Shown one piece after another: positions 1 to 54,326 of a DNA stretch of 54,326 nucleotides. The position numbers and the translations under genes were made by a program. Where the stretch lies: assembly GCA_900316345.1 (NCBI GenBank), contig ONCR01000002.1, positions 1 to 54,326 of the forward strand, read 5' to 3'. Within the stretch, counting starts at the first letter, position 1. Every line of letters begins with the position of its first letter. This stretch comes from an uncultured Eubacteriales bacterium (GTDB taxonomy: Bacteria; Bacillota; Clostridia; Oscillospirales; Acutalibacteraceae). The notes under the pieces were generated by a model. It saw nothing but the letters and a program-made list of their open reading frames with translations, had not been told where the DNA came from and ran no database searches.

Positions 1-1065
1 TTCAATTCGTTTAGGGGTGCTTCTTCTTCCGGAAACAAGGTCGCCGAAGCGCTGAACGATAACGCCGCCGCCAAGCATATTTGAAAGCCTTGCAATGCTT
101 TCGCCGTAGCCGTTGCTGTCCTTAAACGGCTCCGAAAAATGCTTAGCAACAAGAAGGGCAAAGTTTGTATTTTCGGTCTGCTTTTCCGGGTCCTCAAAGC
201 TGTGGCCGTTAACGGTTACAATTCCGTTTGTGTTTTCGTTAACAACGCTCCCCTTCGGGTTCATACAGAAGGTTCTTACATGGTCCTCATAATTCTTAGT
301 TGTATAAACGATTTTACTTTCATAAAGCTCGTCGGTAAGGTGGCTGAAAATCTCTGCCGGAAGCTCAACGCGTACGCCGATATCAACGCGGTTTGAAAGG
401 GTATTGATTCCGAGCTCCTTACAAACGCCTTCCATCCACTTGCTGCCCGAACGGCCTACGGAAACGATGCAATCCTTACAAGTGCATTCCCCGTTTTTGC
501 TTTCAATTTTATAGCCGTTTTCAATTTTTTCAACCTTGTCAATATGCGTATTAAAATGCCATTCTACCTTATCTTTAAGCTCATCATAAAGATTTTCAAG
601 AACGATATAGTTAATATCCGTTCCGAGATGGCGAACCGAAGCGTCAAGAAGGTGAAGCTGATTTTGCATACATAGCTTTTTGAAATGCGAACCGGCGGTT
701 GAATAAAGCTTACAGTTTTCGCCGCCGTGGGAAACGTTTATTGAATCAACGTATTCCATAAGCTCGGTTGCACGCTTTTTGCCGATATAATGATAAAGCG
801 TTCCGCCGAAATCGTTAGTTATATTATACTTACCGTCCGAAAATGCGCCCGCGCCGCCAAAGCCGCTCATTATGGCGCAGGTTTTACAGCCGATACAGGA
901 TTTAACCTTGTCGCCGTCAATGGGGCATTTTCTTTTTGCAAGCTCATTACCTGCTTCAAATACGGCAATCTTAAGCTTTTCATTGTTCTTTGAAAGCTCA
1001 TAAGCGGAAAAAATACCGCCCGGGCCTGCTCCGATAATTACTACATCGTAATCTGTTTTAATCAT
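1..1065 (-). CDS. FAD-dependent oxidoreductase, C-terminus outside window
   Basis: The first 355 codons of a minus-strand gene are visible; the C-terminus runs past base 1. It starts at the ATG at 1065. Residues 8-17 read VVIIGAGPGG, the Rossmann dinucleotide-binding loop of flavoproteins, and cysteines at about 57, 60 and 63 form a CxxCxxC group followed by a Gly-rich stretch (GFGGAG). This layout fits the uncharacterised FAD-dependent dehydrogenases often grouped as COG2509; the substrate is unknown. The protein is presumably cytoplasmic, as no signal peptide or membrane segment is seen. It lies 84 bp after the YwqG-like gene with no terminator between, so it may be the last gene of an rlmD-led transcript. 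The flavoprotein call is secure, the subfamily less so. Confidence 0.8.
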   Translation of the reverse strand, partial: MIKTDYDVVIIGAGPGGIFSAYELSKNNEKLKIAVFEAGNELAKRKCPIDGDKVKSCIGCKTCAIMSGFGGAGAFSDGKYNITNDFGGTLYHYIGKKRATELMEYVDSINVSHGGENCKLYSTAGSHFKKLCMQNQLHLLDASVRHLGTDINYIVLENLYDELKDKVEWHFNTHIDKVEKIENGYKIESKNGECTCKDCIVSVGRSGSKWMEGVCKELGINTLSNRVDIGVRVELPAEIFSHLTDELYESKIVYTTKNYEDHVRTFCMNPKGSVVNENTNGIVTVNGHSFEDPEKQTENTNFALLVAKHFSEPFKDSNGYGESIARLSNMLGGGVIVQRFGDLVSGRRSTPKRIE

Positions 1066-1149
1066 AGTCTTATTCCTCTGTTATCTTTTATATAAGCCGT
1101 TTTTTCGCCGTAAAGGCAGAAGTAATACGGTTTTTTATTATTTTGCTTC

Positions 1150-1932
1150 TTAATAGCAATCCCAGCAATAACTGACTGACGAAAAGTCGTTTTTTTCAAG
1201 GGAAGCCTTATTGATGAAAAAATTGCCCTCTCCGCTGTCGCCCCACATCGTTAGGTCCGAGCCGGAACGGCTTTCGCTGTCGATTTGAAGAAGAAGAATT
1301 TCGTCTGAATTCTCCTCCCTGAAATCGCACTGGGTAAAACAGGGATAGCCGAAAAGCTTACTCCCCCTGCCCGAAAGAGCGGCGCATATTTTTTTACATT
1401 CCTCTTCGTTAAAAAAGGAATACATATCGCCCGTCATTTCGCTTTTAAGCGCATTTTTAACCGCCTGCTTAAGCACTGATTCAAAATGAACGTCGTTAAC
1501 GCTTATACAGTCCTCGTCCTTTTCAAAAATCAGGCGGCATTTCTGCTTTACGGGTGAAAAGCCGTCAGAGGGCATAACCACAGTTTCGTCTGTAACGGTT
1601 TCATTTTCATCAAGGCTTTCATAGTACTTTACACAGCCTTCACAGCTTGAATCATTTGAAATAAAAAATTGAAGAATACCCTTTTTGCCTATATCCTCAA
1701 GGTTAATTCTGCAAAGCAGGGGCATGGGCGCTCCGCTTTTATTAACGGGACGGCTATCGCCCTTTTTCAGGTATGCCTCGCCGCCGAGAGCAGAAGCAAG
1801 AGACCCTGCATTTTCGTCGGGGTGCAAGGTTATCTTATAACTTTCAACAGCGCTTAAGCACTTGATTTCGTCAATAACCTTATCAACCCGGTTTTCACTT
1901 TTCAGCTTGTTTAATAAAAATTTTAAGCTCAT
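1150..1932 (-). CDS. YwqG-like DUF1963 family protein
   Basis: A 260-residue protein resembling the DUF1963/YwqG family, whose biochemical role is unknown. Family-like features are PMPLLCRINLEDI followed by a Gly and FFIS segment near residue 70-90, GYPCFTQCDF near 195, LLLQIDSES near 213, and a C-terminal MWGDSGEGNFFI followed by a Tyr-Cys-Trp-Asp-Cys ending. No signal peptide or membrane span is seen, so it is probably cytoplasmic. It follows rlmD by 35 bp on the same strand and is likely cotranscribed with it; that proximity does not by itself indicate a joint function. Confidence 0.75.
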   Translation of the reverse strand: MSLKFLLNKLKSENRVDKVIDEIKCLSAVESYKITLHPDENAGSLASALGGEAYLKKGDSRPVNKSGAPMPLLCRINLEDIGKKGILQFFISNDSSCEGCVKYYESLDENETVTDETVVMPSDGFSPVKQKCRLIFEKDEDCISVNDVHFESVLKQAVKNALKSEMTGDMYSFFNEEECKKICAALSGRGSKLFGYPCFTQCDFREENSDEILLLQIDSESRSGSDLTMWGDSGEGNFFINKASLEKNDFSSVSYCWDCY

Positions 1933-1967
1933 AGTTTTCTCTTCAATAATGTGATGGATTCACGCCG

Positions 1968-3320
1968 CTATTTTCTGCAAAGCAGGCACACCGCTTCTAC
2001 GTGAGGGGTGCGCGGGAACATATCGACGGGAGTGATTTCATTTGCGGAGTAGCCGAGTGAATTGAGAATTTCCAAATCCCTTGCGAGCGTTGCGCTGTCG
2101 CACGAAACGTAAACAATTCTTTTCGGGCTCATTTTTGACACAAGCTCCAGAAGCTCTTTTTGACAGCCCTTGCGCGGCGGGTCAAGTATTATCACATTGG
2201 GCTTCAGCCCTCTTCTTTCAAGCTCTCTTGCGCCGTCAAACGCGTCTCCGCAAAAGAATTCCGCATTATAAATTCCGTTTACTTCGGCGTTTCGCTTTGC
2301 GTTTTCAATCGCCTGCGGAACAATCTCAATTCCGAAAAGCCTCTTTGCCTTATCTGCAAGCGAAAGCCCGATTGTGCCCGCGCCGCAGTATATATCAACT
2401 ACCGTTTCATTACCCGTAAGCGCGGCATATTCCGCCGCCTTTGAATAGAGCTTTTCGCATTGGCCGTGATTAACCTGGTAAAACGAATTAGGCGAAATTT
2501 CAAAGCTTTTGCCGAGAAGGATATCAGTTAAAGCTGCGCTTCCCCACAGGGTTTTCGTTTTTTCACCGAGGATTACGTTACTGTTATCTTTGTTTATATT
2601 CACGCAAATACTCTTTACCGAAGGAAGCTTTGTAAGCTCACCGATAAGCGCGTCTGCATCAGGAAGCTCGTTTCCGTTGATTACGGCGCAAGCCATAATT
2701 TCGCCCGTGCCGACAGCTTTGCGAAGGTAAATATGGCGAAGCAGTCCGGTCCCCGTTTTTTCGTCATACGACGTAACTCCCGATAGCTTAACCCATTTTG
2801 AAAATGCGTTCAGGCAATCGCTGAATTCCTCGGGCTGAAGAAGGCAGCTTTCGCAGGGGATAATTCTATGGCTTTTATATGCATAAAAGCCCGCCGAAAG
2901 CTTTCCGTTTTCAATTACAACGGGGTACTGCGCTTTGTTACGGTAATGATTAACAGAATCCGCGCCGATAACCTCTTTTACGGGTACATCAAGATGGGCA
3001 ATTCTTTTAACTGCGTCCTCAACGCGGCTCTTTTTATATTTAAGCTCCTCTTCGTAGGTCATATTTCTGAACGAACAGCCGCCGCATTTTTCCGCAACAG
3101 GGCAATCGCATTCAATTCGTGAAGAAGACGGAGTTATGATTTCTTTTATTATTCCTATGCAGTAACGCTTTGAGGTTTTTATTATATGGACGGTTACCTC
3201 ATCCCCGGGAACGCCGCCGCGAACAAAAACGGCAATCCCTTTGTAGTGCCCCACTGCTGAGCCCTCAGAGGTTATCGCTTCGATATTAAGTTTAATTTCG
3301 TCGTTCTTCTTAATATCCAT
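1968..3320 (-). CDS. rlmD: 23S rRNA (uracil-C5)-methyltransferase, RlmD/RlmCD type
   Basis: This 450-residue protein should transfer a methyl group from S-adenosylmethionine to C5 of uracil in 23S rRNA (U1939, and in Firmicutes RlmCD enzymes also U747). It has an N-terminal TRAM domain (residues about 5-60, with VFVRGGVPGDEV), a Cys cluster for an Fe-S site (CDCPVAEKCGGCSF plus a later Cys), the SAM-binding VVDIYCGAGTIGLSL, DPPRKG, and the catalytic-Cys motif VYVSCDSATLARDL. The frame is open 26 codons further upstream, but GAGGT lies 6 nt before the ATG at 3320 and touches the other ATG at 3326, so 3320 was chosen. RlmD is the general family name; the exact target uridines cannot be read from sequence. 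Confidence 0.92.
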   Translation of the reverse strand: MDIKKNDEIKLNIEAITSEGSAVGHYKGIAVFVRGGVPGDEVTVHIIKTSKRYCIGIIKEIITPSSSRIECDCPVAEKCGGCSFRNMTYEEELKYKKSRVEDAVKRIAHLDVPVKEVIGADSVNHYRNKAQYPVVIENGKLSAGFYAYKSHRIIPCESCLLQPEEFSDCLNAFSKWVKLSGVTSYDEKTGTGLLRHIYLRKAVGTGEIMACAVINGNELPDADALIGELTKLPSVKSICVNINKDNSNVILGEKTKTLWGSAALTDILLGKSFEISPNSFYQVNHGQCEKLYSKAAEYAALTGNETVVDIYCGAGTIGLSLADKAKRLFGIEIVPQAIENAKRNAEVNGIYNAEFFCGDAFDGARELERRGLKPNVIILDPPRKGCQKELLELVSKMSPKRIVYVSCDSATLARDLEILNSLGYSANEITPVDMFPRTPHVEAVCLLCRK

Positions 3321-3351
3321 ATTCATACCTCGACATAAAAAACCATTATAT

Positions 3352-3380
3352 ATAATATCATAAATTATAATATATAGCAA
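3352..3380 (-). promoter_or_regulatory. Predicted SigA promoter for rlmD
   Basis: On the minus strand TTGCTA (3375-3380) and TATTAT (3352-3357) are separated by 17 nt, about 30 bp before the chosen rlmD start. The surrounding DNA is very AT-rich, so other pairings are possible. Confidence 0.45.
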
Positions 3381-3404
3381 GAATATAATTAATAACAATA
3401 AATG

Positions 3405-3430
3405 AACAAAACCCCCGATTCTGTCGGGGG
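3405..3430 (-). terminator. Intrinsic terminator after the P-type ATPase gene
   Basis: Read on the minus strand, CCCCCGA, a 5-nt loop and TCGGGGG form a 7-bp GC stem followed by TTTTGTT. It lies 12 bp after the ATPase stop codon. Confidence 0.8.
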
Positions 3431-3442
3431 TTAAGGGTTATA

Positions 3443-6136
3443 TTACTTTTTTCTGTCAGCGGCACGCTGGAACACCTTTACAATTTCAACAATCGGGATA
3501 ACAAGGAAGGCAATTCCGAGCGAGGTTGCGTATTCCGCTAAAGAAATGTGTGCAAAATCAAATGCCTTTGCAAGGAACGGAATATAGATAACAACCGTTG
3601 AAAGGAAGAGCGAAAGAACCATAGCGCCGATAAGGTACCAGTTCATACTGCCCATACCGATAATCGAATGGCGGCGTGAACGCATATTGAAGGAATGGAA
3701 AATCTCTGACATTGAGAGCGTTAAGAACGCCATAGTCATACCGTTTTGGTGAATAATGCCTTCGTTAATTGCGAAGATTCCCATAAAGGAATTAATCTGC
3801 TGACCTTCTGCCTTTGCGCCCATAACGATACCTGCAACATAAGCGGCGAGGGTTAAAACGGTAACCATAACTCCCTGCCAAGCACAGTCGATGCCCATAC
3901 CGCCGGCAAAGATACCGTCCTTACTGTCTCTCGGAGCGCGGCTCATAATATTCTTTTCGCCCTTTTCCATACCGAGAGCGAGAGCCGGGAAGCAGTCGGT
4001 TATAAGATTAATCCAAAGAAGATGAACGGGTTCAAAGAGCGTGAAGCCGAGAATTGTTGCAATAAATATTGAAAGCACTTCGGAAAGGTTTGATGAAAGC
4101 AGGAACTGAATTGAAGCCCTGATATTATCGTAAATTCTTCTTCCCTCTTCAACTGCCGAAACGATAGTCGCAAAGTTATCGTCGGCAAGAACCATATCGG
4201 CAACATTCTTGGTAACATCGGTACCCGTAATGCCCATACCTACGCCGATATCAGCATTTTTGATTGACGGCGCGTCATTAACGCCATCGCCTGTCATTGC
4301 GGTAATTTTGCCCTTTTTCTTCCAAGCCTTAACAATTCTTACCTTGTGCTCGGGCTGAACGCGAGCGTAAACCGAGAATTCCTCAATTCTCCTATCAAGC
4401 TCCTCATCGCTGATTTTATTAAGGTCGGCGCCTGTAATAGCCTGACTTTCGTCGGTAATAATACCGAGGCTTTTTGCAATAGCAACGGCAGTGTCCTTAT
4501 GGTCGCCCGTAATCATAATCGGACGGATACCTGCTGAGGCGCATTCCTTGATAGCGTCAACAACCTCGGGGCGGACGGGGTCAATCATACCCGTTAAGCC
4601 GACGTAGCAGAGCTCCTGTTCAAGCTCTTCAGCGTCGTTTGAAGGCTGTTCCTTATGCTTTCTCATAGCGGCGCAGAGAACGCGCAGAGCCTTATCGGCC
4701 ATCTCTTTATTCTGAGCGGCGATTTCCGCTCTGATTTCATCTGTCATAGGAACGCACTTGCCGTCAACGTAAGCCGTTGTGCATTTTGAAAGAACAACGT
4801 CGGGCGCGCCCTTTGTATACTGTACAAATCCGTTTTCGGTTTTGTGGATTGTTGACATCATTTTACGCATGCTGTCAAACGGAGCCTCGCCTACTCTCGG
4901 GAAGCTTGCTTCAAGGTCATACTTTTTAAGCTCAAGCTTATCCGCATATGCAACAAGCGCAGCTTCTGTTGGCTCGCCCTTAACGGTGCCGTCCTCCTGA
5001 AGCTCAGCGTCACAGCAAAGCGCCATAGCCATTGCAAGAAGCTTTTCATCGCTTCCTTTGTATTCAACGACGGTCATCTTATTTTGGGTAAGCGTACCCG
5101 TTTTATCGCTGCAGATAATCTGTGTACAGCCGAGAGTTTCAACCGCGGTAAGCTTACGGATAACCGCGTTACGCTTGCTCATTTTTGTTACGCCGATTGA
5201 AAGAACGATGGTAACAACGGCGGCAAGGCCTTCGGGGATAGCCGCAACGGCAAGCGAAACGGCAACCATAAAGAATTCAAGCCCTGTATTGATGGTTATC
5301 TGTTCGCCCGCTATAAGCGAACGTACAATACTGAAGGCGAAAATGAAAACGCAGATTCCGACAACGATGAAGGAAAGAATTTTTGAAAGCTGGTTAAGCT
5401 TAATCTGAAGCGGTGTTTCCTCATCCTTTGCCTGTGTAAGAGCGTCGGCTATTTTGCCCATTTCGGTATCCATACCCGTTGCAACAACAACCGCTTTTCC
5501 TCGGCCGTAAACAACGTTTGAACCCATATAACACATATTCTTTCTGTCGCCGAGGGGAACGTCGTCGCTGCCTTCGGTTGAGATAATATCAACTGTTTTA
5601 TTTACGGGAACGCTTTCGCCGGTAAGAGCCGCCTCCTCAATCTTAAGCGAGGCATTTTCAATAATACGGCAGTCGGCAGGCACGCTGTCGCCAGCTTCAA
5701 GAACAACTATATCGCCTAAAACAAGGTCCTCGCTTCTTACGTCAACAAGCTTACCGTCGCGGATAACTTTCGAGGTTGCGGCGGCAATTTCCTGAAGCGC
5801 TTCAATGGCTTTTTCTGCCTTGCTTTCCTGATAAACGCCGAGTACTGCGTTTATAATAACAACAACCATAATGATTATAACATCGGCATAGCCGCCCTTA
5901 TCGCCGCTCATAGCCGCAGTTACGGCGCTGATTGCCGCAGCAACGATAAGAATAATAATCATCGGGTCTGCAAGCTGGGATAAAAAGCGTTTTAAAAGAC
6001 TGTCCTTTTTTCCCTCGGCAAGCTTGTTCTTGCCGTACTTTTCAAGGCGCGTTGCAGCTTCCCGGGCGCTTAAGCCCTGTTCGGAGGTATGGTTATTTTC
6101 CATTACCTCTTTTGCGGATACTAAATATTCTTTCAT
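3443..6136 (-). CDS. SERCA/PMR1-like cation P-type ATPase (Mn2+ or Ca2+ export)
   Basis: An 897-residue P2-type ATPase that should pump divalent cations out of the cytoplasm. Visible motifs are the actuator loop TGES, the phosphorylation site DKTGTLTQ, KGAPD in the nucleotide domain, and TGDGVNDAP. In the membrane region PEGL (M4), NLSEVLSIF (M5) and NLITDCFPALALG (M6) match the acidic and amide ligands of SERCA-type pumps. Residue comparison alone would suggest Ca2+, but the leader carries a yybP-ykoY riboswitch, a known Mn2+ sensor that also precedes Mn2+-exporting P-type ATPases in lactic acid bacteria. Mn2+ efflux is therefore at least as likely. It is preceded by its own promoter and followed by a terminator, so it is probably monocistronic. 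The ATG at 6136 follows AAGGAG. Confidence 0.9.
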   Translation of the reverse strand: MKEYLVSAKEVMENNHTSEQGLSAREAATRLEKYGKNKLAEGKKDSLLKRFLSQLADPMIIILIVAAAISAVTAAMSGDKGGYADVIIIMVVVIINAVLGVYQESKAEKAIEALQEIAAATSKVIRDGKLVDVRSEDLVLGDIVVLEAGDSVPADCRIIENASLKIEEAALTGESVPVNKTVDIISTEGSDDVPLGDRKNMCYMGSNVVYGRGKAVVVATGMDTEMGKIADALTQAKDEETPLQIKLNQLSKILSFIVVGICVFIFAFSIVRSLIAGEQITINTGLEFFMVAVSLAVAAIPEGLAAVVTIVLSIGVTKMSKRNAVIRKLTAVETLGCTQIICSDKTGTLTQNKMTVVEYKGSDEKLLAMAMALCCDAELQEDGTVKGEPTEAALVAYADKLELKKYDLEASFPRVGEAPFDSMRKMMSTIHKTENGFVQYTKGAPDVVLSKCTTAYVDGKCVPMTDEIRAEIAAQNKEMADKALRVLCAAMRKHKEQPSNDAEELEQELCYVGLTGMIDPVRPEVVDAIKECASAGIRPIMITGDHKDTAVAIAKSLGIITDESQAITGADLNKISDEELDRRIEEFSVYARVQPEHKVRIVKAWKKKGKITAMTGDGVNDAPSIKNADIGVGMGITGTDVTKNVADMVLADDNFATIVSAVEEGRRIYDNIRASIQFLLSSNLSEVLSIFIATILGFTLFEPVHLLWINLITDCFPALALGMEKGEKNIMSRAPRDSKDGIFAGGMGIDCAWQGVMVTVLTLAAYVAGIVMGAKAEGQQINSFMGIFAINEGIIHQNGMTMAFLTLSMSEIFHSFNMRSRRHSIIGMGSMNWYLIGAMVLSLFLSTVVIYIPFLAKAFDFAHISLAEYATSLGIAFLVIPIVEIVKVFQRAADRKK

Positions 6137-6156
6137 AAAGTCACTCCTTATACAAT

Positions 6157-6192
6157 AAAAGACTTATACATAGCCAAAACTATGTATAAGTC
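6157..6192 (-). terminator. Riboswitch-controlled intrinsic terminator
   Basis: Positions 6161-6173 and 6180-6192 form a perfect 13-bp inverted repeat (GACTTATACATAG on the minus strand) with a 6-nt loop, followed by TTTTATTG. The upstream arm contains GACTTAT, which is also the 3' strand of the aptamer closing helix, so the terminator and the folded aptamer cannot form together. Confidence 0.85.
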
Positions 6193-6277
6193 TCATTCTT
6201 TAAGGTTAAACCAGCCATGAGGCAAGTTGTTGATTTAACTCGCGCTATGTAAGGATTGCGCGGAATTACTCCCTTAT
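6186..6277 (-). promoter_or_regulatory. yybP-ykoY manganese riboswitch aptamer
   Basis: Read on the minus strand, the leader opens with ATAAGGGAGTAA and closes with AATGAGACTTAT. These match the two conserved loop segments (GGGAGUA and the GAGAC element before the closing helix) of the yybP-ykoY Mn2+ aptamer, and ATAAG pairs with CTTAT. Inner hairpins are CGCGC/GCGCG and GTTAAA/TTTAAC. Because the closing helix overlaps the downstream terminator, ligand binding should favour read-through, an ON switch. The identification rests on consensus recall and manual pairing. Confidence 0.85.
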
Positions 6278-6286
6278 ACGCGCAAT

Positions 6287-6315
6287 ATTATACCACAAAC
6301 GGGCATTAAAATCAA
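6287..6315 (-). promoter_or_regulatory. Predicted SigA promoter for the riboswitch-ATPase transcript
   Basis: On the minus strand TTGATT (6310-6315), a 17-nt spacer and a perfect TATAAT (6287-6292) lie just upstream of the aptamer. Confidence 0.75.
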
Positions 6316-6331
6316 TAAACAAAATATAAAT

Positions 6332-7393
6332 TTACTTCCTGCGCGCAATTTTATGTTCGCGAACATACTGCATACTTTCCGCTGTGTGGCCGAGTGTTGA
6401 ATTCGGGCAGAGCGGAAAGATTTTTACAAGCTTCCCCGCAAGCTCGTCCTTCTTGTTTTTGGCATAGGGGAAAAGGAGCTGTTCGCCGTATCTGTTGTTA
6501 ATTGAAATCGCAACCATATCCGTAATAAAATTGGTTTTATGAACGTAAACGCACATATTAAGAACCTCGGCACAGGTACAGATTGCCTTTTTATTGTGGG
6601 AAATAATATACCGACCGTCGGTTACAAGGCATTCGTCAGAGAAAACCGGCCTTGAAGCAACCTGATTGTAAATCGCGTCTACATCGCCGTAATCATCAAG
6701 AATACGAGCAGTTTTTTTGTCCTTACTGTTAAATATAAGGACAAATATAAACATTAAACCCGTAATCATCATAAATATGCCGAAAAATCCCGATTCCGAA
6801 GCGGTCTCTTTTCGCGGAGTTTCAACTATATCAAGCTCGTTTGTTAAGCCTGCGTTCGGATATTTCGATTCAATTTTGCTTTTAACGTCGCTGTCTAAGC
6901 TTTTAACGTCTGCATAAAGCTTTAACATCTGCTCACTATCGTTAAGATTAGCAAGCTTTTCGTCAAAAAAGCTCTTATTACATTTCAAAACAAACGTATT
7001 CTGATTTGAATCAAGCGCTATCAAATAATAAGCTTTGGTTGTCTGAGCGCCTGTTTCGGTGTTCTCTCTATAGCTTTCATAACCGTCAAGAAAGCCGACA
7101 ACGTCAACGGTAACATAGTCGCCGATTTTTGAATTTGAGCTGTAAGCGTCTGCCTGCATAAGCGGCGCCTTTGAGGATATAGCATTTGAAATTATTAATG
7201 AAGCAACAGTTATTATAACGCAGGCAAGAAGAATAATTCTTCTTATTTTTATCTTCTTTCTGTACTTATCTCCACCTGATGTATTTCCCGACGGAGTCGG
7301 AGCAAAGCCGTTAGGGTTATTATTGTACGGATTCTGATTATAAGCAGGCTGATTGCTGCCTTGAGTATTGTAGGGGTTTTGATTGTAATCCAT
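6332..7393 (-). CDS. Membrane protein with Asn/Pro/Tyr-rich N-terminus, unknown function
   Basis: This 353-residue protein is not recognised. Residues 1-42 are low-complexity, rich in Asn, Tyr, Pro, Gln and Gly with repeated NQNPYN units. A first hydrophobic segment (IILLACVIITVASLIIS) spans about 53-70 and a second (GIFMMITGLMFIFVLIF) about 206-222, with roughly 130 residues between them and a similar-sized C-terminal domain ending in basic residues. A Lys/Arg-rich stretch before the first segment predicts a cytoplasmic N-terminus, an extracytoplasmic middle domain and a cytoplasmic tail. An AAGGAG lies 11 nt before the start. No terminator is seen between this gene and the ATPase promoter. 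Confidence 0.7.
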   Translation of the reverse strand: MDYNQNPYNTQGSNQPAYNQNPYNNNPNGFAPTPSGNTSGGDKYRKKIKIRRIILLACVIITVASLIISNAISSKAPLMQADAYSSNSKIGDYVTVDVVGFLDGYESYRENTETGAQTTKAYYLIALDSNQNTFVLKCNKSFFDEKLANLNDSEQMLKLYADVKSLDSDVKSKIESKYPNAGLTNELDIVETPRKETASESGFFGIFMMITGLMFIFVLIFNSKDKKTARILDDYGDVDAIYNQVASRPVFSDECLVTDGRYIISHNKKAICTCAEVLNMCVYVHKTNFITDMVAISINNRYGEQLLFPYAKNKKDELAGKLVKIFPLCPNSTLGHTAESMQYVREHKIARRK

Positions 7394-7457
7394 AATATAA
7401 TATTCTCCTTTGTTTTACAGGCGGCTTATTTTTAAGCTGCTTGATAATTCTTTAATG

Positions 7458-7466
7458 ATTATATCA
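7458..7466 (-). promoter_or_regulatory. Possible extended -10 promoter for the 353-residue membrane protein
   Basis: The minus strand reads TGATATAAT, an extended -10 (TGnTATAAT), with no convincing -35 box 17 nt upstream. Confidence 0.4.
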
Positions 7467-7500
7467 TATAAAATAATGAATTACTATTAGCCGAGAGCAT

Positions 7501-7531
7501 AAAAAAAGCCGTAAGTTTAACTTACGGCTTT
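7501..7531 (-). terminator. Intrinsic terminator after iolC
   Basis: AAAGCCGTAAG and CTTACGGCTTT form an 11-bp stem with a 5-nt loop. On the minus strand it is followed by a run of T residues, about 110 bp past the iolC stop. The remaining bases between 7394 and 7638 show nothing further. Confidence 0.8.
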
Positions 7532-7638
7532 AGGTTTATTTTGTTTTGTATTTCCATCATTATTCAGCCTTGCGGCTTACGTCTTTTACTTCGTGGTGTA
7601 AGCTCCGTATAACGAAGCAAAACGGAAAAAGACGCGGT

Positions 7639-8658
7639 TTAAACGCGGGCAACCATTTCCCCATACTCTGCTTTACACTTATCAATATATTCCTGAACCT
7701 GCTGAGCAGACGGCATAGCGTCAGAGCAGGAATGAGCGGCGATAAGGATTGAAGCCGAGGCTGAGCCGAATTCAAGGCAATCGATAATATCCTTGCCGTT
7801 GAGAAGCGAATAGAGGAAGGAGGAGCCGTAGCCGTCGCCGCCGCCGAAGCCCTTAAGAAGAACTGCGGGGAAAGGCTTAATCTGGTAGAAATTGCCGTCA
7901 TTAGTGTAAGCGGTTGAGCCTTCCTTGCCGTGCTTGATAACGCAGATTGAAGCTCCGAAGGACTGCCAGTATTTTGCTGAATCAGCATCGGTCGGCTTAA
8001 CGCCAACGATGCCCTCGGTTAAATCGAATTCCTCACGGGAGCCCATAATAACGTCCGCATTCTGAGCAACAAGGCTGTAATAAACAGCGATTTCATCTTT
8101 GCTCTTCCAGGTATATTCGCGGTAATCTATATCAAAAATAATGCGTGTATTATTCTTTTTTGCAAGCATCATAGCTTTAAGGCAGGCTTCGCGCGAGGGG
8201 CTTTTGGCAAGCGCCGTTCCGCTGATAACAATAGCCTTTGAAGAAGCGATATACGCTTCGTCAATATCCTCGGGAGCAAGGCAGAAATCGGCAACATTAT
8301 CGCGATACATAAGAATTGACGACTGCGATTTTGAAAGAATTTCGGTAAAGGTAAGGCCGATATTTTCGCCGTTTTTAGCCCTTGTAATTTTTGAGGTATC
8401 AATTCCCTCTTTATTAAAATAATCAACAACAAAATCGCCGAACTGGTCGTTACTTACACAGCCCTGAAAACCGACTTTACATCCGAGCCTTGCAAGGCCT
8501 ACGGCGATATTTGCAGGCGAACCGCCGACATATTTATTGAAGTTTGACGACTGAGAAAGCGGCATATACATATCCGTAGGGTTAAAATCTATAGCAATTC
8601 TTCCTATCGGGATAAAATCGAGGGGCTTGCTCATATCAAATGTTACGTAGTTCTGCAT
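7639..8658 (-). CDS. iolC: 5-dehydro-2-deoxygluconokinase-like PfkB sugar kinase
   Basis: A 339-residue PfkB/ribokinase-family kinase. Family signatures are YVGGSPANIAVGLARLG near residue 43 and KGFGGGDGYGSSFLYSLL near 272, where the usual GAGD anion hole reads GGGD and keeps the catalytic Asp. The N-terminal IAIDFNPTDMY is typical of IolC, which phosphorylates 5-dehydro-2-deoxy-D-gluconate in myo-inositol catabolism. The adjacent class II aldolase, 11 bp upstream in the same transcript, suits the next step of that pathway. No other iol genes lie in the window, so a related sugar acid cannot be excluded. The start follows AAGGAG by 7 nt. Confidence 0.75.
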   Translation of the reverse strand: MQNYVTFDMSKPLDFIPIGRIAIDFNPTDMYMPLSQSSNFNKYVGGSPANIAVGLARLGCKVGFQGCVSNDQFGDFVVDYFNKEGIDTSKITRAKNGENIGLTFTEILSKSQSSILMYRDNVADFCLAPEDIDEAYIASSKAIVISGTALAKSPSREACLKAMMLAKKNNTRIIFDIDYREYTWKSKDEIAVYYSLVAQNADVIMGSREEFDLTEGIVGVKPTDADSAKYWQSFGASICVIKHGKEGSTAYTNDGNFYQIKPFPAVLLKGFGGGDGYGSSFLYSLLNGKDIIDCLEFGSASASILIAAHSCSDAMPSAQQVQEYIDKCKAEYGEMVARV

Positions 8659-8669
8659 AGTAATTCTCC

Positions 8670-9512
8670 TTATGCTTTATTGTCTGTTCCGAAGATGAGA
8701 ATATGCGCCCTTGCATTTTGGTAGGCGCCCTCAACCTCGGCTGCCTGAAGGTCGTAATAACCATTTATGCTACCTTCATTATAACAGCTTCTTACAGTGT
8801 TTTCAACCTTATCAAAGGTTGCGGTGGCAATGTTAATCTTTTTTATTCCGGTTTTTGAACAGCGAACAAAATCCTCGGGCGTTATTCCCGTACCGCCGTG
8901 AAGAACAAGCGGAGTTTTGGTTAAGGAATCAACCTTTTCAAGGATGTCAAAACGAAGCTTCGGGGTGGATTTGTAATTGCCGTGTGCATTACCTATTGCG
9001 ATTGCAAGCGCGTCAACTCCCGTTTCTTTTTCAAAGCGGACGGCGTCCTCGGGATTTGTACAGTTAATTGCAATATCCTCGCTTCCGTCCTCGCTTCCGC
9101 CAACGCAGCCGATTTCGGCTTCTACGGCAGCGCCGTAGCTTTTTGCCTTTTCAATAACGGCATTAGTTTGAGCGATATTTTCATCCAGCGGAAGATGAGA
9201 GCCGTCAAACATAACGGAAGTAAAGCCGATTTCAAGCGCTTCGCTTATCTTTTCCATAGTTTTGCCGTGGTCAAAATGAACGGCAACGGGAACGCTTGAC
9301 GCCTTTGCGGCGGCCACCATAAGCGGGCCTATAATATTAAGCGGTGATTGCTTTAAGCGAACCTCCGCAATTTGAAGAATTATCGGCGCTTTAAGCTCCT
9401 CAGCGGCTTTTATTACGCCGAGAACCATTTCCATATTTGCAACGGAAAACGAGCCGACGGCATAGTTGCCCTTTTCAGCCTGAGCAAGAAGCGTTTTCAT
9501 ATTAACAAGCAT
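8670..9512 (-). CDS. iolJ: Class II aldolase, IolJ or fructose-bisphosphate aldolase type
   Basis: A 280-residue Zn-dependent class II aldolase. Metal and substrate motifs are visible: VHFDHGK near residue 77, SVMFDGSHLPL near 100, EAEIGCVGGSEDG near 132, IAIGNAHGNYK near 171, LVLHGGTGI near 202 and KINIATA near 224. Such enzymes cleave fructose-1,6-bisphosphate or, in inositol catabolism, 6-phospho-5-dehydro-2-deoxy-D-gluconate to DHAP and malonate semialdehyde. Its tight pairing with an iolC-like kinase favours the inositol role. GAGGTG lies 5 nt before the ATG. No promoter is evident between it and rnpB; that gap is filled by hairpin repeats. Confidence 0.8.
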   Translation of the reverse strand: MLVNMKTLLAQAEKGNYAVGSFSVANMEMVLGVIKAAEELKAPIILQIAEVRLKQSPLNIIGPLMVAAAKASSVPVAVHFDHGKTMEKISEALEIGFTSVMFDGSHLPLDENIAQTNAVIEKAKSYGAAVEAEIGCVGGSEDGSEDIAINCTNPEDAVRFEKETGVDALAIAIGNAHGNYKSTPKLRFDILEKVDSLTKTPLVLHGGTGITPEDFVRCSKTGIKKINIATATFDKVENTVRSCYNEGSINGYYDLQAAEVEGAYQNARAHILIFGTDNKA

Positions 9513-9550
9513 ATTATCACCTCATAAAATCAACCTGTTTCGCTATTAAT

Positions 9551-9617
9551 GAAGCGGAGGAACATCCGCAGCGGTTTTTAGCATAATGTGAAGCGTTATG
9601 CTTTGACCGCGAAGGAT
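9551..9617. repeat. Intergenic three-tier hairpin repeat, copy A (partial)
   Basis: The unit begins GAAGCGGAGGAACATCCGC and continues through GCGGT, AGCATAA, TTATGCT, ACCGC. It matches the unit at 9665 over about 60 bp, but its right arm has decayed to GGATTTTACC, so the outer stem is lost. Confidence 0.85.
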
Positions 9618-9629
9618 TTTACCTTATTA

Positions 9630-9736
9630 CAAATCAAAAAGCAGGCTTTGCCGAATTTTGATTTGAAGCGGAGGAACATCCGCAGCGGTTTTTAGCATAA
9701 TGAAAAGCGTTATGCTTTGACCGCGAAGGATGTTCC
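9630..9736. repeat. Intergenic hairpin repeat, complete copy B
   Basis: Two adjoining parts: a short inverted repeat CAAATCAAAA/TTTTGATTTG (9630-9665), then a three-tier hairpin (9665-9736) built from GGAACATCC/GGATGTTCC, GCGGT/ACCGC and AGCATAA/TTATGCT. It ends two bases before the 3' end of rnpB and may serve as its terminator or processing structure. A diverged third copy lies at 51735. Confidence 0.85.
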
Positions 9737-9737
9737 G

Positions 9738-10070
9738 ACGCAAGTTACCCGTAAGCCGAGTTCTGTCGTGGACGATTATCTATCTCGACGCATTGTTGCC
9801 AATACGCTCAAGCCGCCCTTCGGAGTTATGTGTCGAGCAAACAGCCCTCCAGTCGGCGTTGCAGCGGATAGGGTTTACATGGCAGCGGATGTCTCCACCC
9901 GCTCGGTGAGCTCTTACCTCGCCTTTCCATCCTTACCGTAAAATACGGCGGTTTATTTCTGTTGCACTTTCCCTAAGGTCACCCTCGGCGGCCGTTAGCC
10001 GTTATCCCGCTCTGTGCTGCTCGGACTTTCCTCACGCCTTTCGGCGCGCAACCGTCTGGATAACTTGCAA
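9738..10070 (-). ncRNA. rnpB: RNase P RNA, bacterial type A
   Basis: This is the catalytic RNA of RNase P, which trims the 5' leader of pre-tRNAs. On the minus strand GAGGAAAGTCC (complement of 10023-10033) and ACAGAACTCGGCTTACGG (complement of 9749-9766) are the hallmark P4 and 3' segments. Helix P1 is visible as GCAAGTTA at the 5' end pairing with TAACTTGC at the 3' end, which sets the boundaries to within a few bases. Length, about 333 nt, is normal. It has its own promoter, divergent from the LCP gene. Confidence 0.95.
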
Positions 10071-10074
10071 GTAT

Positions 10075-10103
10075 ATAATAAATGATTTTAGTGATAAAAT
10101 CAA
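10075..10103 (-). promoter_or_regulatory. rnpB promoter
   Basis: On the minus strand TTGATT (10098-10103), 17 nt and TATTAT (10075-10080) place the start about 5 nt before helix P1 of rnpB. Confidence 0.75.
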
Positions 10104-10120
10104 TAATTAATAAAAATAAG

Positions 10121-10149
10121 TTGAAAACCCGGTGCAACTGTAGTAAAAT
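10121..10149 (+). promoter_or_regulatory. Promoter of the LCP gene
   Basis: TTGAAA (10121-10126), a 17-nt spacer and TAAAAT (10144-10149) precede an AAAGGTG site and the ATG at 10179. Confidence 0.7.
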
Positions 10150-10178
10150 GATATATATTTTTGTAAAGGTGAAATTTT

Positions 10179-11513
10179 ATGCCGAGATTTGATAACGAGG
10201 GCTTGGACCCAAGACAAAGAATAAATAACGATACAAGGGACAGAAGCGTTCCCGAGGACGAGAATTATTATTCCTCCGGCTCATTTAACGCAGGAACGGG
10301 AAGAAGCAATTTTCGCCCCGTTGAGCCGCCGCGAAGGCCGCCCGTAAATCAGGGCGGAGGCTTCAACCCGACGGTAAGGGACGATTATATGAGAAAACAG
10401 AGGCAAAGAGAGGCCTTTACGCCGCAAAACGAGGCACAGCCGAGAACTTACGCGCAAACCTATCAGTCATCGGTTAGGGACGACTATATGCGCGCACACG
10501 GTATGCGCGAGGCAGAAAGGGCTTCAAGGCAGCAGGCGGCAAGAAAAAAGAAGCGTGCAAGGAAAAAGGCAATTGCCGCTGTTATTTCTTTAGTTTTGAT
10601 TATCGCGCTTATAGCGACTCCGCTCGGAATGATAAACGCGGTGCTCGGTAAAATAAACTATGACGAAAAAAAGCCGAACACCTACGTTTCAGCCGCAGAG
10701 CTTAAGAGCGACCCGCAGGTTAAAAACATTCTTCTTTTAGGCGTTGACGCAAGGCCGAAGCAGGAAACGGAGCAAAGCCATCCCGATACAATGCTTTTAA
10801 TCACTGTTGACAAGCGCCATAAATGCATTAAAATGACTTCATTTTTAAGAGACACCTGGGTTTACCTTGCTTCAAGGGATAAGGAACAAAGACTTAACAC
10901 GGCGAACCAGGGCGTAGGTTATTGCGGAATTGTTCATTCAATAGAATATCTTTTTAAAATAGATATTGACGGTTATGTTGTTACCGACTTTAAGATGTTC
11001 AGAAAAATGGTTAACAGCATAGGCGGCGTAACAATTACCGTTACTAAAGCGGAAGCTAAAGAAATTAACAACCACCCCGGAAGATACGGAAACGTAAAAA
11101 TTAAAGCAGGCACTCACCGCCTTAACGGTAAACAGGCACTTGCTTACGCAAGGATAAGAAAAATTGATACCGATTTTAAGCGCACCGAGCGCCAGAGAAC
11201 GGTTATTAAGAGCATTTTATCAGAGGTTAAAAGCAGCCCGTTAAAGCTTTATAAGCTTGCAAATTCAGCCGCGCCTTTCCTTGAAACTGACCTTTCAAAG
11301 GGAGAGCTTAAAAAAATAGCAAGATACGTAATCCCCTGCCTCGGCGGCGGAATGCCGCAGGAGAGAGTTCCGTTTGAAGGAACGTGGGAATACGCAAACG
11401 TCGGCGGAGCTTCGGTTATAAAGATTAACGTTGAAAAGAACACAGAACTCCTTCAGGATTATATCTATAACAAAACAGCCGAGGAGCTTAAGGAAGAGGA
11501 AACAACGAAATAA
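10179..11513 (+). CDS. LytR-CpsA-Psr (LCP) family envelope protein
   Basis: A 444-residue LCP protein. These membrane phosphotransferases attach teichoic acids or other undecaprenyl-linked polymers to peptidoglycan outside the membrane. Residues 1-130 are a basic, disordered cytoplasmic tail that twice contains the motif VRDDYMR, an unusual tail repeat. A single membrane segment lies at about 133-152. The LCP domain begins at NILLLGVDARP (about 184), continues with HPDTMLLITVD, FLRDTWV, GGVTITV, LNGKQALAYARIR and TERQRTVIKSIL, and ends near 360; the Arg and Asp residues that bind pyrophosphate are present. It is transcribed alone, with its own promoter and terminator. Confidence 0.9.
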   Translation: MPRFDNEGLDPRQRINNDTRDRSVPEDENYYSSGSFNAGTGRSNFRPVEPPRRPPVNQGGGFNPTVRDDYMRKQRQREAFTPQNEAQPRTYAQTYQSSVRDDYMRAHGMREAERASRQQAARKKKRARKKAIAAVISLVLIIALIATPLGMINAVLGKINYDEKKPNTYVSAAELKSDPQVKNILLLGVDARPKQETEQSHPDTMLLITVDKRHKCIKMTSFLRDTWVYLASRDKEQRLNTANQGVGYCGIVHSIEYLFKIDIDGYVVTDFKMFRKMVNSIGGVTITVTKAEAKEINNHPGRYGNVKIKAGTHRLNGKQALAYARIRKIDTDFKRTERQRTVIKSILSEVKSSPLKLYKLANSAAPFLETDLSKGELKKIARYVIPCLGGGMPQERVPFEGTWEYANVGGASVIKINVEKNTELLQDYIYNKTAEELKEEETTK

Positions 11514-11533
11514 TATAAACAATATCATAAAGA

Positions 11534-11566
11534 AAGGTTGACTGAAATACAGTCAACCTTCTTTTT
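11534..11566 (+). terminator. Intrinsic terminator after the LCP gene
   Basis: AAGGTTGACTG and CAGTCAACCTT form an 11-bp stem with a 5-nt loop, then CTTTTT. Confidence 0.9.
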
Positions 11567-11574
11567 CATTATAT

Positions 11575-12020
11575 GCCTTCCCCTTGAGGGGAAGGGGGAC
11601 CGCTTGCGGTGGATGAGGTGTTATATATGTATCATTATATCTTCACAAACTCCGTCAAAATTATTATTTATTTCATCGTTGGAATACCTTAAAACCTGTA
11701 AACCAAGTTCATTGAAATAATAATCTCGCTTTATATCTTCCTTAATTCCTTTATCTTCATAATGCTGTGAGCCGTCAAGCTCAATTATTATTTTTGAACG
11801 AGCGCAATAAAAGTCTGCAATATAGTTTCCTATCACTTTTTGACGGTTAACCGTAACCGGTAAATCTTTAAGGAAATCATACCATAGATGCCGTTCTTCT
11901 TTTGTCATTTCTCTACGGAGTTTTTGAGCAAAGGGTTTTAGCTTTGGGTTATTTTTTTCGTTCATTTTTCCACCTCATCCGTCAGCCTTACGGCTGCCAC
12001 CTTCCCCTCAAGGGGAAGGC
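11575..12020. mobile_element. Inverted-repeat cassette carrying a single DUF559 gene
   Basis: Two imperfect terminal inverted repeats (11575-11620 and 11971-12020) share GCCTTCCCCTTGAGGGGAAG at the outer end and GGATGAGGTG at the inner end; a variable small hairpin lies between (CCGCTTGCGG on the left, CAGCCTTACGGCTG on the right). The gene inside fills almost the whole space: its stop codon abuts the left repeat and its Shine-Dalgarno sequence is part of the right repeat. No clear target-site duplication is seen. The mobile nature is inferred from the architecture. Confidence 0.6.
11621..11965 (-). CDS. DUF559 endonuclease-like protein
   Basis: A 114-residue DUF559 protein, a family placed in the restriction-endonuclease-like/Vsr fold. 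Visible family features are LRREMTKEERHLWYDFL at about 16-32, RQKVIGNYIADFYC at about 40-53, IIIELDGSQHYED at about 58-70 with the acidic E-x-D of a PD-(D/E)xK-type centre, a following Asp/Arg pair, and QVLRYSNDEI near 90. The ribosome site GAGGTGG lies 4 nt before the ATG and belongs to the flanking inverted repeat. DUF559 proteins have no firmly assigned function; a nuclease role in the movement of its own cassette is an inference. Confidence 0.85.
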   Translation of the reverse strand: MNEKNNPKLKPFAQKLRREMTKEERHLWYDFLKDLPVTVNRQKVIGNYIADFYCARSKIIIELDGSQHYEDKGIKEDIKRDYYFNELGLQVLRYSNDEINNNFDGVCEDIMIHI

Positions 12021-12080
12021 TTATTTTTATTATATTACAAGCAGATATACAATTCAATGACGATTAAACATCGCCAAGCT

Positions 12081-12113
12081 AAAAAAGACACCGCTTGCGC
12101 GGTGCCCTTTTTA
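12081..12113 (-). terminator. Terminator of the dockerin operon
   Basis: CACCGC/GCGGTG with a TTGC loop, flanked by A and T runs on either side so it can work in both directions. On the minus strand it lies about 40 bp after the 35-codon gene. Confidence 0.7.
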
Positions 12114-12142
12114 TTTAAGTTATGAAGTTAGTCTTAGGTTAA

Positions 12143-12250
12143 TTAGTCATCATCATCGATGATAGAATCGATGTTAGGACTAGCTGTTAATACATCAACA
12201 GCGTTGTACTCGTCAACCTTAACCTCAGGCTTTGTATAAATTTCCTTCAT
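12143..12250 (-). CDS. 35-residue acidic peptide of unknown function
   Basis: A short gene with a very strong ribosome site: GGAGGT stands 6 nt before the ATG at 12250. The peptide begins MKEIYTKPEV, has DVLTAS in the middle and ends IDSIIDDDD. It has no signal peptide, Cys or membrane segment. The YxxP near the N-terminus recalls the leader motif of lasso-peptide precursors bound by PqqD-like RRE domains, but no biosynthetic enzymes adjoin it. Its ending resembles that of the 1153-residue protein encoded just upstream (IDTIIDGDE), which is unlikely to be pure chance in adjacent genes. It is the last gene of the dockerin operon, 71 bp downstream of the previous one. Coding status is supported by the RBS and by the C-terminal match. 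Confidence 0.65.
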   Translation of the reverse strand: MKEIYTKPEVKVDEYNAVDVLTASPNIDSIIDDDD

Positions 12251-12273
12251 AATTGTACCTCCTATTACCCCTG

Positions 12274-12291
12274 CTCTCCCCGAAGGGAGAG
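12274..12291. other. Intercistronic hairpin without U-tract
   Basis: CTCTCCC/GGGAGAG with a CGAA loop, between the 1153-residue gene and the 35-codon gene. The absence of a T run argues against a full terminator; it could protect the upstream mRNA end after processing. Confidence 0.6.
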
Positions 12292-12321
12292 TGGGTTATT
12301 GAATTGAATTATAAAGTAGTA

Positions 12322-15300
12322 TTATTCGTCACCGTCGATAATGGTATCGATGCTATAGTCATAGCCCATTAACTGTGAGTACTTAATCTCCTTGGTTGCG
12401 CCCTTAGAAACAATCATGAATGCCTTAGCCTTGATTGTTCCGCTTCTGCCGGAGAGACCATACTGAAGTGAAGTTTCAAGTACAGGTGTTACGTTATTAT
12501 AACCAACCTTAATCTTGGTGCCTGCAGCTGAGGTCTTGTTAGCGTTTTCGAGAACGAGCTCGTCATCTTCAAGGTTCTTACCATAGATGAAGCCAACCTT
12601 TTCAACCTTCCAGCCATCAGGAACAACACGAGTTGCTACGAACGTGTATCTGTAAGAACCGTCAACAGGAGCAACGTTTACTATACGGATAGCGGGTTCG
12701 AGTTCAACTGCATCGAAGATAGCTTCAACTGCAACATCAGAACCGATGTAGAAGCTGTAGGAAGCAGATGTAGAAACAACTGTGTCGCCAATCTTCCAGC
12801 CTGTTGCGCCTTCAGCGTAAACAGTTACCTGTGAATCATAAGCAACGCCGGTCTTTTCCTTAACATCTTCACCGTTGATTGTTGTTGCAACAGCATCAGC
12901 ACCAACGATTGTTACAGTGTAGCCAAGTTCCTTATTGATGTCATACTGAGCAGTGATTTCAGCAGCGCCTGTTACCTTTGCAGGATCCTTATCCCAACCG
13001 GTGAAGGTATAGCCCTGACGAGCCATAGTATCAGCAGTCGGAACTTCGAGTTCAGCAGCGCTTGAAACTGTCTGCTCGGAAACAACTGTCTTGTAAAGAT
13101 CATAGAATACTACAGTAAATGATTCAGTTGCGTTCTTAGCGAAGATAGGTTCGATTGTTACGTCAGCAAATGCTTTACCATTGTAGGTAGTAGCAGTTGA
13201 AACGCTCTTGCCGTTAATCTTCCAGCCGTCGAACTTATAGCCGGCAGCTGCAGTAGCTGTGATTGAGTAAGCGTCGCCGAACTTATACTGCTTTGTTTCG
13301 CCGGAAGCGATGTCGCCGGAAACTGAGCCGCCCTCAGGAGCAGTAACTGTTACGTTAATGTCGAGAGATTCAATAGCTCTTGTTTCAGTAGCGTCGCAAT
13401 TAGCGCATTTACGAGTTTCCTCGCCAGCCTTAGCAATTGTAGCTTCCTTAGTTACTGTCCAATCGCCCCAAGCGTGACCGGGAGCCGGGATAGTAATCGG
13501 GTTGCTGATTTCGTTATTGCCGTCAGCGTCTGAGAACATCTTGTTGCAAACGCTGCAAATCCAGTACGCTTCAGAGCCGTCTTCCGTACAGGAAGCAGGA
13601 ACTTCAGCATATGGGGTCATCGTGTGGCCGAGAGCATCAACAGGTTCGCCGCCTCTGGTCTCGCTGTAGTCGCAGCGTGAGCAATATCTTGTTTCAACAG
13701 CAGTAGCGCCTGCTTCTGTGCAGGTTGCGGGAACAGCAGGAGTTGTTACTGTCCAATCGCCAAGGTCATGGTTGAGAGCAGCGATAGGAACGATAACGAT
13801 ACCGCCGTTAGCCTCTGTAGCTGCGTCAGCACCGTCGCAGGATGCTGTGTAAACAGTCTGGCCTGCTTCAGTACATGTAGCGTCTGTTGTATCAGATGTT
13901 ACAGTAGCTTCGCGCTCGTCTACAGTACCTGTTGAATCACCAATGAAGATAGCCTTAGCTGACTGATGATCAGCAGCGATTTCGTATCTGTCGAATGTGA
14001 AGTTCTCTGTAAGAGCAGGAATAACTTCAGGAGTTCTTGAGATTTCGTAGCCGCAAACTGAGCAGTATACAACTACGTCCTTAGAACCGTCAACGCCTAC
14101 CTGTGCAGGAACAACGTTTTCGTCAACTGCAGGAGCAGCAACGTGATTCTCTGTTTCTGTCTCGCCGCCGTTAGCGCATGTTCTGATATGAGTAGCAGCG
14201 TCATTCGGTGCCCAATCGCCCCAAGCGTGAACGCCTGTTGCCGGGTCAACGATTGATGAAAGCTCGGTGTTACCGTCTTCATCAGCGAAATACTTCTGGC
14301 AACGTGAGCAATAGTAGTATGCTACATTACCGTCAGCAATACATGTTGCAGGAACTGCAGCTGTGTAAGCCATATCATGGCCAAGAGCATTTACGTTTTC
14401 AGACTTTGTAGCGCCGCAAACGGAGCATACATAAGCCTGTGAACCACCGGTTGTGCAGGTAGGAGCAGGATTCGGCTCGCCGTCTTCAACCCAAGTATGG
14501 TTACCTGTAGCTGTGCCGGTATGAGTTACGTCCTTAGTATCTGTATTGCCTTCATAAGTAGCTGTGTAAGTAACAACTTCGTCAGCACCGCAGGTAGCAG
14601 CTGTCTTTGTAGCAACTGTTACAGTAGCGGGAGCTGTGCTTGTGCCGCCCTGGTCGCCAACTAAGTTAGCAACTGCAGTGTAAGGTTCAGCAGAGGTATC
14701 CCAAGTGAAGCTATCAAATGAGAATGTCTCTTCCTGTCCGCCGCCTTCGCAGCCTTCACCGGTATTGATGTTCATACCGAAGAAAGTCATCTGGCCGCCT
14801 GCCGGGCTTGTTGCATAAGGAGCATAGGTAGCGCAGCTTCTTGCGTTTGTTTCGTAGCAGCCGTACTTACCATAGTCAAATGTTTCAGTGATATCCTTAG
14901 TATTGTCCGTATCATAAGGAGCAAATACGATAGGATTAGCAGCACTTACTTCACCGGTAATCTGGAATGCAAATGAACAAATGATGATTTCATTTTCATA
15001 GGTATAGCCTTCGTCGCTACCTGTTACAGGGTCAATAAACGGAACGTTATCGTCTGAATGAGGAGCAAGCTCAAGGTTATAACCGGTACCTGTAAGGAAG
15101 TGGATGTTTAAGAGATTGTTTTCAGGTTCAACAGTAGTATCCTCTGAAGAGTTAGCATCAGCGCCGTAGATTGAGTCAGACGACTGCTTTGTAACTATAG
15201 CTGTACCGCCTGCACCTGCAACCCAAGTACCTGTGTTAGCAGCAGCTCTGTCGCTCTCTGTACCCCAAGCATATTCGGTCTTTCTGCCGTTCTTGTAGCT

Positions 15301-15783
15301 GTAAACACCAGCAGGCTCAATGTTATCGGAATAAGCGATACCTGCGTCAAGGTTAACTATGTTAGAACAATTTCTAAGAATTACAGTAGCAAGGAAGATG
15401 TCCCCTGTTGTGTAAGTATAGTTAATCGGTGTACAATCAGGGATAAGGTCGCTCGCATAGTAAGCAGCCATAGCAGCTGTCTGTTCTTCTGTGAGCTCAA
15501 GCTTGGAAACTTCAAGAGCACCTGTTGTTGTGTTCTTTGATGTTGTAGCCTTAATAGGAGCATCGTAAAGGCCGCAATATTCAAAGTTAGCATCAGCAGC
15601 AGCTGTACCCTTATCATTCCAAAGACCATCGTTAGTGTTATAGAATGTTGAGAACTGAATATCAACATCCGGATGGTAGTCAGCGACAGCCGGTGGTTCT
15701 GCAAAAGCTGAAATGGGAGCTGAGAAAGCAACCATAAGAACAGCAAGCATACAAGCTATCGCTTTTTTAAATGACTTAGACAT
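12322..15783 (-). CDS. Secreted multidomain protein with CxxC repeats and InlB-type repeats
   Basis: A 1153-residue exported protein. Residues 1-28 are a signal peptide ending near AFA. Residues about 30-340 are a beta-rich region containing TTGDIFLATVILRN, a pattern reminiscent of cohesin-type or carbohydrate-binding beta-sandwiches; this is tentative. From about 440 to 800 there are six CxxC-bearing segments (CSVCG, CSRCQ, CSVCG, CSRCD, CSVCN, CANCD), each preceded by another Cys or by GHxxxxW, like small metal-binding knuckles. From about 810 to 960 lie InlB-type B repeats (GYKFDGWKING, GYTFTGWDKD). The C-terminus ends in an acidic IDTIIDGDE. No dockerin, LPxTG or SLH anchor is seen. It is third in the operon, and GGAGG precedes the ATG by 9 nt. 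Function unknown, probably surface adhesion or assembly. Confidence 0.75.
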   Translation of the reverse strand: MSKSFKKAIACMLAVLMVAFSAPISAFAEPPAVADYHPDVDIQFSTFYNTNDGLWNDKGTAAADANFEYCGLYDAPIKATTSKNTTTGALEVSKLELTEEQTAAMAAYYASDLIPDCTPINYTYTTGDIFLATVILRNCSNIVNLDAGIAYSDNIEPAGVYSYKNGRKTEYAWGTESDRAAANTGTWVAGAGGTAIVTKQSSDSIYGADANSSEDTTVEPENNLLNIHFLTGTGYNLELAPHSDDNVPFIDPVTGSDEGYTYENEIIICSFAFQITGEVSAANPIVFAPYDTDNTKDITETFDYGKYGCYETNARSCATYAPYATSPAGGQMTFFGMNINTGEGCEGGGQEETFSFDSFTWDTSAEPYTAVANLVGDQGGTSTAPATVTVATKTAATCGADEVVTYTATYEGNTDTKDVTHTGTATGNHTWVEDGEPNPAPTCTTGGSQAYVCSVCGATKSENVNALGHDMAYTAAVPATCIADGNVAYYYCSRCQKYFADEDGNTELSSIVDPATGVHAWGDWAPNDAATHIRTCANGGETETENHVAAPAVDENVVPAQVGVDGSKDVVVYCSVCGYEISRTPEVIPALTENFTFDRYEIAADHQSAKAIFIGDSTGTVDEREATVTSDTTDATCTEAGQTVYTASCDGADAATEANGGIVIVPIAALNHDLGDWTVTTPAVPATCTEAGATAVETRYCSRCDYSETRGGEPVDALGHTMTPYAEVPASCTEDGSEAYWICSVCNKMFSDADGNNEISNPITIPAPGHAWGDWTVTKEATIAKAGEETRKCANCDATETRAIESLDINVTVTAPEGGSVSGDIASGETKQYKFGDAYSITATAAAGYKFDGWKINGKSVSTATTYNGKAFADVTIEPIFAKNATESFTVVFYDLYKTVVSEQTVSSAAELEVPTADTMARQGYTFTGWDKDPAKVTGAAEITAQYDINKELGYTVTIVGADAVATTINGEDVKEKTGVAYDSQVTVYAEGATGWKIGDTVVSTSASYSFYIGSDVAVEAIFDAVELEPAIRIVNVAPVDGSYRYTFVATRVVPDGWKVEKVGFIYGKNLEDDELVLENANKTSAAGTKIKVGYNNVTPVLETSLQYGLSGRSGTIKAKAFMIVSKGATKEIKYSQLMGYDYSIDTIIDGDE

Positions 15784-15809
15784 TTAAATATTCCTCCATA
15801 ATAATTTTT

Positions 15810-15836
15810 GGTTTTTCAACCTTTGCCATTAGGCAA
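15810..15836. other. Two short intercistronic hairpins
   Basis: GGTT/AACC (15810-15821) and TTGCC/GGCAA (15823-15836) lie in the 69-bp gap between the 374- and 1153-residue genes. Neither has a U-tract. Confidence 0.4.
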
Positions 15837-15852
15837 TGAAAACTGACATTAA

Positions 15853-16977
15853 TTATTGAAGCATTCTCGTCTGATAGGTATAAGACGGGGTAACGTTACC
15901 GGCAAATCTGTTAAAGATTTGTTTATCGCCGGAGGTTATCGCGTCATCTCCGTTAAGGTCGAAATAGCGTTTATACGCTTCGCTTCCCATTGTTGCCTGA
16001 AGAGCTCCGTTAAACTTTTGCTTGTCACCTGAGGTAACAGCTCCGTCAGAGTTCCAGTCGCAAACGATAATCGGAATTACGCCTTCATAGTTAACGCTTG
16101 ATTTACCGCTTATGTTAACCGTACGGTCGATTGTTGTACCCGTTGAATTGAGCGCATGCTCACCGTTTTCAAACGAATGGTTCGTTATAATGAGCTTATT
16201 TGTTCCGCGGGGAACAAGCGCGGTAAAGGTACCGTCCTCCGCCGTTACGGCAACGGGGTCGTAATTAACGTCGGTATAGATGCTGATGCCTCCGATTCCG
16301 TCGGTTCCGCTTTCGCCGTCAAGGCTTGTTGCCATAACAACCTTTGCGGAAACGCTTAAGAATTCGGGCGATGCGTCAGCAATCATAAGATAAGTGTTAT
16401 AAGCGGTTTGGGCCGTTGTATCCGTTACATACGCATCGTTATAGCCGTCCGCATAATCGGCTTCGATAAAGGTTAAATCAGGGTCATTACTGAAGGTGAA
16501 ATAATCCTCAAAGTCGATTGTTTGCGCGCTTGTTTCAACGGTAACGTCCATTGAAGCAATACGCGTTCCGCTTTCTGCATCCAAAGCGGTGTAGTTGTCA
16601 TTCTCGGAAGCGAGAGCAACAACTAATTTACCATCATTTTCATCCTTAATTCCGCCAAGGGAAACGTTGCTTTCTGCATCGTCGGCAATAGTTTCGGTTA
16701 CTTCAAGGGAGGTAATAACCTCCTCGTCGTAATCGGCGGTGAACTGCAGGATTGAGGCATTGTCCATATCCGAAACGATAACGTCAACTCTGTAATCGCC
16801 TGCGGTAAGGGCGTTGCCGTCTACCATTTTGCCTTCGGCATCGGTGAAGGCGCAGTACATATAAGGAGTTTCTGAACCGAGAGTGCCCTGTGCATAGGCA
16901 CTGACGGGAGAAAGCATCGTAAAAATAAATAGCGTAGAAATCAGAACAAAAAAGAATTTCTTTGAAGTAGCTTTCAT
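15853..16977 (-). CDS. Secreted beta-sandwich plus dockerin protein
   Basis: A 374-residue exported protein. Residues 1-29 are a signal peptide. Residues about 35-170 form a beta-rich domain with AGDYRVDVIVSDM and TADYDEEVITSL, resembling cohesin or related beta-sandwich folds. Residues about 210-300 form a carboxypeptidase-regulatory-like module. Residues 306-362 are a dockerin with two calcium loops: D307, N309, D311, T315, D318 and D340, N342, D344, T348, D351. Dockerins bind cohesins on scaffoldins or surface anchors. The last 165 residues are closely related to the C-terminus of the 1936-residue protein encoded 116 bp upstream in the same operon. If the N-terminal domain is a true cohesin this would be a small adaptor; otherwise it is a docked surface protein. 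Confidence 0.8.
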   Translation of the reverse strand: MKATSKKFFFVLISTLFIFTMLSPVSAYAQGTLGSETPYMYCAFTDAEGKMVDGNALTAGDYRVDVIVSDMDNASILQFTADYDEEVITSLEVTETIADDAESNVSLGGIKDENDGKLVVALASENDNYTALDAESGTRIASMDVTVETSAQTIDFEDYFTFSNDPDLTFIEADYADGYNDAYVTDTTAQTAYNTYLMIADASPEFLSVSAKVVMATSLDGESGTDGIGGISIYTDVNYDPVAVTAEDGTFTALVPRGTNKLIITNHSFENGEHALNSTGTTIDRTVNISGKSSVNYEGVIPIIVCDWNSDGAVTSGDKQKFNGALQATMGSEAYKRYFDLNGDDAITSGDKQIFNRFAGNVTPSYTYQTRMLQ

Positions 16978-17039
16978 ATTAAGTTTTACTCCCTTCCATT
17001 CTTATTTTGAAAACTCAGAAATATCATTTTTCTTTTTCC

Positions 17040-17067
17040 GTACCCTATGCCCGAAGGCACAGGGTAC
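17040..17067. other. Intercistronic hairpin without U-tract
   Basis: A 12-bp stem with one mismatch (GTACCCTATGCC, loop CGAA, GGCACAGGGTAC) sits 27 bp after the 1936-residue gene. In the transcribed direction it is followed by A-rich, not T-rich, sequence, so an RNA-stability or processing role fits better than termination. Confidence 0.7.
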
Positions 17068-17093
17068 AGATTAAATTAAGTAACTAATTAATA

Positions 17094-20000
17094 TTAGTCA
17101 AGCGACTTAGCCTGATAGGTATAAGTCTTTGAAACCTTACCGGCAAACTTGTTGAATGTCTGCTTGTCACCGGTTGTTACAGCGTTATCGCTGTTAAGGT
17201 CGAAGTAATGCTTGTAATTAGCTGTGCCCTTGGTTGATCTAAGAGCAGCATTGAACTTCTGCTTATCACCTGTTGTTACAGCGCCGTCAGAGTTCCAGTC
17301 ACATACGATTACAGGAATGTTGCCTGCATCCGGAATATCAGCTGTACCGCTGAGAGTAACTGTTCTGTCGATTGTTGTACCAACTGAATCGCCGGCATGA
17401 ACGCCGTTAGCGAAGGTGTGGTTAGAGATGGTAAGAGATGTTGTTCCCTTAGGAACTACAGCTGTAAATGTACCGCCTTCAGCTGTTGTTGCAACAGCAG
17501 CTTCGTTGAGGTCAGCATAAATATAGATGTCCTCAATACCGTCTGTACCGGTTTCGCCGTTAAGCTCAGTAGCGATTACAACCTTACCTGTGATGGTGAT
17601 TGTGTCATCGCCACTCGGATCATCGGGCTCTTCGCCGTCATAGATTTCAAGGTTGTTTTCAGCAATTACAAGGTGTGAACGAGCGTCATAAGCCTTATGA
17701 ACAGTCTTATTTGTATCGCCGTCCATATACTGTGAAAGGTTAATACATTCGCCGAGTGCGTCAACATAAGCAGTCCACGAATCTGTTGTGTAAGCCTGAA
17801 CATATTCGCCTGTTTCTTCGTCAACCTTAAGGTTGGAAAGAACATACTCTTCTGTGTCTTCGTCATATACAACAGTACCGAACTTAACCGGAAGCTCTTC
17901 GGGAGCGGTTACCTTGTAGCTGTAAACGCCGTCCCATTCGCCTTCGTCCTTAGTTGAGTACGGGAACTGATGGTAATCGGTACCAATCTGTTCAATATCG
18001 AATGTATCCTGGTCATACTCAAATTCGCCGTCAAGTACGTCATATTCGTCAGTAGATGATGTAGCGTGAGTAATCTCGTCATAGAGAAGCTGGAATACGC
18101 CTGTTGTACGAAGAACTGCCTGAGGCATGTAAACGTTATTGAATACACGAGCGCCTTCGTCAAGAAGGATACAAGGAGCATAGCTTAAGTAGTTAGCTGC
18201 CTGATATCTTTCGCTGCTGTCTTCGTAAATCGGGATCCAGTTGCCGTTTTCGTCAACTGCATATTCGTCGCCGTCCTTCTCCCAAAGATATTCAATGGAA
18301 ACAAGAGATTCTACTTCCTTAGCCTTCTTAACAGCTTCTTCGTAGTTGGCAACGAGGATATAGTTAACGTTCTGTCTGTCTCTGCGAATCTTAATAACAT
18401 TGTTAACTGCAGCCTGAAGCTCTTCTGTCGGGGTAGCATAAGCTGTTTCAAGAAGAGTTTCAACTTCTTCCTTAACGTTAAGAGCATTTGCAAGGTTATC
18501 AAGGTTTACACCGCTTGCAAGTGTCTTCTGCATTGCAGGAATGATAAGGCTTGTAACGTTTGTCTTAAGTACGCCTGCAGTGTAGTAATGAACTGCAAGG
18601 CCTGCAGCGGCATTCTTAAGGCTTGCATAGTTACCGTCGATGTCACCGGTAGCGATTGTAAGCGGGAATGAACCAACAGATGTAACGATGTTCATCTTGT
18701 TATATTCTGTCGGACGGCCGCTTAAGCTGTCGTTAGCGATGATTCTGCAGCCTGCAGAACCGTTAGTATTGTTCTTGTCATGACGACCGGGAACAGAAAT
18801 CTGTTCTGTGTCAAGATATACGCCTCTGAGAGGAGTACCTGCACGGTAGCCCGAAGCGCCGATCTTGCTCTTGGCAACTGTAAGAGCAACGTATTCGTCG
18901 TCTGCATTCTTGATATAACCGATACCGTCTGTGTTGAGAGCTGTTTCGAATGCTACTGTTGAGCCGTCGCCGAGGATAACTTCCTGATCATCGTTAACTG
19001 CAACGTAAGCTGCGTTGTCGTTAGCAGATGTTGAAGCTGCTCCGCTCTTAAGCGTGTAACCGGTTGTATTAGCTGCTACGGTTGCATAGTTAAGTTTAGC
19101 AGTTGTTCCTGTGTAACCTGTTGAGTTACCGTCTGAATCATAAGAATTCTGACGGTTTTCAACGTTGTAACCGTAAGCGCAGGAAGCTGCGTTAGAGCCT
19201 GCTACGATAAGAGTAGGACCGTAAACGTCAAGTGTTCCGGAAGTTCTCTTTGTAACAAGGCCGGCTTCCTGATAAAGCTCAGTGCTGGTTGCATAGTCGC
19301 CTGAGAAAGCGTCTGTCCAAGCCAAGTCACCTGTTGCAGATGATGATACACTGAAGAAATCAACAGCCTTAGCGTTGCTGTAGGTCTTTGAGTAAGAAGC
19401 GTCTGAATACCTGTCTTTACGAGCCATATCATATGTTACTTCTACTCTGTAAACGCCTACAGGTGTTGAGTTACCGGAAATGGTAACACGTGTAAGCTGT
19501 TCGGGGTTAAGAGCAACTGAGTTATTGCCTACAGGCATAAAGTCCTTAGACTTGTTAGGAGCAATAACGAAGAGACCTGTCTTATCGCTGTTATCGCTAA
19601 CATCGATAATCTTGATGCTCTTAAGAGTTGCGAAATATCTTCCTGCTTCAACAACGTTGTTATTAGCATCGTTGTAGAAATCATTGATACCCCAAGACTC
19701 GTTTCTGATAGCAAGTCTTGTTGAGAATGATGATGAAGAAACAATGTGGTCAGCAAGTGTAGCCGAAACGCCGCCTACTGTGTTATCATTGATTCTCGGA
19801 AGAATGTGAGTTGCCTGAAGAATGAATGCTGCTGCATGGATAGCATTGCCCGAAATAGTTTCGTTAGCATTGTAAGCATTCGTTAACTGAAGAAGGTTAT
19901 CAATAAGGTTAAATACCGATGTATTGATATTTGACTTCTTAAGGAAAGTATCAACCGGGTTAGAAGTTGATTCGGTTACTCTGATGATATCAGCTGCTGT

Positions 20001-22904
20001 TGAAGTTCTGCTACCAAGAAGAAGGTTGATGAGCGGCTTCGCAACGCTGAATACTACAGCGTTAAGAGCTGACTTGGTGTAAAGCGGGTTAGCATTACTG
20101 TCATTAGAGATTAACTTTCCAATGTAAGTTAAGATTGTTGATAAACCGTTGTTTCCTCCGATGTCAGCAACCGAACCTACAACGTCATCCCAAAGGAATG
20201 TCTTGAGGTCAAGAGAACCTGCGGTTGTCTTGCCGAGAAGCTGAGCAAGAGCGGGAAGAAGCGTGTTTATAACATTGTTTGCATTCTGCCAAATTGTGTT
20301 AGAATAGCTAATAGCATTCGGTGCATTGGCAAGAGCTGCAATCTTCTTGTCTACGCCGAAGTAGCAAACTGTTGCATTAAGTGTCTGCCAGAAGAGGTTG
20401 TTAAGGCCGTCGCCTTTACCAACGAAGGTATACTGTAACGGCTTAATGATAGCACCGCTTGATGAGCAAGTTGAAGATGTCTGCTCAAAGAACGGCATAC
20501 CTGCTGCTGTAAGAACAAATGTAAGTGCATCAGCTGCCATCGGAACGATAGCATGGTCAAGAAGGGTTGTTCCGTCTATAGCCTGAACGAACTTGTAGCT
20601 GATATCCGGGTTAGCAGCCATCGGCATCGGGTCGCTGAGTTCATAAAGGTCTGAATAATCTCTGTCAGGATACAGATATTTAAGGTATTCCTGAAGTGCT
20701 ATAACAGCACCTGACTCAATATCGCAAACCTTATCCCAATCTGCGTTATGGATAGAAGCTGTGAGGTTCCAATGCTTGAGAGCTGAGATAGCAAGCGGAA
20801 TTACTGCCTGCTCAATGTTAGCCTCTGTAATAACAGTGTCTGCACCGTTATCAGCAAAATCGGAATTATAGAACGGGTTAAGAATGTTAGCGTCAGTAGC
20901 GTCAGCTGAATACTTGAAGATAATAGCTGCGTCGCTGATAAGTGTAGAAACAACTGTTGCTACGTCAGTAGCGTCTGTTGTTGAAAGAGCGGGCATAGTT
21001 GTTGATTCAACACCGCCGTATCCGCCGTTGCCGTCATCAACTGCTTTACCGATGTTTTCGCTTGCGGGGAATAAATCATCCATAGCTTTAACAAGGGCGT
21101 TGTCGATCTGGCTGATAAGTGAGCCCGGGAATCCGGCAGCCGTCTTTGATGCAAAGAGAGTATCAAAGAAGTCGATTACTGTAGGAGCACCGGTCTGCTC
21201 AAAGTAAAGGTTAAGAGGACCTGTCTGGATTCCCCAGTGATCAGCAAGCGGGCTGTAACGGATTTCGCTGAAGAGGATTGATGAATCGATGTCTCTCCAG
21301 TTGTACTTATCGTTCTTAGCAACTCTGCTGTCTTCATAAGTTACTGTCTTCTTAACGTAATTGATGAACTCATTAGCTGATGAGAAGTTGTAATCAGTAT
21401 AAACTGCTGCAGCCCAAGCGTTGATAATGGTATCTGAATAGTTATCCATATAATCAGCGCCGCGCTTCCACTCATAATATTCACCGTTAACTTTGTACTC
21501 TTCGTTTACCCAATAGAAATAATGGTTATCGAAGTTTGTACCGCTGCCGAAATCGTGGCCGTCATAGTTAACGTGAAGAAGCTCGATTGTGGGCTTAAGG
21601 GCTGTCTTCCAAACTATCGGAAGAGCCTTCCAGATTATCTGATAAATAGTATCGGTTGATGCAACCGAAAGAGTTTCATTGCCGTACTTAGCAACGAGAA
21701 CGTTACCTTCGTAACCCTCTTCCTGTGAATAAACAAGGTTCGGGTCCCAACCCTGAGCCGTAGCGTAAGCAGAATCAATCTTACCTGTTGAGGTATCGAA
21801 CTTGCCCGCTTCTACAGCCTGAGCGTAACGGCGCTTAGAACTATCGTTGAATCTTCCTTCTTTGTAAACAACTTCGCCTGACGGGTCAGTTCCGTTTTCA
21901 ATCTTCTCAGCACCCGTGAAGGTTGCATATTCGGGATATGTAATCTCAAAGCTGAGCTTCTGAAGATAATAGTTAGCAATCTTGAAACCTTCTGTATCAA
22001 ATACCCAAGATGTACCCTCTTCCTTGAGGTGGTCCGTTCCTTCATAAAGCGGAACGAGCTTAACAAGGAGAGCCTTAAGTACGTTATAAATCATACCGTT
22101 TGAGCTCGTTTCATATGCCCAGGAATCATGGTCAATACCGAGAAGGCCGCCTAAGATACCGTAAAGGTCAACTAAGTCTTTGTTATTATTATCATAAACA
22201 AGCTTTAATGTACCATCTAACAAATCCGTAAAGATGTTTCTGTTATCGATAAGGAGCCATTTAATAACACCCCTGATGATATACTTAGCCGAGTTAACGT
22301 TTCTCCAGCTTCCCGATGAATCACGGTAACCTGCCGAAGTACCTACTGAGTTTTTGAAATAGCTTGATGAGCTTGTTCCGAAAACATCAAAGTTAAGGTT
22401 AAGAATGGTATCAAGGTGATAACCAATCATGCTTGCAAGGTTGCCGGCGCTCTTAAGAGAAGCGATAGCGTCCTTAAGCTGATACATAAGGTCAATGATA
22501 CCGTCAATGCTGCTTACGTTACCGGCAATGTTAATTACCGCAACCGATGAGGTTGAAACATTAACGTTAGGTAAGTTGATTCCGAGCTGAAGACCAAGAA
22601 TTTTAACGATCTGCTCAGGAAGCTTATCCTCGATGCCGATAGCGTTGATTGACTTCTGGAATGAATCCCAGTCAGCGTCATAAAGGAAGCCGTCAAGAGA
22701 GTCAAGAAGTGCTTCAAGCGTTGCATCGTCGGTAACTTCAACCCAAGAAAGAGCATTAGCGCCGATGTTGCTGCTGTCATCATGGTAATCGCCGTTCTGA
22801 TAAGCGTAAGCTGTTGATGCAACGCCGAAGAACGTCGAAACCGCCATGAGAGCAGAAAGTACAAGCGCAATCAGCTTTTTAGAAAAAACTTTAGATTTTT
22901 GCAC
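17094..22904 (-). CDS. Giant secreted dockerin protein
   Basis: A 1936-residue exported protein, first gene of the operon. Residues 1-34 are a signal peptide (cleavage near AYA). The body, about 35-1750, is rich in amphipathic helices (for example VINTLLPALAQLLG, FSVAKPLINLLLG) mixed with beta-rich stretches around 1080-1500, and matches no family I can name. A carboxypeptidase-regulatory-like module spans about 1775-1860. A dockerin follows, with calcium loops at 1869-1880 (DWNSDGAVTTGD) and 1902-1913 (DLNSDNAVTTGD). There is no glycosidase signature, so this is not an ordinary cellulosomal enzyme. The start is a GTG, 10 nt after GGAGG; no ATG offers a better signal peptide. Similar helix-rich stretches occur in the two other giant proteins at 23.7 and 34.6 kb. 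Confidence 0.8.
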   Translation of the reverse strand: MQKSKVFSKKLIALVLSALMAVSTFFGVASTAYAYQNGDYHDDSSNIGANALSWVEVTDDATLEALLDSLDGFLYDADWDSFQKSINAIGIEDKLPEQIVKILGLQLGINLPNVNVSTSSVAVINIAGNVSSIDGIIDLMYQLKDAIASLKSAGNLASMIGYHLDTILNLNFDVFGTSSSSYFKNSVGTSAGYRDSSGSWRNVNSAKYIIRGVIKWLLIDNRNIFTDLLDGTLKLVYDNNNKDLVDLYGILGGLLGIDHDSWAYETSSNGMIYNVLKALLVKLVPLYEGTDHLKEEGTSWVFDTEGFKIANYYLQKLSFEITYPEYATFTGAEKIENGTDPSGEVVYKEGRFNDSSKRRYAQAVEAGKFDTSTGKIDSAYATAQGWDPNLVYSQEEGYEGNVLVAKYGNETLSVASTDTIYQIIWKALPIVWKTALKPTIELLHVNYDGHDFGSGTNFDNHYFYWVNEEYKVNGEYYEWKRGADYMDNYSDTIINAWAAAVYTDYNFSSANEFINYVKKTVTYEDSRVAKNDKYNWRDIDSSILFSEIRYSPLADHWGIQTGPLNLYFEQTGAPTVIDFFDTLFASKTAAGFPGSLISQIDNALVKAMDDLFPASENIGKAVDDGNGGYGGVESTTMPALSTTDATDVATVVSTLISDAAIIFKYSADATDANILNPFYNSDFADNGADTVITEANIEQAVIPLAISALKHWNLTASIHNADWDKVCDIESGAVIALQEYLKYLYPDRDYSDLYELSDPMPMAANPDISYKFVQAIDGTTLLDHAIVPMAADALTFVLTAAGMPFFEQTSSTCSSSGAIIKPLQYTFVGKGDGLNNLFWQTLNATVCYFGVDKKIAALANAPNAISYSNTIWQNANNVINTLLPALAQLLGKTTAGSLDLKTFLWDDVVGSVADIGGNNGLSTILTYIGKLISNDSNANPLYTKSALNAVVFSVAKPLINLLLGSRTSTAADIIRVTESTSNPVDTFLKKSNINTSVFNLIDNLLQLTNAYNANETISGNAIHAAAFILQATHILPRINDNTVGGVSATLADHIVSSSSFSTRLAIRNESWGINDFYNDANNNVVEAGRYFATLKSIKIIDVSDNSDKTGLFVIAPNKSKDFMPVGNNSVALNPEQLTRVTISGNSTPVGVYRVEVTYDMARKDRYSDASYSKTYSNAKAVDFFSVSSSATGDLAWTDAFSGDYATSTELYQEAGLVTKRTSGTLDVYGPTLIVAGSNAASCAYGYNVENRQNSYDSDGNSTGYTGTTAKLNYATVAANTTGYTLKSGAASTSANDNAAYVAVNDDQEVILGDGSTVAFETALNTDGIGYIKNADDEYVALTVAKSKIGASGYRAGTPLRGVYLDTEQISVPGRHDKNNTNGSAGCRIIANDSLSGRPTEYNKMNIVTSVGSFPLTIATGDIDGNYASLKNAAAGLAVHYYTAGVLKTNVTSLIIPAMQKTLASGVNLDNLANALNVKEEVETLLETAYATPTEELQAAVNNVIKIRRDRQNVNYILVANYEEAVKKAKEVESLVSIEYLWEKDGDEYAVDENGNWIPIYEDSSERYQAANYLSYAPCILLDEGARVFNNVYMPQAVLRTTGVFQLLYDEITHATSSTDEYDVLDGEFEYDQDTFDIEQIGTDYHQFPYSTKDEGEWDGVYSYKVTAPEELPVKFGTVVYDEDTEEYVLSNLKVDEETGEYVQAYTTDSWTAYVDALGECINLSQYMDGDTNKTVHKAYDARSHLVIAENNLEIYDGEEPDDPSGDDTITITGKVVIATELNGETGTDGIEDIYIYADLNEAAVATTAEGGTFTAVVPKGTTSLTISNHTFANGVHAGDSVGTTIDRTVTLSGTADIPDAGNIPVIVCDWNSDGAVTTGDKQKFNAALRSTKGTANYKHYFDLNSDNAVTTGDKQTFNKFAGKVSKTYTYQAKSLD

Positions 22905-23068
22905 TTTTCGTTTTCCTCCAAATTTTTTTTAATTTACGATTAATGCGTAATTGCTTATAAGCTGTCACAATCTCTGACCGGCTGCGGTAAGTCCGCAGTA
23001 GACTGAAGAACATTAAATTCTGCTTATAGATACAATATTTACATATTTTACGCATTTTACGCAACTTT

Positions 23069-23097
23069 ATTAAATCACAAAATAGATATAAAGTCAA
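23069..23097 (-). promoter_or_regulatory. Promoter of the dockerin operon
   Basis: On the minus strand TTGACT (23092-23097), 17 nt and TTTAAT (23069-23074). The resulting leader of about 155 nt contains a CTGCGG/CCGCAG hairpin. Confidence 0.6.
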
Positions 23098-23165
23098 TAA
23101 CATTTTAATAAATTGTCCGAAAAAACTTCTTTCGTCCATTTTGTGAATAAATTGTTAATAAGCTA

Positions 23166-23194
23166 TTGACAAATGAAAAACAAAATTGTATTAT
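23166..23194 (+). promoter_or_regulatory. Strong promoter with no ORF downstream
   Basis: TTGACA (23166-23171), exactly 17 nt and TATTAT (23189-23194). It is the best -35 match in this intergenic region and points into a stretch with several hairpins but no credible reading frame. Confidence 0.65.
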
Positions 23195-23200
23195 GTAGTT

Positions 23201-23449
23201 GAACATTTTACAATTTGTTCATAAATATTTTACCTATTATTAATGATTGCTTACCAAATCGCTTAACACTTTTGCGATTTTGTAATGTAAAGCAAAGCCG
23301 CTTTACGGGTGTTATGCCGCGGTAAAGCAGCATGGTTTTACACCGCCTACATTTGGGGTGTTTCCGGCCTGTATCTCCCCCGATGCACAACAAATTGTAG
23401 GCGGATTTTTAAGGCGAAAATTTCGGCATTTTTCGGCGCAAAAATGCCG
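23201..23449 (+). ncRNA. Candidate structured RNA in the 815-bp divergent region
   Basis: Downstream of the promoter at 23166, successive stems can be drawn: AAATCGC/GCGATTT (23256-23280), GTAAAGC/GCTTTAC (23287-23306), and CCGCCTACA/TGTAGGCGG (23343-23404) followed by ATTTTT. A last 10-bp stem CGGCATTTTT/AAAAATGCCG lies at 23424-23449. The long stem encloses a GGGG/CCCC helix. I recognise no known riboswitch, 6S, SRP or tmRNA. It could be an independent RNA, a long leader of the gene at 23720, or a repeat; the strand is inferred from the promoter. The rest of 22905-23719 holds the promoters listed separately. Confidence 0.35.
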
Positions 23450-23571
23450 CTTTAGTAATTTGTATAGCAGCAGAAATGTTTAAAGTCAAACAATCCTTTA
23501 ACCGAGTTGTAAACCTTTCGCAATAATATGGTTAAAAGATAGTAATTTGTTTATTTTTTAAACCAAAAGTA

Positions 23572-23600
23572 TTGACTTTAAATATTATATCTGTTATAAA
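23572..23600 (+). promoter_or_regulatory. Promoter of the 2479-residue gene
   Basis: TTGACT (23572-23577), 17 nt and TATAAA (23595-23600). The leader of about 110 nt contains a small hairpin TTAGCGT/ACGCTAA at 23676-23693. Confidence 0.6.
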
Positions 23601-23719
23601 TATATTGATATTGTTCGTTAGTATAGGGTATATTGCGCTCAAAAATATCCAAAGCTTGAACGCCTCCCTGTACGCTTAGCGTTAAAACGCTAAAATCATT
23701 AGAAAAAGGAGAGATGATT

Positions 23720-26700
23720 ATGAGAACGAGCAAAAAAATGCTGAGCTTTTTCTTGGCATTAGTAATGGTCATTACCAGTTGCTCGGTTGGATTTACCGCC
23801 TTTGCAGCAGACGGCAACAAAACAGACTCCAACCTTGAATACTGGAATGACGCGACGACTGCTGATGAAGCATTCGACGCGCTGAACACTTTGATAGGCA
23901 GTCTTCTTTCGATAGACGCAATCAAAGACCTTTTGGAGAATAATAACATCGTTGACAAGGTTACCGACAAAACCACGCTTCAGGATGTTATTGCAGGCGC
24001 TTCTCCCCTTCTTATTAACGCATTGATGGATAGCTCAGGCCTTGAGGCTTATCTCACCGATACTAATAAGAACGACATTGAGGATATCGCTAACTCCTTC
24101 AATACCGGCGGCTTCAGCGCCGGCGACAGCACGCCTTACAGAACAGGCAACAGACAGATAACCAACGTTTTCTATCAGGCGTTTGCTTCTAAGGACCTTG
24201 CTACAGGCAACGGCGGCCAGAGCTTTTATACACTTTACCGCTTTGCTACTGATTACAAGGACAAGGGCGGAAACGTAGGCACATTTGCTTCAGAGGTTTA
24301 TGACTCACTTAAAAATTATAAAGACGCTACCGAAGACGAGCTTAAGAAAGCTCTCAAGAGCGACGAGTTAATCAGAGACCTCTATTACCGTACGATAACG
24401 GCAAATGAATCCGACGCAGAAGTAAGGAACCGCGCCACGATTGACCAGATCGGTAACTTCAACAACGAATTCAACCCGATTACGGCATCAGGCGTAACTC
24501 TTAAAGAGGTTCCTGCAACAAAGGCAAGCTTTGATTCGGAATTCGGCGAAGGTAAAGATTACTTAATTGATTTCTATAACAACATCTTCACCAAAATCGG
24601 AATGCCTAAGTTAAAGAATGCTGCCGAGCTCGTTTTCTATCACTGCACAACATACGGCTGCAACATCATTTATGCTAACATTTATCTTTACCTTATGGAT
24701 AAAGCCGGCAAAACCGTTACCGCGGAAGCTTTCGGCGACAGCAGCGTTAAGCTTACACCGAGCAATGTTTATGATGTTCTTTACAAAGATCCTGATGACG
24801 CAAGCGATGAAGGACTTTACAGCGTTGATGATTTTGCAAACGATTATATCGGCTCCGTTAAAGGCCAGAAGTTATTCTTCAACAGCGGCGACGACAGCAT
24901 AAATAAAGGTATCTATAAGGATTATCTCCTTTATGCTGTATACGACAAGCTTTTCGGCGGAATCGACGACAGCATCAAAAATTATGACACCCTTCTTTCA
25001 GAGCTCAACAGCGAAGCCGGCCTTGTAAAAGCTGACAGCGACGAGGCTAAAGAAACCTCCAGCCTTCAGGCTGCAATGCTCAGTGCGATGGGCGACGGCG
25101 CTTCGGTTTACAGAACGGGCAACGGTGTTTGCATAGTTGACTATTTCATGCACTATGTATGTAACGCTAAATCGTACGGTTTTGAAGGTTCAAAATACGC
25201 TCCCAAGACCGATGAGCAGAAAGTAGCCGTAGCAAGCGCTGTGTTTGACAGCAAGGTTGTAGGTATTCTTGATACCGTAGGCGGCTTCATTGATATTAAG
25301 GGTCTTCTTAAAGAGCTTGTTGGCGGCGAGATTGACCTTGTTGCAATGATTGACGGCATTTGGCAGAAGCTTTATGACGCACCGGTTGCAACCGTGTTCA
25401 ACCTTCTTCCCCCGATTATGCTTATTGTTGACGGTATTCTTCCCGTTCTTCTTCGCGACGATATAGACGACTTTAACGCTATCGACTATATGATAGGCTC
25501 GATTCCTTCATCGGGCGGCTCGCTTGAAACCTTCGTTCTTAACGACGGTCTCGGCAATCTTCTTGAAGCACTTGCAAATACCGACGCTCTTAAGATAGGT
25601 AAATACGCTCAGATGAGCGGCAACAACACAATCGGCCTCGGCGCTCTTCACCTTGACCTTAACAAAGTTCTTCCCTCAATCCTTCACTGGGTAACGGGCG
25701 ACAGACAGGGCGCAATCGCTATGGTTGGTACTTATCCTTCACAGAAGGTATTCAAGTTCAACAAGGACGGTATCATCATTACCGACAAAACAACGGGCGA
25801 CGCAAGAAAGGTTGCTTCCACAAAGACTGTTAAGTTTAACAGCAACATCCCCGTTTTCACAAATATTTATATTGCTGACCAGTTTATCTATGCATTAAAC
25901 GACGATAAGCTTCTTGAACTCGTTTCCGGCCTTCTCGGCGATACTGTTAAGAACGCCCTCGGCAATAACGGAATTAAAGAGATTATTGACGAGCTTCTTA
26001 TCTTCGTACGCGATGCAGTTGACGATTATCTTGCTGAAGTTGGCTATGTAAAAGGCCAGGGCACGAACGATAAGAACTATCTTTCCGGCTATCAGGTAAA
26101 CGACGGTCTTAACGATATTAAGGTTGCTCTTCCGAAGCTTATTGATAACATCGGTAAGAACTTCATGACAAAGTATGCGGTTAAATCCGACTGGGCGTTC
26201 AACTACAACGGAAAGATAGCTACAAGGTCCGTTGAAGATAAGGACGGCAACAGCCAGACCGAAACATACAACGTTCACTTTGATAAATTCGTTAAGCTTT
26301 CGGAAACTATTGATAACAAGGATAACCCGGTTAAGATTCTTACATCGGTAGTTGACCTTCTTATCGGTAACTGGATTAACGCTCTTCTTGACTTCCTCAA
26401 CGATGTTCTTTCCGACGACAGCAACAAGATTACATCAGAGGTTCCGCTTGTTCAGGGCTTACTTGCAGCTCTCGGCGATTTCGGCGAGCAGAGCATCATT
26501 ACAGACGCACTTAACGGTCTCTTCCAGCTTAAGAGAAGCGACGACGCTTCCTTCACTCTTACAGCGAGAACGGCTGCTACAACAATTGAAGGCGAAAGTA
26601 AAACAAACTTCGTAGGCTTCTCGCTTACATCGGGCTTCTTCCTCATCTCTAACGTACTCTTCACAAAGAAGGGACAGCAGAGAGGTTTAATCCCCTTCAT

Positions 26701-29700
26701 TAAAGCGATTATTGCAAACGATCCTAACGTTCAGGCTGATTACAAAGTTAAGAAGGCCTTAAGAACAACAGCTCCCCTTCTTTCAGGTTCAAAGAAGGCT
26801 AACGTTTCAGCTGCAGGAACAGATTACAGCAAGCTTCTCACTAAAGAGAATAAAGCGGCTGCGCAAAAGCTTGTTGACACACTTGACACAATTCTCGCAT
26901 CTCTTCTTGAAAATACATCACTTAACGGATTTGACCTTGACGCTACCGATAATTTTCTTTCGGGATTCGCTGAGCTCTTCGCGGCTTACTATGGCGCTAA
27001 GAACACTGCTGATTTAGACAAGATATTTAATAACTGGCTCTTCTTCTTCACCGGCGAATCACACAAGACCCCGTCAAAGAACGGTAAGATTGGTACTCAG
27101 CCCGACAAGAACGGCGACGTTGACGCTAAGAAGGTTTACACCTCGGCAAACCTTTCAAATCTTGTTATTCAGACATACTCACTTGTTGAAAACATCGTTG
27201 ACTACTTCTTCTACAATAAGGAAAGCGGCGTGCTTTCATCAAGAGACCCGAACATGCTTATTGCTGACGCGCTTTACGGCCTTATCTCGCCTGACGCAGT
27301 AGCAATCCGCATGAGCAAAGATTACAGCAAGACGGCTGAAATCCTTCAGAAAAAGGATTACCACAACTGGAACTCCTTCAAGGTTCAGATTACCGCTCTT
27401 GACTATGACCGCAAGCAGTACAACAAGAAGGACTTCCTTAAGTTCGGCTTCAGCGACGGCGACAAGACAGCGTTCTATGACGCTCTCGGCGAATCGCTTA
27501 ACGGTATAGCAGGACTTCTCGGCGCTGTATTTGCTACAAGCTATACAGACAAGGACAGAAGCGGAAACCTTTACAGCGAGCTTCTTTATCCCCTTCTTAA
27601 GAATCTTGCGGACGGCGTTGGCGCAGACGGCGTAATGAGCCCGAAGGACTTCAACAAGGCTTCCGGCGCTCAGCAGCTCATTAAGGGCATCGTAACACCG
27701 CTCGGCAACATTCTCAGCAAGCTTTATGACAAACCGGCGAGCTTCATCCTTAACCTTGTAAAAGGCCTTGCAGGCGTAGTTAAGGACGACACGATTAAAC
27801 AAATCATCGGCGGACTTCAGGGAACGCTTAACCTTCATATTGACGGTATTTCAAACATCGTTTCTTACCTGTCGCCTTCTTACGGCAAATCGCTTAAGAA
27901 GAACCTCAGCAAGATTAACGTTGCGCTTCCGAAGAAAAACATTTTAGTAACAATTCTTAACAAGTTCTTAGCTGACAAGCTCGGCTTCGCACTTCCGAAT
28001 ATCAACTGGACGAAGCTTAACGAAGCTTCAACATCGGGTGAGGTTCTCCTTCTCATCTACGGTTACGTTGTTGATACGCTTCTCGGTTCAGAGCTGCTCA
28101 CTTCACTTATTGACAGCCTTGACCCGAACATCAGCAAGATTCTTAAGAATCTCTCTGCTGCGCAGATACTTGACGTTCTTGCAGACATCATTTCGGTAGT
28201 TCAGAGCCCGACAGAGGTTTACTGGAGCTTCAGCGAATACGCTGCTAAGCTTACAAATTCCTTCAGCTATCCTAAGGGCATTACAGCTTCCAAGGCTGAC
28301 AATGCGGTTAAGCAGTTTGACCAGCTTATAAACAACATCTTCCCGCTTCTTAACGGACTTGGTGTAACGGATATTGAAGGACTCGGCTCACTTGTTAACG
28401 AAAAGCTTTATACCAACGAAATTATTACAACAATCGCTAAGGCTCTTTACGGAGCAATCGGCGGAAACGATACAGTTGTTCAGGTTCTTAAGGTTCTCGG
28501 CATTGACGTAACACCTAAGGGCATGGCTGCATACCTTATGGATACAAGCTACGGCCCGACTTACTCAAGCGCCGCTAAAACACTTAAAGGCTTAAGCAGC
28601 TGGGATAAGGTAACGACACTTAACTGGGGCTTCACAAACGGAACGGCTAAGGCTCAGGAAGGCTTTATCAACGGCCTTGCAGCAGCGCTTCGTCCGCTTA
28701 ACTCCGCGCTTTCAATCCTTCTTGCCGAAGGTAAGCTCGGTATTATTGAAAACCTTGACGTTCAGGAAGTTGTTACACTTATCATCAATGCTCTTGTTAA
28801 ATCGCACGAAACCGAAATACGCTCGGATAAGGGCGAGCATGCCGCAACCATTACTTACAGACTTAAGGGCGACGAATTCATCGTTACGGTTCAGAGCTAC
28901 GGTATCAGAGGCAACGGCAAGAGAACAGTTAAGAGCGTTATTAAGATAGACGTTAAGGCTATCAGCAAAGACATTGAAGGCGTTCTTAAGAAGATTGACT
29001 TAACGCTCGGCACAAACGGCTACGAAAGCGCTATTATCCCGCTTCTTGAAGCATTTATGTGCGACGATATTAAGACTTATAAGGAATATAAGGAAGATTA
29101 CGCAAAGGCAAAGGATAACCTTCTTGTTGACATCCTTAAGCCAATCGGCGGACTTATCGATACAGCTCTTGCAAACCCGATAGGAACCATAACCGCAATT
29201 CTTCCCAACGTTGCATACTTCATTGACAGCAACGGACTTTCACAGGCAGTTGCAAATCTTATTGCTCCGATTACTGCCGAAGAGGGACTCATCGGCGTTC
29301 TTAAGAAGAACGGCCTTGACATTGACAAGCTCGTTGAAGCTATCACCGGAAAAGACCTCGGCTCTGTTCTTACAGACCTCATCGGTATTGACGCTGACCT
29401 TCACCTTGAGCTTACGAACCTTAAAACGTTTAATATTCAGGTTATAGTTGTTCCGCTTGTTCAGAAGCTTCTTAAAGATAAGTTCGGACTTAAGCTTCCT
29501 GATTTCACCTTTGCTCAGATAGCAAGCCACGGCGAAATCAAGACGGTTCAGAGCAAGGCTAAGAACGACGAGGGAACATACCTTACAGAGCAGGTACAGG
29601 CTCGTCAGGGCGAGGTTCTTGTTGCAGTACTTAAGTACGTAGCTGAAACCCTCATCCAGAACGCCGACGCTCTTAAGGACCTTCTCGGCGGAATAGACGC

Positions 29701-31159
29701 TATTAAGAACAACGATACAATCAAGTCAATCCTTGACGCAGTATTCGCTTCACTTTCAATCGCTACTGCAGATGATATTGTAAGAGCAATCTTCTTCATC
29801 ATAGACGGCGATTCGGTTGATAAGTTCTTCGATTACAGAGGCTTCAAGACCAAGGAAAACAACTTCTCCTACGGCGACCTTGACGAGGACTTCTGCCGCA
29901 AGCTCGCTCCGATGCTTGACGGACTTATCGGCGGCCTTCTTGAAGGCGGACTTCTCGGCCTTGTTGAGGAAAAGCTTTACACCGACGAATTAATCGGCAA
30001 ACTTGCAACAGGCCTTTACGGTGCAATCGAAGGCGTTAAGATTAACGACGAAATCGGAACTCTTACAGACGTTCTTGCAATGACCGATATTGACTTCTCA
30101 ACATCAGGCGTTGCTTCACTTCTTACAAACAGCGATTACGGCAAGAGCTATGACGCCGCAGCCGCAACAATCAGAAGCGCAGGCTCATGGAAGAACATTA
30201 AGGCTGAGAACCTTAAGTTCGGCGTTAAGGACAGAGACAGCTTCCTTCACGCACTTACCGCAGTTCTTCGTCCTCTCTTCGGAGTTCTCGACGTTCTTCT
30301 TAACAACGCTTCGCTCAACCTGTTTAACCTTGTAAGCATCCCGGGTTCAGACGGTTACACATCTGCAATCGTTCCTCTTCTTGAGGCGCTCGGCGTTTAC
30401 AACATCAAAACTCAGTATCAGTACAGAGAAGATTGCTTCAAGTCGTACGATAACGTACTTCTTGACATCCTTAATCCGCTTTGGGATAAGGTAGAGGATA
30501 TCCTCGCTGCTCCGCTTGAGGTTGTTATGAACCTTCTTCCGAACCTCGCGCTGGTATTTGCAAACGACGGACTTCTTCAGATTATTGATAACCTTATCAC
30601 ACCGATTACAGCTCTTCTTGACGCACTTAAGCCGATAGTTGATATCAACGCTGTTCTCGATGCAGCAGGACTTGATGTTCCGAAGCTTCTTAAGGATAAG
30701 GTTGGCCTTAACGTAACTAAGTTTGACCTTTACGATATTCAGGGAACACTTAAGCCGCTCCTTGGCGCGGACAATGTTGTAAGCACACTTAATTCCGTTC
30801 TTAAGATAATTAAGATTAAGGATGTTTCGCTTAACATTGAGCTTCCCGAAATTGATTGGTTACAGCTTGCTTCTCACGGTAAGAACAACCTTAAGGCAAC
30901 ATCTCAGGTTGCTTGCTACGGCAGCAGAATTGCTGTTAAGGGCGACGAGGACGAAACGCTTATTGCAGTTCTCAGATACCTTATCAATACTATTAACTAC
31001 AAGAATAACTATGATGAGCTTGTATCGCTTCTCGGCGGATTATTCAAGGGCAACGATACTGTAGCAGGAATTCTTGACCAGGTATTCGGAATGCTTCAGG
31101 GTGATTCCGACGAAGTAATCAAGAACCTTGTTGATCTTCTTCAGACTCTTGCAGGATAA
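23720..31159 (+). CDS. Giant secreted helical-repeat protein
   Basis: A 2479-residue exported protein of unknown function. AAGGAG lies 8 nt before the ATG at 23720 but only 2 nt before the in-frame ATG at 23714, so 23720 is chosen. A signal peptide (SFFLALVMVITSCSV) ends near AFA at about residue 30. The rest is leucine-rich and mostly amphipathic helix. At least three large units begin near residues 1237, 1633 and 2162 with a G(F/V)xDxxxF...ALxxxLRPL motif, pass through Y..A..PLLEAL and LLPNLA elements, and end with KLLKDKxGL..LP. The same unit occurs in the 1341-residue protein at 34.6 kb. There is no dockerin, LPxTG, SLH or catalytic motif. It stands alone, with its own promoter and terminator. 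A surface-layer, adhesive or filament role is only a guess. Confidence 0.8.
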   Translation: MRTSKKMLSFFLALVMVITSCSVGFTAFAADGNKTDSNLEYWNDATTADEAFDALNTLIGSLLSIDAIKDLLENNNIVDKVTDKTTLQDVIAGASPLLINALMDSSGLEAYLTDTNKNDIEDIANSFNTGGFSAGDSTPYRTGNRQITNVFYQAFASKDLATGNGGQSFYTLYRFATDYKDKGGNVGTFASEVYDSLKNYKDATEDELKKALKSDELIRDLYYRTITANESDAEVRNRATIDQIGNFNNEFNPITASGVTLKEVPATKASFDSEFGEGKDYLIDFYNNIFTKIGMPKLKNAAELVFYHCTTYGCNIIYANIYLYLMDKAGKTVTAEAFGDSSVKLTPSNVYDVLYKDPDDASDEGLYSVDDFANDYIGSVKGQKLFFNSGDDSINKGIYKDYLLYAVYDKLFGGIDDSIKNYDTLLSELNSEAGLVKADSDEAKETSSLQAAMLSAMGDGASVYRTGNGVCIVDYFMHYVCNAKSYGFEGSKYAPKTDEQKVAVASAVFDSKVVGILDTVGGFIDIKGLLKELVGGEIDLVAMIDGIWQKLYDAPVATVFNLLPPIMLIVDGILPVLLRDDIDDFNAIDYMIGSIPSSGGSLETFVLNDGLGNLLEALANTDALKIGKYAQMSGNNTIGLGALHLDLNKVLPSILHWVTGDRQGAIAMVGTYPSQKVFKFNKDGIIITDKTTGDARKVASTKTVKFNSNIPVFTNIYIADQFIYALNDDKLLELVSGLLGDTVKNALGNNGIKEIIDELLIFVRDAVDDYLAEVGYVKGQGTNDKNYLSGYQVNDGLNDIKVALPKLIDNIGKNFMTKYAVKSDWAFNYNGKIATRSVEDKDGNSQTETYNVHFDKFVKLSETIDNKDNPVKILTSVVDLLIGNWINALLDFLNDVLSDDSNKITSEVPLVQGLLAALGDFGEQSIITDALNGLFQLKRSDDASFTLTARTAATTIEGESKTNFVGFSLTSGFFLISNVLFTKKGQQRGLIPFIKAIIANDPNVQADYKVKKALRTTAPLLSGSKKANVSAAGTDYSKLLTKENKAAAQKLVDTLDTILASLLENTSLNGFDLDATDNFLSGFAELFAAYYGAKNTADLDKIFNNWLFFFTGESHKTPSKNGKIGTQPDKNGDVDAKKVYTSANLSNLVIQTYSLVENIVDYFFYNKESGVLSSRDPNMLIADALYGLISPDAVAIRMSKDYSKTAEILQKKDYHNWNSFKVQITALDYDRKQYNKKDFLKFGFSDGDKTAFYDALGESLNGIAGLLGAVFATSYTDKDRSGNLYSELLYPLLKNLADGVGADGVMSPKDFNKASGAQQLIKGIVTPLGNILSKLYDKPASFILNLVKGLAGVVKDDTIKQIIGGLQGTLNLHIDGISNIVSYLSPSYGKSLKKNLSKINVALPKKNILVTILNKFLADKLGFALPNINWTKLNEASTSGEVLLLIYGYVVDTLLGSELLTSLIDSLDPNISKILKNLSAAQILDVLADIISVVQSPTEVYWSFSEYAAKLTNSFSYPKGITASKADNAVKQFDQLINNIFPLLNGLGVTDIEGLGSLVNEKLYTNEIITTIAKALYGAIGGNDTVVQVLKVLGIDVTPKGMAAYLMDTSYGPTYSSAAKTLKGLSSWDKVTTLNWGFTNGTAKAQEGFINGLAAALRPLNSALSILLAEGKLGIIENLDVQEVVTLIINALVKSHETEIRSDKGEHAATITYRLKGDEFIVTVQSYGIRGNGKRTVKSVIKIDVKAISKDIEGVLKKIDLTLGTNGYESAIIPLLEAFMCDDIKTYKEYKEDYAKAKDNLLVDILKPIGGLIDTALANPIGTITAILPNVAYFIDSNGLSQAVANLIAPITAEEGLIGVLKKNGLDIDKLVEAITGKDLGSVLTDLIGIDADLHLELTNLKTFNIQVIVVPLVQKLLKDKFGLKLPDFTFAQIASHGEIKTVQSKAKNDEGTYLTEQVQARQGEVLVAVLKYVAETLIQNADALKDLLGGIDAIKNNDTIKSILDAVFASLSIATADDIVRAIFFIIDGDSVDKFFDYRGFKTKENNFSYGDLDEDFCRKLAPMLDGLIGGLLEGGLLGLVEEKLYTDELIGKLATGLYGAIEGVKINDEIGTLTDVLAMTDIDFSTSGVASLLTNSDYGKSYDAAAATIRSAGSWKNIKAENLKFGVKDRDSFLHALTAVLRPLFGVLDVLLNNASLNLFNLVSIPGSDGYTSAIVPLLEALGVYNIKTQYQYREDCFKSYDNVLLDILNPLWDKVEDILAAPLEVVMNLLPNLALVFANDGLLQIIDNLITPITALLDALKPIVDINAVLDAAGLDVPKLLKDKVGLNVTKFDLYDIQGTLKPLLGADNVVSTLNSVLKIIKIKDVSLNIELPEIDWLQLASHGKNNLKATSQVACYGSRIAVKGDEDETLIAVLRYLINTINYKNNYDELVSLLGGLFKGNDTVAGILDQVFGMLQGDSDEVIKNLVDLLQTLAG

Positions 31160-31177
31160 TAAATAATTGATACATTT

Positions 31178-31205
31178 AAAGGCATCGCTTCGGCGATGCC
31201 TTTTT
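31178..31205 (+). terminator. Intrinsic terminator after the 2479-residue gene
   Basis: AAAGGCATCGC, a TTCG loop and GCGATGCCTTT, continuing into T residues. Confidence 0.9.
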
Positions 31206-31228
31206 GTTTTCCTTAAAATATATTTTTC

Positions 31229-31257
31229 TTGCAACACTTTGAGCAATATTCTATACT
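31229..31257 (+). promoter_or_regulatory. Promoter of the sigma factor operon
   Basis: TTGCAA (31229-31234), 17 nt and TATACT (31252-31257), a SigA-like pattern about 35 bp before the sigma gene. Confidence 0.6.
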
Positions 31258-31292
31258 ATACATATGAAAGCTTTCAAAACGGTGGTGAAAAA

Positions 31293-31808
31293 ATGGACGA
31301 AAGGCAGTTAGTGCTTAATGCAAAAAAGGGCGACAGCGACGCGTTTTGCGCGCTTTATTCCCTTTACAAGGATAAGCTTTACCGCTACGCATTTTACCGC
31401 CTCGGCGTTCGCGAGGACGCGGAGGACGCAGTATCGGATTGCGTTTTATCCGCGTTTAAACAGATGAACAAGCTCAAAAAGCCGGAAGCATTTTCTTCGT
31501 GGCTGTTTACAATTCTGCGCTTTTCCTGCAATACTTTTATTGAAAGCCAAAAAAGAACAAGGGAAGCCTCAAACATTGAAGATGTTGCAAATACGCTTAG
31601 CACGGATTTAAGCAACACAATTGAAAAAACAGAGCTTCAACAGGCACTTTCAATTTTAAAGGACGATGAAAAGGAAATTGTTCTTATGTCGGTTGTATTC
31701 GGCTTTAACAGCAAGGAAATTGCAAAAACGGTAAGCCTGACTTCGGGGGCAGTGAGGTCAAAGCTGTCGCGGAGCCTTACAAAAATGAGAGAATTTTTAG
31801 GTGAATAG
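31293..31808 (+). CDS. ECF-type RNA polymerase sigma factor
   Basis: A 171-residue extracytoplasmic-function sigma factor. Region 2 spans about 8-80, with KGDSDAFCALYSLYKDKLYRYA and the EDAEDAVSDCVLSAF helix for core and -10 contacts. Region 4 spans about 115-168, with a helix-turn-helix FGFNSKEIAKTVSLTSGAVRS for -35 binding. The frame is open 42 codons upstream, but the GGTGGTG site puts the start at the ATG at 31293. The next gene begins one base after the stop codon and encodes a membrane protein with a cytoplasmic N-terminus, as expected for an anti-sigma partner. Confidence 0.9.
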   Translation: MDERQLVLNAKKGDSDAFCALYSLYKDKLYRYAFYRLGVREDAEDAVSDCVLSAFKQMNKLKKPEAFSSWLFTILRFSCNTFIESQKRTREASNIEDVANTLSTDLSNTIEKTELQQALSILKDDEKEIVLMSVVFGFNSKEIAKTVSLTSGAVRSKLSRSLTKMREFLGE

Positions 31809-31809
31809 T

Positions 31810-33768
31810 ATGGATAATTTTGATTTCATTAAGAATAAGCTTGAAAGCGAAAACGTTACCGCTCCCGAAAGCCTCAGCGAGGAAGCAATAAAGAGCAAGC
31901 TCAGCGAGGGCAAGGGCGGAAATACGGTTATACCGTTTAAGAAAAAGGGTGGCTTTAAGGCGGCGCTTGCGCTTGTTGCATGCTTTGCGGTAATCGCTGT
32001 TTCGGTTTCTTTTATAACAAAAAACGAAAAGCCTCCGGTTGCTTCGCCTTCTACAGATACACAGAGCATAAACGAAATTGTAAGCTTTGAAAGCTATGAG
32101 GAGCTTGAATCAGCCATTAAAAAGCTTGAAAAGGAAAGTATGCGCCTTTACGGAAACGGCCTGAAAACGGATATGGCAGCAACAGATACAGCAGAGGACG
32201 GAGCGGCAAATTATACGGGAAGCGTTCAGAAAAGCTCCTCTGCAACTGCAAAAGAAAGCTTTGCTTCAACAAACAAGCAGGTTGATTCCGTTGACGAGGC
32301 GGATATTATTAAAACAGACGGGAAATATATCTATTACATCAGCGATGATGAAAACTCCCCGCTGACTATATACTCTGCAGACAACGGGAAAACCGAGCGT
32401 CTTTCCTCAATAAAAGCGGGAAAGGACAGCTTTTTCAGCGAAATGTTCCTTTACGGCGACAAGCTTATTGTTATCGGAACAAGAAGCGAGAGCAAAAAGC
32501 TTGAGGATGTAACCGAAAATGATGACGGCGACGATATTATTTACGAAGATAGTATTTATAACGGAGCGCTGCTTTATAACTCCTACAGCTTTGTTTATAC
32601 CTACGATATCAGCGACAAAAGCGCTCCGAAGCTCGTTGATAAATACGAACAAAGCGGATATTATAACTCCTCACGAATGATAGGCTCATGCGTTTATCTT
32701 ATCTCGGATTACAATCGCTTTTATCTTGGCTGCAAGGACGGCTTTGTTCCCTGCGCCTGCGGAAACGACGGCGAACTTAAACAGCTTGATATAAGCGATA
32801 TATCAGCCGTTAAAGACGCTGAAAACGCTTGCTACGCTCTTATAGGCGCTATTGACGTTGAAGGCGGCGATAAGGCAAAGGCAACAAAGGCTGTGCTCGG
32901 CGTAAACGAGCAGGTTTACTGCAACGACGATAACCTTTACCTTACCGGAACTTATACCCACGGAAAATCGCAATGGACGCGCATAGTTAAGTATTCCCTT
33001 AATAAAACAGAGCTTGAGCTTACGGCCGGCGGCGACGCAAAGGGCAGCGTTAACGACCAGTTTTCAATTGACGAATACGAAGGTAACCTCCGCATAGCTT
33101 TAACCGATTATCGCTGGGGCGACGGCAAGGATAAAAACTACCTTTACGTTATGAACGGTAAGCTTGACATTATCGGCAAAACGGAAAGCTTTGCCAAGGA
33201 GGAACACATTGAGGCTGTTCGTTTTATGGGCGATACCGCATACGTTATAACGTATGAACAAACCGACCCGCTGTTTATTATTGATTTGTCAAATCCGAAA
33301 AAGCCCGAAATAACGGGAGAGGTTAAAATAGACGGTTTTTCCTCCTCGCTTACGCCGGTTGACGAAAACACAATGCTCGGCATAGGCTTTGCAACAAAGG
33401 AGGAGGAATGGGGCATCGTTCAGGACGGACTTAAGCTTGCACTGTTTGATATTAGCGATAAAAAGAATCCGAAGGTGCTTGATGAATATGAAATCCGTAG
33501 CTCTGACAGCGAAGCGCAATACACCCATAAGGCAATCGCAATAAACAGCGATAAAAAATATTGGGCAATCCCCCTGAGCGTTTATGACGACAGTAAATTT
33601 GATACCGGAGCGCTTGTGATAAGAATTAAGGATAAGAAACTCGAGGTTGAGAACTATAAGCTCAGCGACACAACCTATGATTATTCAAGACGCGTAACCT
33701 TTATAGGCAATTATCTCTATGTTCCTGCAAGCTCCGGCAACAGCATTGATTCATTTGAAGTAAAGTAA
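31810..33768 (+). CDS. Membrane-anchored beta-propeller protein, probable anti-sigma partner
   Basis: A 652-residue protein. Residues 1-45 are cytoplasmic and basic, a membrane segment lies at about 48-68 (ALALVACFAVIAVSVSFI), and the large outer part from about 145 resembles the secreted C-terminal beta-propeller family (DUF/Beta_propel). Supporting stretches are QVDSVDEADIIKTDGKYIYYI, LFIIDLSNPKKPEITGEVKIDGF and LALFDISDKKNPKVLDEYEI, which repeat as propeller blades. An in-frame GTG lies upstream at 31801; AGGTG placed 6 nt before the ATG at 31810 decides the start. Translational coupling to the sigma gene suggests that the short cytoplasmic N-terminus holds the sigma factor and the propeller senses an envelope signal. 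The anti-sigma role is inferred from position. Confidence 0.75.
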   Translation: MDNFDFIKNKLESENVTAPESLSEEAIKSKLSEGKGGNTVIPFKKKGGFKAALALVACFAVIAVSVSFITKNEKPPVASPSTDTQSINEIVSFESYEELESAIKKLEKESMRLYGNGLKTDMAATDTAEDGAANYTGSVQKSSSATAKESFASTNKQVDSVDEADIIKTDGKYIYYISDDENSPLTIYSADNGKTERLSSIKAGKDSFFSEMFLYGDKLIVIGTRSESKKLEDVTENDDGDDIIYEDSIYNGALLYNSYSFVYTYDISDKSAPKLVDKYEQSGYYNSSRMIGSCVYLISDYNRFYLGCKDGFVPCACGNDGELKQLDISDISAVKDAENACYALIGAIDVEGGDKAKATKAVLGVNEQVYCNDDNLYLTGTYTHGKSQWTRIVKYSLNKTELELTAGGDAKGSVNDQFSIDEYEGNLRIALTDYRWGDGKDKNYLYVMNGKLDIIGKTESFAKEEHIEAVRFMGDTAYVITYEQTDPLFIIDLSNPKKPEITGEVKIDGFSSSLTPVDENTMLGIGFATKEEEWGIVQDGLKLALFDISDKKNPKVLDEYEIRSSDSEAQYTHKAIAINSDKKYWAIPLSVYDDSKFDTGALVIRIKDKKLEVENYKLSDTTYDYSRRVTFIGNYLYVPASSGNSIDSFEVK

Positions 33769-33783
33769 TCCCCTATCAAAAAA

Positions 33784-33817
33784 ACACGGAAACCAAACGG
33801 CTTTCCGTGTTTTTTTG
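33784..33817 (+). terminator. Intrinsic terminator after the sigma operon
   Basis: ACACGGAAA and TTTCCGTGT form the stem, followed by a run of seven T residues. Confidence 0.9.
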
Positions 33818-33857
33818 TTTTGCAACCAATAGTTGCGTTAATTCAAGCTAAAATGTA

Positions 33858-33886
33858 TTGAAGAAACCTGCTGTTTTTGATAAAAT
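33858..33886 (+). promoter_or_regulatory. Promoter of the XRE regulator
   Basis: TTGAAG (33858-33863), 17 nt and TAAAAT (33881-33886), then GGAGG before the ATG at 33916. Confidence 0.6.
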
Positions 33887-33915
33887 GTAATTGAAAACAG
33901 ACGGAGGTAATAACT

Positions 33916-34590
33916 ATGGATAATGCCATTTATGAAAGACTTCTTGAATACAGAAAGAAAAACGGCCTCTCACAGGAGGAGCTTGCAGAAAAAATCGGCG
34001 TTTCGCGCCAGGCAATTTCAAAATGGGAAAGGGGCGAAAGCAGCCCCGATACCGATAACCTTATTGCCCTTTCACAGCTTTACGGCGTAACGGTTGACGA
34101 GCTTCTTTTCGGCAAAAAGGCAGAGGAAAAAGAAAAAACCCCCTCCTCTGACAGCGTGAATATCGGCATTGGGGGTATTGATGTTCAAAGCGCGGAGGGC
34201 GACAGGGTTCACGTAGGCTTTGACGGAATACGCGTTACCGATGGAGACGGTAATCCTTCAGAGAGCTTAAATAAATATGAAAACGAAAAGAAAAGCCGTC
34301 CTATGCTTAGCGCTGTAATTATAATTATCGGAATAATCGCATTCCTGCTTGTAGGCTTTTTGTTCAAGCTTTGGAAGGTTTGCTGGGTTTTAATTCTTCT
34401 TGCAATTTGCGTTTCATCGCTTATTGAGGCGATAGATAAAAAGAAGCCCTCGCATTTTAACTATCCGCTTCTTATGGTAAGCATTTACTGCGGCATAGGG
34501 CTGACGGCAAAAATCTGGCACCCGACGTGGATTCTATTTGTAACAATACCGATTTTTTACCTAATATGCGACGCAGTTAAGAAAAAATAA
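33916..34590 (+). CDS. XRE-family regulator with C-terminal membrane segments
   Basis: A 224-residue protein. Residues 5-65 are a Cro/C1-type helix-turn-helix (LSQEELAEKIGVSRQAISKWERG, then YGVTVDELLFG). Residues about 66-130 are a polar linker with a short Gly/Val/Asp-rich beta stretch. From about 131 there are three to four hydrophobic segments (AVIIIIGIIAFLLVGFLF; VLILLAICVSSLIEA; YPLLMVSIYCGIGLTA; WILFVTIPIFYLICDA). Such membrane-tethered XRE proteins are common in Firmicutes, often near genes for envelope or peptide stress, but the target here is unknown. It is monocistronic. Confidence 0.85.
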   Translation: MDNAIYERLLEYRKKNGLSQEELAEKIGVSRQAISKWERGESSPDTDNLIALSQLYGVTVDELLFGKKAEEKEKTPSSDSVNIGIGGIDVQSAEGDRVHVGFDGIRVTDGDGNPSESLNKYENEKKSRPMLSAVIIIIGIIAFLLVGFLFKLWKVCWVLILLAICVSSLIEAIDKKKPSHFNYPLLMVSIYCGIGLTAKIWHPTWILFVTIPIFYLICDAVKKK

Positions 34591-34599
34591 TAAACGCAA

Positions 34600-34626
34600 A
34601 AAAGGCATCGCAAAGCGATGCCTTTT
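34600..34626. terminator. Bidirectional terminator between convergent genes
   Basis: AAAAGGCATCGC, a 3-nt loop and GCGATGCCTTTT give a 12-bp stem with A and T ends, serving both the XRE gene and the 1341-residue gene. Its stem nearly repeats that at 31178. Confidence 0.85.
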
Positions 34627-34634
34627 AATAATGC

Positions 34635-37600
34635 TTATTTTACCGTAGCGGTTTTAGCAATTGAAAGCGGAGAATAAATCTTTTTGCCGCTCTTTACCAT
34701 ATAGGACTTAATTTTAACGTAGTACTTTTTGCCTGACTTAAGTCCGGTAATGGTTTTGCTTGTTTTAGAAGCGCCCTTAACTGTAACGGTTTTAGCGCCC
34801 TTCATATTCTTCTTTGTTGAATACTTGATTACATAGCCCTTAACGCCCTTAGTTGCGCTCTTCTTCCATGTAACCTTAATTGCGCCCTTCTTAGCCGTCA
34901 GCTTAACCTTCTTTGCGTTCTTCGGGCCGATTGTATATTTAACGGTCTTTGCCTTGCCCTCGTAGCCGCCGATGAAGGTTACGGTTACTTTATAGGTTCC
35001 GATTTTCTTTGAATTATTGTTCGAATAAGTAACTTTATAGGAAACGCCCTTTGTAAGGGTTTCGCCGTTAAGGGTTACCTTAACGCTCGGCTTCTGGATT
35101 TTGCCGTTATAGCTGAACTTTCTCTTTGTAAGGGTAACCTTTGCCTTGCTTGCGTCAATCGGGCTGAGGTTAAGGGTTGCGTTAATGCCGTCAATAGCTT
35201 CGCCGATTGATTTGCCTGCGTCGGCAGTAGCGTCCTTGTTTTCGCCGTTATCGTAGAAATAATCAAGAATAGCAGCGTAGGTATCAAGCTTACCTGCTTC
35301 AACAGCTTTATCAACAAGGGTTGAAATGTTGCTGCCTACAAGCGGAATTCCGCCGATTTTTTCTTTAAGGCCTTCAGCATTTTCCTTATTTGCAAAGAGG
35401 TTGTTATATAAGTAATATACAAGCTCGGTGAACATTACGTCGCCGTCGATATATCTTACGGCAACATAGTCCTTATCCTGCTGCGCGCTCGCATTAACCT
35501 TAAATGTTGTGTACTTGTTAAGCTCGGTTAAATCCGGCATTGCAAGAGTTACGCCGAGGCCTGAAAGCTTATCATTAATCAGCTTAAGAAGTGCGTTAGG
35601 AAGAACATATTTATTAAGAACTGTTTCAAGCGGAACGTCGTCAATCTTAATATCCGTTACAAGCGGAGCTAACATACCGAGGTTGCTTGTAAGGTTCTTA
35701 TAGATTGTTGAGGGAAGGTCGCTTGTAATAATATCGCCGAGTCTCGGGATAAGAGCAAGTACGTCGGTAATTGTATGAAGGTCGCTGTCAATAAACTTAA
35801 ATACGTTATCAACTATCGGGCGAAGTAAAGCGTCGCCGGCGATAGCCATTGCAGCCTTGCCCTTATCATATGAGCTGCCTTCTGCAGCGGCATAAGCCTT
35901 CTGGAATTCGCTGTAATAATTTGCTTTATACTGAGCGTCAGTCATAAAGCCTGTTACGCCGAGAGCTTCAAGAGCCTTAACGCAGCATTCGTAAACGCCG
36001 AAGGTGAATTCGCCCGTGGTCTTATCAACATAGTTGAAGAACTCAACGCCGAGATTCATACCAAAAATGTTAAATTCGGGTGAAAGAACAGCCGTCATCG
36101 GGCGGAGAGCAGCAAGCGCTGCGTTAACAAAGCCGTCCTTATCGCCATCCTTGAAACCGAAATCGCCGCTCTTGAATTCGATAGCTGCTATTGCGTCGTA
36201 AATATTGGCGTCCTCATAGATTGTTTTGCCTTCGGCATCTTCGCCGCAGTCAATCTGAACGGGAGAACCGTCCTCTTCCGTAGGAACCTTGTCAGCGTCG
36301 ATACAAGCTTCTATCTTTTCCTTTGCGGAAGTATACTTAGCTTCAATAAGCGTATCCCTGACGCTTGAAGTAGGAATAAGCATCTGAGCAAGAAGCCCCG
36401 CCTTAACGGGTGTTCCCTGAACTTCAACGTCCTTCTGGTTATGGGAAAGGCTTGCATAAAGCGAATAAATCTTGCCTACGGTTGCGTTTGTATAATACTT
36501 TTCAAGAGCTGAATTTACAACGTCGTTCTTATCGTCGATAGCAATGCTGTCCGTAAGAAGCGGAAGAACATCGTCAATAGCGAAGTTTTCAACATTATCA
36601 ATGCTCTTTGAAAGACCTAAATTATTGATTGCGTCGCTTGACTTCGGAAGAGTAGCCTTGTCCGCCTTCTTGGCAGCCTCGGAGGAATGCTTATCAGGGT
36701 CAACGTCAGGTGTCTGAATCCGGCAATACTTAGCCCAAACATCCTCATCCTCATATGCGTTCTTCTTAGCGTCATCCGAAAGAGCGCGGTATTTTTCAGC
36801 CGCTTCCTTGCGAACGGCATCGTCAACGTTGTCAAGGTCAACCGAATTAACGTAATCCTTAAATTCGCTGGAGATGATTATAATATATGTGTTATAAAGT
36901 GTTTTATCTGACTTAACAAGAGTTTTAAGGTCGTCGCTGAGAGCATTATAAAGCTCGGTTGCCGTCTCTCTGTTTTCATCTGTTATATTGTTAAGGTCAA
37001 CGCCTTCAACATAATACCTGAACGGAGCGATAAGCATTTGTCTGTACTTATCATAAATCTTCTTGTATTTTGAGCCGGTTTTAATAACATCCTTGAATTC
37101 GTCAACCGTGTTTTCAAGTTTTTCGGTTGCAGTATCAATATTGGTCTGAGTAACGTTATCAATATCAACACCGTTAACATAGTTAACGAAATCGCTCGTC
37201 ATAATTGTTTCGGTATTATTCCAGAGGTCTGTTGTTGCCCTTACGGTATTCTGGAATTCAGCTTTGAGGTCATTGAACTTCTGCCAGGTTTCGGTAACGT
37301 TTTCAGCTGTGATTGTACCGCTTGCGATTACGCCGTTAACGTATTCCTCGTATTCATCAAGAGGAAGGTATTCGGCATATTCGTCAGCAACAAGGCCGAT
37401 AAGGTCAACAATCTTGCTCTTACCGTCGTTAATGCCTACGTAAGCAGCGGCGTTGCTCATTGTTGAAGGATTAGCCTGTAAGTATGCAATTGAATCAGCC
37501 TCATCACCTTCGCCGAACTTAACGTTCTCTCTCATGGTGATGTTTGAAATCTGAATATTGAAAAGAGCGTTAATGTTAGCTGAAATAGTTTTGATTACAA

Positions 37601-38660
37601 CCTTAGCTTCGGGTGAAAGCGCGTCATACGCTTTGTAAGCAGCCTTGATATCGGCAAAATCAACGTCCTCGCCCGCTACAAGCTGAAGACCTGCGTCAAT
37701 GTTAAGCGCCGCAGCGTTTGCAAGGCCTTCATATCTGTCGCCCGCATCCTCTAAAGCGGTGAAATAATCAACATAGAATGCCTTTGAGTTAGCGTTTGCG
37801 TTAGCATAGAAATCCTTAAGAAGACCGTAGTATTCTGCAACCGCTTCATCACTTATCCACTTGCTGCTCTTTATATACTTATTCTTAAGAACGGTACCGT
37901 TAAGAGGCATAGCCGAATAGCGATAATAGAGTTCTGCAAATCTTTTACCGTGCCTTTCAGCGAAGTAATAGTTAAGGCTTGAATCAAACGAATTAGCCTT
38001 AGCATAGTTAGTCTTCTGTGTATTGGCAAAAGCGTCGCTTACCGTACTTGTTGACTGAATAACAAGAATATCGGCAAAGTCAATCTGAGCTGCGGAGTAA
38101 TCCTTATAGTTTGCCCAAAACGCTTCAAACTTTGCTTTAGCGGCTGCGTTTGTTCCGTAATAAAGGTTATTTAAGCTACCGCCTATCTGGTTAATTTTTG
38201 CAGATGCATAATCAGCGTCAACCGCCTGCGCATTGAGAGCGTTGAAATCCGCGATAACGTCAATATAATCCTGAGGAACGGGAAGAATTGCATTATAAGC
38301 AGCCTTCGTTGCAGCGTCCCCGTTTGCAAGCGCGGTTAACTCCGTAGCTCTGTTTGTTGGGTTTCTCGCCTTATTCTTATTAATAAGAATTTGAGTTGTT
38401 GCAACGTGGAGAGCGTAAGCATAAAGATACGGATTCATCTTTGTAACGTCCTGAAGGGCGTTAATCTTTTCAAGCATGGTTGTATCCGTAGCCTGAACAT
38501 CGTTTGCGCTCATGCTGTTTAATGCAGCTTCAGCTGCCGAATCTGCCGCTTCGATAGCTTCCCGGCTGTCAGCCGCGAAAGCAAAAAACGACAGTGAACA
38601 CGATGTTACAAGCATAACAAAAGCAAGTAACATACTGATTAGTTTCTTAGACTTTGTCAT
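34635..38660 (-). CDS. Giant secreted protein with helical repeats and Ig/Fn3 tail
   Basis: A 1341-residue exported protein. AAAGGAG sits 8 nt before the ATG at 38660; a GTG three codons upstream has poorer spacing. A signal peptide ends near AFA at about residue 29. Residues about 30-480 are helical. From about 470 to 660 there are short repeats of the form FxxYVxxVDLxNVTxxxxxxA...YxxL. From about 833 one copy of the large unit seen in the 2479-residue protein appears (GFKDGDKDGFVNAALAALRP, then ALEALGV, then LPNALLKLIND). Residues about 1170-1250 look like a bacterial Ig-type domain (FSYNGKIQKPSVKVTLNGE), followed by an Fn3-like domain rich in Lys to the end. No covalent wall anchor is seen; the basic tail may hold it to the wall. 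Function unknown. Confidence 0.8.
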   Translation of the reverse strand: MTKSKKLISMLLAFVMLVTSCSLSFFAFAADSREAIEAADSAAEAALNSMSANDVQATDTTMLEKINALQDVTKMNPYLYAYALHVATTQILINKNKARNPTNRATELTALANGDAATKAAYNAILPVPQDYIDVIADFNALNAQAVDADYASAKINQIGGSLNNLYYGTNAAAKAKFEAFWANYKDYSAAQIDFADILVIQSTSTVSDAFANTQKTNYAKANSFDSSLNYYFAERHGKRFAELYYRYSAMPLNGTVLKNKYIKSSKWISDEAVAEYYGLLKDFYANANANSKAFYVDYFTALEDAGDRYEGLANAAALNIDAGLQLVAGEDVDFADIKAAYKAYDALSPEAKVVIKTISANINALFNIQISNITMRENVKFGEGDEADSIAYLQANPSTMSNAAAYVGINDGKSKIVDLIGLVADEYAEYLPLDEYEEYVNGVIASGTITAENVTETWQKFNDLKAEFQNTVRATTDLWNNTETIMTSDFVNYVNGVDIDNVTQTNIDTATEKLENTVDEFKDVIKTGSKYKKIYDKYRQMLIAPFRYYVEGVDLNNITDENRETATELYNALSDDLKTLVKSDKTLYNTYIIIISSEFKDYVNSVDLDNVDDAVRKEAAEKYRALSDDAKKNAYEDEDVWAKYCRIQTPDVDPDKHSSEAAKKADKATLPKSSDAINNLGLSKSIDNVENFAIDDVLPLLTDSIAIDDKNDVVNSALEKYYTNATVGKIYSLYASLSHNQKDVEVQGTPVKAGLLAQMLIPTSSVRDTLIEAKYTSAKEKIEACIDADKVPTEEDGSPVQIDCGEDAEGKTIYEDANIYDAIAAIEFKSGDFGFKDGDKDGFVNAALAALRPMTAVLSPEFNIFGMNLGVEFFNYVDKTTGEFTFGVYECCVKALEALGVTGFMTDAQYKANYYSEFQKAYAAAEGSSYDKGKAAMAIAGDALLRPIVDNVFKFIDSDLHTITDVLALIPRLGDIITSDLPSTIYKNLTSNLGMLAPLVTDIKIDDVPLETVLNKYVLPNALLKLINDKLSGLGVTLAMPDLTELNKYTTFKVNASAQQDKDYVAVRYIDGDVMFTELVYYLYNNLFANKENAEGLKEKIGGIPLVGSNISTLVDKAVEAGKLDTYAAILDYFYDNGENKDATADAGKSIGEAIDGINATLNLSPIDASKAKVTLTKRKFSYNGKIQKPSVKVTLNGETLTKGVSYKVTYSNNNSKKIGTYKVTVTFIGGYEGKAKTVKYTIGPKNAKKVKLTAKKGAIKVTWKKSATKGVKGYVIKYSTKKNMKGAKTVTVKGASKTSKTITGLKSGKKYYVKIKSYMVKSGKKIYSPLSIAKTATVK

Positions 38661-38704
38661 AAAAAACACTCCTTTACACTAAATGACTGATTTAGTCTCA
38701 CTTT

Positions 38705-38733
38705 ATTATAATAATAATATAATAAAAAGTCAA
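38705..38733 (-). promoter_or_regulatory. Promoter of the 1341-residue gene
   Basis: On the minus strand TTGACT (38728-38733), 17 nt and TATAAT (38705-38710). The same TTGACT box with the same spacing precedes the two other giant-protein transcripts. Confidence 0.7.
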
Positions 38734-38815
38734 TACATTTTATGAATATTTTATGAACATTTTTTATGTATTTTATTAACAGGCACAATATAATGGTAAT
38801 AGATTAATAATTAAA

Positions 38816-38840
38816 GGAGGGTACAGCGACCCTCCCCGAC
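38816..38840 (-). repeat. GGGAGGG hairpin repeat, terminator position after the metal ATPase
   Basis: On the minus strand GGAGGG and CCCTCC pair across an 8-nt loop and are followed by TTTAATT. It is the most diverged of three copies in the window (others at 41098 and 51648). Confidence 0.7.
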
Positions 38841-38868
38841 AATTTAGAATTAAAACACATTAATTTTA

Positions 38869-40743
38869 TTAATTTTTTAAAGCCCTTATTGCATTTATAA
38901 CCGCTATAACCATAACTCCTACGTCTGCAAAAATCGCAAGCCACATATTCGCAATTCCGAAGGCGCCGAGCACAAGGCAAACAAGCTTTACGCCTATTGC
39001 GAAAATTATGTTTTCCCAAACTATACGCATACTCTTTTTTGAGAGCTTTACGGCTGTTGCAATTTTTAGCGGATTATCGTCCATAAGAACGACGTCAGCC
39101 GCTTCAATAGCCGCGTCGGAACCAAGCGCGCCCATTGCAATTCCCACGTCAGCGCGCGATAAAACGGGGGCGTCGTTAATTCCGTCGCCGGCAAAAGCGA
39201 GCGCTTCTCCCTTCCCTTTTTCGGCAAGAAGCTTTTCAAGATATTTAACCTTATCCTCGGGAAGAAGCGAGCTTTTATAATCGTCAATTTTAAGCTTTTC
39301 AGCCACCGATGCGGCAACCCTTTCGGAGTCGCCCGTAAGCATAACGGTTTTTAAAACGCCTGCATTTTTTAGCTCCTTAACAGCCTGTTCCGAGCTTTCT
39401 TTAACAGTATCAGAAATAAGGATAAAGCCTTTAAACACGCCGTTTTCGGCAACATAAACAACCGTTCCTATTTCATCAGCTTCATCAAATTTAACGCCAA
39501 GAGAATTCATCAGTTTTGCATTGCCGGCGGCAATCTCATTGCCTTCAATCACAGCTGTAACACCGTTGCCGCTGATTTCCTTAAACGAAGCGATAATTCC
39601 ATCGTCTATTTCAAATTTATACGCCGCTTTCAGGCTTTTGCTTATAGGATGGTTTGAATAAGCTTCGGCGTGCGCGGCAAGACGAAGAAGCTCATTTTTA
39701 TCAATGCCTGAAGGTACAATTTTGCTAACCTCAAAAACGCCCTTTGTAAGCGTTCCCGTTTTATCAAAGACAAGGTATTTTATTTTAGAAAGACGCTCAA
39801 TATAACTTGCGCCTTTAACAAGAATACCGTTTCTGCTCGCGCCGCCGATAGCCGCAAAAAAAGTTAGCGGAATTGAAATAACAAGCGCGCACGGACAGCT
39901 TATAACAAGAAATGTAAGCGCCCTGTAAAGCCATTCGTTCCAGCTTGGTTCATTGCCTGAAATAAGAAGAATAATATTGGGAAGCACGGCTAAAAGCAGT
40001 GCGGAAATGCATACGGCCGGCGTATAATATCTTGCAAATTTTGAAATAAATTTTTCACTTTTGGCTTTTTTTGCGGTTGAGTTTTCAACCAAATCAAGAA
40101 TTTTTGATACCGTTGATTCGCCGAAAAGCCTTGTAGTACGTATTTTTAAAAGGCCGTTTTCGTTTATACAGCCGCTAATAACCTCGTCGCCCCGGGCAAC
40201 CTCACGCGGAAGGCTTTCGCCGGTAAGAGCGCTTGTATTTATCGCCGCTTCACCTTCAACAACAACGCCGTCAATAGGAATTTTTTCCCCGGCGGCAACC
40301 TGAATTACGCTACCCGTTTCAACCTCCTCCGGTGAAACGGTTACCGCCTCCCCGTCAACAATAAGCGTTGCAGTATCGGGACGAATATCCATAAGCGAAG
40401 CGATATTTCGCCTGCTTTTGCCTACGGCATAGCTTTGAAAAAGCTCGCCCAACTGGTAAAACAGCATAACCGCTACGGCCTCGGTAAAGCTTGAATTATC
40501 AAAAATCCCGATAGCTATTGCGCCGATTGTTGCAATAACCATAAGAAAGTTTTCATCAAAAACCTGACCTCGGAAAATTCCCCTAAAAGCTTTTTTAACA
40601 ACATCGTAACCTATAATAATATAAGGAATCATAAATGCAGCAAGGCGAAGGTACGTGTTTTCTATTTTAAGCAACGCGAAAAGCACCAGCAAAACAGCTG
40701 ATACTATTATACGTATTAATACCTTTCTTTGCTTTCTGCTCAT
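38869..40743 (-). CDS. Heavy-metal P1B-type ATPase (Zn2+/Cd2+/Pb2+ type)
   Basis: A 624-residue P1B ATPase that should export soft divalent metals. It shows the CPC metal-binding motif in the membrane (LVISCPCALVISIP, near residue 285), TGES in the actuator domain, DKTGTLTKG, the HP locus SNHPIS, and GDGINDAPVL. Eight membrane segments can be placed: two pairs before TGES, one pair around CPC, one pair at the end. It has no N-terminal metal-binding domain of its own; that domain is encoded as a separate 73-residue protein 13 bp upstream. CPC together with a zinc/cadmium-type ending suggests Zn/Cd/Pb rather than Cu, with moderate certainty. Confidence 0.88.
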   Translation of the reverse strand: MSRKQRKVLIRIIVSAVLLVLFALLKIENTYLRLAAFMIPYIIIGYDVVKKAFRGIFRGQVFDENFLMVIATIGAIAIGIFDNSSFTEAVAVMLFYQLGELFQSYAVGKSRRNIASLMDIRPDTATLIVDGEAVTVSPEEVETGSVIQVAAGEKIPIDGVVVEGEAAINTSALTGESLPREVARGDEVISGCINENGLLKIRTTRLFGESTVSKILDLVENSTAKKAKSEKFISKFARYYTPAVCISALLLAVLPNIILLISGNEPSWNEWLYRALTFLVISCPCALVISIPLTFFAAIGGASRNGILVKGASYIERLSKIKYLVFDKTGTLTKGVFEVSKIVPSGIDKNELLRLAAHAEAYSNHPISKSLKAAYKFEIDDGIIASFKEISGNGVTAVIEGNEIAAGNAKLMNSLGVKFDEADEIGTVVYVAENGVFKGFILISDTVKESSEQAVKELKNAGVLKTVMLTGDSERVAASVAEKLKIDDYKSSLLPEDKVKYLEKLLAEKGKGEALAFAGDGINDAPVLSRADVGIAMGALGSDAAIEAADVVLMDDNPLKIATAVKLSKKSMRIVWENIIFAIGVKLVCLVLGAFGIANMWLAIFADVGVMVIAVINAIRALKN

Positions 40744-40756
40744 AATTAATTACCCT

Positions 40757-40978
40757 TTATTTAAGATAAACCTCTGCGTCGTCGTCAACCTTACGGCAAG
40801 CCTTGCGAACGGCCTTCATAACCAAGGCCTCGTCGGCGCCCTCGTCAAATTCAACATTCATTTTAAGCGCCATAAAGTTAACCGTTGCGCTTTTAATGCC
40901 GTCAATTTTGTTTGCCGCAATTTCCATTTTATTAGCGCAATTAGCGCAGTCAACTTCAATTTTATAGGTTTTAGCCAT
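40757..40978 (-). CDS. HMA metal-binding protein (stand-alone domain or chaperone)
   Basis: A 73-residue HMA ferredoxin-fold protein. The metal site reads DCANCANKM at about 10-18, a CxxC on the usual loop between the first strand and helix. GAGG lies 7 nt before the ATG at 40978; the frame continues upstream only through non-ATG codons. It is first in the operon with the P1B ATPase and probably hands it metal or replaces the missing fused N-terminal domain. The last residues (DDDAEVYLK) are acidic. The CxxC lacks the usual preceding GMT. Confidence 0.88.
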   Translation of the reverse strand: MAKTYKIEVDCANCANKMEIAANKIDGIKSATVNFMALKMNVEFDEGADEALVMKAVRKACRKVDDDAEVYLK

Positions 40979-41005
40979 AATCTTACCTCGCTTCAACGAT
41001 TATAC

Positions 41006-41025
41006 ATATGAACGATTGTTCATCT
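41006..41025. promoter_or_regulatory. ArsR/SmtB-type metal operator
   Basis: ATATGAAC, a 4-nt spacer and GTTCATCT form an 8-4-8 inverted repeat with one mismatch, like the TGAACA...TGTTCA sites bound by CadC/CzrA/SmtB repressors. It lies at the transcription start of the HMA-ATPase operon, so repressor binding would block initiation. No ArsR gene is present in the window. Confidence 0.7.
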
Positions 41026-41035
41026 GTTCAAACTT

Positions 41036-41063
41036 ATTATACCATATTATATTTAAAAGTCAA
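41036..41063 (-). promoter_or_regulatory. Promoter of the HMA-ATPase operon
   Basis: On the minus strand TTGACT (41058-41063), 16 nt and a perfect TATAAT (41036-41041), immediately before the operator. Confidence 0.75.
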
Positions 41064-41097
41064 TAGTAAAATGAAAAATGATGGATCAGAAATAAAA

Positions 41098-41124
41098 CGG
41101 GAGGGCACAGAGACCCTCCCCTAC
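41098..41124 (-). repeat. GGGAGGG hairpin repeat, copy 2
   Basis: On the minus strand GTAGGGGAGGGTCTCTGTG then CCCTCCCG and TTTTATTT. It is identical over 27 bp to the copy at 51648 and is placed as a second terminator after the TtcA-like gene. Confidence 0.85.
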
Positions 41125-41135
41125 GAAGATTTGAA

Positions 41136-41165
41136 ATAAACAAGCGGCAAGGTATACCCTGCCGC
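41136..41165 (-). terminator. Terminator after the TtcA-like gene
   Basis: On the minus strand GCGGCAGGG, TATA and CCTTGCCGC form a 9-bp stem with one wobble, followed by TTGTTTATTT, a weak U-tract. Confidence 0.6.
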
Positions 41166-41168
41166 ATT

Positions 41169-42005
41169 TTAGTATTTTTCAAGAAATGAATGAAACTCGC
41201 CTTCCGTTTTATATCCGGGCATAGTGTCAAGGCAGACGGAATGTATGCTTTTAAAGATATTATGCTCAACCTCGGGATTATTTTTCTTCATTTCGGCAAT
41301 AAGGGCTTTTACTTCCCTTCGCTTGGATTCGCCTATTCCGTCCTCGCTGTTTGAATATTCGTTAACAAACCGGCAGGCGCACTGAATAAATTCAAGCTCG
41401 TTATACCTAACCCACGCAAGGATTGAGCTTTCATTAATACAGTACATCGGACGGATAAGCTCCATTCCCTCAAAGTTGGTTGAATGAAGTTTAGGCAGCA
41501 TCGCCTGAAGCTGCGAGCCGTAAAGCATTCCGAGCAAGGTCGTTTCAATAACGTCCGAAAAATGATGGCCGAGCGCTATTTTGTTACAGCCGAGCTCCTT
41601 TGCTTTTGCGTATAGGTGTCCCCTTCGCATTCTTGCGCAGAGGTAACAGGGCTTGCCGCCCACGTTTTCGGTAACGGCGAAAATATCGCTTTCAAAGACT
41701 GTAAGCGGAATTTTCAAAAGCGCCGCATTATCCTCAATTCTTTTTCGGTTTTCGGCATTATAGCCCGGGTCCATACAAAGAAAAACCAGTTCAAACTTCG
41801 TTTCGCTTACACGCTGAAGCTGCTGAAGAAGCTTTGCCATAAGCATACTGTCCTTGCCGCCCGAAATGCATACCGCGATTTTATCGCCCTCATTAACAAG
41901 CTCGTAATTCTTAACGCCTTCAATGAACGGATTCCATATTTCTTTTCGGTATTTCTTTATTATTGAACGCTCAACAAGCTGGTGTTTTTCAAGTGTTCTC
42001 GGCAT
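41169..42005 (-). CDS. TtcA-family tRNA thiolation protein (PP-loop ATPase)
   Basis: A 278-residue PP-loop protein. SGGKDSM at about 49-55 is the ATP pyrophosphatase loop. CYLCARMRRG near 121 and a later CAC near 211 supply the cysteines expected for the TtcA/TtuA group, which bind an Fe-S cluster and thiolate a tRNA base (2-thiocytidine in TtcA). The tRNA position modified cannot be told from the sequence, so no symbol is given. It starts 14 bp after the lipoprotein gene and is probably cotranscribed with it. Confidence 0.82.
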   Translation of the reverse strand: MPRTLEKHQLVERSIIKKYRKEIWNPFIEGVKNYELVNEGDKIAVCISGGKDSMLMAKLLQQLQRVSETKFELVFLCMDPGYNAENRKRIEDNAALLKIPLTVFESDIFAVTENVGGKPCYLCARMRRGHLYAKAKELGCNKIALGHHFSDVIETTLLGMLYGSQLQAMLPKLHSTNFEGMELIRPMYCINESSILAWVRYNELEFIQCACRFVNEYSNSEDGIGESKRREVKALIAEMKKNNPEVEHNIFKSIHSVCLDTMPGYKTEGEFHSFLEKY

Positions 42006-42018
42006 AGCTTACCCCTTA

Positions 42019-42588
42019 TCAGTCGTTAAAATGGCTGAATACGAGGTCAAGGCTTACCTCTTTTTCGCTTGCAAGCTTTTCCTTGCCGAAATATACGGCG
42101 TTCTTTTTAAGCGTAAACATAAAGCTTTCGTTTCTGTTTACCGGGTCCGCAAGCTCAAGGATTGTTTCGCCCTCAACTACGTTAACGGTATAATTCTCGC
42201 TTTCGGTTGAATACTTGGCGTCAAGGCCCTGTGTATTGTTTGAATCAAAATAAGAAACGTCAACCTTACTGTCGCTTGTAAACTCAAAGGCGTAGGCAGT
42301 TTTTTCATCGTCGTTATAAAGATACCATACTCCGCTTTGAAGGAAACTGTAATCGGGCTTCGCCTCGGTTGTTGCTTCGCTTGTAAGCTCCTCCGTTTTT
42401 TCGGTAGTAAGCTCCTCGGTTACCTTTTCGGCAGTAGTAGCCTCGGTTACGGCCTCGGTTGTTGCCTCAACAGCCTCGCTTTTGGATTCGGATTCAGCGC
42501 TTCCCTTGGTTTCGGGCTTTGCGCTGCACGAAGAAAACGCAAGCGCCGCCATTAATACTGATAAAATAATAGCTGTAAATTTTTTCAT
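42019..42588 (-). CDS. Lipoprotein with Thr/Glu-rich linker
   Basis: A 189-residue predicted lipoprotein. The signal sequence MKKFTAIILSVLMAALAF is followed by a lipobox-like SSC, placing the lipid-modified Cys near residue 21. Residues about 30-75 are a low-complexity Thr/Glu/Ala linker with repeated TEELT and EATT units. A small globular C-terminal domain (SGVWYLYNDDEKTAYAFEF, then YTVNVVEGETILEL) resembles short beta-barrel domains but is not a family I can name. GAGGTG lies 6 nt before the ATG at 42588, which rules out the GTG three codons upstream. Confidence 0.75.
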   Translation of the reverse strand: MKKFTAIILSVLMAALAFSSCSAKPETKGSAESESKSEAVEATTEAVTEATTAEKVTEELTTEKTEELTSEATTEAKPDYSFLQSGVWYLYNDDEKTAYAFEFTSDSKVDVSYFDSNNTQGLDAKYSTESENYTVNVVEGETILELADPVNRNESFMFTLKKNAVYFGKEKLASEKEVSLDLVFSHFND

Positions 42589-42606
42589 AACGTTCACCTC
42601 GCGCTT

Positions 42607-42635
42607 ATTTTAGCACAACGCTTTTGTAATATCAA
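42607..42635 (-). promoter_or_regulatory. Promoter of the lipoprotein-TtcA transcript
   Basis: On the minus strand TTGATA (42630-42635), 17 nt and TAAAAT (42607-42612), with an extended TGC just before the -10. Confidence 0.65.
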
Positions 42636-42668
42636 TATCAATTATAAACTAAAACACCGATTATCCTT

Positions 42669-44174
42669 TTAATAATCAATTTCGGCCATAACGCCGAAGT
42701 GGTCCGAAACGTAGCCCTTTGAAAGGTCGTTTAAAACCGTATAGCTTCTGCCCTTACCGCTTGTAAAAATAAAGTCTATAGGCTTATTTCCGGTATCGGT
42801 ATAGCCCCAATCCTGCCATGTAGCCTGCTGCTTCGATTTATCCGTAGTATCGTTAAGGACAGCAGCTATCATTTTATACGCCGGGCCTTCGTCGGTCTGG
42901 TTAAAATCGCCCGTAAGAACGAAAGCTATATCCTTATACTGCTTTTTGATTTCTTCAATTTTGTTAACAATCAGCTCTGCGCCGTAATTCATAGCTTCAA
43001 CGCTTGAATTGTCAAGATGGGTATTCATAAAAGCAATAAGCTTTTCGCTTTCGGTATTCTTTAAAACAGCATAGGTGCAAATTCGGTTACAGCCCGCCTC
43101 CTGCTGTTCCCCGTTTTCGTCAACGTAGGTAAAGCGACTTTCCTTTTCGGGCGTTTGCGAAAGCCAGAAGGTATTGGTTTCAACAGCTTCAAAATCCGCC
43201 TTTTTCCAGAAAATCCCGTTCATTTCGCTTGTGTTTTCATCTCCGTCGCCGCCGCGCTTTACGGCATAGCCTTCATAATCGGTCATATTTTTACCGATAT
43301 ATTCAAGCCATTCGGAATTCAACTCCTGCGTTCCTATAAGCTCGGGATAATAAGTCTGCATATATTCAACAAAACGTTCCTTTCTCGCCTTGCCCGAGGT
43401 ATCGTCAAACGGCGTTCCCCACGGAGCGGCAAGATTAAAGCTTACAACCGCGTTTTCGGGCGGCGTATCAACAAAGGGATACTCCTCAGTCTGCTTCGGC
43501 ATAAGCGCACAGCCAACGCCGATAAACACGCACAAAGCCAGTGCCATAACCGTTCCGCTTTTCATTCCGCGGCTTTTGTTTTTTGCGGTTAAAAGGTGAA
43601 GAGCAAGCTCCGCGCCGTATATAAAAAGCGTTACGAAAAAGCCGATTTTTACGCTCCCCCCGAAGGCGCATACAAGAATTGAAAGCGCGCCGAAAACAGC
43701 CGTATTAAAAACGGAAAAGAAAAGATTTCTGACAGCGCCGTTTTTCGTTGCCGAAAACAGCGAATTAATAATAACCGCAAGCGAAAGCACGATAACAAAT
43801 ATCATTGCAAAAACGGCAAAGAGGTAATCGCTGCTCCATGCGCCTATTCCGAAGCCGTGGTTAACAATGCTCAGAATAAAGCCGATTAGGCTGACGTTTT
43901 TATTCCCCGCACGGTACATCGGAAGACACATTGAAAGAAGCGGGGTAAAAAACAGTATAAGCCTTATAATATGAAGCGGTGTTTTAACCGAAGAGTTTTT
44001 GAGAATGCTCTTAAATCGCTCAACCGCTTCAACCTCCCTTTTGGCCTGCTCTGCGTCTGCTTCAAGGCGTTCGTCAAGCTTATAATACATAAGATTAACG
44101 CCGCATTTAGGGCAGTTTTGTTTTAGATAAAAGGGGCTTAATTTTTCGCCGCATTTAGGGCATTTACTACTCAT
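42669..44174 (-). CDS. Zinc-ribbon membrane protein fused to an EEP-family hydrolase
   Basis: A 501-residue three-part protein. Residues 1-30 contain two CPKCG knuckles (a zinc ribbon). Residues about 60-225 hold five or so hydrophobic segments. Residues about 240-501 are an endonuclease/exonuclease/phosphatase domain with VVSFNLAAPW, IGTQE, FMNTHLD, LTGDFNQT, PIDFIF and SDHFGVMAEI, which supply the metal-binding Glu, the Asp/Asn pair and the catalytic His. The EEP part should face outside and cleave a phosphodiester or phosphomonoester; the substrate is unknown. The start overlaps the end of the GPH symporter gene by 8 bp, so the two are translationally coupled. Confidence 0.8.
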   Translation of the reverse strand: MSSKCPKCGEKLSPFYLKQNCPKCGVNLMYYKLDERLEADAEQAKREVEAVERFKSILKNSSVKTPLHIIRLILFFTPLLSMCLPMYRAGNKNVSLIGFILSIVNHGFGIGAWSSDYLFAVFAMIFVIVLSLAVIINSLFSATKNGAVRNLFFSVFNTAVFGALSILVCAFGGSVKIGFFVTLFIYGAELALHLLTAKNKSRGMKSGTVMALALCVFIGVGCALMPKQTEEYPFVDTPPENAVVSFNLAAPWGTPFDDTSGKARKERFVEYMQTYYPELIGTQELNSEWLEYIGKNMTDYEGYAVKRGGDGDENTSEMNGIFWKKADFEAVETNTFWLSQTPEKESRFTYVDENGEQQEAGCNRICTYAVLKNTESEKLIAFMNTHLDNSSVEAMNYGAELIVNKIEEIKKQYKDIAFVLTGDFNQTDEGPAYKMIAAVLNDTTDKSKQQATWQDWGYTDTGNKPIDFIFTSGKGRSYTVLNDLSKGYVSDHFGVMAEIDY

Positions 44175-45642
44175 TCATTTCACCTCCCGAAACCTTTTCG
44201 GCAAGCTCCTCGTGGCGTATTTCAAGCTCGTCCCTGATAGTTTTAAGCCTTTTGCCCGTAAGATTATAAAAGGCATAAGGAATAAGCGAAAGAAGCCCGA
44301 GAGCCCACGGAACGACGGTAAACAGCGCCCAGATTAACAAGTCCGTTTTTTCGCCCTTCTGAGCTATTTGCATTCCGTTTTTATCGGTAGTAAACGAAAG
44401 CCCGATAATCGGAAGCAGCGCCGTTCCGATTGAGGTTGAAACAGAACCCGTAAGCTTACCTACAAAGGTTAAAACAGAGAAGGTTACGCCCTCCGTTCTC
44501 TCCCCCGTTTTCCATTCCATATAATCAACCGTATCGCCTATCATCTCTGTTGGAATTACAAGATTCACCGTATTGAAAAAGCTGAAAACGAAGTTCTGAA
44601 CCATAAGAATAACCGATATTGCAACAACGCTTGTATTATAAAAACGAAGCCCGGCAATAAAGGTTACCGTTCCCGTAACGAAGCGTACAACGATATTCAG
44701 CATTACAATCTGACGGTTATCGAATTTTCGTTTAAGCTTCGGAATTAAAAGATATGTAAGAAAGCCGAAAACCGTTCCCGGAAGCGAAATCCAAAGCACC
44801 GCCGAGGAGAGATTTAAAACCTCGCTGTAATAATAGGTTTGAAAAACACCGGCAAGGCCCGTAAGCGCGCCTATAACATTACCGGCGATTATAAGCATCA
44901 GCGGCTTGTTGCGCAGCATAACCTTAAAGCCCTCCAAAACCGAAGGCTCCTTTATTGACTGAACAACCCTTTCTTTCGTTTTTCGCCCTGCAAGGGAAAA
45001 CAGAAAGATTATCATTCCCGCCGCAATTAACGCAAGAATAAGAAAATCCTTTGAAAGGGAAATGCCCCAAACGCCGTTATTGGTTAAATCCATCATAACG
45101 GGAAGGAACGTGAGCGAAAGCCCGCCGAGCAGGCTTGAAATAAACCTTGCGGTTGAAATTGCCCTTGTTCTGTCGCTCGGAAGGGGCGAAATTGCCGTGC
45201 TCATTCCCCAAAACGGAACGTCGCCGAGGGTATAGAAAAACTCCCAGATAATATATGAAATATACATATAAACTATTTTGACGCCCGTTGTTTTTGCGTT
45301 TGAAAGTATTTCCGGTCCCGCAAAGAACATAACCGTTGTTATTGCAAGCGGAAGCGGAACAAAAAGAAGATACGGACGCAGCTTACCGTAACGCGTTCTT
45401 GTTTTATCAATAACAGAACCCATAATCGGGTCATTAACCGCGTCCCATATTCCCGTAATAATTATCATTGTTGCAACCGCATTTTGCGGGATACCGAAAA
45501 CCTTTGTTAAAAACAGCGAAAGATAGCCGCCTGCAAAAAGATTGTAACCGAAAACCTGTCCGGCGTTTGCAAATCCGTAGGCAAGGTTTTCCCTAACGCC
45601 GACGTAGCGTTTAACCCCGTTTACCTCTGACGTAAAAGCCAC
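44167..45642 (-). CDS. GPH-family (MelB-like) sugar:cation symporter
   Basis: A 491-residue transporter with about 12 hydrophobic segments. GPH family features are ENLAYGFANAGQVFGYN at the start, WDAVNDPIMGSVIDKTRTRYGKLRPYLL at about 65-92, and DTVDYMEWKTGERTEGV near 375-391. Members import glycosides, pentosides or hexuronides with Na+ or H+; the substrate cannot be told. The start is a GTG one base after the stop codon of a 41-codon gene; no ATG is available near the conserved N-terminus. It overlaps the next gene by 8 bp. Confidence 0.85.
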   Translation of the reverse strand: MAFTSEVNGVKRYVGVRENLAYGFANAGQVFGYNLFAGGYLSLFLTKVFGIPQNAVATMIIITGIWDAVNDPIMGSVIDKTRTRYGKLRPYLLFVPLPLAITTVMFFAGPEILSNAKTTGVKIVYMYISYIIWEFFYTLGDVPFWGMSTAISPLPSDRTRAISTARFISSLLGGLSLTFLPVMMDLTNNGVWGISLSKDFLILALIAAGMIIFLFSLAGRKTKERVVQSIKEPSVLEGFKVMLRNKPLMLIIAGNVIGALTGLAGVFQTYYYSEVLNLSSAVLWISLPGTVFGFLTYLLIPKLKRKFDNRQIVMLNIVVRFVTGTVTFIAGLRFYNTSVVAISVILMVQNFVFSFFNTVNLVIPTEMIGDTVDYMEWKTGERTEGVTFSVLTFVGKLTGSVSTSIGTALLPIIGLSFTTDKNGMQIAQKGEKTDLLIWALFTVVPWALGLLSLIPYAFYNLTGKRLKTIRDELEIRHEELAEKVSGGEMNE

Positions 45643-45643
45643 C

Positions 45644-45769
45644 TCATTTCTTTTTTATCACTTTGAAATATACTAAAAGTCCAACGGATATTCCCACCAA
45701 AAAAGCAATGGCAATTATTCCGACAGCCTTTGCGGACGAAACTTCCGCCGCCGCTATAATGCTTAACAT
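45644..45769 (-). CDS. 41-residue single-span membrane peptide
   Basis: A short gene with GAGGTGG 5 nt before its ATG. The peptide has a short polar start (MLSIIAAAEVSSAK), one hydrophobic span (AVGIIAIAFLVGISVGLLVY) and a basic end (FKVIKKK), predicting an outside N-terminus and inside C-terminus. It lies first in the transcript, one base before the symporter start, so it may be a leader peptide that couples translation or a small subunit of the transporter. No family recognised. Confidence 0.65.
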   Translation of the reverse strand: MLSIIAAAEVSSAKAVGIIAIAFLVGISVGLLVYFKVIKKK

Positions 45770-45786
45770 AAAACCACCTCTGTATA

Positions 45787-45795
45787 ATTATAGCA
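45787..45795 (-). promoter_or_regulatory. Extended -10 promoter of the symporter operon
   Basis: The minus strand reads TGCTATAAT, an extended -10, with no good -35 box. It lies 18 bp before the 41-codon gene. Confidence 0.55.
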
Positions 45796-45868
45796 TATTG
45801 AACGGGAGTAAAATATTACAAACTTTGTAACTTATTTTTCCAATTTTGTTAATTTTAAAAGAAAAGTA

Positions 45869-45897
45869 TTGCAATATTGTAATTAATATATTAAAAT
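45869..45897 (+). promoter_or_regulatory. Promoter giving a leaderless GH25 transcript
   Basis: TTGCAA (45869-45874), 17 nt and TAAAAT (45892-45897). Only 7 nt separate the -10 box from the ATG, so transcription should begin at or next to the start codon. Confidence 0.55.
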
Positions 45898-45904
45898 ACA
45901 CATT

Positions 45905-46732
45905 ATGGCAGGTACAACCAAAAAAAGAAAAAAACCGACCTCCTCCGCAAAAAAGAGGGCGGTTAACAAAAAGAACCCTAAGCTTGATAAAAAAGCGATA
46001 AAGATAATAATTGCAGCCGTTGTTGCTGTAATTGCGATAGTTGCAATCGCCCTTGCCGGTAACGGCAAAAAGGTTGAAAAAGGAAAGATAACCCTTACGG
46101 GAAGCATAGCCGAAGGGGTTGACGTTTCCTCCCACAACGGCAAAATTGACTGGAAAAAGGTTAAGAACTCGGCTGATTTTGCAATAATCCGCGTTGGCGC
46201 AAGGGGCTATACTAAGGGCGAAATAAACCCGGATAAAAGGGCAGCCTATAATCTTAAGCACGCCAACAAAAACGGCGTTGCGGCAGGCGTTTACTTTTAT
46301 TCACAGGCGATTGACGAAAAAGAAGCCCGTGAAGAGGCTGAATTTGTTATTGAAAACATCAGGAAATACGATATTTCGCTTCCCGTATTCATCGATTATG
46401 AATACCCTACAAAAAACGGACAGCACACGGGAAGGATGTTTAACGCAAAGCACAGCAAAAAAGAACGCACCGCTGTTTTAAATGCGTTTTGCGATACGGT
46501 AAGAGAAGCGGGCTACACGCCGGGAATTTACGCTTCAAGCTATATCTATAAAACCGAGATAGTTAACAGGCTGATACCGGACGATGTCTACATCTGGGTT
46601 GCCGAATACAACAAAGAGGTAAGCTACGAAGGCTTCTACGATATTTGGCAATACACCGAAAGCGGAAGCTGCGACGGAATAGACAGTAAAAACGTTGACC
46701 TTAATTATTTTTATATTGATAAACGCGAATAA
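45905..46732 (+). CDS. Membrane-anchored GH25 lysozyme
   Basis: A 275-residue glycoside hydrolase family 25 protein, expected to cleave the MurNAc-GlcNAc bond of peptidoglycan. Residues 1-32 are a Lys-rich cytoplasmic tail, 34-54 a membrane anchor (IIIAAVVAVIAIVAIALAG), and about 68-272 the GH25 barrel: GVDVSSHNGKIDW, IIRVGARGY, GVYFYSQAI, VFIDYEYP with the catalytic acidic pair, YASSYIY, WVAEY and IWQYT. There is no Shine-Dalgarno sequence, and stop codons lie just upstream in frame, so the ATG is the only sensible start and translation is probably leaderless. A second GH25 gene follows 20 bp later. Confidence 0.9.
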   Translation: MAGTTKKRKKPTSSAKKRAVNKKNPKLDKKAIKIIIAAVVAVIAIVAIALAGNGKKVEKGKITLTGSIAEGVDVSSHNGKIDWKKVKNSADFAIIRVGARGYTKGEINPDKRAAYNLKHANKNGVAAGVYFYSQAIDEKEAREEAEFVIENIRKYDISLPVFIDYEYPTKNGQHTGRMFNAKHSKKERTAVLNAFCDTVREAGYTPGIYASSYIYKTEIVNRLIPDDVYIWVAEYNKEVSYEGFYDIWQYTESGSCDGIDSKNVDLNYFYIDKRE

Positions 46733-46752
46733 GCTGAAAGCGGAGTAATAAT

Positions 46753-48609
46753 ATGAAAAACATCTCAAGATTCACAGCTTTAATACTTGCTTTGATAACG
46801 GCGCTTGCAACGCCGTTTTACGCCTTTGCCTTCACTTCGGGGAGCATTTTTACCTCCTCAACCTACACCCATCAGGACAAGCTGAAAAACTTACCGCTTA
46901 CGCAGGGCGTTGACGTTTCAAACCACAATATACGCACACATGATTCAAATGATCGTCCTGTTTACGATATTGACTGGGCGAAGGTTAAGGCTTCGGGCGT
47001 TAAATTTGCAATAGTAAGAATTGGCTGCAGGGGCTATGCCTCAAGCGGCACGCTTCTTGAGGATTCTGTTTACAAAAAGAATATTGAAGGCGCATATAAA
47101 GCAGGGCTTGACGTCGGTGTTTATTTCTATTCCCAGGCGTTAACAAAAGCCGAAGCGAGAGCGGAGGCCAACTACGTTTTAAAACGCATCGAAGCTTACA
47201 GAAATATGATTACCCTTCCCGTATATTACGATTATGAATTTGCAGGCGTTAGTTCGGGCAGGCTTGATAAGGCCTGGAGGGAAGGCACGGTTAACAAGAA
47301 AAACCTTACAACCAATTCAAAAGCCTTTTGCAACGTTATTAAAAAAGCAGGCTTCAAGGCAGGAATATACGCAAGCAAGGCGTTTTTCTATGAAAATCTG
47401 AATTACACCGAGCTTGAGGATAAATACGACATCTGGGTTGCTCACTATTCAACAAAAACCGATTACAAGGGCGATTATACAATTTGGCAGTTTACGGCAA
47501 AGGGAACAATCAACGGCATAAACGGCTACGTAGACAGCAATTTTATGTATAAGCTGAACACCTTTGACGACGTTACAATCCCTGACCAGCCCTATACCGG
47601 TCAGGAAATATACCCCGATTTTAAGGTAAGCTGTGAGGGTAAGGAGCTGAGGCTCGGAATTGATTATTGCCTGTACCGCGGCAACAACACCGATTACGGC
47701 GCGGCAACAATCGAGCTTAAGGGCATTAACAGCTATGAAAACCTCAAAGCAAAAACGATTACATTTAATATTGTTCCTTCGGCAGTCGGCGGCGTTACGC
47801 TTACAAAGCGCGAAAGCACTGCGGCAACGCTTAAATGGAACGCACATCCCGATGCCGACGGTTATCTTATCCGCGCTTGCGGACGCGACTGCTGGTACAA
47901 CGCAGGCGAAACGACCGAGCTTACGTATAAGATTAAATCGCTCAGCGGCTCAACGCCTTACCGTTTTACGGTTTCCGCTTACAAGCTTGTTGACGGCAAA
48001 AAGTATTACGGTATACCGAGCGATGAGCTTACCGCGGTTACGAAGCCGCTTAAGGTTAAGGGCATAAAAACCGCATCGCGTACAACAAAGACGATTAAAC
48101 TAAAATGGACAAAGCAACTCGGCGCAGAAAGCTACCTTGTTTATAAATACGACGAGGCAAGCGGTAAATACGAGCTTCTTTCGGAAACAGAAACGAACAG
48201 CATAACGGTTGAAAAGCTTAAGGTTAACACAGCATATAAATTTAAGATTAAGGCAAAGGTAACAACCGAAAAGGGCAAAACGGTTTACGGAGTGTTCAGC
48301 AACGTTTATACCGATTATACCGCGCCAAAGGCTCCGAAACTAAAAAGTGCCGTTTCAAAATCCGAAAAAACCATTACTGCAAAATGGAAGGGCGTAAGCG
48401 GCGCAACGGGATACCAGCTTATGTGGAGCACTTCAAGCACCTTCACCTCAAACAAAAAGAGCGTAAAGGTAACCGGAGCAACAAAGACAACGGTTAAAAC
48501 CGCGCGCTCGGCAGGAAGCTATTACGTCCGCGTAAGAGCTTACATAATAAGAGGAACAAAAACCTATTACTCCGAATGGAGCAATTCAATTCATCTTTAT
48601 ACAAAATAA
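46753..48609 (+). CDS. Secreted GH25 lysozyme with Ig-like and Fn3 domains
   Basis: A 618-residue exported wall hydrolase. Residues 1-26 are a signal peptide. The GH25 domain spans about 52-275 (GVDVSNHNIR, DIDWAKVK, IVRIGCRGY, GVYFYSQAL, VYYDYEF with the acidic pair, WVAHY, IWQFTAKG). An Ig-like domain follows at about 280-350, then three Fn3-like domains to the end, each with a KxxxxTIKLKWxxxxGAxxY-type core; the basic Fn3 part probably binds wall polymers. It is cotranscribed with the smaller GH25 gene. The two catalytic domains are paralogous, one tethered and one released or wall-bound. Confidence 0.9.
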   Translation: MKNISRFTALILALITALATPFYAFAFTSGSIFTSSTYTHQDKLKNLPLTQGVDVSNHNIRTHDSNDRPVYDIDWAKVKASGVKFAIVRIGCRGYASSGTLLEDSVYKKNIEGAYKAGLDVGVYFYSQALTKAEARAEANYVLKRIEAYRNMITLPVYYDYEFAGVSSGRLDKAWREGTVNKKNLTTNSKAFCNVIKKAGFKAGIYASKAFFYENLNYTELEDKYDIWVAHYSTKTDYKGDYTIWQFTAKGTINGINGYVDSNFMYKLNTFDDVTIPDQPYTGQEIYPDFKVSCEGKELRLGIDYCLYRGNNTDYGAATIELKGINSYENLKAKTITFNIVPSAVGGVTLTKRESTAATLKWNAHPDADGYLIRACGRDCWYNAGETTELTYKIKSLSGSTPYRFTVSAYKLVDGKKYYGIPSDELTAVTKPLKVKGIKTASRTTKTIKLKWTKQLGAESYLVYKYDEASGKYELLSETETNSITVEKLKVNTAYKFKIKAKVTTEKGKTVYGVFSNVYTDYTAPKAPKLKSAVSKSEKTITAKWKGVSGATGYQLMWSTSSTFTSNKKSVKVTGATKTTVKTARSAGSYYVRVRAYIIRGTKTYYSEWSNSIHLYTK

Positions 48610-48614
48610 AGAAT

Positions 48615-48647
48615 GGACAGCTTAGAATTCTAAGCTGTCCGTTTTTT
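48615..48647. terminator. Perfect-palindrome terminator between convergent genes
   Basis: Positions 48615-48640 form a perfect 26-bp palindrome (half-site GGACAGCTTAGAA), then GTTTTTT. The stop codon of the EamA gene on the other strand lies inside the palindrome. Confidence 0.85.
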
Positions 48648-49565
48648 AAACTGAATTTGTGAAAGAATTATTGCGCAGAACATTACGCCGCAGCCTATTA
48701 ATTCTCTTAATGAAAGCTTATCGCCTAAAATCACCCATCCGCCAAGAACCGAAAAAACGCTTTCAAGGCTCATAAGAAGCGAGGCAACTGTCGGGTTAAC
48801 GTCCTTCTGGCCTACAATCTGAAGCGTATAAGCGACGCCCGATGATAAAACGCCCGTATAAAGAATCGCAACAAGCGCCTTGCCCGAAAACGCCGCTTTA
48901 AGTGCTTCGGGCAGAGCCGAAAGGGAGCCGCCCAAATCAACAAACAGCATCGGGAAGAAGGCAATTACAGCCGCAACAAAGAACTGAATACACGCAAGGC
49001 GAACGCCGTCGGCGTCTTTTTCAACAAAATGGTCTATCGTTAAAATATGAAGCGCATATATAACCGAGCAAAGCAGAACGAGCGAATCGCTTTTATTAAT
49101 TGAAAAATCGCCCTTAATGCAAAGAAAGTAAAGCCCTATTACCGCAATAACAACCGAAATCCAAACGTTAACGCCGCATTTTCTTTTAATTAAAAGCCCG
49201 AAAATCGGAACAAGAATTATGTAGCACGCCGTAAGAAAGCCCGCCTTGCCTGCCGACGTTCCGAGATAGAGGCCGACCTGCTGTAATATTGAGGCGGCGG
49301 CAACGCAAATTCCGCAGCAGATACCACCGATGAGCTGAGTTTTTTTCTGCTCCTTTGTTTTGGGCTTATTAGGCGAATTCCCCGTTTTATCAAGAAACGC
49401 TATAACGGGAATAAGAACAATACAGCCTATTAAATACCGTATTGAAGTAAACGCATATGGGCCGATAGCGTCGTCGCCTTCGCTTTGAGCAACAAAGGCA
49501 ACGCCCCAGATAAGCGCCGCAAGCACAAGCAAAACTGAGTTTCGCTTTGTTTTTTTACCGTTCAT
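48630..49565 (-). CDS. EamA/DMT-family transporter
   Basis: A 311-residue drug/metabolite transporter superfamily protein with ten hydrophobic segments arranged as two EamA halves. The N-terminal ALIWGVAFVAQSEG and FTSIRYLIGC are typical, as is the second-half GVAYTLQIVGQKDVNPTVASLLMSLESVFSVLGGWVILGD stretch at about 243-282. Substrate unknown; relatives export amino acids or metabolites. It is monocistronic, converging on the GH25 operon, and its last codons lie within the shared terminator. Confidence 0.88.
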   Translation of the reverse strand: MNGKKTKRNSVLLVLAALIWGVAFVAQSEGDDAIGPYAFTSIRYLIGCIVLIPVIAFLDKTGNSPNKPKTKEQKKTQLIGGICCGICVAAASILQQVGLYLGTSAGKAGFLTACYIILVPIFGLLIKRKCGVNVWISVVIAVIGLYFLCIKGDFSINKSDSLVLLCSVIYALHILTIDHFVEKDADGVRLACIQFFVAAVIAFFPMLFVDLGGSLSALPEALKAAFSGKALVAILYTGVLSSGVAYTLQIVGQKDVNPTVASLLMSLESVFSVLGGWVILGDKLSLRELIGCGVMFCAIILSQIQFKKRTA

Positions 49566-49593
49566 TAAACTAATCTCCGCAAATTTTTTAATT

Positions 49594-49621
49594 ATTATAA
49601 CATATTATTTCGGGATTTCAA
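49594..49621 (-). promoter_or_regulatory. Promoter of the EamA gene
   Basis: On the minus strand TTGAAA (49616-49621), 16 nt and a perfect TATAAT (49594-49599). Confidence 0.7.
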
Positions 49622-49641
49622 TATCGTATTCTAATAAGCAC

Positions 49642-49669
49642 TTGACAAATGAAAAATATGGAATATAAT
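49642..49669 (+). promoter_or_regulatory. htpG promoter
   Basis: A perfect TTGACA (49642-49647), 16 nt and a perfect TATAAT (49664-49669), immediately before the CIRCE element. Confidence 0.88.
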
Positions 49670-49673
49670 ATAT

Positions 49674-49700
49674 TTAGCACTCGGAGGTTTAGAGTGCTAA
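49674..49700. promoter_or_regulatory. CIRCE operator for HrcA
   Basis: TTAGCACTC, nine bases and GAGTGCTAA match the CIRCE consensus at every arm position. HrcA binding here would repress htpG until heat or misfolding stress. hrcA itself is not in the window. Confidence 0.97.
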
Positions 49701-49723
49701 TTTTACGGAAATGAGATGATATT

Positions 49724-51595
49724 ATGAGAAAGAAGCAATTCAAGGCTGAAAGCAAAAAGCTCCTTGATATGATGATTAACTCTATTTACACTCACAAAGA
49801 AATATTTCTTCGCGAGCTGATTTCAAACGCCAGCGACGCTACCGATAAGCTTTATTTTAAATCACTTACCGATACGGCTATAGACGCTTCGGATTTAAAA
49901 ATCCGTATTGAGCTTGATAAGGAAAACCGCCTTATCACCGTTAAGGATAACGGAATAGGCATGACCGCTGAGGAGCTTGAAAGCAACCTCGGAACTATAG
50001 CAAAATCCGACAGTCTTAATTTTAAAAATGAAAACAAGGACGATGAAAACCTTGAAAACCTTGAGGTTATAGGCCAATTCGGCGTAGGCTTTTACTCCTC
50101 CTTTATGGTTGCCGACAGGGTTGAGGTTATCTCAAAGGCTCTCGGAAGCGACGGCGCTAACAAATGGGTAAGCGAGGGCGTTGAGGGCTACACCGTTGAG
50201 CCCTGCGAAAAGGAAGCCGTAGGCACAACCGTTATTCTTCACATTAAGGACGATAACGAAAACGAAAACTACAGCGAATATCTTGACCAATACAGAATTC
50301 GTGAGCTCGTTAAAAAATACAGCGATTACATCCGCTACCCCATCGTTATGGAAATGACCTCTCAGGTTCCCGATAAGGATAACGAGGGCGAATACATAAC
50401 CGAGGTTAACGACGAAGTACTTAACTCGCAGGTTCCGCTTTGGAGAAAGAACAAAAGCGAAATTAAAGCCGAGGAATACAACGAATTTTATAAGCAGAAA
50501 TTCTATGACTTCACCGACCCCGCGCTTGTAATTCACAGCAAAACAGAGGGCCAGGCAACCTTTGACGCACTTATGTTCATCCCCGAAAATGCGCCGATGG
50601 ATTTTTATTCAAAGGAATTTGAAAAGGGGCTTCAGCTCTATTCTAACGGCGTTCTAATTATGGACAAATGCGCCGATTTGCTCCCCGATTATTTCAGCTT
50701 CGTTCGCGGCCTTGTTGACAGCTCCGACCTTACGCTCAACATTTCGCGCGAGGTTCTTCAGCACGACAGACAGCTTAAAATCATTGCAAAGGCTATTGAC
50801 AAAAAGCTGAAATCAGAGCTTGCAAAGCTTCTTAAAAACGACAGAGAGAAATACGAAAAGTTCTTTAAAACCTTCGGCGTTCAGCTTAAATGGGGCGTTT
50901 ACGCAGATTACGGAATGAATAAGGACGGGCTTAAAGATTTAATTATTTTTAAATCCTCAAACGGCGGTTACGTTACGCTTAAGGAATACACCGAGCGTAT
51001 GGCGGACAGCCAGAGCGATATTTACTACGCCTGCGGCGACAGCGAGGAAAAAATCGCCCTTCTTCCCCAGGTTGAAGCGGTAAAAGAAAAGGGCTTTGAG
51101 GTTCTTTATTTCACCGATGACGTTGATGAATTTGCAATTCAGATGCTTATGGAATACGAGGGCAAGCATTTTGCAAACGTTCAAAAGGACGAGGTTGACC
51201 TTTCAACCGACGCTGAAAAGGAAGCCGTTCAGAAAAAGAATGAAAGCTCAAAGGAGCTTCTTGATAAAATGAAGGAAATCCTCGGCGGCGAGGTTAGCGC
51301 GGTTAAGTTTACAAACAAGCTCGGCAAACACGCCGTAAGCCTTTCGGCTGAAGGCTACGTCAGCCTTGAGATGGCTAAGGTTTTATCGCAAATGCCGGGC
51401 GGCGGCGAAGGCGTTAAAGCGCAGCTTGTTCTTGAAATCAACAGCGACCACGCGCTTGCGAAGAAGCTTGAAGAGGCTGATGAAAAAACGCTTGAAAAAT
51501 ACACAAAAATTCTTTACAACCAGGCAAGACTTATCGCAGGGCTTACGGTTGAAAATCCAACGGAATTTGCGGATATGATTTGCGAGCTTATGTAA
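49724..51595 (+). CDS. htpG: Hsp90 chaperone HtpG
   Basis: A 623-residue Hsp90. The N-terminal ATP-binding domain shows FLRELISNASDATDKL (with the catalytic Glu and the ATP-contacting Asn), VKDNGIGMT, LGTIAKSDS and IGQFGVGFYSSFMVA. The middle domain has PLWRKN and LNISREVLQ with the conserved Arg. A C-terminal dimerisation domain completes a normal-length protein. It assists folding of client proteins under stress in the cytoplasm. Control is by the CIRCE element. Placing htpG under HrcA is known in some bacteria but is not the Bacillus subtilis arrangement. The ribosome site (GAGATGAT) is weak. Confidence 0.97.
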   Translation: MRKKQFKAESKKLLDMMINSIYTHKEIFLRELISNASDATDKLYFKSLTDTAIDASDLKIRIELDKENRLITVKDNGIGMTAEELESNLGTIAKSDSLNFKNENKDDENLENLEVIGQFGVGFYSSFMVADRVEVISKALGSDGANKWVSEGVEGYTVEPCEKEAVGTTVILHIKDDNENENYSEYLDQYRIRELVKKYSDYIRYPIVMEMTSQVPDKDNEGEYITEVNDEVLNSQVPLWRKNKSEIKAEEYNEFYKQKFYDFTDPALVIHSKTEGQATFDALMFIPENAPMDFYSKEFEKGLQLYSNGVLIMDKCADLLPDYFSFVRGLVDSSDLTLNISREVLQHDRQLKIIAKAIDKKLKSELAKLLKNDREKYEKFFKTFGVQLKWGVYADYGMNKDGLKDLIIFKSSNGGYVTLKEYTERMADSQSDIYYACGDSEEKIALLPQVEAVKEKGFEVLYFTDDVDEFAIQMLMEYEGKHFANVQKDEVDLSTDAEKEAVQKKNESSKELLDKMKEILGGEVSAVKFTNKLGKHAVSLSAEGYVSLEMAKVLSQMPGGGEGVKAQLVLEINSDHALAKKLEEADEKTLEKYTKILYNQARLIAGLTVENPTEFADMICELM

Positions 51596-51647
51596 ATAAA
51601 GAGAGTGACGACGCGATTCGGTATTATCGAATACTACTCACTGCATT

Positions 51648-51680
51648 GTAGGGGAGGGTCTCTGTGCCCTCCCGTTTTTT
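51648..51680 (+). repeat. GGGAGGG hairpin repeat, copy 3, htpG terminator
   Basis: GTAGGGGAGGGTCTCTGTG then CCCTCCCG and a run of six T residues, 52 bp after htpG. The 27-bp core is identical to the inverse copy at 41098. It works as a stem with a U-tract. Confidence 0.85.
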
Positions 51681-51693
51681 CACAACGTTTCGC

Positions 51694-51715
51694 GGCACGA
51701 TGTAGGCATCGTGCC
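51694..51715. repeat. GGCACGATG hairpin
   Basis: GGCACGATG and CATCGTGCC pair over 9 bp across TAGG. It is immediately 3' of the GGGAGGG repeat and looks like a second intergenic repeat type, though only one copy is in the window. Confidence 0.6.
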
Positions 51716-51734
51716 CTACATCTTATTTATATTA

Positions 51735-51845
51735 CAAATCAAAAAGCAGGCGAAGCCGAATTTTGATTTGAGAGGAGAAGCATTCGCAGCGATTGTTTAG
51801 AAAATGCGCAGGCATTTTCTTTTAATCGCGAAGTGTACTTCGACG
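51735..51845. repeat. Intergenic hairpin repeat, diverged copy C
   Basis: It begins with the same CAAATCAAAA/TTTTGATTTG inverted repeat as the copy at 9630. The following three-tier hairpin keeps its plan but with different bases: GAAG/CTTC outside, GCGATT/AATCGC, then AGAAAATGC/GCATTTTCT, so both arms have changed together. The bases from 51846 to 51925 hold small hairpins (CAGTCC/GGACTG) and a tRNA-like fragment, nothing else recognisable. Confidence 0.75.
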
Positions 51846-51925
51846 ACCGGCACGCACGCGGGCACCACAACAGTCCGCAGGACTGTTGCTATCCTTCGGA
51901 TTGCCCTGTTCGAATCTCGCTTCTA

Positions 51926-51955
51926 AAATAAAAAGGTACTCTAAACGAGTACCTT
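51926..51955 (-). terminator. Terminator after tRNA-Arg
   Basis: On the minus strand AAGGTACTC and GAGTACCTT form a 9-bp stem with a 5-nt loop, then TTTATTTT, 7 bp after the CCA end. Confidence 0.85.
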
Positions 51956-51961
51956 TCTATT

Positions 51962-52038
51962 TGGCGTCCCCGGCGAGATTCGAACTCACGGCCTTTCGCT
52001 TAGGAGGCGAACGCTCTATCCTGCTGAGCTACGGAGAC
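51962..52038 (-). tRNA. tRNA-Arg, anticodon CCU
   Basis: A 77-nt cloverleaf can be folded: acceptor GTCTCCG/CGGGGAC, D arm GCTC/GAGC, anticodon arm TTCGC-CTCCTAA-GCGAA with anticodon CCT (DNA), T arm GTGAG-TTCGAAT-CTCGC, discriminator G and an encoded CCA. It decodes AGG. It has its own promoter and terminator. Confidence 0.97.
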
Positions 52039-52063
52039 GTATGCTTGCTTTGCAAGCTTTTAT

Positions 52064-52092
52064 ATATTAACAATTTAGGCGCGAAAAGTCAA
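52064..52092 (-). promoter_or_regulatory. tRNA-Arg promoter
   Basis: On the minus strand TTGACT (52087-52092), 17 nt and TAATAT (52064-52069). A short GCTTGC/GCAAGC hairpin lies between the promoter and the mature tRNA end. Confidence 0.65.
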
Positions 52093-52107
52093 GGCTTAAT
52101 TAAGAGG

Positions 52108-52374
52108 TTATTCCTCAAAAACGCCCGCCTCTCTCATAGAGGCAATTAAGCCCTCAACGTCTTTTTTCGCCCTTTCCTCGCCTATGCCGTATTTTTTACA
52201 GAGCTGTGAAGCTATTTTATTTTCATCATAGCCCTTTTCAATATAGTCCCAGATTTCGGACGAGGTATCGTTAAGCTCAATAAACATATTTCTTTTTTTG
52301 GCGAGCTCGCCCGTTGTAACAACAAGAAATTTATCGCCGATTTTGCGCTTCATAAAGCCTTTTTTAATTTTCAT
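52108..52374 (-). CDS. PqqD-like / RRE-domain protein
   Basis: An 88-residue PqqD-family protein, a winged-helix fold that as an RRE binds leader peptides of ribosomally made natural products and delivers them to modifying enzymes. Family features are a beta-rich first half (DKFLVVTTGELAKKRNMFIEL) and the NDTSSEIWDYIEKGYDENKIASQLCKKYG helix-turn-helix, followed by a final helix (DVEGLIASMREAGVF). The frame is open to a GTG at 52395, but GGTGG stands 5 nt before the ATG at 52374, which overlaps the kinase gene by 11 bp. It is the last gene of the trio before the tRNA. No precursor peptide or cyclase adjoins it. Confidence 0.85.
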   Translation of the reverse strand: MKIKKGFMKRKIGDKFLVVTTGELAKKRNMFIELNDTSSEIWDYIEKGYDENKIASQLCKKYGIGEERAKKDVEGLIASMREAGVFEE

Positions 52375-53092
52375 TTTTACCACCGTAGCTTTCACCCGTT
52401 AACGCTTCAAACGAGGCCTTAACGGCATTTTCACTTATATCGCATTCAAGAATATACGCAGGGATGTTTTTAAAAATCGCATCAAGTAAATCAAGGGTTT
52501 TAACAACCGTTTCGGCCTCATAAGGCATAAACACCTGGTTCATGATTTCGCTTAATATTTCGCCCGGCTTAACCCTTCTTATACCGTTAACCTCTCCCCT
52601 TTTAATAAGGCAGAGCCCCGCAAGTGGAACGCTTTTCCCGTTTTGAAAGCCCTCCTTGCCGGCATAGGGGGTTGCAAACGCCTCAACCGTTTTACCGTCA
52701 ACGAAAAGAATAGGCTTATCGCCGTTGACTATATCAACGCCCTCAACGTACTTTTTCCAAAGGCTGATATGGGTTGTTTTGCCCGTACCGCTCGGGGCAG
52801 TAAAAAGATAGCCCTTGCCGTTATAGGAAATAACCGCGCCGTGAAAAACCATACGGTTAAAAAGCGGAAGCTGCTTTGCTATTTCGCGGTAAACGCAGAT
52901 GCTTTCGGCATAATCGGGCCTCGGGTTATAGGGAGAGGAGGCAACCTCCTCTTCAACCTCTGCCTCGCTTACGCTTATGCTGAAATCCGCCTTGTTTTCG
53001 GCAAGATAATTGCGGCAAAAGCGCTTCGTATAATCGTAATTACAGTTGATTTCAATATTCAGCTTCGCAAATTCAACATTAAATTTCTGCAT
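52364..53092 (-). CDS. HPr-kinase-like P-loop protein
   Basis: A 242-residue protein resembling the kinase domain of HprK. The Walker A motif is APSGTGKTTHISLWKK at about 101-116, preceded by HGAVISYNGKGYLF as in that family; IVNGDKPIL follows as the Walker B-like acidic segment. It lacks the N-terminal domain and is shorter than true HprK, so it is not the phosphotransferase-system regulator. Relatives in lasso-peptide clusters of the paeninodin type phosphorylate a C-terminal Ser of the peptide. It stands between the nucleotidyltransferase and PqqD-like genes with 14-bp spacing and 11-bp overlap. The substrate is unknown. Confidence 0.85.
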   Translation of the reverse strand: MQKFNVEFAKLNIEINCNYDYTKRFCRNYLAENKADFSISVSEAEVEEEVASSPYNPRPDYAESICVYREIAKQLPLFNRMVFHGAVISYNGKGYLFTAPSGTGKTTHISLWKKYVEGVDIVNGDKPILFVDGKTVEAFATPYAGKEGFQNGKSVPLAGLCLIKRGEVNGIRRVKPGEILSEIMNQVFMPYEAETVVKTLDLLDAIFKNIPAYILECDISENAVKASFEALTGESYGGKNEN

Positions 53093-53106
53093 AAATTCCT
53101 CTGATT

Positions 53107-54231
53107 CTACTTTGATTTCAGCATTGTTTTAATAACTCCCAGCGCGTGAGAGAAGCTGAATCTTTTTAAGGTTTTATATACTCTGTACAACCTGCAGCGA
53201 AGGGTTGAATAGCCCCTTTCCCTGCATTCGGGATAGTTTAGATATATGAATTCCTTCGGCGGAAAAACAAAGCCGTAAACCTGCTTAAGCCTTGCAAATT
53301 TAACTCCCTCGCGCTCGTCCTTGCGAACGTTGTTCCTGATAAATATTTCGCTTACCCCGTGGTTGCCGCTGTTGATAATATCCGCCTCGGTTTCGCTTAA
53401 ATCAATCGGAGACGGCACGTTTTCAAACCACTTTGCTTCAAGCGCAAAAAGCTTATCATAAGCGCTTCTCAGCTCATTTTTATCAATAATCTCATCAACA
53501 AGCCTTCGGTTAATTCTGCCGTCATATGCTTTTTTCAGGTAAAACAAATCAAGAATTCGCCTTATTCCGCAGCCGGCGGTTTCAAAATGAACAATCGTAT
53601 GAATAACCGTAAAAAGGAAGTAATAATCGTCGGTTAAAACGTATCTCATAGGGCCTGCTTCAACCGCGTGGGAAAACGGGGTGTTAATAGCTTCATAGTA
53701 GCGTTCCTTACGGTTAAACATATATTCGGCAAAGAATTCCGTGTGAAATTCAACAAGAAAGCCGTCCTCAAGCACGGCGTCAAATTCGCCCTCCTGTTTT
53801 TGAGAGGTACTGTAGCCGAGGCTTTGCATTATTCCTTTTGCAGCTTCAAGGTTTTCAAAATCAATTATCAAGTCAATATCGCTCATCATACGAAGCTCGC
53901 TTGACGGATAAAGGGTTTTGGTTACGGTTCCCTGCGCCTCAAGGGTTCTTATTCTGTTTTTATGAAGTGCTTCGGTTATTTCCTCATAAGCAAGCCTTTG
54001 GCGCATATCGCGCTGAACGGCAAGATAATAATATATCTTCCATTCCCCGTAAAGCTCCTTCTCAGGCTTAGCCTTAAGACGTTCAACGCTTAAAAAAGCA
54101 ATATTTGCAACCTCGTGCGCCTTGCCGAGGGTAAACACATTTAAAAACGAAACGCCGTCGGGCTTCTCCTTCGGCTGAAGGTCATTAACCGCGCAGCTTA
54201 CAAGGTGAAGCAGGTATTCATAATCAAGCAT
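53107..54231 (-). CDS. Nucleotidyltransferase-family protein (NTP_transf_5 type)
   Basis: A 374-residue protein of the uncharacterised nucleotidyltransferase family found with lasso-peptide and related clusters. The metal site is MSDIDLII near residue 115-122, preceded by a TLYPSSELRM segment; a later acidic residue in FLVEFHTEF near 155 can complete the triad. The rest is helical with basic C-terminus (RCRLYRVYKTLKRF). It begins 4 bp after the mrnC stop codon and is likely transcribed from upstream. In paeninodin-type clusters such proteins accompany the kinase; what they transfer is not established to my knowledge. Confidence 0.82.
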   Translation of the reverse strand: MLDYEYLLHLVSCAVNDLQPKEKPDGVSFLNVFTLGKAHEVANIAFLSVERLKAKPEKELYGEWKIYYYLAVQRDMRQRLAYEEITEALHKNRIRTLEAQGTVTKTLYPSSELRMMSDIDLIIDFENLEAAKGIMQSLGYSTSQKQEGEFDAVLEDGFLVEFHTEFFAEYMFNRKERYYEAINTPFSHAVEAGPMRYVLTDDYYFLFTVIHTIVHFETAGCGIRRILDLFYLKKAYDGRINRRLVDEIIDKNELRSAYDKLFALEAKWFENVPSPIDLSETEADIINSGNHGVSEIFIRNNVRKDEREGVKFARLKQVYGFVFPPKEFIYLNYPECRERGYSTLRCRLYRVYKTLKRFSFSHALGVIKTMLKSK

Positions 54232-54235
54232 AGCA

Positions 54236-54326
54236 TCAGCCTTCTGTTATTATTTCAAATAGTTCTCTTATCCTCTCGGTTTGTTCGCTTAAATACAGAT
54301 AGCCGAAAAGCGCCTCAACGCCCGTT
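54236..54326 (-). CDS. mrnC: Mini-ribonuclease III, C-terminal end only
   Basis: The last 30 codons are visible, the rest lying beyond the window. The ending GVEALFGYLYLSEQTERIRE is characteristic of Mini-III, a dimeric RNase III-like enzyme without an RNA-binding domain that matures 23S rRNA in Firmicutes. It is commonly between cysS and rlmB, so the trio downstream looks like an insertion into, or addition to, a housekeeping operon. Confidence 0.75.
   Translation of the reverse strand, partial: TGVEALFGYLYLSEQTERIRELFEIITEG

Follow-up and report, generated by a model that had tools for sequence, protein, structure and literature searches.

What does a set of three peptide-modification genes act on when no lasso cyclase and no precursor lie beside it? 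This question is raised by the end of the 54,326-nucleotide stretch analyzed here (the window), which covers bases 1-54326 of a contig that continues to 69477 in a 2.1 Mb draft genome of 129 contigs. On its minus strand lie a nucleotidyltransferase of the NTP_transf_5 family (53107..54231; PF14907, E 2e-31, with a DID motif recognized by eye), an HprK-like kinase (52364..53092; P-loop APSGTGKTTH, His84 and NGDKP, analyzed with AlphaFold2 and Foldseek) and a PqqD-type RRE of 88 aa (52108..52374 from its ATG; PF05402, E 6e-13). An alternative in-frame GTG at 52395 (ORF 52108-52395) would lengthen the RRE by 7 aa, the ATG at 52374 being the likelier start. Location and identities were as an earlier note on this DNA had given them, confirmed by Pfam for two of the genes and by the predicted fold for the kinase. 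The trio follows obgE and mrnC almost without gaps in one minus-strand run. The 3′ end of mrnC (54235..54326, minus strand, frame 54235-54325; PF00636 on the full gene in locus L034) directly precedes it, and the trio ends before a tRNA-Arg (51962-52038), which bears out the tight placement between these two borders already described.

Pfam detected no cyclase or B2-type peptidase in 26 of the 29 window ORFs of at least 100 aa (all except 11621-11965, 40655-41011 and 49724-51595), in line with the absence previously reported. The sequence past 54326, which the note had named as a place to look for further pathway genes, holds 16 further ORFs up to 69477, and none of the seven scanned is a RiPP cluster gene: they encode RNase III, Obg, DUF1846, Ig-like, histidine kinase and RnfC proteins and one protein without a match. 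The trio is most likely, as first proposed, a set for peptide modification, with no lasso cyclase in view. A phage link was also considered and rejected, as a phage collection gave zero matches to the trio.

For the kinase, every family model of Pfam and NCBIfam stayed below its cut-off, and a PDB sequence search returned nothing useful. However, its AlphaFold2 model, built from 29 aligned sequences (pLDDT 94.9), had HPr kinase/phosphorylase 1kkl as its best Foldseek match (E 1e-7), followed by PEP carboxykinases, and the alignment shows no variation at His84, in the P-loop or in the NxDKP stretch. The PqqD model (pLDDT 92.9) matched the lasso RRE-leader complexes 5v1u and 6jx3 (TM 0.80). Asn35 and Asp72, spaced by 37, are present in all three RREs of the genome, and Asp72 is invariant in the 24 aligned sequences (24/24).

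Relatives of the kinase were found in 67 of the 118 related genomes searched. Those sharing 55–75% identity, present in 19 genomes besides the source, were termed subfamily A, while the distant kinases share ~28–47%. A contig scan with the kinase as single protein returned one relative only (L003, apparently the same contig as G040:C43). Comparison of the neighborhoods, as had been suggested, showed that subfamily A loci keep the order nucleotidyltransferase, kinase, PqqD, often with an ECF-S-like membrane protein (PF12822, E 2e-9) between the first two; exceptions occur. Kinase/RRE genes also have neighbors that encode small secreted proteins bearing matched motifs of their own.

In several loci, ORFs of 37–50 aa that share an N-terminus and have a good ribosome-binding site lie near the kinase, either just upstream (L037, L055 and L065) or nearby (L057 and L039). 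The same N-terminus is found in a 35-aa peptide of the window, MKEIYTKPEVKVDEYNAVDVLTASPNIDSIIDDDD, a predicted precursor encoded on the minus strand at 12143..12250, 40 kb away from the trio, with a Shine-Dalgarno AGGAGG (12258..12263, minus strand) seven bases ahead of its ATG. A leader profile was built from seven leaders and matched this peptide with an E of 2e-14, a value partly due to construction, as the window peptide is itself one of the profile rows. The genome contains nine matches, on contigs C51 (the window), C63, C66 (two), C109 (three in tandem), C48 and C76. This peptide had been named earlier as a possible distant target; it is one of these nine and carries the YxxP motif, which such RREs bind. 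At E ≤ 0.1, the profile matched in 62 of the 75 genus genomes, with up to 18 matches per genome, and a broader leader profile matched in 60 of the 295 genomes and 40 of the 148 genera sampled of the order.

The family follows the leader pattern YxxPx10D[VI]xT-x-S, followed by a variable core. We registered 54 of the 55 distinct peptides, one being cut by a contig edge and unregistrable, and left out the precursor of L060. With Tyr as position 1, Tyr is conserved in 53, Pro4 in 54, Asp15 in 54, Thr18 in 53 and Ser20 in 52 of these 54, although some of this pattern is what the leader profile selects. The spacing among these residues is fixed, and the core downstream is variable, acidic and Cys-free in the registered set. 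The conserved Ser uses all six Ser codons, and Pro and Thr use all four of theirs, which points to selection on the protein. Chance ORFs were therefore rejected as an explanation, given this synonymous variation and because the nine no-system genomes described below gave no profile match at E ≤ 0.1. In the window peptide, the corresponding block Tyr5...Pro8...Asp19...Thr22-Ala23-Ser24 (12179..12238, minus strand) would, by analogy, comprise the RRE site, a cleavage site after Thr22 and the phosphoacceptor Ser24.

Other parts of a pathway are scattered over the genome, on at least nine contigs in all. PqqD matches number three (67 of the 75 genus genomes exceed the Pfam cut-off) and PF14907 matches four (74/75). 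A profile for an SpI-type peptidase, made from six loci in most of which kinase and PqqD or NTF genes adjoin, identified a single such gene (G000:C96:2982-3416, E 9e-37), unlinked to the trio, and matched in 62 of the 75 genus genomes at E ≤ 1e-8; one of its rows matches the archaeal signal peptidase I model TIGR02228, below cut-off. Directly behind this peptidase gene lies an ABC gene (L156 3431-5125), called MsbA-like on general ABC models only. The same peptidase-ABC order recurs in nine other loci of that type, while L166 and L167 hold different sets, with kinase and PqqD or NTF. A further PqqD-NTF pair is located on C127, flanked by lepA and by the C-terminal part of an FAD protein; the N-terminal part of that protein resembles window positions 1-1065. 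Because these genes are contiguous in L143 and L149, the C127 pair probably lies just past the left edge of the window. The description of the trio as a "stand-alone" system did not hold, since the SpI-type peptidase and exporter, two more RREs and three more nucleotidyltransferases are encoded on other contigs. With several RRE/NTF sets sharing the genome, a given peptide may be served by any of them.

Clustered arrangements of the same parts also occur. Precursor, a kinase-like gene (by eye) and RRE stand in a row in L219, and a precursor is clustered with ABC, SpI, kinase and NTF genes in L060, in a stretch where no RRE was seen. With its clustered set and the same leader type within the genus, L060 links the dispersed and clustered arrangements.

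We then analyzed the distribution of the parts over the 72 genomes common to the sets of 118 and 75. Nine genomes (G004, G015, G019, G022, G034, G042, G043, G046 and G050) have no PqqD match (four) or a weak one (five; E 1.7e-4 to 0.009) and were counted as PqqD-negative, although at least one of the five must exceed the Pfam cut-off, since 67 of the 75 genomes do. None of these nine showed a precursor, kinase or SpI-type peptidase match, and each has a single PF14907 match. Precursors were found in 59 of 63 PqqD-positive versus 0 of 9 PqqD-negative genomes (Fisher 8e-9), in 39 of 40 versus 0 of 7 when only genomes of 90% completeness or more are counted, and in 56 of 59 peptidase-positive versus 3 of 13 peptidase-negative genomes (1e-7). 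The median number of precursors was 0 without kinase (n = 17), 2 with other kinases (n = 35) and 6.5 with subfamily A (n = 20). Eight of the 17 genomes without a detected kinase still hold one to four precursors, four of them at least 92% complete (G003, G056, G059 and G065), meaning that the kinase is dispensable at times or that a divergent one does the job. On a RecA tree, seven of the nine no-system genomes found a place and require two changes or more, the system-bearing G021 lying among six of these genomes; as the no-system genomes cluster, the co-occurrence rests on few independent events.

The closest known relative of this system is that of the Linear Polyphosphorylated Peptides, or LPPs (Popov et al., Nat Commun 2026, published May 2026; PMC13381572), made with an SpI-type peptidase (LppS), an RRE (LppB), an HprK-like kinase (LppK), an NTP transferase (LppN) and an MsbA-like protein (LppD). 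According to that paper, precursors carry the motif YxxPxVLxHQxIxFETxxS, LppB holds YxxP through N33 and D70 and helps LppS to cut after Thr-1, LppK places one to four phosphates on core Ser3, and LppN was without activity in the test host (PMC13381572). The LPPs of that study stem from Bacillota and were mapped in genomes of Bacilli; they are described as clusters only, with their role and final product unknown (PMC13381572), and its supplements may include Clostridia.

Like the LPP systems, the genome studied here has a discrete RRE with Asn and Asp 37 apart, an HprK-like kinase and an NTP transferase, as well as an SpI-type leader peptidase and an MsbA-like exporter located off the contig of the trio. 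Its leaders carry YxxP and a conserved Ser ~19 residues on, followed by a variable core, and the LPP core genes likewise include no cyclase. By spacing and context, Asn35 and Asp72 of the window RRE are likely the equivalents of LppB N33 and D70. However, beyond YxxP the published LPP motif is not found, the pattern here being YxxPx10D[VI]xT-x-S without FET|xxS, and the conserved Ser follows the Tyr by 19 residues instead of 18. In addition, LPP genes form one cluster with one to three precursors, whereas here they are spread over at least nine contigs with nine precursors (up to 18 per genus genome), most precursors lying behind secreted-protein genes. As neither the exact leader motif nor the gene cluster corresponds, we call the system LPP-like, a dispersed variant rather than a proven LPP member.

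The earlier note had connected the trio with paeninodin-type lasso peptides, in whose pathways kinase, RRE and nucleotidyltransferase are indeed typical accessory genes (PMC7533575, PMC8498205); that part of the comparison stood, but the nearest known relative is LPP (PMC13381572). In paeninodin and pseudomycoidin, the kinase phosphorylates a Ser, and PsmN was reported to add hexoses to the phosphate (PMC8498205, PMC7533575). In those peptides, the modified Ser is C-terminal, whereas none of the 55 distinct precursors here (one cut at its 3′ end) terminates in Ser. The lasso B2 peptidase PF13471 gave no match in the genome and four in the 75 genus genomes, one of which was above the cut-off (G028). 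The HPr-rel-A/SynChlorMet models (TIGR04352, TIGR04353 and TIGR04249), which describe HprK-related kinases and PqqD-family proteins, touched window proteins weakly, at 11–16 bits versus cut-offs of 35–200 (TIGR04352, 11.2 versus 200; TIGR04353, 12.6 versus 35).

The genes next to the precursors were then considered. Among 35 peptides, three at contig edges were excluded from the count, and 24 of the remaining 32 lie within 250 bp and on the same strand behind a gene for a product of 300 aa or more that carries a predicted signal peptide, compared to 39 of 789 other genes of the same loci (p 1e-22; signal peptides were called by a home-made heuristic, and each of the tandem copies behind one gene was counted). 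The eight misses comprise three partners cut by contig ends (L057, L113 and L116), two tandem copies at slightly more than 250 bp, L060, L115, where a 128-aa ORF precedes the peptide, and L118, where the strand is opposite.

The window peptide closes a minus-strand run of three secreted proteins: one of 1936 aa, first of the run (17094..22904), one of 374 aa with a weak, below-cut-off dockerin match (15853..16977), and a large partner of 1153 aa (12322..15783) with a predicted signal peptide, an InlB-type repeat and a C-terminal domain named A6, which ends 71 bp upstream of the precursor. Runs of similar lengths and order end in a precursor in L127, L128, L129 and L131. The scanned partners contain InlB-type repeats, BspA-type LRRs, subtilase, Hint-like, rhamnosidase or ubiquitin domains, or nothing known. 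A likeness seen by eye between the C-terminus of the 1153-aa protein and the peptide core (IDTIIDGDE / IDSIIDDDD) was dropped, as it was not seen in other pairs.

By their C-terminal 180 residues, 31 of the 50 proteins upstream of precursors (some loci overlap) fall into three classes. A precursor follows the protein in 16 of 17, 10 of 10 and 9 of 9 cases of the C-terminal-domain set, counts that are biased, as loci were partly picked for their precursors. In a fairer approach, 23 genomes were searched with these domains alone: A6 was found in 13 of 14 genomes with the system and A7 in 7 of 14, versus 0 of 9 without it for both, a difference to which the limit of few independent phylogenetic events applies as well. 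By a hand tally of coordinates, a precursor lies directly behind 17 of the best 20 A6 matches and 25 of the best 30 A7 matches; once the profiles' own rows are excluded (6/20 and 9/30), 11 of 14 and 16 of 21 are followed by a precursor. One A7 miss (L262) has a degenerate precursor copy by eye, and of three weaker A6 matches, one is paired with a weak precursor match and the other two lack any. In 28 order-level loci (L198-L225), whose upstream sequence was cut at ~1.5 kb, several peptides are without a large gene before them.

Taken together, the trio probably belongs to an LPP-like RiPP pathway with genes dispersed across the genome, to which it contributes a kinase, an RRE and a nucleotidyltransferase. 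From the observed genes, predicted folds, conserved residues, co-occurrence and neighborhoods, we infer the chemical steps, the export and the surface role as follows. Small precursors, mostly at the 3′ end of secreted-protein gene runs, would carry the YxxP leader, and the PqqD-type RRE would bind Tyr5/Pro8 through Asp72/Asn35 and present the peptide. The HprK-like kinase would then phosphorylate the conserved Ser, which is Ser24 in the window peptide, perhaps more than once, and a nucleotidyltransferase may attach a sugar or a nucleotide to this phosphate, the sugar being suggested by pseudomycoidin (PMC8498205). The SpI-type peptidase of C96 would next remove the leader, probably after Thr22; binding, cut and phosphorylation site are predicted by analogy with LPP. 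The adjacent MsbA-like ABC protein would export the linear, acidic core, which might act at the cell surface with the secreted protein encoded next to it.

Other readings were weighed against this pathway. It is unlikely, though the most serious of these alternatives, that the trio acts on another target, such as a sugar or one of the secreted proteins or lipoproteins encoded at its loci, with the YxxP peptides served only by the RRE/NTF sets of C127 and C23. Such a division of labor would fit the multiple RRE/NTF sets per genome, the precursors in genomes without a detected kinase and the small secreted proteins found beside kinase/RRE genes, but genomes with subfamily A are the richest in precursors (median 6.5 versus 2 versus 0), and precursors lie near the kinase in the subfamily A loci L037, L038 and L039. 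We consider it very unlikely that the trio is a remnant or accessory part of a paeninodin-type lasso pathway: although the three genes are typical accessories there (PMC7533575, PMC8498205) and YxxP is common to many lasso leaders, the PF13471 leader peptidase is absent from the genome, and column counts show that the 54 registered precursors lack a ring-forming acidic residue at fixed spacing. A lasso origin was rejected mainly on the missing B2 peptidase. Least probable of all is that the short peptides are no RiPP precursors but serve the secreted proteins as small regulators or chaperone-like proteins and share their N-terminus by chance; most of them do lie behind secreted proteins and outside enzyme clusters, but they combine a fixed 20-residue N-terminal block bearing YxxP with a variable tail, are absent together with the RRE and peptidase, and include a precursor within a clustered LPP-type set (L060).

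Returning to the LPP-like pathway, what is new is the dispersal of its parts and the pairing of its precursors with large signal-peptide genes. Among the open-access papers searched, judged by title and abstract, we found no account of scattered LPP-type precursors or of a secreted-protein pairing. Prochlorosins resemble the present system in that a single enzyme set serves many genome-scattered precursors, and differ by their lanthipeptide chemistry; we know of no link between them and secreted proteins. We tentatively propose, as a conjecture that could well prove wrong, that a RiPP pathway has here turned into a genome-wide finishing system for surface proteins: many operons for secreted proteins would close with a short precursor, and its core, phosphorylated and perhaps also glycosylated, would be exported as the companion of that secreted protein, with the precursor type matched to the protein's C-terminal domain.

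Cluster-anchored searches would probably miss such scattered precursors. The analysis places an LPP-related pathway, with numerous precursors to a genome, in the majority of the genomes sampled from one clostridial genus, and substrates, a predicted phosphoacceptor and partner proteins can be named for testing. That the precursors are paired with secreted proteins offers a concrete clue to what the pathway does.

Around the peptide-phosphorylation system, lipoproteins and other small secreted proteins are encoded beside precursor, kinase or RRE genes at several of the loci extracted from the window's genome and its relatives (L130, L113, L039, L046, L133 and L049-L052). Small lipoproteins there end, at the C-terminus, in a short motif such as TTPVIPIP or ELPKVPVN, and in four of the loci read a locus-matched form of it (TTPIIPIP, ELPKIPVE, TMPRITIP) stands at the start of the mature part of a neighbouring secreted protein. 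A pattern for the motif matched 12 of the 888 proteins shorter than 350 aa encoded in the extracted loci, a count which, the loci having been chosen around the system, is no measure of specificity; all 12 appeared by eye to be secreted or lipoprotein-like. One precursor core of locus L114, on contig C109 of the window's own genome, ends in TPYIPIP.

The same locus encodes a secreted protein of 1144 aa (4771-8205) with a ubiquitin domain (PF00240, E 8e-21), followed by three tandem precursors. A Hint-like module is present towards the C-terminal end of other secreted partners, ~1450-1520 aa long: in that of L113 (2199-6524) PF01079 matched below the cut-off (E 9e-5), and in that of L045 (10369-14928) the module was recognised by eye. 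The window itself encodes two more very large proteins with signal-like N-termini, of 2481 and 1344 aa, with a sigma factor and a Beta_propel protein encoded between them (23714-38669), and searching with the profile of seven precursor leaders found no precursor behind either.

In many members of the genus, a gene for an ECF-S-like membrane protein lies close to those of the nucleotidyltransferase and kinase (L044 10230-11390, with a PF12822 match; L035 10127-11200; L037 5282-6406), and it is absent there in the window. The protein bears N-terminal SKYxR repeats in L044, L035 and L052.

Facing the precursor operon of the window is a LytR-CpsA-Psr gene (10179-11513, PF03816), adjoined by fructose-bisphosphate aldolase and PfkB kinase genes; by eye, it occupies the same place in L120, L127 and L128.

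At the left edge, window 1-1065 and L132 9725-10084, both at contig ends, are apparently two parts of one FAD-protein gene. This suggests that contig C127 of the same genome, which carries a second pair of PqqD and nucleotidyltransferase genes together with lepA, adjoins the window there.
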